A DNA stretch of 40,391 nt from Candidatus Peribacteria bacterium (lineage in GTDB: Bacteria > Patescibacteriota > Gracilibacteria > Peribacterales > Peribacteraceae). Shown in pieces: positions 1 through 40,391 of this stretch. A model generated the notes under the pieces. That model worked only from the letters and a program-made list of their open reading frames with translations. It was not told the origin of the DNA and did not search any database. A program made the position numbers and the translations under genes. Position 1 is the first letter of the stretch; each line of letters opens with the position of its first letter. The stretch spans positions 1-40,391 of the forward strand of contig VGKY01000007.1 in assembly GCA_016866875.1 (NCBI GenBank), read 5' to 3'.

Positions 1-75
1 TGGCTGGGGAGGAGGGATTCGAACCCCCGTATGACCGCTCCAGAGGCGGTTGCCTTACCACTTGGCGACTCCCCA
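1..75 (-). tRNA. tRNA-Gln (anticodon CTG)
   Basis: On the minus strand the sequence folds as a full cloverleaf. The acceptor stem TGGGGAG pairs with CTCCCCA, the anticodon stem ACCGC/GCGGT closes the loop CTCTGGA, and the T-arm carries GGTTCGAATCC. Loop positions 34-36 read CTG, for Gln codon CAG. The discriminator is G, and CCA is encoded at positions 3-1. The U1-A72 pair is usual for bacterial tRNA-Gln. It lies 40 bases downstream of the membrane-protein gene on the same strand. Confidence 0.95.
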
Positions 76-115
76 ACGAGATGGCTGAACCAGTGTAAGT
101 GAGGCAAAGGGGAAA

Positions 116-697
116 TCAACCAAAAGCCTGTCCATGCTTGCTTCTCCTCCAGAGAATCAATCCCACAAAGACCGTATTGAGGATGACGAGCGTTGCCGGG
201 TAGAGCGCAGTGGCAATGGAGTAGTGCTCCAGTGCCAGGATGGAGATGCCGAACTTGGGAACACTGACCGCGAACGTTGTCAGCGTTTCTTCGTGCGGCC
301 GGACAATGCTCTTGCGAAGCGTCGGAACGAAGGAACAGAGCTCCACAAATGACAGCAAGACCACAGAAGCCGTCGGGGTTTTCGTGAAGCCCCACAGAGC
401 GAGAGCAGAGAGTGCAAGTGCGAGAGCGATCCAATCCATCGGCACGTATCCCCTCTCGCCAAATTTCAACGCCCAGAGAAACACGACGATGCACCCGGCG
501 GTTTCCCCTATGAGCACCCATGAACCGGGCCCTGCATGGTCAAAACGTTGAGCGGCAAAGGCGATGGCTCCGGTGAGCGCCCAGATGAACCACGAAAACG
601 CGTGGGGCTTCGTACGCTTTGAGAAGCAATCGCGGAAGTAGACGAAGAATCCAACGACCGTGAAACTTGCCGCAATGAGCCCAAGGATTCCCTTCAT
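116..697 (-). CDS. Small polytopic membrane protein, possibly with duplicated PQ-loop-like units
   Basis: This 193-residue protein has about six or seven hydrophobic helices and almost no soluble part. Two segments look alike: YFRDCFSKRTKPHAFSWFIW near the N-terminus and VPTLRKSIVRPHEETLTTFA in the second half. Each starts after a transmembrane helix and has basic residues, Pro and an aromatic or hydrophobic run, which resembles the paired PQ-loop units of SWEET/SemiSWEET-like carriers. That resemblance is by eye only and the substrate is unknown. The start ATG lies 12 bases after the stop of homospermidine synthase, so the two genes are probably co-transcribed. No Shine-Dalgarno is visible. 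Confidence 0.75.
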   Translation of the reverse strand: MKGILGLIAASFTVVGFFVYFRDCFSKRTKPHAFSWFIWALTGAIAFAAQRFDHAGPGSWVLIGETAGCIVVFLWALKFGERGYVPMDWIALALALSALALWGFTKTPTASVVLLSFVELCSFVPTLRKSIVRPHEETLTTFAVSVPKFGISILALEHYSIATALYPATLVILNTVFVGLILWRRSKHGQAFG

Positions 698-709
698 CTG
701 CGGTACATC

Positions 710-2245
710 TTACCCTACAACCACCGGCTCAAACTGCGTCTGCAGCGTGCCGACTGCACCTGCGGGATCCGCATCTGCCGCCTTCTTCCTGCGCTCCTCC
801 TCATGAGCACGCAGCAATGCAGCAGGAGTAGCACGCGGCATATGGAAATCGGAGAACTGCCAGGTGGGATTTTTCTTGGGAGCCCACGCAATCGGTTGCG
901 AGGCGACGACGCCGAGATAGGGCGAGGCGATATCGAGGATCTCCTGGTAGGGCAGCTGATCGGGCACGAGCACTCCGAGACGGGGATTGCGGATCATATA
1001 GAGGGCACCCGCGAGCACAGCAGCAGCCACTTGCAGTGTCGTCGCATTCTGACCCGGGACAAGCTCGCGAGCCTCGTCAATCGTGAGGATGGTCCCCGTC
1101 CACCACGACTGGAGCGGATGACCCATCAGCAGCACCCCGAGCTCGTCTCTGCCCCCGGGCAGGATGTCATCGCCCATGATGCGCGTCTGCTCTTGCATCC
1201 GGTACTTGCGGCGCCGGAGTGCCTTGAGCGAAGCAATGGCGTCGGGGCATGGGCAGTACGCGTAGTGGACCGTTGGGCGGTAGATGGCTTTCTCCGCACC
1301 GTCGCGCACCGTGAGGAAGTCGGAGATGGTGAAGGCTTCGCCATGACGGACCACCATCGCCGCGATTTCACCGCTCGGAACACGGCTTTTCACGTAGGTA
1401 TCGATGCCGAAACGCTCAAGGCAAATCTGATTTCCGGGGCCGCCTGCATGCTCACAAATTCCCTGCTTCAGTGCTGCTTCATGCGTGCCCCACCCCAGCT
1501 CCGCGGGGGACGTGCCCTCCTCATGGAAACCATCCACGCTCCAAGTATTGGAGAAGATTTTGGGATCAAAGGGGATATGTGTTTCCTGCGTATCGATCTC
1601 GCTGATGTGGATGGTCTTCACGGAGAGTGCTTGCGCAAGCTCAGGCCACGAAGTGCTTCGCAGGTGTCGCTCGACGCTTCTCGCAGCATCTTCGCTCAAC
1701 ACATCGGAGTCGAGTGCGGCAAGAGCGATGTCTCTGAGGGCGAGCTTGGTGAAGTGCGAGACCAAACCGGGATTGGCTCCGTGCTCGAGAACCGCAGTCG
1801 GCCCCTTCTCTTTCCATCCGGACATCATCCTGCGCACTGCCATATGACGGACGTAGAGGGTGCGGCTCTGGGGCGTGGCACTCTCCATGTCCGCGTACGG
1901 ATCCCAGATCTCGACGGAGGTATTGATGTAGAGCACACCGTGCTCATGACACCACGCGAGGATCTCGCAGACATCAATGTTCCAGGCAAGATCGATGATC
2001 ATGTCTCCAGGGCCCACGTGTGCGGCGAGCTGCTGCCCCATGGTCTCACGCGCGATGCGCTCGCAGACGAAGCGAACGCCGCGCTCAAGGAAGCCCTGCA
2101 ACTCCTGTCGGCGATCGGCGAAATCCATCACCGTGATGCGATCGGGCGAGACGTCGAGGTGCTTGAGAAGGAGCGGCAGCGTGCAGCGCCCGACCCCCCC
2201 GAATCCGAGGAGCAGAATCTTTCCGCCAAAAGGAACTGACTGCAT
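710..2245 (-). CDS. Homospermidine synthase (saccharopine-dehydrogenase-like)
   Basis: Predicted NAD-dependent enzyme joining two diamines (putrescine, or putrescine with spermidine) to make homospermidine, a cytosolic polyamine step. The N-terminus has the Rossmann motif GFGGVGR (about residues 14-20). Family stretches follow: a YINTSVEIWDPYAD-like segment, EHGANPGLVSHF and, later, PTVHYAYCPCPDAI. At 511 residues it is slightly longer than typical bacterial enzymes (about 470-480). I chose the ATG at 2245 because the Rossmann motif in this family begins within 15-20 residues of the start. An in-frame ATG at 2311 would add 22 residues and overlap the helicase stop. Neither start has a clear ribosome site. 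It sits between the DEAD-box helicase and the small membrane protein on the same strand. Confidence 0.88.
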   Translation of the reverse strand: MQSVPFGGKILLLGFGGVGRCTLPLLLKHLDVSPDRITVMDFADRRQELQGFLERGVRFVCERIARETMGQQLAAHVGPGDMIIDLAWNIDVCEILAWCHEHGVLYINTSVEIWDPYADMESATPQSRTLYVRHMAVRRMMSGWKEKGPTAVLEHGANPGLVSHFTKLALRDIALAALDSDVLSEDAARSVERHLRSTSWPELAQALSVKTIHISEIDTQETHIPFDPKIFSNTWSVDGFHEEGTSPAELGWGTHEAALKQGICEHAGGPGNQICLERFGIDTYVKSRVPSGEIAAMVVRHGEAFTISDFLTVRDGAEKAIYRPTVHYAYCPCPDAIASLKALRRRKYRMQEQTRIMGDDILPGGRDELGVLLMGHPLQSWWTGTILTIDEARELVPGQNATTLQVAAAVLAGALYMIRNPRLGVLVPDQLPYQEILDIASPYLGVVASQPIAWAPKKNPTWQFSDFHMPRATPAALLRAHEEERRKKAADADPAGAVGTLQTQFEPVVVG

Positions 2246-2301
2246 CGATGCGGAGTGTACTGTTGGGTTGACAAGCGTCAAGGGCAAACGCTGCGCGCGT
2301 C

Positions 2302-3576
2302 CTATCGCCATCGACTGCGACCACGACTGCGACTGAAGCTCCTCCGCCGTCCGTGGTGCGCGGGGGTACCGCCGGCTCTGCGCTGCTGCCGATCGCGCTC
2401 GCGCTGCCGGTGCGGCTGGAGCGGGCGGTGCGGACGATCGCTCAGGGCAACGGACGCTGCATGGTGTCTACGCTTGAGAGGGATGCGCACGAGTCGCTCG
2501 ATGCTGCGGATGTCTGAGGCTTGATCGGGTGTAGCAAAGGAAATCGCAAGCCCCTCGCGTCCGGCACGCCCAGTGCGACCGATGCGATGGACGTAGTCCG
2601 CGGCGTCATCGGGCAGGTCGTAGTTGATGACGACCGCGATGCCGGTGACGTCGATGCCACGCGCGGCAATGTCTGTAGCGACGAGTACGCGGTACCTACC
2701 GGACTTGAAGCCCGACAGTGCCTCCTTGCGCTGGTTGAGGGATCGATTGGCATGGATTTCGGCGGCAGAGAACTGGTGCTCGCGGAGAATCCGCGTGATC
2801 TTCTTCGCTCCGTGCTTCGTACGGGAGAAGACGAGGACCGAGCCCCCGTGCTCGCGAAGCATCTGCTCAAGGAGCATCTGCTTGTCCTCCTTGCGCACGA
2901 TACAGAGCTCCTGCTCCACTTTGGCGGCCGCAGTGCCAGGCGGGGCAACCTCGATCCGAAGCGGCAAGTGCATCTCCTTGGTTGCAAGCTCGAGGATCTC
3001 TCTGGGCATGGTCGCGGAGAAGAGCATGGTCTGCCGCGTTCTCGGCACATGCGCGAGGATGCGGTCGATCTGTGGCTTAAATCCCATGTCGAGCATGCGA
3101 TCGGCTTCGTCGAGAACGAGGATGTTCACTTCCTTCAGGGAAATAGTACGCTGCTCCAGGTGATCATTGAGGCGGCCAGGTGTGGCGATGAGCACCCGCG
3201 GGTTCCTGCGCAATGCAGTGCGTTGCTTGTGCATGGGCTCGCCGCCGACAAAGACTACGATGCCGATGCCGAGCGTGGAGGCGAATGGCCCGAGCGCCTC
3301 TCCCACTTGAGCCGCAAGCTCGCGTGTGGGAAGGAGTATGAGCGCACGACCTGGGCGCATAGCGAGCTGTTGGAGCATGGGAAGCCCGAAGGCAAACGTC
3401 TTTCCCGTTCCCGTCTGCGCGATGCCGATGACGTCCTTGCCGGTAACGGCGATGGGGATCGCCTGATGCTGGATAGGCGTGGGCATCGTGATCTTCTGGC
3501 GCGTGAGCTGAGCGAGGATCTGAGGGGTCAGCCCGAGCGCGGGAAACCCCTGGGCCGGTTGTGGTTCTGTATGCAC
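2302..3576 (-). CDS. DEAD-box ATP-dependent RNA helicase (RhlE-like)
   Basis: This 424-residue helicase unwinds RNA duplexes, probably in ribosome assembly or RNA turnover. Visible motifs in order: Q-motif region FPALGLTPQIL with TPIQHQAIP, Walker A AQTGTGKT (53-60), PTRELA, TPGR, DEAD (156-159), SAT (187-189), and near residue 330 HRIGRTGRAGR. The last 60 residues are a basic Arg/His/Gln-rich tail ending in an RS-rich stretch, as is common for RhlE-type RNA-binding tails. It is the first gene of a minus-strand group with homospermidine synthase. It is divergent from the copper operon, sharing the 106-base region 3577-3682. Confidence 0.93.
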   Translation of the reverse strand: MHTEPQPAQGFPALGLTPQILAQLTRQKITMPTPIQHQAIPIAVTGKDVIGIAQTGTGKTFAFGLPMLQQLAMRPGRALILLPTRELAAQVGEALGPFASTLGIGIVVFVGGEPMHKQRTALRRNPRVLIATPGRLNDHLEQRTISLKEVNILVLDEADRMLDMGFKPQIDRILAHVPRTRQTMLFSATMPREILELATKEMHLPLRIEVAPPGTAAAKVEQELCIVRKEDKQMLLEQMLREHGGSVLVFSRTKHGAKKITRILREHQFSAAEIHANRSLNQRKEALSGFKSGRYRVLVATDIAARGIDVTGIAVVINYDLPDDAADYVHRIGRTGRAGREGLAISFATPDQASDIRSIERLVRIPLKRRHHAASVALSDRPHRPLQPHRQRERDRQQRRAGGTPAHHGRRRSFSRSRGRSRWR

Positions 3577-3628
3577 GCGCAGAGCATAGCGGAAATTTTC
3601 GCATGTGCGAGCGAAATGCCCACATTCC

Positions 3629-3656
3629 TTGCGCGGAGGATACCCAGCACTATACT
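3629..3656 (+). promoter_or_regulatory. Predicted promoter of the copper operon
   Basis: A TTGCGC box at 3629-3634 and a TATACT box at 3651-3656 are separated by 16 bases and lie 27 bases upstream of the repressor ATG. Three TACCCC-type half sites follow directly (about 3657-3677). CsoR operators typically contain TACCCC opposed to GGGGTA; here only the C-rich halves are present, so an operator role is a guess. Confidence 0.45.
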
Positions 3657-3682
3657 ACCCCTACCCCCTACCCCTACACTTC

Positions 3683-3949
3683 ATGCTCCCCGCAGCGCAG
3701 AAGAAATCCCGCGATGCCATCACGCGCATGGACGGGCTCCTCAAAAAGCTCTCGCTCATGGTTGACGAAGGCGCCTACTGCCCGAAGATGCTCGAGATCG
3801 TGCTCGCACTGCAGGGGCACGTCGACTACATGCAAGGAGTAATCCTCGAAAGCCACCTACGCACCTGCGCGGAGAAGAATCTCCGCTCGAAGCAGAAGGA
3901 AAAATTCATCGAGGAGCTCCTCATGGTCATCGGACTTTCCACGCGTTGA
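3683..3949 (+). CDS. csoR: CsoR-family copper-sensing repressor
   Basis: This 88-residue all-helical protein belongs to the CsoR/FrmR (DUF156) metal-sensing repressors, which release DNA on binding Cu(I). The copper ligands of CsoR are Cys-His-Cys with spacings of 25 and 4 residues. Here they are C33, H58 and C62, with exactly the same spacing, so copper rather than formaldehyde or nickel is the likely signal. I chose the ATG at 3683 because it begins the conserved region ([20 protein letters not shown]); longer versions run into a C-rich repeat. Its stop lies two bases before the ATG of the copper ATPase, so the genes are co-transcribed and probably autoregulated. Confidence 0.92.
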
Positions 3950-3951
3950 CC

Positions 3952-6288
3952 ATGAAAACCATCCTCGCGATCACCGGCATGCACTGCGCGAGCTGCAGCG
4001 CTCTCATCAGCCGGAAGCTCAAGGAGACTGCGGGTGTCGAGGAAGCGAATGTGAACCTCGCTGCGGCGAAGGCGAGCATCCGCTTCAATCCTGCTGAAGT
4101 GAATGAGCAGGGCCTCATCGCTGCTGTAGAGGCCGCAGGATTCGGTGCGAGTATCGCCGATGAGAAAGATCGAGAAGCCGAGAAGAGGCGGCGGGAAGCA
4201 GAGATCGTAAGTTTCCGTCGCAAGTTCTGGATTGGTCTTTTCTTGAGCCTTCCCATGCTCGGATTCATGGTACTCACCTATATTCCCCACACCGCGTTCC
4301 ACGATGCCGTGCTGCCCTCTATGGGTATCATCTCTCTGACTCTCGCCACCCCCGTGCAGTTCTGGCTTGGGTACGGCTTCTATCGCGGCATGTGGTCGAG
4401 TGTGAACATGGGCACATTCAACATGGACAGTCTCATCGCCATCGGCACGTCCACTGCCTATTTCTACAGTCTCTGGAACTTCGTTGATCATGTCGTCACA
4501 GAAGGAACGGTGATCGGCGAGATGCACAATCTCTACTTTGAGGTTGCTGCCTTACTGATCACCTTCGTGCTCCTCGGCAAATGGCTGGAAACGCGAGCGA
4601 AAGGGAAAACAGGTGAAGCGATCCAGAAGCTGATGGGGTTGCAGGCGAAGACCGCGCGCGTGCTCCGTGACTCGCAGCAGATCGATGTTCCCATCGAAGA
4701 AGTGCAGGTCGGCGATTACATCATCGTCCGCCCCGGCGAGAAGATCCCCGTCGATGGCACCGTAATCAAGGGTTTGTCATCCGTGGATGAATCCATGCTC
4801 ACAGGTGAGAGCATTCCGGTAGAGAAGAAGGAAGGCGATCGTGTCTTCGGTGCCACGATGAACGGCCATGGCAGCATCGAGTTTCGCGCCGAGAAAGTCG
4901 GAGCAGAGACAGTGCTCGCGCAGATCATCCGCTTCGTGGAGGATGCACAGGGTTCCAAGGCACCTATTCAGGATTTCGCGGATTGGGTTTCTTCATGGTT
5001 CGTTCCAGCGGTAATTGGCGTTGCGATCCTGACGTTTGTCACATGGATGCTGCTTGGGGAATCCGTGACCTTTGCACTGCTCGCATTCGTCTCCGTCATG
5101 GTGATCGCATGCCCCTGCGCGCTGGGGCTTGCGACCCCCACGAGCATCATGGTCGCAACAGGGAAAGGAGCGGAGCTGGGAATTCTGATCCGTGGGGGAG
5201 AGCCGCTCGAAGCAGCGAAGCACATCGATACCATGGTGTTTGACAAAACGGGAACGCTCACCAAGGGAAAGCCGGAGGTGACGGATGTCCTCCCCGCCGT
5301 AGCGGAGAGCCGCGGCTCTCCGCTACGAGGAAACGATATCCTTCATATCGCCGCCTCTCTCGAGCAAGGATCCGAGCACCCGTTGGCCGAAGCCATCGTT
5401 CGTCATGCCGCAGCAGAGAGCTGCGGCTCTCTGCTGCGTTCCGTCGAATCCTTCAAGGCGATCCCCGGTCACGGCGTGGAAGGAATCATTGATGGCAAAA
5501 AATATGTACTGGGCAACAGGAGATTGATGGAAAAGATGCACATTGCATTCTCCCATGTTGAATCCGCATTGCAGGAACTTGAGAAAGCCGGCAAGACAGC
5601 AATGCTGCTCGCAGACGACCAGATCCTAGGAATCATAGCCGTTGCAGATACGCTCAAGAAAACATCGAAGGATGCTGTCGCTATGCTCAAGAAGATGCAC
5701 ATCGATGTCCTCATGATCTCGGGGGATAACGAGCGCACCGCGCGCGCCATCGGTGCACAGCTCGGCATCGACCGCGTGCGCGCCGAAGTTCTTCCTGAAG
5801 ACAAGGCGGGGGAGGTCAAATCGTTGCAGGATGGTGGAAAGCACGTCGCGATGGTCGGCGATGGCATCAATGATGCTCCGGCGCTCGCACAAGCCCATCT
5901 CGGCATCGCGATGGGATCGGGAACAGATATCGCCATGGAAACCGGCGGCATCGTTCTGGTGAAAAATGATATCGCTGATGTGGTGACGGCGATCAAGCTC
6001 AGCCGCGCGACCGTGAGCAAAATCCACCAAAACATGTTCTTTGCGCTCTTCTTCAATGTGATCGGTATTCCCATTGCGGCGAGAGCATTCCAGCATTGGG
6101 AAATTATCCTGCGACCGGAGCTTGCAGGACTTGCGATGGCATTCAGTTCCGTCTCTGTCGTGACAAATGCGCTCCTGCTCAAAGGGTTCCATCCGCACAA
6201 GAAGAACTGGCTCTCCGACTTAGCGCCAATCATCATGACCATCGGCTTCACGGCACTCTTCCTCAACTTCGCCCGGCTAAGCTCTTGA
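3952..6288 (+). CDS. copA: Copper-exporting P1B-type ATPase (CopA-like)
   Basis: This 778-residue inner-membrane pump exports Cu(I) using ATP. Domains in order: one N-terminal heavy-metal domain with the GMHCASC motif (C12, C15); membrane helices; the actuator TGES region; the membrane ion site CPC (387-389); phosphorylation site DKTGTLT (D431); the SEHPLA motif (H476); and the hinge GDGINDAP. All catalytic residues are present. I chose the ATG at 3952; an overlapping TTG at 3946 is less likely. Two related 30-bp palindromes are translated inside the nucleotide-binding domain (residues about 449-459 and 486-496, giving AESRGSPLR and AESCGSLLR), flanking the SEHPLA region. They preserve the frame. 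Confidence 0.95.
5298..5327. repeat. Intragenic 30-bp perfect palindrome (copy 1)
   Basis: A perfect inverted repeat centred between 5312 and 5313, with arms starting CGTAGCGGAGAGCCG. It is read in frame within the ATPase gene. It resembles the copy at 5409-5438: same length, same reading phase, and arms differing at a few bases. Confidence 0.9.
5409..5438. repeat. Intragenic 30-bp near-perfect palindrome (copy 2)
   Basis: The arms CGCAGCAGAGAGC and GCTCTCTGCTGCG are exact complements around a centre TGCG with one mismatched pair. It begins 111 bases (37 codons) after copy 1 and is in the same reading phase of the copper ATPase. Confidence 0.88.
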
Positions 6289-6340
6289 CACTCCTCAAGA
6301 CAGATTGCCCCAATCTTCCTATCCCCCTTCCCCCATCCCC

Positions 6341-7102
6341 ATGCGCACTGCAACACTCCTCATCGCTACTGCTCTCATCACCCTTACAGGATGCACCCCT
6401 ACCGGCTCACATCGGATGGACAACGGCATGAAGCATAACGAAATGATGATGGGCGGAAACCCAGACCTCCGCTTTCAAGAAGACCAGGGCGAGTCGACAT
6501 TGGATCTTGCATTTTCCATCCGCGACCATGGGACGGTCTTCACGGACTTTGGCGTAAGTCATACGAAGGAAATGCACCTCATCGTTGTCCGAGATGATCT
6601 TCAATACTTCCAGCACCTGCACCCCGAGCGTGATAAGCGGGGTATCTGGCATGTGGACTTCCAACCAAAAGCAGGAGGAACGCACTGGCTCTATGCGGAC
6701 TTCGTGGACAGTGCCGGTGACGTGTACATACTCCGGGAGGAGAAATCCTACGTTGGTGATATTGGACGGCATGGCATCGCACAGAACACTCAGACCGTGA
6801 AATCGTTTGATGGATATCGTGTTGAATTTACTCCTACAGTGGAGGACGGCGATCTCATCCTTCGCTATACGATCATCGATCAAGAAGAGAACCCCGTCCG
6901 TCTTCAGACATATCTCGGTGCAAAGGGGCACAGCGTTCTCATCTCTCCTTCAGGCGATTTCATTCACACACATATGGAGGAAGGTGATGAACCCGTCTTC
7001 AGGACGCCACTTCCGAAAGATGCTTTCTACCGTGTCTTCACCCAATTCCAGATCGAGGGGACGGTGATCACGACGGATTTTGATTGGCAGATTCCTTCCT
7101 AA
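6341..7102 (+). CDS. Predicted copper-operon lipoprotein, His/Met-rich
   Basis: This 253-residue protein has a lipoprotein signal peptide ending in the lipobox LTGC (Cys18), so it should be anchored on the outer face of the membrane. A His/Met-rich stretch follows (HRMDNGMKHNEMMMGG), a likely Cu(I)-binding region. The body has conserved-looking His motifs, MHLIVV.DDLQYFQHLHPE and later GHSVLISPSGDFIHTHME, as in small periplasmic or secreted proteins found with heavy-metal pumps. I chose the ATG at 6341 because it starts the signal peptide. It follows the copper ATPase by 52 bases and probably shares its transcript. Its inferred job is to bind or buffer copper outside the membrane. No enzyme domain is recognised. 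Confidence 0.8.
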   Translation: MRTATLLIATALITLTGCTPTGSHRMDNGMKHNEMMMGGNPDLRFQEDQGESTLDLAFSIRDHGTVFTDFGVSHTKEMHLIVVRDDLQYFQHLHPERDKRGIWHVDFQPKAGGTHWLYADFVDSAGDVYILREEKSYVGDIGRHGIAQNTQTVKSFDGYRVEFTPTVEDGDLILRYTIIDQEENPVRLQTYLGAKGHSVLISPSGDFIHTHMEEGDEPVFRTPLPKDAFYRVFTQFQIEGTVITTDFDWQIPS

Positions 7103-7142
7103 GCCGATACCGGCAGCCCATTCTCATACGAGGGGCATGTGC

Positions 7143-9491
7143 TCACCGTGTCCTGTACAGCGTCGAGCGCACGGTCGTCACGGGGAGCTCCACCCATTGC
7201 AGCAGCCGCACCCCATCATGCCAATCGACGACGCCGAGCGTACTCCTATCGGAGAGTGATGCGAGGCGCACCTGGAGCGAGCTCCCTCCCGAGAGAACCT
7301 GTGGGTCTGTGACCGATCCGCGAAGGGCAAGGGTAACGCTCCGTCCCGGTGACACAACGGAAGCAAGGGCATCGGCGATCGCTTCGCAAGTCACAGTGAT
7401 ATCGAGCATTGACCGGTTGGCCGAGCATGGAGTGGACACGGACGCGTCGAGGACGTTATAGAGTCGGAATGCATTGACATCCACCTCAACGTTGCTCGCA
7501 GTCACCCTAAAGACGAGCGTGCGCACCACGACGTCATTGAACCCGTTCCTGCTATTGCGGTTCTGCAATGCAGTAAACCGGAACGATCCCAGTGTCGCCG
7601 AGCCCACTGGAATCGGGGAATCATCGGCGTCGGCATGCGCATTGTCGATCGAGCCGATCTTGCTGTGCACGATGTCATGCGTCGAACCGGTGATGGCAAC
7701 GTTGCCTCCTGTAAACGCAGCGCCGACGAAGATTTCCCCTTCCCCTGCCGCATCGCCATCGTTCTGGGAAAGCTCAGCACCAGATTGTGCTCCGCGCGCC
7801 TCGAGCGCATGAGGTGTGCCGGAGCTTTCGGAAACGGAAAGTGACAGCGTCGTTTCAGACCCTCCACCCTCGGCATCGGACTTGAGTATGGCGCGCATGA
7901 GCAGGCGACGGGGCACATCGCGTTTCACGGTAAAGGGAATCGATGTGCACATGCGCCCCACGATCAGAACGGAGCAACCGCCAGATCGCGCCGTCACAAA
8001 GGGTTCCGCTGCACCAGGATCGTAGAACTCCAGACGATCGACGCTCGTGGGCACACCATCCACGCCGAAGCGCTCCACAATAATATCTTCATCTCGAGCT
8101 AATAGGACGACACGCATCACCGCATCGCTGCGCTCACCAAGGAGCAGAAGCTTTGATGTGAGAGGAGTGCTATCGGCAACCACGGAGAGATTGCCAACCG
8201 TTTTGAGGGAAATGACGCTCTCTGTAAGGGTACGGACGCGAATCCAGCAGATATCGACGGGGCAATCGTCATTTTCAAGAGCAATGCCGGAAAGATCCTC
8301 TCCATCGCGTGCCCCGACTGCGGCAATGAACGCGGCATCGTCCTTGGCAAAGCCAACCGCAAGGTCTGCTCCCGAAGCATTGATGGAAAGATCCGCGCGC
8401 ACCTCCATACGCAGAGCAGTCCCATTGGATACGCGAATCTGGAAAGTGGAAAAAGCAATACGGCTTCCGCGAGCGCTGCCCGTCGCAATCGCCCGGTCGA
8501 CGGTGCCGTCGCCATCGAGATCGACAAACAGGCGATAGTTTGTGGCGGAATTCAGGCTTCCCGACGCGGCGCGCAGCGTCAGATCCGTGATCCACACATC
8601 CTGCCGCGATGCCGTTGCGTCGAACGCCAATAGCGGAACATCGCGCGTCCCGGCAGCGATCGCTACGGAACCGAGCGTGCGCTGCTCAACGAGCAAGGCT
8701 CCATGGCGCACGGGATTGCCGACGATGATGCAAATGCTCGAGCAACCATCACCATCCACAGCGTTGCCGTCATCACACTGTTCCCCCGCATCGACGACCC
8801 CATTTCCGCAGATTCCCCACGAACGCGAACTCGTCTGTCGCGAAGCAACGTTGCGAGAGGACGATGGAGAGGACGACGAGCGAGATCCCACCATCGCGAT
8901 CTCCTCGCCGAGTGATACGATGAGGTATGCCATCTCACTGCGCGTCAGGAGATGCCCCGGGTTTTTCTGAAAGTAGTCGAAGATGCCGCGCGTCACAGCC
9001 GCATCAACGTAGGGGTCATACCAGTGATCAGGCGTGCGGAAGTACACAGGTAACGGCAGATCCCATGCAAGTACCGAGAGCTTTAGTGCCTCAGCGAGGT
9101 TCACAGGTTCACCCCCGCGAAACGTGCCATCGGGATACCCCGAAACAATCCGCGCGTCTTTGGCAGAGCACGCATGGAGCCAGTACCACTCTTCGTTGTC
9201 GACGAAGTCTGCAAAGCAGCGGCGATCCGCTGTCTGGTAAACCTGTGAACCAAACCGCGCAAGCATGAGGATCTTGAGAAACTCCGCCCGGTTCACGAGG
9301 ATGTCTGGACGGAAGAGTCCGTAGCCGTAGCCCTGAACAATGCCGCGCTCCTGCAGGATACGGACATACTGCTCGTGGGGATGGCCAACGGTGTCGAGAA
9401 AAAGTACCCCGGACCTCCCCTGTGCAAACGCGAGGACGGGGAATGCCGTGCATATGAGGAGCCACCGCTTCACGGTGAGGAATGATAGCAA
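7143..9491 (-). CDS. Secreted SLH-domain protein with DUF4215-like Cys-rich repeat
   Basis: A 782-residue envelope protein. The N-terminus is a signal peptide (KRWLLICTAFPVLAFAQG), followed by about three SLH repeats (roughly residues 30-190) with typical FRPDILVNRAEFLKILM and YPDGTFRGGEPVNLAEALKL segments, which anchor proteins to cell-wall polymers or the S-layer. A Ser-rich linker leads to a Cys-rich unit (CGNGVVDAGEQCDDGNA, then GDGCSSIC) like the DUF4215 repeats of secreted proteins. The remaining 500 residues are beta-rich and not recognised. The start is TTG at 9491, with AAGG four bases upstream; a GTG six codons inside is the alternative. It ends 41 bases from the convergent copper lipoprotein gene. 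Confidence 0.85.
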   Translation of the reverse strand: MLSFLTVKRWLLICTAFPVLAFAQGRSGVLFLDTVGHPHEQYVRILQERGIVQGYGYGLFRPDILVNRAEFLKILMLARFGSQVYQTADRRCFADFVDNEEWYWLHACSAKDARIVSGYPDGTFRGGEPVNLAEALKLSVLAWDLPLPVYFRTPDHWYDPYVDAAVTRGIFDYFQKNPGHLLTRSEMAYLIVSLGEEIAMVGSRSSSSPSSSRNVASRQTSSRSWGICGNGVVDAGEQCDDGNAVDGDGCSSICIIVGNPVRHGALLVEQRTLGSVAIAAGTRDVPLLAFDATASRQDVWITDLTLRAASGSLNSATNYRLFVDLDGDGTVDRAIATGSARGSRIAFSTFQIRVSNGTALRMEVRADLSINASGADLAVGFAKDDAAFIAAVGARDGEDLSGIALENDDCPVDICWIRVRTLTESVISLKTVGNLSVVADSTPLTSKLLLLGERSDAVMRVVLLARDEDIIVERFGVDGVPTSVDRLEFYDPGAAEPFVTARSGGCSVLIVGRMCTSIPFTVKRDVPRRLLMRAILKSDAEGGGSETTLSLSVSESSGTPHALEARGAQSGAELSQNDGDAAGEGEIFVGAAFTGGNVAITGSTHDIVHSKIGSIDNAHADADDSPIPVGSATLGSFRFTALQNRNSRNGFNDVVVRTLVFRVTASNVEVDVNAFRLYNVLDASVSTPCSANRSMLDITVTCEAIADALASVVSPGRSVTLALRGSVTDPQVLSGGSSLQVRLASLSDRSTLGVVDWHDGVRLLQWVELPVTTVRSTLYRTR

Positions 9492-9533
9492 ATTACCTTC
9501 GCAGACGAGGATAGATCACTACAATGATGCTGT

Positions 9534-9572
9534 GCCCCTGTAGCCCTGCCTACCGGTAGGCAGGTCAGTTGG
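9534..9572 (+). pseudogene. Truncated tRNA-Arg fragment interrupted by a palindrome
   Basis: GCCCCTGTAGC (9534-9544) and TCAGTTGG (9565-9572) match the first 19 bases of the intact tRNA-Arg at 9653 exactly. They are split by a 20-bp palindrome inserted between tRNA bases 11 and 12. After base 19 the similarity ends. A TACAAT box lies 8 bases before the fragment, at the same distance as TAGAAT before the intact tRNA, so the promoter end may be duplicated too. Confidence 0.75.
9545..9564. repeat. 20-bp perfect palindrome
   Basis: CCTGCCTACCGGTAGGCAGG is identical to its reverse complement, centred between 9554 and 9555. It lies within the duplicated tRNA-Arg 5' end and may be a mobile or repeated short element. 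Confidence 0.9.
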
Positions 9573-9652
9573 GTCGGCGAGGGCTTGTCCCGAGACGCAA
9601 TGAATAAAAACCGCCCTGCGCGATCTTCGAAATGTGTTTAGAATAGCAGTAT

Positions 9653-9729
9653 GCCCCTGTAGCTCAGTTGGATAGAGCGCCTGGCTTCGAACCAGGAGGT
9701 CGTGGGTTCAATTCCTGCCGGGGGCACCA
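9653..9729 (+). tRNA. tRNA-Arg (anticodon TCG)
   Basis: The acceptor stem GCCCCTG pairs with CGGGGGC (one G-U pair). The D-arm is TAGCTCAGTTGGATAGAGC, the anticodon stem CCTGG/CCAGG closes the loop CTTCGAA, and the T-arm has GGGTTCAATTCC. Anticodon TCG reads Arg codon CGA. The discriminator is A and CCA is encoded at 9727-9729. A TAGAAT -10-like box lies 8 bases upstream. The following membrane-protein ATG is only 10 bases after the CCA end. Confidence 0.95.
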
Positions 9730-9739
9730 TGCACAACTT

Positions 9740-11413
9740 ATGAATCGCTTACGCTCCTGGCTCCCTGTCCTGCTTCTCGTGCTCCTGCCGCTCGGGATCT
9801 ACTGGACATCACTGGGAAACGGATTTGTCGTATGGGATGACGACACGCTCGTCTATAAAAATCCTCTCGTGCAACATTTTTCGTCCTACGCACTCTGGGC
9901 GGTGTTCACGTCCTATGACCCCGAGCTCTACATACCTCTCACGATGTTCACCTACCAGCTCGAGCACCTCCTCTTCGGAATGAACCCTACGGTATTCCAC
10001 GTCACCAACCTCCTCTTGCACATCGCAAGCTCGGTGATGGTCATGCACCTTCTACGACGCTGGGGACTTTCCCATCAAGGAGCTCTTGTTCTCGCTCTCA
10101 TCTTCGCGGTGCATCCGATGAATGCAGAAGGAGTCGCATGGGTCAGCGCGCGCAAAGACATGTTGAGTAATGTCCTCTTCCTTTCGGCACTCCTGCAGTG
10201 GGAACGGTATCGGGCGACCACATCGCGCAGGAGCTACCGGGCGGCGGCGGCGCTCTTTGGCCTCGCTCTTTTGGCAAAGGTCTCTGTCGCACTGCTACCG
10301 ATCATTCTCATCCTGATCGATTGGCGCAACGGACGATTGCTGAAGAGAAAAACTGTGCGGGAGATCGCGCCCTTCTGCGCTCTGAGCATGCTCTTCATCG
10401 CTATCGCTCTCTTCGGAAAAACAACGAACATCGCGTCGCTCACGCCATGGCAGACGATCCTGCTCGCCACCAAAGCTGTGGCGTTTTATCCCGTGAAGTA
10501 CGTACTGCCGATCTCTCTCTCCACCATCTACCACCAGAGTACGCCGATCACCTTGGTATCGTGGGAATTTGCCCTTCCTGCCTTTTCTGCACTCTGCATT
10601 CTCGTGCTTGCAACTGGTGCTTTGCATCGTACACGAATGGTTGCCTTCTGCGTCCTCTTCTTTCTCGTCATGCTGGCGCCGTCGTTCGCAAATTTCTCGA
10701 AGATGGGCAGCCTCTTTTTTGCGTCCGACCGGTACATCGGGCTCGCGCAGATCGGGATCCTCTACGCACTGGGGTTGCTTTGGTCGTGGTGCTCAGTACG
10801 TCGTGCGTTGATCGCTCGCAGCCTCTGCATAGTCGCAATGGTGGGAATTATTCCCGCATGTGCATTTGCCGCACGCGATCGGAGCTTGCTCTGGGGAGAC
10901 AGTGAAACACTCTTCCGCGACGCCATGGAGAAAAATCCCAACAGTGCCGTGATCCACTTCAACCTCGCAGTCGTAGAGCAGAAACGCGGCAAGTACGACA
11001 AAGCGCTCGAGCTGTACGGACGCGCCATCGCCATACGGCCGGATTTTTCTCAGGCGTACAACAACGCAAGTCTGATCTACAAAGAGCAAGGAGATAGGGA
11101 GAAAGCTAAGCAGTGGCTCTTAGAGGCCTTGCGCATCGATCCTGAAAATCTCTCCGCGCTCATCAACCTCGCGTCTCTCCACCTCGACCGTGGCGAACCT
11201 GATGAAGCGATCGCACTCTTAAACCGCGCACTTGAGGAAGACCCCTACAACGTTCCAGCGCTCAGCAAGCTGGGTGCCGCGTACGGAAAGAAAGAGATGT
11301 ACATGGAGGGTTTGCAGGCATTTCAAAAAGCGTGGCGACTCGATCCTGTGATGCACGAACAGTCGAAGGCACTGGAGAAGATGTTGAAAGAATTCGAATT
11401 ACAGGGTTCATAG
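9740..11413 (+). CDS. TMTC-like polytopic membrane protein with C-terminal TPR repeats
   Basis: A 557-residue protein. The first 370 residues form about ten membrane helices with a GT-C glycosyltransferase look: an acidic VWDDD motif in the first loop (33-35), then the HVTNLLLHIASS and AVHPMNAEGVAWVSARKDML segments seen in the TMTC/O-mannosyltransferase-like family. The last 160 residues hold about four TPR units (NSAVIHFNLAVVEQKRGKYDKA and following). It likely transfers sugar from a lipid donor to secreted proteins, perhaps the SLH proteins nearby; that target is inference. I chose the ATG at 9740 because upstream in-frame codons lie inside tRNA-Arg. No Shine-Dalgarno is seen. Confidence 0.85.
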   Translation: MNRLRSWLPVLLLVLLPLGIYWTSLGNGFVVWDDDTLVYKNPLVQHFSSYALWAVFTSYDPELYIPLTMFTYQLEHLLFGMNPTVFHVTNLLLHIASSVMVMHLLRRWGLSHQGALVLALIFAVHPMNAEGVAWVSARKDMLSNVLFLSALLQWERYRATTSRRSYRAAAALFGLALLAKVSVALLPIILILIDWRNGRLLKRKTVREIAPFCALSMLFIAIALFGKTTNIASLTPWQTILLATKAVAFYPVKYVLPISLSTIYHQSTPITLVSWEFALPAFSALCILVLATGALHRTRMVAFCVLFFLVMLAPSFANFSKMGSLFFASDRYIGLAQIGILYALGLLWSWCSVRRALIARSLCIVAMVGIIPACAFAARDRSLLWGDSETLFRDAMEKNPNSAVIHFNLAVVEQKRGKYDKALELYGRAIAIRPDFSQAYNNASLIYKEQGDREKAKQWLLEALRIDPENLSALINLASLHLDRGEPDEAIALLNRALEEDPYNVPALSKLGAAYGKKEMYMEGLQAFQKAWRLDPVMHEQSKALEKMLKEFELQGS

Positions 11414-11437
11414 CTGATCCATACAAAAAGGAGAGTG

Positions 11438-11515
11438 TCATCGTAAGCTTGTCGAAGGACGACACACTGCAACGAGCATATCTATGGTTCGACTGATTCA
11501 CCACGACATGTTTTT
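11438..11515. repeat. Intergenic imperfect inverted repeat
   Basis: GTCATCGTAAGCTTGTCGAA near 11438 and TTCGACTGATTCACCACGAC near 11490 are imperfect inverted copies (about 13 of 20 positions pair). The text resembles dispersed repeats of the GTCATCCTGAGC..GTCGAAGGATGAC type seen in many bacterial genomes. It follows the TPR gene and could act as a terminator or repeat element. Confidence 0.5.
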
Positions 11516-11526
11516 CGTTCACAAAC

Positions 11527-11552
11527 AAAAAACCCACACCGAAGCGTGGGCT
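11527..11552 (-). terminator. Rho-independent terminator of the 29-residue gene
   Basis: On the minus strand the hairpin GCCCACGC-TTCG-GTGTGGGT, with a C(UUCG)G tetraloop, is followed by six T. It lies 15 bases after the stop codon of the Lys/Arg-rich small gene. It is the cleanest intrinsic terminator in the window. Confidence 0.9.
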
Positions 11553-11567
11553 TTCTGTAGAGAAGAA

Positions 11568-11657
11568 CTATCTCCTCTTCTTGGACTTCCTCTTCGTGGC
11601 GGACTTCCTCTTCGCGGAAGCCTTCTTCGTCTTCTTCGCCTTCTTGCGCTTGACCAT
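11568..11657 (-). CDS. 29-residue Lys/Arg-rich basic protein
   Basis: The ATG at 11657 opens a 29-codon frame ending in TAG. Eighteen residues are Lys or Arg and the rest are mostly Ala, Ser and Thr (start MVKRKKAKKTKK, end KRKSKKRR). Its make-up resembles the tails of histone H1-like or nucleoid proteins and of very basic ribosomal peptides, but it is too short and simple to place in a family. Reality is supported by context: it stands alone between ribBA and the TPR gene, has a TATAAT box upstream, and has a strong intrinsic terminator 15 bases after its stop. It probably binds nucleic acid; that is inference from charge. The low-complexity sequence is the main reason for caution. Confidence 0.65.
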   Translation of the reverse strand: MVKRKKAKKTKKASAKRKSATKRKSKKRR

Positions 11658-11689
11658 GGGAAGCTGGGGTAAGAAGTAAGATGGATTTT

Positions 11690-11695
11690 ATTATA
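11690..11695 (-). promoter_or_regulatory. -10 box for the 29-residue gene
   Basis: A perfect TATAAT on the minus strand, 32 bases upstream of the ATG at 11657, in an AT-rich stretch. No convincing -35 box is seen; a T-run lies at the right distance. Confidence 0.5.
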
Positions 11696-11794
11696 AGCAG
11701 AATATGTGCACGAAAAAAAATTCGTGAAGCATATTTAGAAAAATGTGCTGTTGAAATATATCCGGATTTTTTTCTCTCTCCATGCTGTTCATCA

Positions 11795-13006
11795 TCACAG
11801 ATGCGATATCCAGTGCCCCAACTTGTCACGCTTCGCTATGAGATACTTCCTCTGATACTCCGATGTGGGCGCGATCTGGAGCGGAACCTGCTCGACGATG
11901 TGAAGACCATGCCCATCGAGTCCGATAATTTTTTTCGGGTTGTTGGTGAGGAGCCGCAAATGCCCGACACCAAGATCGCGGAGGATCTGCGCACCGATAC
12001 CGTACTCACGGAGATCCGCTGGAAATCCGAGACGCTCATTGGCCTGCGCCGTATCGATCCCCTCATGCTGCTGCAAATCGTACGCACGGATCTTATTGGC
12101 GAGGCCAATGCCTCTCCCTTCCTGACGCAAATACAGGATCACGCCGGATCCGGCATGGGCTATCGCTTGCATTGCTGCGTGGAGTTGCGCACCACAATCG
12201 CAATGCACAGAACCGAAGGTATCACCGGTAAGGCACTCCGAGTGGACGCGCGTCAGCACTGGCTGCATGGGATCAATAGACCCTTTCACCAGTGCTACGT
12301 GCTCCCGACCCCGAATCGTATCGCTGTAGACGATGAGATGCCACTTGCCCGTTTCGGTCTCGAGATCCGTCTCTGCTTCCTTGCGAACAAAAGCTTCCGT
12401 ACGACGGCGGTAGGCGATGAGATCGGCGATACTGACGATGGGGAGAGCATGCGTCGCCGCAAATGCCTCAATCGCCGGAAGGCGCATCATTGAGCCATCG
12501 GCGTTCATCAGCTCACTGATGACGGCGCCCTCGCGGAGTCCCGCAAGCTTGCAGAGATCAACGGATGCCTCCGTATGCCCTGCGCGCACGAGCACACCTC
12601 CATCCTGAGCGCGCAGAGGAAATACATGACCCGGTCGCCGGAGATCCTCACTGCGCGCAACGGGATTGATCGCTCTGCGAACCGTGGTCGCGCGGTCGGC
12701 TGCAGAGATGCCCGTCGTCACGCCCTCGGCAGCCTCGATGCTCACGGTGTAGGGCGTCTGGAGGTGCGAAGTGTTGCGACTGACCATGAGAGGGAGATCG
12801 AGCTGATCGGCGATCGTGTTACTGAGTGCCAGGCACACAACCCCTCCGGTATTTCTGATGATGAAGTTCATGCCATCGGTCGTCACATGGTCCGCGGCCA
12901 TGACGAGGTCGCCCTCGTTCTCACGCTGTTTATCATCAACGACGATGATCATGCGGCCGAGGCGCAGGGCTTCAAGGGCGGTGGGGATGGAAGCGAATGT
13001 AGCCAT
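11795..13006 (-). CDS. ribBA: Bifunctional 3,4-DHBP synthase / GTP cyclohydrolase II (RibBA)
   Basis: This 403-residue cytosolic enzyme catalyses the two entry reactions of riboflavin synthesis. The N-terminal half (to about residue 200) is 3,4-dihydroxy-2-butanone-4-phosphate synthase: [19 protein letters not shown] is the metal and substrate site, followed by [10 protein letters not shown] and [15 protein letters not shown]. The C-terminal half is GTP cyclohydrolase II, with [20 protein letters not shown] (zinc cysteines), RQEGRGIGL and [11 protein letters not shown]. Length and motif order are normal, so both activities should be intact. The ATG at 13006 follows a heptanucleotide repeat cluster by a few bases. 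It is separated from ribH and ribE by an SLH gene. Confidence 0.95.
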
Positions 13007-13012
13007 GAGACC

Positions 13013-13070
13013 AGCTTACAGCTATCAGCTATCAGCTGTCAGAAAAAGAAGCTGAAAGCTGAAAGCTTCA
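13013..13070. repeat. Heptanucleotide repeat cluster (AGCTNNN)
   Basis: Two short tandem runs with a 7-base period. 13013-13040 has four units (AGCTTAC, AGCTATC twice, AGCTGTC) and 13050-13070 has three (AGCTGAA twice, AGCTTCA), with AGAAAAAGA between. The two runs can partly pair as a hairpin. It lies between an SLH gene and the ribBA start. Confidence 0.85.
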
Positions 13071-13101
13071 ATACCCCACATAAACAACGGACACCCTGAC
13101 T

Positions 13102-14499
13102 CTAGCGCAACATCACCGTGTACGTCTGCTTCGCGCTCTTGCTGGCTCCGCGCGCGACGGTGACGACGTACACCCCCTTGGGGTAGAGGAAATTCTGGTT
13201 GCACTCGGGTCCCGTAAAGCCGAGCAGGTCGACATCTGCAAGCGGACTCACCATGCACTTCATGGGAGCGACGTGGCTGAGCTCCAGCTTCATACTCATT
13301 TCCTTCGTCACCGTGAACGTATAGTAGTCGGCGAGATTCCCGGGCATCAGCGTTACGGTCTTGGCGATTCCCGGAAGCAGCCGGACGCTCTGCCGGAAAC
13401 CGTCATTGCCGTCGCCCGTTGCGAAGTTCATATCGACATTGAAGCTCGCGTCGGCGACGGTGGACTGAAGCTGCAATTGGTACTTGCCCGGCCTGAGTGC
13501 CGTGAGGAGAAGACACGATGTCCTATCCTCGTAGCCAAGGTAGTACTCGGTGGAGAATCCCTCATCACTGAGGAGGTACAACCGGCACGTCAGTGCGCCA
13601 GTGTCACCCGTGAGCTTCACGATTGTCTTAGCAACAGCATCACTGTCGACGGTAAATGTGTAGGAGTAGGTCTGTCTGCCGGAAAACTTCCCGCTCGACG
13701 TGAACGGAAAGAGAACGGCCTGAGAGACGGGGCGTGCGGAGGACGTAGCCATGCTCGCAGCCGATCGGACAGAGGCGGCTTGCGAAGTTACGCTGCCTGC
13801 CGCGGAGGAAACGGATGATCTGCTACTGGATCTCTCCTGCCTCAGATCGACGTGCAGAGCATTGCTGATGTAGGCGGCGGCCTCGCCGCGCATGAGCGGC
13901 CACTCGGGGTAGAAGCGCGCGCCATCCTGACCCGCGATCGGGAGAATGCCTGAGGCAAACGCCGTGTAGAGGTAGCCGCTGTACCACGCCGATGTAGAGA
14001 CGTCGACGAATTTGATGATGTCACGCTGTTCGACCCCATACGTTACGACGTCAATGCCGAACATCCCGATGATCATCTTGAGCGCCTCCACACGGTTCAC
14101 CGTCGACCCCGGACGAAACTTTCCATCAGGGTACCCCTGCACAAATCGACTGGCCGCAGCATCGCACACGTAAGGCTCGTACCATCCTGATACATCGGGG
14201 AAACAGTTGCCGGCCGTGGGATCGGGCTGTCTGCCCGCGGCGCGGTACAGAAGTGCGAGCATCTCCGCGCGATTCACGGAGCGTTCGGGTGCGAACATCC
14301 CGTCATCATTGCCCTTAATCACCCCCGCAGTCGCAAGCTCTTCGATGGCTTCGCGGTACATATGACCCGCGGGGACATCGGGAAACAGGATACCGGCTGC
14401 AAATGCAGACGGTGGAGTCGCGGCCACTACCGCAACGGCTACGAGGAGGGTTTGGAGCACAGGAGCGCGGGAACAGTGGAGAGAATCGTACCATAGCAT
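13102..14499 (-). CDS. Secreted SLH-domain protein
   Basis: A 465-residue envelope protein. A long signal peptide (hydrophobic core LQTLLVAVAVVAA, cleavage after PSAFA) is followed by three SLH repeats up to about residue 210, with DGMFAPERSVNRAEMLALLY and YPDGKFRPGSTVNRVEALKM segments. A Ser-rich linker (about 215-260) leads to a C-terminal half rich in beta-type patterns, including two similar units with FTVDSDAVAK and YTFTVTKEMSMK. That part resembles secreted carbohydrate- or calcium-binding pre-peptidase-like domains, but I cannot assign it. I chose the ATG at 14499; a TTG five codons upstream is possible. It sits inside the riboflavin gene group. Confidence 0.85.
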   Translation of the reverse strand: MLWYDSLHCSRAPVLQTLLVAVAVVAATPPSAFAAGILFPDVPAGHMYREAIEELATAGVIKGNDDGMFAPERSVNRAEMLALLYRAAGRQPDPTAGNCFPDVSGWYEPYVCDAAASRFVQGYPDGKFRPGSTVNRVEALKMIIGMFGIDVVTYGVEQRDIIKFVDVSTSAWYSGYLYTAFASGILPIAGQDGARFYPEWPLMRGEAAAYISNALHVDLRQERSSSRSSVSSAAGSVTSQAASVRSAASMATSSARPVSQAVLFPFTSSGKFSGRQTYSYTFTVDSDAVAKTIVKLTGDTGALTCRLYLLSDEGFSTEYYLGYEDRTSCLLLTALRPGKYQLQLQSTVADASFNVDMNFATGDGNDGFRQSVRLLPGIAKTVTLMPGNLADYYTFTVTKEMSMKLELSHVAPMKCMVSPLADVDLLGFTGPECNQNFLYPKGVYVVTVARGASKSAKQTYTVMLR

Positions 14500-14525
14500 G
14501 CTCAAAAGCAACAATCGGACAAAAG

Positions 14526-14595
14526 CGCCCTATCCCCTACTCCTACCCCCTACCCCCTACGCCCTCTTCCTACCCCCAGCACCCCCAGTACCGTC
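14526..14595. repeat. C-rich CCCCTAC-type tract
   Basis: Repeated CCCCTAC-like units, with runs of three to five C separated mostly by TA, span the 3' end of ribH and its downstream gap. Similar tracts lie upstream of csoR (about 3655-3677) and of the copper lipoprotein (about 6320-6340). Confidence 0.7.
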
Positions 14596-15014
14596 CTCGC
14601 TGCAGCGCGACCTTTGTCCGTCCTATCGCGCGCCAACGCGAGATCATCGACATACAGGATCTCCATCGCAAAGGGGATCCCGTACCGTAGCTGCACATCC
14701 ATAATCCCGCGCGCTGCCTCTAGAGCGATGAGCGAAGCGTGGTGCGTTTGCCCTTCGACGATCACACCGAGGGCAATAAGCGCATCAACGGACTGCTGCG
14801 CGGCGAGGTTCCTGCCGATGAGGGGGATCTCAAACGATCCGGGGACTTCGTACGAAGTGATGCACGACTCGCGCATACCGCACTGTAATAATTCTTGCAC
14901 AGCACCATCGCGCATGGCAGTAATCACCTCGGGATGGAAGGAGGAATAGACGATGCCGATGCGCCAGGTAGGATCTGCGTTGATTGTGCCGGGTGCTGGA
15001 GGTGAAGTGCGCAT
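14550..15014 (-). CDS. ribH: 6,7-dimethyl-8-ribityllumazine synthase (RibH)
   Basis: This 154-residue enzyme condenses ribitylaminouracil with 3,4-DHBP to form lumazine. Visible family signatures are RIGIVYSSFHPEVI, the VPGSFEIPL substrate loop, and GVIVEGQTHH with the catalytic His (H92), plus KGRAAA near the end. The last ten residues (VLGVGRGRRG) and the stop codon are encoded by a G-rich repeat (C-rich on the plus strand), so the true C-terminus has been reshaped by that tract. Its ATG is 21 bases after the ribE stop, so the two genes are coupled. Confidence 0.93.
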   Translation of the reverse strand: MRTSPPAPGTINADPTWRIGIVYSSFHPEVITAMRDGAVQELLQCGMRESCITSYEVPGSFEIPLIGRNLAAQQSVDALIALGVIVEGQTHHASLIALEAARGIMDVQLRYGIPFAMEILYVDDLALARDRTDKGRAAARTVLGVLGVGRGRRG

Positions 15015-15023
15015 AGTCGTTGC

Positions 15024-15058
15024 AGCTTTGAGCTTTCAGCTGTCAGCTTTCAGCTTTT
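15024..15058. repeat. Five tandem AGCTNNN heptads
   Basis: AGCTTTG, AGCTTTC, AGCTGTC, AGCTTTC, AGCTTTT run without interruption. The array covers the ribE-ribH gap and the final codons and stop of ribE. It is the same family as the cluster at 13013-13070. Confidence 0.88.
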
Positions 15059-15614
15059 GTGCGTAGCGCGCAAGGATGTCCGTCTCAATATTTACCCTAT
15101 CACCGACGTGCAATGTGCCAAATGTTGTATTCTCCAATGTGTGCGGAATGAGAGCCACCGTGATGCGATCACCGTCAATGGATGCAACGGTGAGCGAAAT
15201 GCCATCTATGGCAATGGAACCTTTGGGAACGATGCTGGGGAGCATGAGCTTTGGAACACGGATCACGAGTATGGAGCTGACAGCGGAAAAGTCGCAGCGG
15301 ACAGCTTCCCCCACCCCCTCCACATGCCCTTGCACGATATGCCCGTCCAATCTTCCGTCCGCCCGCATCGCCCGCTCCAAGTTCACCATGTCGCCCTCCT
15401 TATATGACCCGATCGTTGTCTTTGCCAAGGTCTCTGGAACCACATCAAATTGAATACATTTTTTGTTCAACTTTTTAACCGAGAGACAGACGCCGGAAAC
15501 GGCAATGCTGCTTCCCTGCTGCATATCCGTGAAGATCGACGGACGCTCGACGATCAGTCGGCTGCCATCAAAGGAGAGAACGCCGGCCGTGGCTTCGATG
15601 ATCCCTGTAAACAC
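15036..15614 (-). CDS. ribE: Riboflavin synthase alpha chain (RibE/RibC)
   Basis: This 192-residue enzyme dismutates two lumazine molecules into riboflavin and ribitylaminouracil. It opens with the hallmark MFTGIIEATAGV and shows two lumazine-binding repeats: VSGVCLSVK..FDVVPETLAKTT in the first, and IDGISLTVAS..VALIPHTLENTT in the second. HIVQGHVEGVGE lies between them. The length is normal. The last residues (KLKADS) and stop codon are written by the heptanucleotide repeat at 15024-15058. It is the first gene of the ribE-ribH pair. I looked for an FMN riboswitch upstream and did not find one; ribD is not in the window. Confidence 0.94.
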   Translation of the reverse strand: MFTGIIEATAGVLSFDGSRLIVERPSIFTDMQQGSSIAVSGVCLSVKKLNKKCIQFDVVPETLAKTTIGSYKEGDMVNLERAMRADGRLDGHIVQGHVEGVGEAVRCDFSAVSSILVIRVPKLMLPSIVPKGSIAIDGISLTVASIDGDRITVALIPHTLENTTFGTLHVGDRVNIETDILARYAQKLKADS

Positions 15615-15818
15615 GGCAGTACTTTCCTCGCCCGCCTCAAGCCTGTCGAGGGGTACCCTCTCGCTCTAGCCACTTTTCGAAGGATAAATCCCTCCCCGTT
15701 TACCCCATAACCCTAGACAGACCCGCAAAAAATTGATATGCTTGCGGCTCAGCCCGCTGCGCGCGCCGGGCGTTTTGATTATGTCTTTTTAGTCCTTTTC
15801 GTCATCTTCCCTCCACAT

Positions 15819-18698
15819 ATGGACTATATCGTCGTCAAAGGCGCTCGGATGCACAACCTCAAGAACGTGGATGTGAAAATCCCGAGAAATCAGCTGACCG
15901 TCATCACGGGGCTTTCGGGGTCAGGAAAATCGACGCTCGCCTTCGACACGATCTTCGCCGAAGGGCAGCGCCGGTACGTGGAATCCTTAAGTGCCTACGC
16001 GCGGCAGTTCATCGCGCAGATGGAAAAGCCCGAAGTGGACTCTATCGAAGGGCTCTCCCCGGCAATCTCCATCGATCAGAAAACCGCACCGAGAAATCCG
16101 CGATCCACGGTCGGTACGGTCACCGAGATCTACGACTACATGCGTCTGCTGTGGGCGAAAGTCGGGCGCGTGCACTGCTCAGTGTGCGGTAAAAAGCTCC
16201 AGAAGCAGAGCGCAAGCCAGATCGTCGACACGGTCGCAGCCATGCCACAGGGGAGAAAGCTCGCCATCCTCGCCCCGCTCATCGAGGGGCGCAAGGGTGC
16301 ACATCAGAAGATCCTCGACGCCATCCGCCGCGAGGGGTTTGTCCGCATGCGCATCGATGGACAAATCGTCACTGTGGACGAGGACATCATCCTCGATCCG
16401 AAGAAAAGTCACTCCGTGGAGATCGTCATCGATCGCATCATGGTCAAAGATCTCGATGTCAAACCCGAGGGCAATCCCAACCGCACGCGCCTCGCGGACT
16501 CCATTGAGCTCGCCATGAAAAAGGGTGAGGGAACGCTCATGATCCTCGACATGGACAGTGGCGAGGAGATCCGCTTCTCGGAGCGCTTCGTCTGCACCGA
16601 CCACCCGGAGGCATCTGTTCCAGATATCGAACCCAGAAGCTTCTCCTTCAATTCGCCTCATGGCGCGTGCGATGCGTGCCACGGGCTCGGCTCCATACTT
16701 CAGATCGATGCATCGAGCATCGTCCCGAATGCCAAACTTTCCGTCTCCGAGGGTGCGATCCACCCCTGGGCCACGTCCTCGACCCGTATGGAATTCATGA
16801 TGACTGTTCTCGAGGCGGTGGCGAAGGACGCCAAGTTCTCCCTGGAAACCTCATGGGAAAAAACTCCGGAAGATGTGCGCAAGATCATCCTCTACGGCTA
16901 CCCGAAGCAGCTCACCGTCCGGATGGATGCATCGGGATTTCAAAACACCTTCCAGACAATGTACGAAGGAGTGGTCCCCAACCTGGAACGTAGGCATCGC
17001 GAAACCGATAGCAGCTACGTGCGCACGCAGATCGAAGGGTACATGCTGGAATTGCCGTGCACCGCATGCAATGGACTTCGGCTCAAGAGGGAAATCCTCG
17101 GCGTTGCCGTCGGCGGTAAGAACATCGTGGAGGCTACGGACATGAGCGTGGATAAGGCCAAGGTATTTTTCGAAGGGTTGATACCGGAAGGGCAGAAGAA
17201 GCAAGAAGGGCAAGCGCTCACTTCCTACGAATACACCATCGTCAAAAAAATCCTCCTCGAGATCGTCGCACGCCTCTCTTTCCTCCAAAACGTCGGACTC
17301 ACCTACCTCACCCTCTCGCGCTCGGCCGCGACCCTCTCTGGGGGAGAGGCGCAGCGCATCCGCCTGGCAACGCAGATCGGCTCCGCGCTGCAGGGAGTGC
17401 TCTACGTGCTCGACGAACCGAGCATCGGACTGCATCAGCGCGACAACGCTCGCCTCATCTCTACCCTCACGAAGCTCCGAGACATCGGCAACACCGTCAT
17501 CGTGGTGGAGCACGACGAAGAGACGATTCGCACGGCGGATTACCTCTTGGAGATCGGCCCGGGCGCCGGAAAATACGGAGGATCCATCGTCGCTGAAGGG
17601 AAGCCCGAGGCACTCATAGGAAACCCCGCGTCTGTCACGGGAAAGTACTTGAGTGGAAGGGAACGCATCGAGCAGCCGACGTCGCGGCGCAAAGGCAACG
17701 GCAAATCCATCGAAATCCGCAACGCGCATCATCACAACTTGCAACACATCGATGTCTCTCTGCCGCTCGGCACCTTCATCGGCATCACCGGCGTGTCGGG
17801 GTCTGGAAAATCGAGTCTCATCCACGGCATCCTGGGACCCGAGTTGCAGCAGAAATTGAACGGTGCAAAGTGTAAACCTCAGAACTGTGGATCTATCGAG
17901 GGTGTTGAACACCTCGACAAAGCCATCATCATCGACCAGTCCCCCATCGGCCGCACACCAAGGAGCAACCCCGCCACCTACACGGGAATCTTCACCGATG
18001 TCCGTGACCTCTTCACCACTACCCCCGAAGCAAAGCTCAGGGGCTACAAGACCGGACGCTTCAGCTTCAACGTGAAGGGCGGCCGCTGCGAGGAATGCGA
18101 GGGCGATGGACTCAAGCGCATCGAGATGCACTTTCTCCCGGATGTCTACGTTACGTGTGAGTCCTGCAAAGGCAAGCGCTACAACCGCGAGACCCTGGAA
18201 GTGACCTTCAAGGGCAAGAACATTGCCGAAGTCCTCGACATGACCATCCGTGAGGCGCTCGACTTCTTCGAGGCGATCCCCTCCCTCCAGAAGAAGCTCC
18301 AGACCCTCGAAGACGTCGGCCTCGGCTACATCCACCTCGGCCAGAGCGCGACAACGCTCTCGGGTGGAGAAGCGCAGCGCGTCAAGTTAGCCACAGAGCT
18401 GACCAAGCGTGCGACCGGAAAAACCTTCTACATCCTCGATGAGCCCACGACGGGGCTCCACTTCGACGACATCAAGAGGCTCCTCGCCGTACTCCAGCGT
18501 CTCGTGGATAAGGGCAATACCGTGCTCGTCATCGAGCACAATCTCGACGTCGTGAAATCCGTCGATCACGTTCTGGACATCGGACCCGACGGAGGCGACG
18601 GTGGCGGACGCGTCGTCGCCAAGGGCACGCCCGAGGAAGTAGCGAATGTGCGCGGCAGCTACACGGGAGAGTACCTGCGGACCATTCTTGGTACCTGA
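15819..18698 (+). CDS. uvrA: Excinuclease ABC subunit A (UvrA)
   Basis: This 959-residue DNA-damage-recognition ATPase of nucleotide excision repair loads UvrB. It has two ABC modules. The first has Walker [10 protein letters not shown] (31-39), then CSVCG, the [18 protein letters not shown] zinc module, signature LSGGEAQR and Walker [14 protein letters not shown]. The second has Walker [10 protein letters not shown], a zinc module [28 protein letters not shown] and [12 protein letters not shown]. One odd point: the first half of the first zinc module reads FVCTDHPE, Cys and His rather than CxxC. I chose the ATG at 15819 ([16 protein letters not shown]) because it starts the conserved region; upstream in-frame codons look non-coding. 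Confidence 0.96.
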
Positions 18699-18726
18699 TC
18701 GCAAGAGATCAGGGTCTACATCACTC

Positions 18727-18749
18727 CCTCGCGTCCGACGATCGCGAGG
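18727..18749. terminator. Hairpin between convergent uvrA and thioredoxin-like genes
   Basis: CCTCGCG (18727-18733) pairs exactly with CGCGAGG (18743-18749) around a nine-base loop, in the 57-base gap between two convergent stops. No T-tract follows, so it may be a bidirectional hairpin rather than a classical terminator. Confidence 0.5.
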
Positions 18750-18755
18750 AAGGGA

Positions 18756-19307
18756 TCAGCTCCACTTGATCGAACATCCGATCGCATTTGCTTCGTGTGT
18801 GGGGGGCTCGCGTCCATCGACGAGGGCTCGCAGCGCATCGTGCAGGTTGTGCTCCGTGACCGCGGAAGGATCCTGCCAGCTGTCATCGATCCTGCCCTTG
18901 TACTTGAGTGCGCGCTGCTGATTGAACACAAAGCAGTGCGGCGTGCAGAGAGCACCGTACGCCTTTGCCACGTTCTGGTCTTCGTCGTAGCAGTACTCGC
19001 AGGACCATCCCGCCTCCTGCTTCTTGATCTTCATATTCTCAAAGGAATCTTCGGGGTAGTTCGTCGTGTCGTTGCTGTTGATCAAGACAAACTGCACGCC
19101 CTCCTCGTCGAAATCGTTCATGAGATCTTTCAATCGCTCTTCGTACGCCTGCGCGTAGGGACAGTGATTGCAGGTAAAGACGACGGCGATCACGGGATCG
19201 CGGATCATCTTGGAATCCACAACGACACCGTCAGTGGCAGGCAGGGAAAAGTGGGGCATGGGATCGCCGATCGAGAGAGCCGAAGAATTATCATTGATGA
19301 GAACCAT
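18756..19307 (-). CDS. Thioredoxin-like (AhpC/TSA-type) redox protein
   Basis: This 183-residue protein has the thioredoxin fold of the AhpC/TSA-like group. The key motif is FTCNHCPYAQAY, with cysteines at 46 and 49 forming a CxxC redox pair. SIGDPMPHFSLPATDG precedes it and LCTPHCFVFNQQ is the cis-Pro region. A further CEYC lies near residue 94. It probably acts in thiol or peroxide chemistry in the cytosol; there is no signal peptide. I chose the ATG at 19307 because the frame upstream runs through the Nudix gene on the other strand. It is divergent from the Nudix gene across 61 bases. Confidence 0.85.
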   Translation of the reverse strand: MVLINDNSSALSIGDPMPHFSLPATDGVVVDSKMIRDPVIAVVFTCNHCPYAQAYEERLKDLMNDFDEEGVQFVLINSNDTTNYPEDSFENMKIKKQEAGWSCEYCYDEDQNVAKAYGALCTPHCFVFNQQRALKYKGRIDDSWQDPSAVTEHNLHDALRALVDGREPPTHEANAIGCSIKWS

Positions 19308-19336
19308 GGACGCAGCGTACCAGAAGATCGGTTTGC

Positions 19337-19364
19337 GGGTTTTGGGGTTTTGGGGTTTGCTGGG
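19337..19364 (+). other. G-quadruplex-type motif upstream of the Nudix gene
   Basis: Four G-runs (GGG, GGGG, GGGG, GGG) are separated by loops of 4, 4 and 6 bases, which meets the usual G3+N1-7 pattern. It ends five bases before the Nudix ATG, within the divergent 61-base intergenic region. Confidence 0.6.
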
Positions 19365-19368
19365 ACTC

Positions 19369-19851
19369 ATGGAAGTGAAGCGCCATTTCACGGCGACGGC
19401 ATTCATCGTTGACGCCCAACGGCGTACCCTCCTTCTGTGGCACAAGCGCCTCGGACGCTGGATGCCCCCAGGAGGACACGTGGAGGGCAATGAACAGCCA
19501 GAGGAGACCGCACGGCGTGAGTGCAAGGAGGAAACAGGTCTCGATGTCGAGATCGTCGGCGATGCGCAGGAGGATCTCTTTGCTGGCAATCCAACAGAAG
19601 GACGCATGCTCAAGAAGCCCATCGCCATGCTCCTCGAGGAGATCCCCGCGTGCCCGGAGAGAAGCGAACCCGCGCATCAGCACATGGATTTTCTCTTTCT
19701 GGCACGCCCCATCGACCCCTCGCAGAGCACCGTGCTCGATCGCTCAGAGGGAAGCGAGATGCGGTGGTTTACGCGAGAGGAGATCGAAGCACTCGACGAG
19801 CACACAGAAATCTTCAGCAATGTGAAGGCGTATGCTTTATCGATTGTATAG
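19369..19851 (+). CDS. Nudix hydrolase
   Basis: This 160-residue enzyme of the Nudix fold hydrolyses a nucleoside diphosphate linked to another moiety; the exact substrate cannot be told. The full Nudix box G-x5-E-x7-R-E-x2-E-E-x-G is visible as GHVEGNEQPEETARRECKEETG, with all metal-binding Glu residues present. The preceding LLWHKRLGRWMPPGGH region matches the substrate-facing strand. I chose the ATG at 19369 because it immediately precedes the fold (MEVKRHFTATAFIVD); upstream in-frame sequence overlaps the divergent gene. It converges with the 398-residue gene, 19 bases apart. Confidence 0.92.
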   Translation: MEVKRHFTATAFIVDAQRRTLLLWHKRLGRWMPPGGHVEGNEQPEETARRECKEETGLDVEIVGDAQEDLFAGNPTEGRMLKKPIAMLLEEIPACPERSEPAHQHMDFLFLARPIDPSQSTVLDRSEGSEMRWFTREEIEALDEHTEIFSNVKAYALSIV

Positions 19852-19870
19852 GGTCTCCATATGCACTCTG

Positions 19871-21067
19871 CTATGACACCGGATCCGCAGGTGGTGCCGT
19901 CACTTTCTCGGCATCGGTGGAAGCCATCCTGCGAAATTCTAGCGAGGCAATTCCGTGGTAATGCTCTGCTTCGTCATGCCAGTTCCACGTATTACCAAGA
20001 CGTGTCATCTCTACTCCCAGTCGAGCGAGATCCTTTTCCAGTTGTGAAACGTGCAAACGATCCACTCCCATCTCATCGTAGCTATTCAAATGGGTATTTA
20101 CATCGGTCACCGCAAGAACGGTGGATTCGGGATTATCATTGAGAATGTCATACACCGCCTTGCGAGCAACGATGGTGTTGTAATTCGCAATGAGATAGTG
20201 AAACTCCCGCATCATCATGAGACGTCCCTTGGTCGTCTTATCCGACTCTGGGCGGGCGCCGCGATGTGGATCGGATGTCACTCTCTCAAAGGTATCCCAT
20301 ATGTAATGCTCGGCAGCAGCACCCGTGCCCGCAAGGACCATCGGAAGATACCAAGATTGCACTGGAAGCGGCTCGTGATCCGGGCCGACAGTGAGCTTGA
20401 GGGAGTGGTAGGAGTTGATGCCACCTCCACGGAAGCAATCGGGGATCACCATTTTACCTTCGAGCTCGTGCATGTTTTCGATAGAAAATCCATCACTCAG
20501 GGCATTGTAGCCTTCCTCAAGCTTCTGCCTGAGAACAGGGATATCCCACTGCGCAACGTCGTGCGCGATTGCTGCAAGATGATCCTCGTCTTCGACTGTC
20601 TGCAGTAGCTCACGGATCATGCGCGCATAGACCGTGCTAATGCAGTCCGTGAGATCAATCTGCATTGGCAGCAGCGGCTTTCCCCGCAAGTGAACCTGCT
20701 CGCTAATTTTGCGGTGCGCCTCCTGCACGACCCACTCCGAGAAGTCCGCGATGACGGTCGTGCGTGCGCTTGGCAAGATGACCTTTTGCTCGGTAAGCCC
20801 AAGATCCCTGCCTAACGGGTCGATGCCGGGACCCACAATCGCGATATTCATGTCTTTCAATGGGATACCACGACCCGTGATGCCGTAGAGATGACCGCGA
20901 TATGCGGTACGCATTTCTTCGTAATGTTTGTCCCAGTGCGTTTTCCGCTCCCGGTAATTGCGATCGTATTCGCCACCCAGATAGTCCACATAGCTATCGG
21001 CAGTATCACGCGTGACGAGCGTGGATTTCTCAATGGCCTGATTGAGTTGGCGGATGGCTGGAGACAT
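19871..21067 (-). CDS. Unknown 398-residue protein with a possible Rossmann/methyltransferase-like site
   Basis: I do not recognise the family. A helical, charged N-terminus (about 1-70) is followed by a Rossmann-like stretch, NIAIVGPGIDPLGRDLG (74-90) and TTVIADFSEWVVQEA. Those two resemble motif I and post-I of class I SAM-dependent methyltransferases. Later parts contain FRGGGINSYHSLKLTVG and many His and Tyr residues. It has no signal peptide or membrane helices. The ATG at 21067 lies 29 bases downstream of the RSH stop on the same strand, so it is probably co-transcribed with the ppGpp enzyme. A methyltransferase role is a weak inference. Confidence 0.75.
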   Translation of the reverse strand: MSPAIRQLNQAIEKSTLVTRDTADSYVDYLGGEYDRNYRERKTHWDKHYEEMRTAYRGHLYGITGRGIPLKDMNIAIVGPGIDPLGRDLGLTEQKVILPSARTTVIADFSEWVVQEAHRKISEQVHLRGKPLLPMQIDLTDCISTVYARMIRELLQTVEDEDHLAAIAHDVAQWDIPVLRQKLEEGYNALSDGFSIENMHELEGKMVIPDCFRGGGINSYHSLKLTVGPDHEPLPVQSWYLPMVLAGTGAAAEHYIWDTFERVTSDPHRGARPESDKTTKGRLMMMREFHYLIANYNTIVARKAVYDILNDNPESTVLAVTDVNTHLNSYDEMGVDRLHVSQLEKDLARLGVEMTRLGNTWNWHDEAEHYHGIASLEFRRMASTDAEKVTAPPADPVS

Positions 21068-21096
21068 GGCAAGAGGTAGAGTAATTTGCCAATATT

Positions 21097-23028
21097 TTAG
21101 CGTTTGCGCAAGACTTCCTTCACGTTTGGCACCTGGAGCACCGCATCGTACAAATCGCTAAAAACCTCAAAATTCGGCACTTCCAGGCGAATCTTGTACA
21201 GGGCATCTCCTGGGGGAACCGCAAAAACCTCGAATTTTGCGATGTTGACGTCCCGATTGGTGAAGCACCCGGTGATGTCGTGGATCAGCCCCTTGCGATC
21301 TTGGGCATAGACCTCGATATCTACTATGGGAGACTCTTTGTCAATAACCCGAGAACGCGGCAGCGCTCCGAGGCACTTCAATAACCGTATCAGCGGAGAT
21401 ACAGACAGGGTAAGCATGCTTCGATAGACATCAACCACCGTAGAGACGGCAACCACTCCGTTGCCGACATCGATCATGAGCGCATTAAACGAATCGTACG
21501 AAAGCTTGGTGGAAAGCTGCTGACGCATTGCATGAAGATGCAGCAGCCACCACTGAGGCATGTGGCGCTTTTGGAGCTCTTGCCTCAGCACAGAGATACC
21601 ACGATCCACCTGTGCTTCGTGCGGACTCTTCTGCAGTGACTCTTTGATTCCCTCTCTCGCATCGATGCTGCGTACCTTCTCCACCCACATACTGCGCATG
21701 TCCGTTCCTCCGTTTCTCTGCAACATAAGCTCCACGATGTCCCCCTCATGGAGCACGTGTGACGCCTCGTAAAATTCTCCGTTGATGCGGATACCGGTGA
21801 GATACGAGAGATGTTGGGGATTGAGCGCAAAGGCAAAGTCGACACCGGTAGCATGCTGAGGCAAGGTGATGATTTCCCCTGAGACCGTAAACACATTCAT
21901 CCGCTCTAGGAGAACGGTTTTATGAAGATCCTCAAGGTACTCGTGATGATCCGCTCCGGTAAGATGGAGACTATCGAGAGCACGATTAACATCGTTGTTC
22001 GGATCCTGCACCCAGGAAGAAAGCTTCCTCCGTGAAGCGTGCTCTTCCATGGACACTGTTTGGATCCGCAGCTTCAGCAAATGCTTCTGGGAAAGGAAAA
22101 TCATTGTATGGAGAGCGCGGTAACCGTTCGGCATTGGCGCGCTGATCAAATCGCGAAAGGATCCGAGGTGCACAGAGTACTGCGCGTGAATTTCCCCAAG
22201 CACCCTGTAGCAATCGATCGGCGTAGCTCCCTGTCCGGTGATGAGGACGGATACGGAGTCAATATTCTCCACGTCCTGCAAACGGTGGAGATTGCCCTGA
22301 AGTTTGTTGAAGATCTCGTAATCCGTCATGGGGATGAGACGCGCAACCACTTCATCGGATGTTTCGGAATTGACGCGCTGTACGAATGCCATGCGCTCTC
22401 CCTGAACACCGGAGCGCTCTTTTGCAATTGCCGCATGCCACTGTGCGCATTCCTCAGGGTAGGCAATGGCAAAGCACACTTCTTCAAAACGACTTTTCAG
22501 CTGCCAGAGCCCCATGAGGCGTGCGAATGGGACATAGATATCTAGCGTTTCCATGGCGACGCGCTGCCGCTTGTCTTCCTGTAGTCCATCAATGGTTTCC
22601 ACATTGTGCCAACGATCAGCAAGCTTGATGAAGATGACCCGAAGATCCTGGTTTGCGGAAAGGAGCATTTTTCGGAGCGACGCCAACTGTCGCTCTTCGC
22701 GGCGACCCTCATAGTGAAATTTCGTGAGCTTCGTAACGCCGTCGACAAGCATGGCGACTGTGGCGCCAAACTCCTGCTCGATCTGTTCCAATGTCGCACA
22801 CTCATCCTCCACGGCATCGTGAAGAAGCGCAGCCACCAGAGTATCGCGCTCGGCCTCGAGAGAAGCCAGAAAGCCTGCTACGGCAATAGGATGCTCCACG
22901 AAAGGGACACCCGAATCGCGCGTCTGACCTGCGTGCCATGCTTTTGCCCTCTCCATGGCACGCAGCACTTCCGTGCGATCGTCTGCGTTGAGATAGTCAA
23001 TCGCCGCCGGGAAAGAGCGCTGCTGCAT
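21097..23028 (-). CDS. RelA/SpoT-family protein (RSH), probably hydrolase-type
   Basis: A 643-residue cytosolic (p)ppGpp enzyme. The HD hydrolase domain is intact: HP at H46, HDAVED (70-75) and ADRWHN (N142). A synthetase-like domain follows with GSFRDLISAPMPNGYRALHT, but the usual RxKxxxSI segment reads TDYEIFNKL, and the catalytic Glu of the ExQIRT motif is replaced (KLRIQT), so synthesis is likely lost or weak. TGS (FTVSGEIITLPQHATGVDFAFAL) and ACT (IDIEVYAQDRKGLIHDITG-like) domains complete the long-RSH layout. I chose the ATG at 23028; a GTG at 23067 adds 13 residues. The gene lies between two unknown genes on the same strand. Confidence 0.9.
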   Translation of the reverse strand: MQQRSFPAAIDYLNADDRTEVLRAMERAKAWHAGQTRDSGVPFVEHPIAVAGFLASLEAERDTLVAALLHDAVEDECATLEQIEQEFGATVAMLVDGVTKLTKFHYEGRREERQLASLRKMLLSANQDLRVIFIKLADRWHNVETIDGLQEDKRQRVAMETLDIYVPFARLMGLWQLKSRFEEVCFAIAYPEECAQWHAAIAKERSGVQGERMAFVQRVNSETSDEVVARLIPMTDYEIFNKLQGNLHRLQDVENIDSVSVLITGQGATPIDCYRVLGEIHAQYSVHLGSFRDLISAPMPNGYRALHTMIFLSQKHLLKLRIQTVSMEEHASRRKLSSWVQDPNNDVNRALDSLHLTGADHHEYLEDLHKTVLLERMNVFTVSGEIITLPQHATGVDFAFALNPQHLSYLTGIRINGEFYEASHVLHEGDIVELMLQRNGGTDMRSMWVEKVRSIDAREGIKESLQKSPHEAQVDRGISVLRQELQKRHMPQWWLLHLHAMRQQLSTKLSYDSFNALMIDVGNGVVAVSTVVDVYRSMLTLSVSPLIRLLKCLGALPRSRVIDKESPIVDIEVYAQDRKGLIHDITGCFTNRDVNIAKFEVFAVPPGDALYKIRLEVPNFEVFSDLYDAVLQVPNVKEVLRKR

Positions 23029-23071
23029 GGAAACAGCAGCGTACCACACCTCACGGCCGTTCAACACACGG

Positions 23072-23434
23072 TCAACTAAGCTTCATGCTCGCTCCAAGAC
23101 GCCGGGCGGTGAGTAGTTGCGAGATCATTGTACGAACTCTCTGACGAAGCCCTACATCCCGCGGGTCCTTGTGTAAAAGAATGACTTCTTGTTGCTGCTC
23201 AGGCGTGCACTGAGCCCACAGTTCATTGGGCTGTGTCGCCGGCGCAAGTCCTCCCACCTGAAGCCCTGTCGACACGTTGGTAAATACGGCATCAAACTCC
23301 GGAGGTCTCGCCATCTCAGCATTGGAATCGATGGCACCGCTAAGGGTAGAGGTCGTCGTATCTGACGCCGACACTCCGCCCTGAGAAACGGGTGACTCTT
23401 CCCCTGCCAGTGTGCATTGATCATCTAAAGACAT
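23072..23434 (-). CDS. Unknown 120-residue protein
   Basis: No family is recognised. The N-terminal half is Ser/Thr/Ala-rich and probably disordered. The C-terminal half (QCTPEQQQEVILLHKDPRDVG, then LRQRVRTMISQLLTARRLG) looks helical and basic. It has no signal peptide. The ATG at 23434 is preceded on the minus strand by TTGACC and TAGTAT 17 bases apart, ending about 11 bases before the ATG, which would give a very short leader. It is probably the first gene of the operon with the RSH protein and the 398-residue protein, and it is divergent from ileS. Confidence 0.6.
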   Translation of the reverse strand: MSLDDQCTLAGEESPVSQGGVSASDTTTSTLSGAIDSNAEMARPPEFDAVFTNVSTGLQVGGLAPATQPNELWAQCTPEQQQEVILLHKDPRDVGLRQRVRTMISQLLTARRLGASMKLS

Positions 23435-23445
23435 AATTAAGCAAC

Positions 23446-23474
23446 GTTATACTATGCATCCTCGTGCCATAGGT
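23446..23474 (-). promoter_or_regulatory. Predicted promoter of the RSH operon
   Basis: On the minus strand TTGACC is followed after 17 bases by TAGTAT, shortly before the ATG at 23434. On the plus strand the same spot holds TATACT (23448-23453), a possible -10 for ileS, but without a good -35 box. Confidence 0.4.
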
Positions 23475-23573
23475 CAACGAATCCGCAGGGATTTTTCGGG
23501 TACAAAAACAGTCCAGAGTTCTGCGCCCCAGGATGCCAATGATGATCCGAGCTCCCCTGACGAAAGGAGCAAA

Positions 23574-26500
23574 ATGCCCTACACTGCCTTTCGCATGTTC
23601 GATCCCGTCGACCCTCGCCAGTCCTTCCCCGCCCTCGAGCGCGGCATCCTCACCTATTGGAAAGAGGAGGACATCTTCAAGCGCAGCATCAAGCAGCGAC
23701 GGCAGATGCACGGGGACATCCTTGAGCGAAGCAACGAAGAAACGAAGAAACGAAAAACTTCAACCTACTCGTTTTACGACGGCCCCCCCTTTGCGACCGG
23801 CCTCCCCCACTACGGTCACCTCCTCGCCGGCACCATCAAGGATGTGATCCCACGGTACCAGACGATGCGCGGCTTCAGTGTGCAACGAAGATTCGGTTGG
23901 GACTGCCACGGACTCCCCATCGAAAACCTCGTAGAAAAGGAGCAGGAGCTCAAAAGCAGAAAGGACATCGAAGCTATGGGCATCGCCGCATTCAATGACC
24001 TCTGTCGCGGATCCGTGCAGCGCTACGCAAAGGAATGGCGCACGACTGTCGAGCGCATGGGGCGCTTCGTCGACATGGACTGGGACTACAAGACGATGGA
24101 TGCCAATTTCATGGAGTCGATCTGGTGGGTGTTTGCCGAGCTCTGCAAGAAGCAGCTCATCTACGAGGGCCACAAGCCGATGCACATCTGCCCACGCTGC
24201 GCGACTCCGCTCAGTAACTTCGAAGTGACGCAGGGGTACCGCGATCGCACGGACATGTCCGTCATCATGACGTTTCCGCTCCGTGATGATCCCAATACCA
24301 TTCTCCTCGCGTGGACCACAACTCCTTGGTCACTCCCCGGAAACTTCTGGCTCGCCGTAGGTTCGCACGTCACGTACGCCGCAGTGGAGAGTGAAGGAAA
24401 AACGTACATTCTCGCAGAAAAACTTGTGGCAAAAGTGTTTGGAGACAGAGAGCACACCATCGTCCGTACGCTCAAATCTTCTGAGCTCGTCGGCAAGCGC
24501 TACATCCCCCTCTTCCCGTACTTTGAAGATACGGTCTTGGCATCGACTGCAGGAAGCAAGAAGCCGCAAACCTACGGGGAGCGCGTCTACAAAGTCATTG
24601 AGAATGCTGCAGTCGCCGTGAGCGACGAAGAGGGCACAGGTATCGTGCACCTTACGTCGTGTACCGGAGAAGACAGCTCAGCCGTCGCGCGCAGTGAAAA
24701 GGTCGATGTCCTCGCACACATCACAATCGACGGAAATTTTATTCCAGCTGTAACCGACTTCTTCGGACGGAATGCCAAACCAGAGGGAGACGACCCGATG
24801 GCAACGGACAAGAAGGTCATCGAAGTCTTAAAAAAGCATGATCGTTCCTTCGGGGCATTCACCATCAATCACAGCTACCCACACTGCTGGCGCTGCGACA
24901 CGCCACTCCTGCCCTTCAGTACGAGCTCCTGGTTCGTCGCCGTGGAGAAGATCAAGGAAAAGCTCCTAGGCAACAACGCCAAAACGCGCTGGGTGCCCGA
25001 TCACGTGCGCACGGGACGGTTCGACAAGTGGCTGCAAAGCGCCCGCGACTGGGCCATCTCCCGCAATCGTTATTGGGGAACACCGTTGCCCATTTGGAGA
25101 AGTGAGGAAGGAAGGAATGGAGAAAAAGGGCAAATGGAAGTCATCGGATCACGCGATGACCTGATGGGCAAATGCCAGATCCGCTTCACGAAAATTTCCG
25201 TGCTGCGACATGCCGAGAGCGAAGGCAACACGATCCCGATCTACCAGGGAAGTCTTCCGGGAACGTCCCTCACCAAACGCGGCAGAGAGCAGGCCAAAAC
25301 TGCGGCGGATTTTATCGAGCAAACGAACAAACCAACAAACGATCCCGTCGCGGTGATCTACACCTCCCCCCTCGCCCGCACACAGGAAACGGCGGCCATC
25401 ATCGCGAAGGCCACGGGAGCAAAGATCATCGTCGACGAGCGGCTGAGAGAAGTTTCCTTCGGCGAGTACGAAGGCAAGACCGTTGACTTCACCGATCTCT
25501 CATTCGTGAAGGCTCGCCGAGCCCACAAGATTGAAACCGGACGTCCTGAGAGCATCTACCACCTCGACGGTATGGAGACCTGGAGCTCCGTCCAGGAACG
25601 CATATCGGATTTCCTGCGCGAAGTCCTACCGCGACACCGCTCCGAGCACGTCGCCATCGTCACGCACGCAGATCCCCTCGTAAATATCCGAGCGTTCTTC
25701 ACGCGCGAGGATGCGTTGAAGCTCAGCCATCAGCCCTACCCCGACTTCGCGAGTCCCGAGAGCTTTTTCTGGGACCACGACCATGAAGCGCAGATGGATC
25801 TGCACCGCCAGACAGTAGACGGTGTGACATGGAATGGCACCCCCAGCAAGGGGCGGAGTGTCGAGATCACGATCGTGCGCCACGGGCAAACTGACTGGAA
25901 CCGCGACGGCATCATGCAAGGGCAAGAAAATCGAGGGCTGACGGATCTCGGAAAAGAGCAGGCGCTGGCAACCGCGAAGAATCTCAAGCGCAAGCACTTC
26001 GACGGCATCGTGACTTCCGACCTGCGCCGCGCGAAGGAAACTGCGGCGATCATTGCGCAGGAACTTGGATTGGAGATCATCGAAGAATCCGCACTCTTGC
26101 GCGAACGCCACATGGGCGACTGGCAAGGCAAGACCCTGGCAGATTGCCTGCGCGACTTCCCTCTCGCGATCGAAGGAGGCGAGGACGGCATGACACACCA
26201 CTCCCCTCCTGGCGGAGAAACACTCTCGCAGTTTCTGCGGCGTGCGGAGATCGCCCATGAACACTTGCTCGCACGCTATCCCGGCAAGAAACTGATCGTC
26301 GTCAGTCACGGAGGGTTCATTCGTTCGCTGACAACGGCTGTCGAAAATCTCTCCTTTGTGGAGGCAGTGCAGGTACGCCCGAACAATGGAGAGGTGACGA
26401 TGCTGGCGCTGCATCCACGATTGCGCCGCATTCCCGAAGTGCTCGACTGCTGGTTCGAAAGCGGCTCGATGCCCTATGCGCAGGCGCACTATCCATTCGC

Positions 26501-28055
26501 GTTCTCACACGCGCAACAGGGATCGGCGCTGAGCGGTCGGCGATCAGTCGCCAAGCTTCCCGCTTCGTTCCCCGCCGACTTCATCGCCGAAGGCATCGAT
26601 CAGACGCGCGGGTGGTTCTACACGCTCATGATCCTCGCGACGGCACTCTTCGACGAGCCGGCATTCAGGAACTGCATCGTCAACGGCATCGTGCTTGCGG
26701 AAGATGGGAAGAAGATGAGCAAGCGCCTGAAGAACTACCCGGAACCCACGGAAGTCGTCGAGCGCCATGGCGCGGACGCCGTGCGCTTCACCCTCATGCG
26801 CTCCCCCGCCGTACGGGGCGAAGACCTGCGATTTTCGGAGAAACTCGTCGAAGAGACGGTACGCGGCGTGATCCTGCCGCTGTGGAACACCTATAGTTTC
26901 TTCGTCACCTACGCGAACGCCGCGGGGTGGCGCCCTGTGGAAACGCGCAGGCACTCCAGTCACCCCCTCGACCAATGGATCCGCGCCGAGATCCAAGATC
27001 TGTGCAACCGCATGACCAAGCAGCTCGATGCCTACGATCTCTCCGCCACCTGCGTTGAGCTCGGAGACAGTATCGATGCGCTCACCAACTGGTACGTCCG
27101 TCTCTCGCGCAGGCGCTTTGCGGGGAAGGGCGCGCTCGAAGACGAGGAAGCGAGCGGTGACCTCGAGCGCGGAGCGCAGCACGATGCGCTCTGTACACTC
27201 CACGATATCCTTCTCACCCTCTCGCAGCTCCTCGCTCCGTTCTGCCCGTTTGTCACCGATGCCATCTACCTCAACCTCATTTCTGAGGAGCACGGATCGG
27301 TGCACCTCACCGACTGGCCGGAGGCACGAAAGATGACGGAAGACGAGCGAAGCCTCATCGCCAAGCACGGACTCCTGCGCCTCATCGTTTCTCTGGGAAA
27401 CTCCATCCGCGCACGCAACAAGATCAAGACACGCCAGCCGCTTGCAAAGGTCACCGTTGCTATCCCCTCAGGCATCGCCGATGTAGCGCTCACAGAAGAA
27501 GATCACCAGCTCCTCGGCCAGGAACTCAATGTGAAAGAGATCTCCCTCGTCAAAGATCCTGGGTCGCTCGCCCAAGCAGTCGCCCTCGTGGATGCACGCA
27601 AAGTCGGCCCCCGGCTAGGAAAGCGCGTACAGGAGGTGATCGCCGCAGGGAAGCGCGGGGAATTTGCAGTGCAGCAAGACGGATCTGTCCTCATCCTCGA
27701 TGAAACACTTTCTCCCGCGGAAGTGCAGATCCAGTACCGCGGCGCCGAGGGAACGGATGTCGCATGCGACCGGGGCATCGTCGTTGCACTCGACACGACG
27801 ATCACGGAAGCCCTCACTCGCGAAGGGCTCGCCCGCGATCTCATCCGTTCTGTCCAGAAGCTCCGCAAAGACGCAGGATTGGCCTTCACCGACCGCATCG
27901 CCCTCGCCGTCACCGGCCTCGATGATGTTGTGGAGGCCTTCAAAGGCCCCATCGCAGAAGAGACACGGGCAGAGTGGAAGGAGAATGATGGAGAACAACA
28001 CGAAATCGTCATTGAAGACAAAACTATTTTCATTCAATTTCAAAAACTCTCATAG
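23574..28055 (+). CDS. ileS: Isoleucyl-tRNA synthetase (type 2) with two inserted histidine-phosphatase domains
   Basis: A 1493-residue class I synthetase that charges tRNA-Ile; relatives are about 1000-1100 residues. The HIGH motif is HYGH (79-82) in PPFATGLPHYGH, and KMSKR is at 1047-1051, both intact; the type 2 (eukaryotic-like) form is suggested by these and by DCWFESGSMPYAQ. Two insertions lie in the catalytic core. Residues about 540-735 form a phosphatase with RHAE (H546), SPLARTQETA and a second His (H698). The synthetase then resumes briefly (MDLHRQTVD, about 741-750), and residues about 763-940 form a second with RHGQ (H770), SDLRRAKETA and SHGG (H912). The start is set by AAAGGAG six bases before ATG 23574. 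A short AACGAAGA microsatellite (23733-23756) is translated before the HIGH motif. Confidence 0.93.
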   Translation: MPYTAFRMFDPVDPRQSFPALERGILTYWKEEDIFKRSIKQRRQMHGDILERSNEETKKRKTSTYSFYDGPPFATGLPHYGHLLAGTIKDVIPRYQTMRGFSVQRRFGWDCHGLPIENLVEKEQELKSRKDIEAMGIAAFNDLCRGSVQRYAKEWRTTVERMGRFVDMDWDYKTMDANFMESIWWVFAELCKKQLIYEGHKPMHICPRCATPLSNFEVTQGYRDRTDMSVIMTFPLRDDPNTILLAWTTTPWSLPGNFWLAVGSHVTYAAVESEGKTYILAEKLVAKVFGDREHTIVRTLKSSELVGKRYIPLFPYFEDTVLASTAGSKKPQTYGERVYKVIENAAVAVSDEEGTGIVHLTSCTGEDSSAVARSEKVDVLAHITIDGNFIPAVTDFFGRNAKPEGDDPMATDKKVIEVLKKHDRSFGAFTINHSYPHCWRCDTPLLPFSTSSWFVAVEKIKEKLLGNNAKTRWVPDHVRTGRFDKWLQSARDWAISRNRYWGTPLPIWRSEEGRNGEKGQMEVIGSRDDLMGKCQIRFTKISVLRHAESEGNTIPIYQGSLPGTSLTKRGREQAKTAADFIEQTNKPTNDPVAVIYTSPLARTQETAAIIAKATGAKIIVDERLREVSFGEYEGKTVDFTDLSFVKARRAHKIETGRPESIYHLDGMETWSSVQERISDFLREVLPRHRSEHVAIVTHADPLVNIRAFFTREDALKLSHQPYPDFASPESFFWDHDHEAQMDLHRQTVDGVTWNGTPSKGRSVEITIVRHGQTDWNRDGIMQGQENRGLTDLGKEQALATAKNLKRKHFDGIVTSDLRRAKETAAIIAQELGLEIIEESALLRERHMGDWQGKTLADCLRDFPLAIEGGEDGMTHHSPPGGETLSQFLRRAEIAHEHLLARYPGKKLIVVSHGGFIRSLTTAVENLSFVEAVQVRPNNGEVTMLALHPRLRRIPEVLDCWFESGSMPYAQAHYPFAFSHAQQGSALSGRRSVAKLPASFPADFIAEGIDQTRGWFYTLMILATALFDEPAFRNCIVNGIVLAEDGKKMSKRLKNYPEPTEVVERHGADAVRFTLMRSPAVRGEDLRFSEKLVEETVRGVILPLWNTYSFFVTYANAAGWRPVETRRHSSHPLDQWIRAEIQDLCNRMTKQLDAYDLSATCVELGDSIDALTNWYVRLSRRRFAGKGALEDEEASGDLERGAQHDALCTLHDILLTLSQLLAPFCPFVTDAIYLNLISEEHGSVHLTDWPEARKMTEDERSLIAKHGLLRLIVSLGNSIRARNKIKTRQPLAKVTVAIPSGIADVALTEEDHQLLGQELNVKEISLVKDPGSLAQAVALVDARKVGPRLGKRVQEVIAAGKRGEFAVQQDGSVLILDETLSPAEVQIQYRGAEGTDVACDRGIVVALDTTITEALTREGLARDLIRSVQKLRKDAGLAFTDRIALAVTGLDDVVEAFKGPIAEETRAEWKENDGEQHEIVIEDKTIFIQFQKLS
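23733..23756 (+). repeat. AACGAAGA tandem repeat inside ileS
   Basis: Three consecutive 8-base units (AACGAAGA twice, then AACGAAAA) encode a charged insert (NEETKKRK) between the first helix and the HIGH motif. Three 8-base units total 24 bases, so the frame is kept. Confidence 0.75.
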
Positions 28056-28095
28056 TCGGCGAGACGTGCCGCTTGCACATCTCTACAAACATGCC

Positions 28096-28488
28096 ATGTC
28101 CCTCCCCCTCCGCATCACCCTCCGTCTCGTCCTCACCATCGCCCTCGTCTGGGCGATGCAACGGTATCTCGGACGCTACGTCGTGATCACCGGCGGGCTC
28201 CCCGGATGGATCGTGATCGCCGCGCTCCTCACACTCATGAATCTCCTGGTGCGACCGGTACTCTCGGTGATCGCTCTGCCCCTGCACATCCTCGCATCAC
28301 TCCTTGCACTCGTCATCGTCAACGGACTCTTCACAGCACTCGTCGTCTGGATGGCCGGATACCTAGAACCCAATCTCGTCACCATCGCGATCGTGGGTTT
28401 TCCCGGATGGATCGTGGTACCGATGGTGCTTGGTGCAGGAAATTGGGTGATGAAGCTCATCACGGAAATTGGTGGAGAATCGGCGTGA
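28096..28488 (+). CDS. Phage-holin-IV-like small membrane protein
   Basis: This 130-residue protein has about four transmembrane helices and a small basic N-terminus. Segments such as GGLPGWIVIAALLTLMNLLVRPVLSVIALPLHILA match the widespread 4-TMS holin-like family (mycobacterial 4 TMS phage holin type), whose cellular role is unsettled. The ATG at 28096 was chosen because it starts the basic-hydrophobic N-terminus; it is 40 bases after the ileS stop and may share its transcript. It converges with the 70-residue gene, three bases apart. Confidence 0.82.
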   Translation: MSLPLRITLRLVLTIALVWAMQRYLGRYVVITGGLPGWIVIAALLTLMNLLVRPVLSVIALPLHILASLLALVIVNGLFTALVVWMAGYLEPNLVTIAIVGFPGWIVVPMVLGAGNWVMKLITEIGGESA

Positions 28489-28491
28489 CGA

Positions 28492-28704
28492 TCAAAACGA
28501 CCGCTGCACGAAGTCCTGCAGTGCCCACGTCATCCCTTTGAGCGCGGCATCTTTGGGCATCTGATGATACGAGGAGACAACGCCGAACTCCGCTTTCTTT
28601 CCTGCTTCATCAGATCCCTTTTTCCAGCCAAAGACGAGGAAGCCAGGGACGCCCAGGCTCTGGAGAAATTCTTCGCATTTCTTCTGCACATCGGGATTAT
28701 CCAT
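28492..28704 (-). CDS. Unknown 70-residue protein
   Basis: A small soluble protein with no recognised family. It starts MDNPDVQKKCEEFLQSLGVP, continues FLVFGWKKGSDEAGKKAEFG and ends with a helical segment (ALKGMTWALQDFVQRSF). The ATG at 28704 was chosen; extending upstream would translate the A/T-rich repeat region and give a simple-sequence N-terminus. It is convergent with the holin-like gene and divergent from the SLH gene. No Shine-Dalgarno is seen. Confidence 0.6.
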   Translation of the reverse strand: MDNPDVQKKCEEFLQSLGVPGFLVFGWKKGSDEAGKKAEFGVVSSYHQMPKDAALKGMTWALQDFVQRSF

Positions 28705-28747
28705 AGAGAAAAGAAGAGATGATGGGGGAAGTATAGTGAACATCGAA

Positions 28748-29975
<1,228 letters not shown>

Positions 29976-29996
29976 TTCTGACGGTTTGGAAAATGA

Positions 29997-30014
29997 ACAC
30001 CATAACCATGGTGT
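29997..30014. terminator. Hairpin downstream of the SLH gene
   Basis: ACACCAT (29997-30003) pairs exactly with ATGGTGT (30008-30014) around the loop AACC, 22 bases after the SLH stop. No T-tract follows, so termination is uncertain. Confidence 0.4.
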
Positions 30015-30107
30015 GTCTCCAATCGGCATTTTTGGCAATAATGGCAAAATTCCACTGTTGTAAAAAATAAGAACAGAACAAAAAACCGAACAGCGCTTCG
30101 TTGACGA

Positions 30108-30530
30108 ATGGGTGCGAGATGCAGTGAAATGCCGATGATGAATTACATGGAAGTCACCAACGGCAAGGCGCGAATCCCTGTTCCGAACAATGCAGAGAGG
30201 CTGATGGAAGTCATCACGGCGATAGACAATATCCCCGTAGGCGAAAACGAGTTTACGACGTGCGAAGGCATTGAACGCTATCAATACAAACAGCAAATCC
30301 GCTCTGCACTCTCCGCGGCTTTCTACGGAAAATCTCCCGATACAAAGCTGGATCCGGCTATCACCGAACTCGCAGCGGATTTGCTCCATGAATACAATCT
30401 TCTCCCCCGCGGTTCTACCGCCTATTTCCTCCGTCGTTTTGGCTTTCGGTCGAAGCGAAACGCCCAAGACGCCATCAACAAATTACTGGGTTTGGATGCA
30501 ACTCAGTCAAAGGAAACGAAAATGGCTTAA
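30108..30530 (+). CDS. Unknown 140-residue protein
   Basis: No family is recognised. The sequence is soluble and mixed in character, with helical stretches (NAERLMEVITAIDNIP, IRSALSAAFYGKSPDTKLD, ITELAADLLHEYNLLP) and a basic region (FLRRFGFRSKRNAQDAINKL) that could touch nucleic acid. The start could be the ATG at 30108 or the ATGs at 30129, 30135 and 30138; none has a clear ribosome site. It ends in an AT-rich tail before a 350-base stretch leading to tmRNA. Confidence 0.6.
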   Translation: MGARCSEMPMMNYMEVTNGKARIPVPNNAERLMEVITAIDNIPVGENEFTTCEGIERYQYKQQIRSALSAAFYGKSPDTKLDPAITELAADLLHEYNLLPRGSTAYFLRRFGFRSKRNAQDAINKLLGLDATQSKETKMA

Positions 30531-30880
30531 ATAAAAAATATTATATAATCATAAGTCAACGCCAACATAAAATCGTCGTCCATGGTGGCTGGCAGGTCGT
30601 GGCGCTTTCCTCTCTTGTGTGCACGCTCGTCGTGGGACTGGCGTGGACATCATCACGTTACTCGGGCGCAACCTGCGAAGCTTCAGCGGATATATCGTCG
30701 CCCGCGGGAGCCTTGCCGCCACAACCTATGAGCAGCAACGGGAGAACGAGGAGAACGGCGATGAAATAATGGAAACGCATGGGATGTATGGAAGGAAGAT
30801 GGAGACAATGCTACACTAGCACTTCCGCTCTCTCACATCGAAGTTCGACTCGTATCAGCTCGTCTTTGCGGATTCTTTAT
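30531..30880. other. Stretch before tmRNA without a firm gene
   Basis: It holds an AT-rich patch with TATAAT (30544-30549), a possible short gene (30599-30769, listed separately) and the presumed tmRNA promoter region. I see no other RNA or protein gene that I can support. Confidence 0.4.
30599..30769 (+). CDS. Possible 56-residue membrane-anchored peptide
   Basis: A GTG opens a short frame with one hydrophobic helix (ALSSLVCTLVVGLAW) and a Ser/Pro-rich tail ending in basic residues. A TATAAT box lies 50 bases upstream. The GTG start, short length and lack of a family make this tentative; it may also be the remnant of a longer gene. Confidence 0.25.
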   Translation: MALSSLVCTLVVGLAWTSSRYSGATCEASADISSPAGALPPQPMSSNGRTRRTAMK

Positions 30881-31009
30881 GGGGATGACAGGCCTCGACA
30901 GCGTGATCAACGAAGTGCGACTTCCCCGGTCCGGGATTGCAGAATCTCCCGTCACCCGCTTCTGCACACTATATCTGCCAACTACAAGCAGAAATTCGCC
31001 AGTCTTAAG

Positions 31010-31066
31010 GCTCGCTTCACGGCGCGCCCGACGTTCGCTCACGCGTTCGCGTTGGCTGCTGCGTAA
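31010..31066 (+). other. tmRNA tag peptide frame
   Basis: If the resume codon is the GCT at 31010, the tag is 18 residues, starting ARFTARPT and ending AFALAAA. The C-terminal ALAAA is the usual ClpXP degron. The resume codon is not certain because the usual TAGTC just before it is not in the expected phase. Confidence 0.6.
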
Positions 31067-31278
31067 GTCTTGATTTTTCAGGACGCGTCTCCCCAGGATC
31101 CTCGCTACTGGGATGAGGCGTCATAGCGAGGTGGGATCATTGCCTGATGCGACAATGACCGACGTATAGCATCACCCTTTGTCGCCTTTCCTTGGTTCTT
31201 CCCTACGGCGACAAAGTAACGGAAGAACCATGACCGTACGGGTATCCGCTTTGCACGTTGGACCCGGGTTCAACTCCC

Positions 31279-31291
31279 GGCATCTCCACCA
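31279..31291 (+). repeat. Candidate attachment site in the tmRNA 3' end
   Basis: GGCATCTCCACCA, the last 13 bases of tmRNA, is repeated exactly at 40171-40183 in the same orientation. The pair may mark the ends of an integrated island. Confidence 0.5.
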
Positions 31292-31434
31292 ATCGACTCG
31301 ATCAAAGATGGTTGTTTTGCAATAGTTGTAGAGGGTCTGATGCGGGATTGCATTTAAGGAAATGAAAGAGGTTCTTGTGATGTGCTCGACTTTCACTCTA
31401 CGAAGAATTGATCTTTGAGAAAGCATGTAAGAGC

Positions 31435-31462
31435 TTGTTTATGGTAATGAACAAATTACACT
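31435..31462 (+). promoter_or_regulatory. Predicted promoter of the 271-residue gene
   Basis: TTGTTT (31435-31440) and TACACT (31457-31462) are 16 bases apart. Transcription would start a few bases before the ATG at 31477, giving a nearly leaderless message. Confidence 0.35.
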
Positions 31463-31476
31463 TACTAAGTTGAACA

Positions 31477-32292
31477 ATGGTCTCTTGGTTCATTCAGCAT
31501 TGGCCTAAACCAACAGATTGGGATCGGGAGGAAAATGCTCGGTTACAGAATCAACTCTGTGAGAAAGGCGAGATAGCTGTCCATTATCAAGATATCGAAA
31601 GTACAGATCCAAAGTTTTACAACAAGCATTCACAGAAATACATTCGCAAATTTGTCGAACTAGCTAATGAAGGCGGCTATGTATGTGCAAACTATCCCCC
31701 GATCAAAGCGATGATTATTGGGAAAATGAAACCGAAAAGTAAAATATCTATTGATCAAGGTCTGCCAATTCTTAAAAGAATCAAGCTTTCGCAGTGGAGT
31801 CCAGTCTCAAAGGAAATGCGTGCACTTCTTCTTGTCGGTGCACCTACAAGGGCTACTATTTCCAAATGGAAAATTATCGGCAAGAGCTTGGAACAATTGG
31901 TGAATAAAAAGCGCTGTATGGATTGGGGATCTCTTAATCCTTCAAAGCAAGAAATCGTCTGCCAAGAATATCTTCGGGCAAAATATGGTCTTAGGTATCT
32001 CCTAGCTCGAGTAGGAGGCTCAATGGAGGATCTCGACATCATCGGTATTTCAAGAAATGGGAGTCCAATTGCTGCTCAAGTAACTTTCACTCCTTCAAAG
32101 TCTAAACTCGACAAAAAAGCCAAGGTGCTCAACGCCTATAAGGGGGAATTGTTCTTTTTTAGCCCTGATACTGAATGTATATCTCTTATTAAAAAGAAGT
32201 ATCCTCGGCTGCACTTCATTTCAACCAAATCAGTTTGGCAATGGTTGGAATCAAAGCCTGTTTTTGCCAAGGCGATTCTAATGACTGAGTAA
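31477..32292 (+). CDS. Unknown 271-residue protein, possible restriction-nuclease-like fold
   Basis: No family is recognised with confidence. The middle of the protein has a pattern like PD-(D/E)XK nucleases: a helix with E159 or E164 (KQEIVCQEYLRAKYG), then MEDLDIIGISRNG with D185-D187, then IAAQVTF, where Q201 stands in the place of the E/Q-x-K motif but the Lys is Thr. It could be a variant or inactive nuclease fold, or something else. Codons are AT-rich compared with the genes to the left. It is the first gene after the tmRNA 3' end and lies beside a restriction-modification pair, so a defence role is plausible. Confidence 0.65.
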   Translation: MVSWFIQHWPKPTDWDREENARLQNQLCEKGEIAVHYQDIESTDPKFYNKHSQKYIRKFVELANEGGYVCANYPPIKAMIIGKMKPKSKISIDQGLPILKRIKLSQWSPVSKEMRALLLVGAPTRATISKWKIIGKSLEQLVNKKRCMDWGSLNPSKQEIVCQEYLRAKYGLRYLLARVGGSMEDLDIIGISRNGSPIAAQVTFTPSKSKLDKKAKVLNAYKGELFFFSPDTECISLIKKKYPRLHFISTKSVWQWLESKPVFAKAILMTE

Positions 32293-32497
32293 TTAGTCCT
32301 GCAAATCACCCGTAGCTTCCATTGAGGACCTATGAACGGTCAATTTTCCGCAGAATGTTGACCATTCGGCTCGCATGCTGTAGGGCAAGCAAGCTAGTAG
32401 TGATTGCTGGTGATGCCACGCACACCAGTGGATACAAGGTGAACTATTGTAGATAGAATTTGGTCGTGAAGCCCCCGGATATTCATGCTCATTTTTG

Positions 32498-35400
32498 TTA
32501 CTTCATCGGCCACCCACCATGCTCCTCAATCACTGCATCAATCTCCTGCATGAAGCGAATGGTTTCACGTAGGGAAACAACGATTTTCATGTAGTGCTTC
32601 AGATCATCGGTCGAAAGTATTCTTTCTGCCTTCTTGCGATCTTTCAGCCACTTCTCACACACCTGATACCCGCCGATCATGAATTTCCATACCTCTTTTT
32701 CCACTCCTTCGAAGTATTGCCCAGCATTTACGTACACGCGCCCTTCTTTCTCTTCATATCGCACCTCTGCAACTTTCCAATCCTCAAAACCATTCGGGCA
32801 CTTGCCACCAATTTTTACATTCCACTCTTTCGGCTCATCGAAAATGGTTTTGGAGGAATCAAACGGATTCTCGCCAAGAAGATGCAGATTCACGAGCAGA
32901 TTACCGTGTTGCACAAGCACCCTGAAGAGCTTTGTATTTGAAGTGAGCGGCAGCCGTGGGAAATCAATTTTAAGCTGCGCTGAATACCGCTTGCGGTATT
33001 CAGGGCTGTGGAAGATTGCATAGATATAATAGAACATTTCTTCTGGACGGGGAGTCATTCCAAGCTTGTCGGAGAAGTCTTTTACAAATACTGGATTTAT
33101 ATTTGACTCTCTTTCAATTTCGCCAAGAAGATTTGTTTGAGTAGTTTCAGGATAAATATAAAGTGGAAAACTGGAACTAGAATCTCCTGCATTATCCAAA
33201 ATATGAAAATCTGTTATTTCTTTTGAAACAAAGAAATATCCCAAACTTGCCTGTCGATTAACTTTTGATGCAACTAATCCCAGATTGGCTGCAGAAAGAA
33301 AATTCTTCATTACTCTAATTTGCGGACTGGCAAAAATTCCTCTCGAGTTTCCTGTGTAAAAAGTGAATCGTTGGTCAAAAGGGCGATATAGGCACTTTCT
33401 TACGAATTCTTTTTTTAAATTTTTTACAACATCTTTTTTAGCTGTTGGCACCGTCCAGTCCCTCGCATCTTTTGATTTCAATCCAAAGTGACTTCTTATC
33501 TCGTGTTCATTTTGCTCAGCCATAAATGAAATGTTGTTCCATATTCCTTCTTGATCAAAGTCAATCGTGATTTTATCCTTGCCTGTTACAAAGCCTGCAG
33601 TGTTAACAGAAAAAATATTATTCACTTGCCAATATTCCTCATACTCCCCACTTCCTCCAAACTTCTTGTTGGTAAAGAAATAATATTGTTTTTTTGGCTG
33701 CAATTCTTCCCACTCTAATGCTTCGAAAAATGTCTCCAGCAAATATGAGAACTTTTCTGATTTTAAACCATACTTATCTTTATAAAATACCCTACACCCT
33801 TGCTTCTTTTTTTTCTTTACGAAGAAGGTAATGCATGTGCCTGTCTGGATATTGAAAATACTCTCATCCCTTCCTCCGCCCGGAGCAGCATCTTTCTTCG
33901 TCGTGCTGCCGTGGAGGTTGAGACAATATATCTCATCAAACTCCTCCATCAGCTGATATCGCATTCCGCGAAAGGTCGGATTATCCAGAAAGCCGTTATT
34001 GGTGATCATCGCCACAATTCCTTCACCGGCTTGCGCAATCTTCCACTGCGAAAAACGAATAAACTTCACATAATCATCGCCGAGCCAATGCTTTTTCTCT
34101 TTGAAGTGTTTACCAGTGATTCTATCGCCCTCTGTATATTTGTAATCTTCAATTAAATTACCAATCCATGTTTTTTCTTTCCTTTTCATGTCTTTAGTTG
34201 CTATAGCAGCCTGTCCTTTAGCATTCGTATAAGTATTTCCCTTACTGTACTCAACAATCACTTCTACTGGATTCTGTGAAATGCCGGAATATGGCGGGTT
34301 TCCTATCACCGCAAGAATTGGCGTGTCTCGTTTTACCGTTTGAGCTTTTTCTGACTCTTGTGGAATAGCATCGAAACCAAAAAACGCCTCTGGCGGTCTT
34401 TTTGGATCATCTAGCGTATTTGCCAGATATACCTTGAAGCGATCGTTATCCGGATCGGTATCATTCTCGGTCGTTTTGAAATCAAAACCAAGTCGTTCAG
34501 CCTCGAGCGTGAGCTTGAGATGCGCTACGGCATAGGGGGCAATGAGGAGCTCGAAGCCATAGAAGTGCTTGAGGATATGCTCCTTTGTAATCTTACTGAA
34601 TTCCCGCTTCACCATCTCCTTGCCTAGCGCTTTGTTTTTCTTCTGCACATTCCAGTAAATCTGTTGCATAGCAGACATGAGGAATGTGCCTGTTCCCGTC
34701 GCCGGATCGAGGAGATTCACGGAGTGATCTGCAAGTCCTTCTTCTTTGCCAAACTTATTCTTCACCAACCAGTCCACTCCCCGCACGATAAAGTCCACCA
34801 CGGGTTTCGGCGTGTAGTACACACCCCGCCCTTCTCGCTCTGCTGGATCGTATTCGGAAAGAAACGGTTCGTAGAACTGAATCACAGGGTCTTCTCCAGG
34901 CTTGTGCTCTATGAGTTTTTGCCTGATGCGGTGCATATCCGCGCGGTTGAGCTCCTCCAAGAGCGCGATTGCCGCATGGTGGGCGTTTGGCACCTTCTTC
35001 GCGATCCGCGAAATAAGACCAAAGAGATCGGAGAGGATGGGGACGTTCTTTGGCAGGTAGTCCACGGCATTTGTGAGTGTCAGTGGCTCATCCTTTCCGC
35101 GCTCATCATGTTCTAGACAAGCGAGGAAGAGCGAGTAGGCAATCGTTTCAGCGACCATGTTCGCGAATTGGTGGTCGGAGATGTCGGCAATGAGCGTTTT
35201 TTCAAACGTTGCACGCAAACGGACCAGCTCGTGTTCTTTATCTTCCTCCTTGATCGCTGCTGCCAAAGCCTCCTCCACCTGCCGCGAAAGGAATCGCGCT
35301 TTGCGGGCGAGCGTAAGGGCAAGTTGCTTGGGTGTCTTCGCAAGTGTCGGTTGATACTCGAAAAAGTGCACCAGCATCTCCATCAGTTCCTTCAGGTCTT

Positions 35401-35821
35401 CCGCTTCCTTTTTCGTAAGATCAAAACTAACGCGCTTTATACGCTTGGGCTTCTCTTTGTCGCTCCTGTCCCACTGCCATAGTTCCCACTCCTGCAGATT
35501 GGTGAAGATGACGTTCTCCAGAGAGCTCTTGTACTTCAAAAACTGCTCTGCATACGACTGATGATCCAGTGGTTTTCCGGGGAGCTTCACCTCGATCCAT
35601 CCTGCAATTTCTTTGCCGTAGCGCACGGTAATGTCCGGGAAACCTATCTCCGACTCTATGGCGCTCTCCTCAGCGGTCGCTTCCACGCCCTTGAGATGGA
35701 GAGGCTCCTCCGTCGCCAGTTGTTCCAGCCACACGCAAAGTGGCTTGTAGAGTGTGCGTTCCGTTCCGTCCTGAAGGAGGCGCGGGAGCTGCTTGCAAAG
35801 AATATCGGTTGCCTTGGGCAT
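32498..35821 (-). CDS. Type-ISP/IIG-like restriction-modification protein (adenine methyltransferase with nuclease domain)
   Basis: A 1107-residue single-chain DNA enzyme. The N-terminus is a PD-(D/E)XK nuclease-type domain: FPD (61-63) then GWIEVKLPG with E77 and K79. The methyltransferase part carries GRGVYYTPKPVVDFIVR, the SAM motif LDPATGTGTF (371-380) and catalytic NPPY (508-511) for N6-adenine. The C-terminal 500 residues match the target-recognition region of type ISP enzymes (KLGMTPRPEEMFYYIYAIFHSPEYR). There is no helicase within it; instead a SNF2 helicase gene lies just upstream, its TGA one base before this ATG, so they are translationally coupled. The region 33100-34250 is clearly more AT-rich than the rest of the gene. 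Confidence 0.9.
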   Translation of the reverse strand: MPKATDILCKQLPRLLQDGTERTLYKPLCVWLEQLATEEPLHLKGVEATAEESAIESEIGFPDITVRYGKEIAGWIEVKLPGKPLDHQSYAEQFLKYKSSLENVIFTNLQEWELWQWDRSDKEKPKRIKRVSFDLTKKEAEDLKELMEMLVHFFEYQPTLAKTPKQLALTLARKARFLSRQVEEALAAAIKEEDKEHELVRLRATFEKTLIADISDHQFANMVAETIAYSLFLACLEHDERGKDEPLTLTNAVDYLPKNVPILSDLFGLISRIAKKVPNAHHAAIALLEELNRADMHRIRQKLIEHKPGEDPVIQFYEPFLSEYDPAEREGRGVYYTPKPVVDFIVRGVDWLVKNKFGKEEGLADHSVNLLDPATGTGTFLMSAMQQIYWNVQKKNKALGKEMVKREFSKITKEHILKHFYGFELLIAPYAVAHLKLTLEAERLGFDFKTTENDTDPDNDRFKVYLANTLDDPKRPPEAFFGFDAIPQESEKAQTVKRDTPILAVIGNPPYSGISQNPVEVIVEYSKGNTYTNAKGQAAIATKDMKRKEKTWIGNLIEDYKYTEGDRITGKHFKEKKHWLGDDYVKFIRFSQWKIAQAGEGIVAMITNNGFLDNPTFRGMRYQLMEEFDEIYCLNLHGSTTKKDAAPGGGRDESIFNIQTGTCITFFVKKKKKQGCRVFYKDKYGLKSEKFSYLLETFFEALEWEELQPKKQYYFFTNKKFGGSGEYEEYWQVNNIFSVNTAGFVTGKDKITIDFDQEGIWNNISFMAEQNEHEIRSHFGLKSKDARDWTVPTAKKDVVKNLKKEFVRKCLYRPFDQRFTFYTGNSRGIFASPQIRVMKNFLSAANLGLVASKVNRQASLGYFFVSKEITDFHILDNAGDSSSSFPLYIYPETTQTNLLGEIERESNINPVFVKDFSDKLGMTPRPEEMFYYIYAIFHSPEYRKRYSAQLKIDFPRLPLTSNTKLFRVLVQHGNLLVNLHLLGENPFDSSKTIFDEPKEWNVKIGGKCPNGFEDWKVAEVRYEEKEGRVYVNAGQYFEGVEKEVWKFMIGGYQVCEKWLKDRKKAERILSTDDLKHYMKIVVSLRETIRFMQEIDAVIEEHGGWPMK

Positions 35822-35822
35822 A

Positions 35823-38800
35823 TCAGGAGATGCGGAAGTGAAGGGTGAGGAGTTTCTCTTCGGTGATAGTCAGTTCCAGCTTACTCTTCAATGTTCGTAA
35901 TTCCGTGTCGCGATCCGCGAATGCTTGTTCTTGCGCTTCGAAGTACTTCTTCTGCACCTTAAAGTAGTCTTTCTGCTTTTTGTCTATCTCGTCGCGCAGT
36001 TCCCGTCGCTCGTGTGCACCCATCGTGCGGGAGATTTTGAGCTGGCGCTCGAGTGTCTTGATCTCTTCATCTTTCTCCTCCATCTCTCGCTTGATCTTGA
36101 GCAAAGTGTCCTGCGCGTACTGCTGCAAAAGCGCGCGTTGGCGGTCAACAAATTCTTCGTTCTTATCGATGACGCTCTGTTTTGCCTGGTCCAGGTCACG
36201 CAGGAGTTGATCGGCAAGATCATCGCGGATGCGCGCCGTTTCTTCCACTGCTCCTTGCCACTCCATGAGGGACGGGTCCAAAAGCTGCTCCAAGAGTTTG
36301 CGGTTTCCGAGGATCTTCCAGCCGTCGCCTGTCTTCACGATGCCGGAATACACGAACTCTTCAAATAACTCACGGTTCTCATTGCCAATGACGCTCTGAT
36401 GCTCGCAACGGAGGCGATGCACGACGATCTGCCCTTCTGTGCCGCCAAGCTGCTCTACGCTGCGCCTGCCAATAGCATTGAGGGGCTTCAGCTCCACTTT
36501 CGCAGTGAGATCGTTTCGCACTCTATCCTGCTGCAATGCCCCCTTGAGAATTTCTGCACGCGTAGAGAGAGGGATGACACCGCTGTCCTGCTCCTCTATG
36601 GGAACCGTACCGATACCGTAAATTGCACTGAAGCATGTCTCCGAAAGTTTGGGCGCATCTTTCCATTTCTTCGTTTCGATAGTAAAACGACCCTCTGCAA
36701 TCTCCTTCAGTGCCCCGCCCAAGAGGCAGGTCGCATATGCCTTGATGTGCCTGTCATAACGCGTGAGTGCGTCGGTGACATTTGCATCACGCAGACGCAG
36801 CTTCTGCCGTACTTCTTCATCAAAGTGCTGAATCACTTTCGCTTTCGCATGCTCCAACTTCTCGGCGATTTCATTCTGCAGTTGTTTCTGGAGTTTATCG
36901 AACTCGGCTTTGATCTCTTTTTCCGTACGGAATTTGCGCAGAATTTCCAGTATTTTCATTTCGAACCCGACACCGCTATCTAGTGAACCGAGCGCGATTT
37001 CACGCACTTCGTATCCGTCATCCGTCTGCACCTCCGTTCCCAGAATCTTGTCACTGAAGTTGAAGAGATTGCCGAAGAGCCTGATTTTCTCCTGCAGAAG
37101 CTCATACACGCGCCTGTCAGCATAGTTACTCTGATTGAGGAAATTGACGACCAGGACATCGTGCTGCTGCCCGTAGCGGTGGCAGCGACCGATGCGCTGC
37201 TCGAGGCGCTGCGGGTTCCACGGAAGATCGAAGTTAATGATGACATTCGCAAACTGAAGGTTTAGTCCTTCCGCGCCTGCTTCGGTAGTAATCAGTATTT
37301 TGCTTTCCGGCTGCTTGAACTTCCACACAAGGGCACGACGCTGATTTACCGCCTTACTGTTCTGTTCGGCTTCTTTAGGAAAGTGAGTGCACCACTCCAT
37401 GTACGTTTGCTGTGCTCGCTTGGATGCGTTCGATCCATTGAATAGTACAATACCGTCCCCGAATCCATTCTGCATCAATAGCTTCTCCAGATAATCCTGC
37501 GTTCTCCTTGATTCCGTGAAGATCACGGCTTTGTCTGGCCAACCACGCTTCTGGTTTACTTCAAATACACGATCAAGCGCCTTCAACAACGCTTGCCCCT
37601 TTTCATTCTTACGGATGGAACGCGCGAGAAAGAGATACGAAAGAACATATGAATATTCTTCCTGCACCTCCTCTTCCGTGAAAACGTGATCAATTTCTCG
37701 TTCTTTATGCACTTCTTCTGTGTCGTCGCATTTTGCCTCCTTACTGTCTTCATCTTCTCCCAGATCATCGGTCTGCTCTGCCTCCTGATCAAATATCACT
37801 TCTCCAGCTTCTTCGGCAAGCTTGTCTTCACTCAATTCGAGATCATCCAAAGCAATTTGAAGCTGCTGCGGCTCTTCTACTTTCTTTGGCTCTGCCTTTG
37901 CAATCTGGAGTGCTTCGATTTCAACCTTTCTTTTACTATTCACACTCGCATGAATCCGATCACACGTAGACTGCAAATCGCTGAGCGATACCTTGAAGTC
38001 TTGCTGGAGTTGCTTCGCCAGTCCTTGCGCGACATTTTCCAATGTACCAGCAATGGCAAAGGAGGAACTCGCAAGAATTTTGCGATACACCAACTCCATC
38101 ATGTTTCGCTGAGTTGCACGTGTGGATGCAAGAAATGGACGCGCGAGGTATTCGCTAATGCCATTGTATAGTGCAATTTCCACATTCTCCGGTTCAAAAT
38201 CTTCGGTAATACAGTGTCTATTCGTGAATTGAACGATATCCCGAACCTGCATTCGCAACGTTCTTGTGAGGACACCACCCTCTGTCTCGCCTGTCTCAGA
38301 ATTAATGGTGCCCATGAGTCGCTGGCGTAAATCTTCCAAGTTTCCGTTGGCATTGCTGCGTTTTTGATAGAGCACCTTGTAGGAGTAATCCGTTCCAAGA
38401 ATTTTGGAATCTATGAAGCTCACCAGCCCATACAGCTCCATCAGGTTATTCTGCAATGGTGTTGCAGTTAGAAGAACTTTGGGTCTGCCTTCGATATGGT
38501 CACGCAAACGCTTCGCAACCTTATTCCCTTTGCGATAAACATTGCGCATACGATGTGCTTCATCAATGACTACCAGATCCCATTTCGTGTTCTTCACATA
38601 AGCTTTGTATTTCTCCGCCGCACCGAAGTGATGCGATGCGATGAATATTCCACCGAACTCAAACGGGTTGAACGTCCCACTTTCAGCAAACTCGTTTATC
38701 AGTTTATTGAGCTTTGGCCCGTCAATAAGAGTGGATTCAAGACCAAATCGATCTTGTAATTCTTCCATCCACTGTGTGCGGAGGGAAGCCGGCACCAAAA

Positions 38801-39059
38801 TGAGAATCTTGTTCCTGCCTTCTACCCATAACTGATTGATGATAAGCCCTGTTTCAATCGTTTTCCCGAGCCCGACTTCATCCGCAAGAATCGCGCCTCT
38901 GGATAATGGGCTGTTGAACGCAAAGATAGCGGCGTCTACCTGGTGTGGATTAAGGGTGACATTTGCTGAACGGATGGATGAATTGAGTTTTTCTGGATCA
39001 TGAAGTGGGTGTTTACGGGTCAGCAGACTGGCCAAATAGGAACGTTGTAGATGTGACAT
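35823..39059 (-). CDS. SNF2/RapA-like helicase of a defence module
   Basis: A 1078-residue superfamily 2 ATPase. The N-terminal lobe has LNPHQVDAA, Walker A DEVGLGKT (60-67), VPASLRTQW and DEAH (166-169); LLTATPLQNN is motif III. An acidic, Glu-rich insert with Lys patches precedes the second lobe, which shows ITTEAGAEGLNLQFA and QRLEQRIGRCHRYGQ. The C-terminal 350 residues include long coiled coils (about 930-1050, KREMEEKDEEIKTLERQLK). No nuclease domain is seen. It probably moves along DNA for the coupled methyltransferase-nuclease. The ATG is at 39059 with a promoter nearby. The pair resembles DrmD and DrmMI of class 1 DISARM, but drmA, drmB and drmC are absent here. Confidence 0.88.
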   Translation of the reverse strand: MSHLQRSYLASLLTRKHPLHDPEKLNSSIRSANVTLNPHQVDAAIFAFNSPLSRGAILADEVGLGKTIETGLIINQLWVEGRNKILILVPASLRTQWMEELQDRFGLESTLIDGPKLNKLINEFAESGTFNPFEFGGIFIASHHFGAAEKYKAYVKNTKWDLVVIDEAHRMRNVYRKGNKVAKRLRDHIEGRPKVLLTATPLQNNLMELYGLVSFIDSKILGTDYSYKVLYQKRSNANGNLEDLRQRLMGTINSETGETEGGVLTRTLRMQVRDIVQFTNRHCITEDFEPENVEIALYNGISEYLARPFLASTRATQRNMMELVYRKILASSSFAIAGTLENVAQGLAKQLQQDFKVSLSDLQSTCDRIHASVNSKRKVEIEALQIAKAEPKKVEEPQQLQIALDDLELSEDKLAEEAGEVIFDQEAEQTDDLGEDEDSKEAKCDDTEEVHKEREIDHVFTEEEVQEEYSYVLSYLFLARSIRKNEKGQALLKALDRVFEVNQKRGWPDKAVIFTESRRTQDYLEKLLMQNGFGDGIVLFNGSNASKRAQQTYMEWCTHFPKEAEQNSKAVNQRRALVWKFKQPESKILITTEAGAEGLNLQFANVIINFDLPWNPQRLEQRIGRCHRYGQQHDVLVVNFLNQSNYADRRVYELLQEKIRLFGNLFNFSDKILGTEVQTDDGYEVREIALGSLDSGVGFEMKILEILRKFRTEKEIKAEFDKLQKQLQNEIAEKLEHAKAKVIQHFDEEVRQKLRLRDANVTDALTRYDRHIKAYATCLLGGALKEIAEGRFTIETKKWKDAPKLSETCFSAIYGIGTVPIEEQDSGVIPLSTRAEILKGALQQDRVRNDLTAKVELKPLNAIGRRSVEQLGGTEGQIVVHRLRCEHQSVIGNENRELFEEFVYSGIVKTGDGWKILGNRKLLEQLLDPSLMEWQGAVEETARIRDDLADQLLRDLDQAKQSVIDKNEEFVDRQRALLQQYAQDTLLKIKREMEEKDEEIKTLERQLKISRTMGAHERRELRDEIDKKQKDYFKVQKKYFEAQEQAFADRDTELRTLKSKLELTITEEKLLTLHFRIS

Positions 39060-39070
39060 TATTTATTGAT

Positions 39071-39098
39071 ATCATACATTATTAAACAGTTTATTGAA
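39071..39098 (-). promoter_or_regulatory. Predicted promoter of the helicase/restriction operon
   Basis: On the minus strand TTCAAT (39093-39098) and TATGAT (39071-39076) are 16 bases apart. Transcription would start about five bases before the ATG at 39059, so the message may be nearly leaderless. Confidence 0.45.
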
Positions 39099-39192
39099 GA
39101 TATTTGTGGTCTTCCAGGCACTCGTCCCTCCCGCTTCGCCTGCGGCTTTGGGGGAAAAGACGCACACCCGCAAATGCAATACAATCTAACCC

Positions 39193-39936
39193 ATGCCCCG
39201 CACCCGCAACCTCTTCGACCCCAATTCCAAAGAGCCCTTCAAGCTCTCCCGCTCTCGCCTCGACCGCTTCCTGAAGTGCCCCTGCTGCTTCTACCTCGAT
39301 CGCAGACTCGGAGTCGATCAGGTATCGGGTCCGGCATTCACCCTAAACAGTGCAACGGATACTCTACTCAAGAAGGAGTTTGATGTGTGCAGGGAGAAAG
39401 GTGTGCCGCACCCTCTCATGAAGAAACACAAAGTGAATGCCATACCGTTCAAACATCCTGATATCGACGTGTGGCGTGAGAACTTCCAAGGTGTGCAGCA
39501 TCTCCATCAGCCCACCAATCTCCTCATTACAGGGGCGGTGGATGACATCTGGGTTGATCCCAAGGGCTATCTGAGTGTTGTGGATTACAAATCCACGAGC
39601 ACGACGAAGGAGATCGATTTGAATGACGGAACGCCCTGGAAAGATGGCTATAAGCGGCAGATGGAGATCTACCAGTGGCTCCTGCGCCAGAATGGTTTCA
39701 AGGTGAATGACATCGGGTATTTCGTCTACGTGAACGCAGATACGGACCAGGATGCGTTCGATGGAAAATTAATCTTTGAGGAAGAGATCATTCCACACAA
39801 AGGAGACGATGGCTGGGTGGAGCAAGCGGTCATCGATGCTCACAAGTGCCTGCTAAAGAAGAAGGCTCCGAAACCATCTGAGGATTGTGCGTGGTGCACC
39901 TATCGGGCTGATGCTTCAGAAGTTCTCGGCCTTTGA
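39193..39936 (+). CDS. PD-(D/E)XK nuclease (RecB/Cas4-like)
   Basis: This 247-residue protein has the PD-(D/E)XK nuclease core: GAVDDIW (metal Asp), SVVDYKST (D-x-K), and QMEIYQWLL (QxxxY motif of the RecB/Cas4 branch). Cysteines sit at both ends, KCPCCFYL near residue 30 and CAWCTYR near residue 236, a layout able to hold an iron-sulfur cluster as in AddB and Cas4. All catalytic residues are present. Proteins starting with this pattern (MPRTRNL.DPNSKEPFKLSRS) are, to my knowledge, common in CPR genomes, so it may be a core gene rather than island cargo. No cas1, cas2 or CRISPR array is in the window. It may act in DNA repair. Confidence 0.88.
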   Translation: MPRTRNLFDPNSKEPFKLSRSRLDRFLKCPCCFYLDRRLGVDQVSGPAFTLNSATDTLLKKEFDVCREKGVPHPLMKKHKVNAIPFKHPDIDVWRENFQGVQHLHQPTNLLITGAVDDIWVDPKGYLSVVDYKSTSTTKEIDLNDGTPWKDGYKRQMEIYQWLLRQNGFKVNDIGYFVYVNADTDQDAFDGKLIFEEEIIPHKGDDGWVEQAVIDAHKCLLKKKAPKPSEDCAWCTYRADASEVLGL

Positions 39937-39956
39937 TGTTTCGATGGTCAAGAACT

Positions 39957-40049
39957 TCACGTCTGTGCCGAAAGGCCAGCAATCTGCTCCGCCCACCCCA
40001 CAATCATCTGCTCAAGCTGGTTCAAACTTTTTCGCAGGATGTCCACCAC
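39957..40049 (-). CDS. Possible 30-residue peptide
   Basis: A GTG opens a short minus-strand frame with an amphipathic helical pattern (DILRKSLNQLEQMIVGWAEQ) ending in TGA. A stop codon lies directly before the GTG. Nothing else supports it, and it could be a gene remnant. Confidence 0.2.
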   Translation of the reverse strand: MVDILRKSLNQLEQMIVGWAEQIAGLSAQT

Positions 40050-40051
40050 TT

Positions 40052-40090
40052 ATTCGACAAATACACGCCTTCAGGCGTGTTTTGGCGAAT
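40052..40090. terminator. Long hairpin after the nuclease gene
   Basis: An inner stem ACACGCC/GGCGTGT (40063-40069 with 40074-40080, loop TTCA) is followed by TTT. Outer bases (ATTCG with CGAAT) extend the pairing with one bulge and mismatches. It lies 116 bases after the nuclease stop and may end transcription from either side. Confidence 0.6.
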
Positions 40091-40170
40091 AACGTGTATC
40101 GGAATGCCTAGGGTTTCCCGCCTGCCCGCCGTAGTGCGCCCGAGCCGAGGGCGGAGGCGCACGAAGGAGG

Positions 40171-40183
40171 GGCATCTCCACCA
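40171..40183 (+). repeat. Direct repeat of the tmRNA 3' end (candidate distal attachment site)
   Basis: GGCATCTCCACCA matches tmRNA positions 31279-31291 exactly and in the same orientation. It abuts the stop codon of the DUF1295-like gene. No tRNA or tmRNA fold surrounds it. Confidence 0.5.
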
Positions 40184-40391
40184 TCACATCCTTTTCTGGA
40201 ACCACGGAACGAAGATGCTTGTGCGTTGTTTATATGCCTCGAAGTCGGGGCGCCCAGCGTACTGCTTCTCGAGCAACGGAACACCCGATACGAAGAGGAT
40301 GAGTACGGTGATGGTGATCGGACCGACGATCGTTGCAAAGCCCCACGGCATGGACACTGCGAGTAGCCAAATCCCCCACCACTGCGTCACT
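40184..40391 (-). CDS. DUF1295/steroid-reductase-like membrane protein (C-terminal part)
   Basis: The last 68 or so residues of a gene that continues beyond the window. The visible text WWGIWLLAVSMPWGFATIVGPITITVLILFVSGVPLLEKQ then RPDFEAYKQRTSIFVPWF matches the C-terminus of DUF1295 proteins, which are related to steroid 5-alpha-reductases and isoprenylcysteine methyltransferases. These are multi-pass membrane enzymes of about 250-290 residues. The Met at the window edge is probably internal. Its stop codon lies directly beside the 13-base repeat of the tmRNA end. Confidence 0.75.
   Translation of the reverse strand, partial: VTQWWGIWLLAVSMPWGFATIVGPITITVLILFVSGVPLLEKQYAGRPDFEAYKQRTSIFVPWFQKRM

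Follow-up and report, generated by a model that had tools for sequence, protein, structure and literature searches.

Two histidine-phosphatase domains nested in the type 2 isoleucyl-tRNA synthetase of a Candidatus Peribacteria bacterium

The isoleucyl-tRNA synthetase (IleRS) gene, ileS, of a Candidatus Peribacteria genome carries two separate histidine-phosphatase (HP) domains, HP1 and HP2, inserted in frame within an otherwise intact synthetase, and each retains its full set of catalytic residues. The gene lies in the window, the 40,391 nt stretch of contig VGKY01000007.1 (assembly GCA_016866875.1) that was analyzed, and its features are listed in Table 1. Nested HP domains proved to be widespread, occurring also in valyl-tRNA synthetase (ValRS), which goes beyond what the window alone shows.

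The ileS gene and its two nested domains

The open reading frame spans 23454-28055 (+) and comprises 1533 codons with zero internal stops, in agreement with the unbroken frame of 4.5 kb described in the original prediction. Translation likely starts at ATG 23595, giving a predicted protein of about 1486 aa, because the aligned IleRS of relatives all begin with MFDPVDP (MFDSVDP in one), which corresponds to Met48 here. Residue numbers of the window IleRS are counted from ATG 23454. The genome is 1.12 Mb in size and 98% complete, and this ORF is its sole IleRS; other PF00133 matches, found in separate genes, are taken for sister class I enzymes. Fragments matching PF00133, possibly ValRS, are present at the ends of two of its contigs (G000, contigs C32 and C34). 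Upstream of ileS, on the opposite strand, is a RelA/SpoT homologue (HD, RelA_SpoT, TGS and ACT domains) at 21097-23067 (-), with a 120-aa ORF between it and ileS, and further downstream a type ISP restriction-modification-like protein (PF18135, N6_Mtase) adjoins a SNF2-type helicase at 32498-39059 (-).

Table 1. Features of the ileS gene and its inserts; positions are those of the window.
Feature	Position	Strand	Basis
ileS, probable CDS	23595..28055	+	ORF opens ATG 23454; conserved start MFDPVDP at 23595
HYGH (class I HIGH) motif, residues 119-122	23808..23819	+	sequence, domain match
Insert 1, HP1, residues ~577-780, between VIGSRDDL and MDLHR (site S1)	25182..25793	+	Pfam, junction alignment, AF2 domain model
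HP1 catalytic R585-H586 (RHA form of RHG motif)	25206..25211	+	sequence
HP1 second catalytic His H738 (VTHADP)	25665..25667	+	sequence
IleRS sequence between inserts: MDLHRQTVDGVTW + short linker	25794..25853	+	junction alignment
Insert 2, HP2, residues ~801-990, hairpin before RRIPEVLDCWFESG (site S2)	25854..26423	+	Pfam, junction alignment, AF2 domain model
HP2 catalytic R809-H810	25878..25883	+	sequence
HP2 second catalytic His H952 (VSHGG)	26307..26309	+	sequence
IleRS core resumes: RRIPEVLDCWFESG	26424..26465	+	junction alignment
KMSKR motif, residues 1087-1091	26712..26726	+	sequence
Anticodon-binding domain PF08264, residues 1173-1332	26970..27449	+	Pfam
C-terminal DUF5915, residues 1354-1531	27513..28046	+	Pfam

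The protein scores 762 bits against TIGR00392 (ileS), above the cut-off of 621, and its Pfam domains are tRNA-synt_1 (in two pieces), two His_Phos_1, Anticodon_1 and DUF5915. The best matches among solved structures are the human and yeast cytosolic IleRS and the IleRS2 entries (1.1e-211 to 1e-173), while the remaining bacterial IleRS structures, including 1ffy of S. aureus, match at 2e-77 or weaker. By these comparisons it is assigned to the type 2 (eukaryote-like) and not the type 1 (S. aureus-like) enzymes; background on type 2 IleRS is given in PMC10485003 and PMC4861432. The HYGH and KMSKR motifs are intact, as had been claimed, and so are the CP1, anticodon-binding and DUF5915 regions, all of which the protein has in common with type 2 IleRS such as IleRS2 of P. 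megaterium and the human and yeast cytosolic enzymes. It differs from them in that two histidine-phosphatase domains break the segment ahead of the second half of the HUP core, and alignments to solved type 2 IleRS stop at residue 552 and restart at 985-990. Junction alignment with insert-free IleRS indicates that the core is complete save for the short loops replaced by the inserts. With its motifs intact, and as the only IleRS of the genome, the protein is predicted to aminoacylate tRNA-Ile.

Both inserts match PF00300 (His_Phos_1; cut-off 21.7 bits), HP1 at 25200-25694 (E=1.5e-33, 115.3 bits) and HP2 at 25866-26423 (E=9.2e-51, 171.5 bits). All five catalytic residues are present in each, namely R585, H586, R642, E666 and H738 in HP1, and R809, H810, R859, E884 and H952 in HP2. 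The catalytic histidines had been correctly picked out beforehand as H546/H698 and H770/H912, in a numbering that starts from Met41. The description of two separate domains also stands: MDLHRQTVDGVTW (residues 781-793) lies between them and aligns to a continuous DLH..VD segment of insert-free IleRS, and the core restarts at RRIPEVLDCWFESG. According to the junction alignment, HP1 is placed between IGS..EL and DLH, and HP2 in a hairpin between VDxIxW and RIPEVLDCWFESG. On the model of insert-free IleRS the insertion points are positions 492-494 (HP1) and 504-513 (HP2). In P. megaterium IleRS2 the second half of the HUP core covers 513-632 (PMC10485003). The original prediction had located the domains in the catalytic core; the inserts themselves are borne out, but their location is better stated as the connective segment that leads directly into the second half of the HUP core. 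Since insert-free IleRS align through both junctions, it is ruled out that HP1 and HP2 are an ordinary part of all IleRS proteins, an objection raised when the domains were first noticed.

A confident AF2 model of HP1, linker and HP2 reached a pLDDT of 85.6 and a pTM of 0.83, from only 13 sequences, and its 50 best PDB matches all have the histidine-phosphatase fold (among them GpgP Rv2419c, PhoE, PspA, TIGAR and phosphoglycerate mutases). The model of the full catalytic region was poor (pLDDT 67, pTM 0.45), and confidence in the core was too low for geometry.

Distribution, conservation and history of the inserts

A search of related genomes recovered the same layout in most of the 57 Ca. Peribacteria family members, which carry both inserts. 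A minority (G009, G012, G013, G016, G026, G033, G039 and G047) has HP1 only, and in two of the 57 (G010 and G046) no IleRS-embedded HP match was found. Among the matches listed, genomes with the in-frame two-insert layout number in the dozens and come from many projects, some being near-complete and on a single contig, and an assembly chimera, which had been named as a way in which the prediction might fail, is therefore ruled out.

Elsewhere in the class, HP domains are found in IleRS at S1, at S2, in the loop at 542-547 and at 671-673 after KMSKS. IleRS of ordinary length occur in class families f4, f16, f18, f21, f22, f148 and f149, and some class genomes have IleRS with in-frame TGA codons. 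Many CPR IleRS are without any insert, and for 287 genomes drawn from across the phylum the IleRS frames listed were mostly 950-1080 aa long. Twelve unusually long IleRS were fetched, 11 of them from outside the class, and ten contained HP, nine of those being from outside the class. Nested HP probably has more than one origin.

All five catalytic residues (R-H-R-E-H) are retained in 136 of 145 distinct nested HP domains. The nine exceptions chiefly concern the Glu of ValRS and alanyl-tRNA synthetase (AlaRS) copies, along with a few degenerate or incomplete copies. Pairwise dN/dS was 0.05-0.15 for HP1, 0.09-0.29 for HP2 and 0.04-0.24 for the core, values that refer only to comparisons where dS could be estimated, several others being saturated at synonymous sites. 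Purifying selection acts on HP1 as it does on the core. The suggestion that the inserts are tolerated, in the sense of being inert, is disfavored by this conservation and by the core-like dN/dS of HP1.

In the HP tree, the window HP1 groups with S1 domains from the IleRS of other CPR (f1 S1 clade, 100/100), and HP2 falls in a different part, beside free-standing HPs. HP1 and HP2 are likely to be of separate origin, short of proof because the deepest split of the tree is weakly supported (69/86). The ValRS copies form one clade (100/97) with the AlaRS copy of G079 inside it, and the copy in UvrB of G063 has as its sister the copy in the IleRS of that genome (100/98). Among relatives lacking the insert, no free-standing gene was found as a clear sister of a nested domain. 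Relocation from a free gene was considered for family f9 and found no support, the free 191-aa HPs of G064 and G405 not being sisters of the nested f9 copies.

Within the genus of the window, L008 pairs with L010, and L009 with L011, by core and by HP1, a grouping that HP2 does not share. Sequences with about 83-88% identity in the flanking core are as little as 48-49% identical over HP2, and for HP2 the grouping of the core is rejected by the AU test (p <= 6e-4). HP2 has therefore been exchanged as a unit within this genus. The CP1 editing domain was also apparently swapped between Peribacteria lineages (L014/L016, L021/L023 and L031/L034), its aa identity falling from about 90% to 34-44% and recovering in the flanking core. 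In another member of the genus (L047, G003:C39), the IleRS gene is divided between frames, which part at the HP2 boundary and apparently also at a second point upstream of HP1, either through sequencing error or because it is a pseudogene.

Other hosts, other passengers and known phosphatases

Twenty-four class genomes were scanned whole for HP domains in frames longer than 1000 aa, hosts being assigned by motif, sequence and Pfam. There were 34 nested HP domains: 22 in IleRS, 10 in ValRS, and one each in AlaRS (L071) and UvrB (L067). No further large HP hosts were seen in these 24 genomes, and none of the domains was in LeuRS. ValRS carries up to three HP copies, as in L070 (G079:C86, 1000-5298 (+)), where two of the three are in tandem. 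The AlaRS of the same genome, a class II enzyme (L071, G079:C95, 3797-6982 (+)), has an HP insert whose nearest relatives in the tree are ValRS inserts. The UvrB protein (L067, G063:C69, 3561-6935 (+)) holds two mid-protein inserts, one an HP domain and the other an RBBP9-like serine hydrolase.

Other small enzyme domains are carried as passengers, each more rarely than HP: GNAT (L060, L133, L151 and L152), NUDIX (L066 and L086) and RBBP9-like serine hydrolase (L086 and L067). A single IleRS, L086, holds serine hydrolase, NUDIX and HP, and GNAT occurs together with HP in the relatives L060, L152 and L133. The last of these is an IleRS of 1805 aa (1185-6599 (+)) with GNAT, HP and additional inserts, one of them a weak MuF_C-like match. 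In L141 and L142 (G062 and G083) an IS200-like Y1 transposase (PF01797) sits in the CP1 entry loop of IleRS, at model position 255. An IleRS with an extra small enzyme domain is recognized as a model class in NF040702 (ileS_w_GNAT), and the window IleRS resembles it in this respect, but the extra domains are phosphatases and not GNAT, and it scores only 224 of 1999 bits against that model. The bifunctional RNase H/acid phosphatase NF005567 likewise joins an HP domain to a nucleic-acid enzyme; its phosphatase lies in the C-terminal half (profile coordinates), which looks like an end-to-end fusion and not like an insert placed within a catalytic region.

HP1 and HP2 share their fold and catalytic residues with branch-1 histidine phosphatases such as PspA, GpgP Rv2419c, PhoE and the alpha-ribazole phosphatase CobC, but those are free-standing proteins. 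When scored alone, each domain was below every NCBIfam equivalog cut-off, so that no named substrate can be assigned. The closest approach was HP2 against ribazole_cobC (130 of 163), and scores fell short of the PspA, CobC and GpmB cut-offs. HP1 scored 98 of 225 bits against dPGM_arch, below the level for a 2,3-BPG-dependent phosphoglycerate mutase. The idea that nested HP supplies a missing glycolytic mutase is rejected as a general explanation because of separate genes: a free dPGM-like one in the window genome, and those for iPGM-size PF01676 enzymes in other nested-HP genomes (G057, G088, G093, G075, G209, G072, G061 and G091). No clear separate mutase was seen in G063, G079, G077 and G081, and in those four genomes the nested HP may have this role.

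Possible roles of the nested phosphatases

The reading that we favor, with modest confidence, is that a functional type 2 IleRS harbors, in permissive loops, two phosphatases that are autonomous and catalytically competent. Each insert would be a complete, self-folding branch-1 domain occupying a surface loop of the connective segment, so leaving isoleucylation working, and would act on a phosphomonoester substrate of its own through a phospho-His intermediate, with the synthetase serving as an always-expressed carrier. We infer enzymatic activity for both halves, independence of the phosphatase from aminoacylation, and loops that are permissive and exposed at the surface. Such docking is favored over a coupling specific to HP because unrelated enzyme domains sit at IleRS loops. 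Earlier proposals, that the domains proofread a phosphorylated substrate or control the synthetase, are weakened as general explanations, since GNAT, NUDIX, serine hydrolase and IS200-like transposase domains share the IleRS loops and the same phosphatases are also found in AlaRS and UvrB.

A purely permissive-loop model alone does not predict that two sister enzymes with editing function, IleRS and ValRS, should account for 32 of the 34 nested copies, and a coupled role therefore keeps some weight, though on balance we find it doubtful. The phosphatases would then act on something that the synthetase produces or holds, in quality control, repair, regulation or drug resistance, and the candidate targets, as tentative as the role itself, include AMP, a damaged or 3'-phosphorylated tRNA end, an aminoacyl-nucleotide inhibitor and the phosphorylated synthetase. 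Besides the host bias, to which AlaRS adds another editing synthetase, coupling is consistent with the conservation of catalytic residues at every site and with inserts that adjoin the second half of the HUP core, and exchange of the HP2 cassette within the genus would fit a changing specificity. It accords poorly with UvrB as a host, with the unrelated passengers in IleRS loops, with the many CPR IleRS that have no insert, and with the use of four different IleRS loops, which leaves no fixed geometry towards the active site.

Structurally tolerated inserts without enzymatic function, perhaps aiding folding, tRNA binding or dimerisation, are improbable. The faster evolution of HP2 (dN/dS up to 0.29) and the loss of catalytic residues from nine copies point that way, but the five residues are kept in the other 136 across many lineages and sites, and HP1 is as constrained as the core. 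We think it very improbable that the domains are selfish or mobile cassettes that place in-frame copies of themselves in the loops of essential genes: apparent moves between hosts (the UvrB and IleRS sisters of G063, and the AlaRS copy within the ValRS clade), ValRS with up to three copies and the exchange of HP2 between lineages are all compatible with it, but the HP domain is without nuclease, integrase or splicing function, its conserved residues argue for a benefit to the host, and ordinary homologous recombination explains the HP2 exchange, CP1 being swapped too. An assembly or binning artefact, suggested by the short contigs of draft metagenome assemblies and by the broken frame of G003, is refuted for the general layout by its in-frame recurrence across genomes and projects and can practically be dismissed.

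A further, speculative and rather unlikely proposal is that copy-moving nested phosphatase cassettes settle in the editing synthetases of CPR (IleRS, ValRS and AlaRS) and serve a translation-linked phosphatase step, for example the healing of tRNA ends or the removal of aminoacyl-nucleotide inhibitors. If true, these synthetases would be bifunctional enzymes of an undescribed kind.

No description of a histidine phosphatase inside a synthetase was found in the literature searched, which included few subscription papers; database-level annotation of the HP-in-IleRS architecture may exist, and IleRS with an extra GNAT domain is already known as the NF040702 class. The approximately 145 natural cases of apparently functional domain insertion may be of use to protein engineering. 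Few enzymes are as conserved as the aminoacyl-tRNA synthetases, yet here they appear to host complete, selectively maintained phosphatases, and essential enzymes of these small CPR genomes would thus act as carriers for other enzymes. This raises the question of whether a phosphatase step is tied to aminoacylation, or whether the loops of essential genes are safe places for small enzymes.
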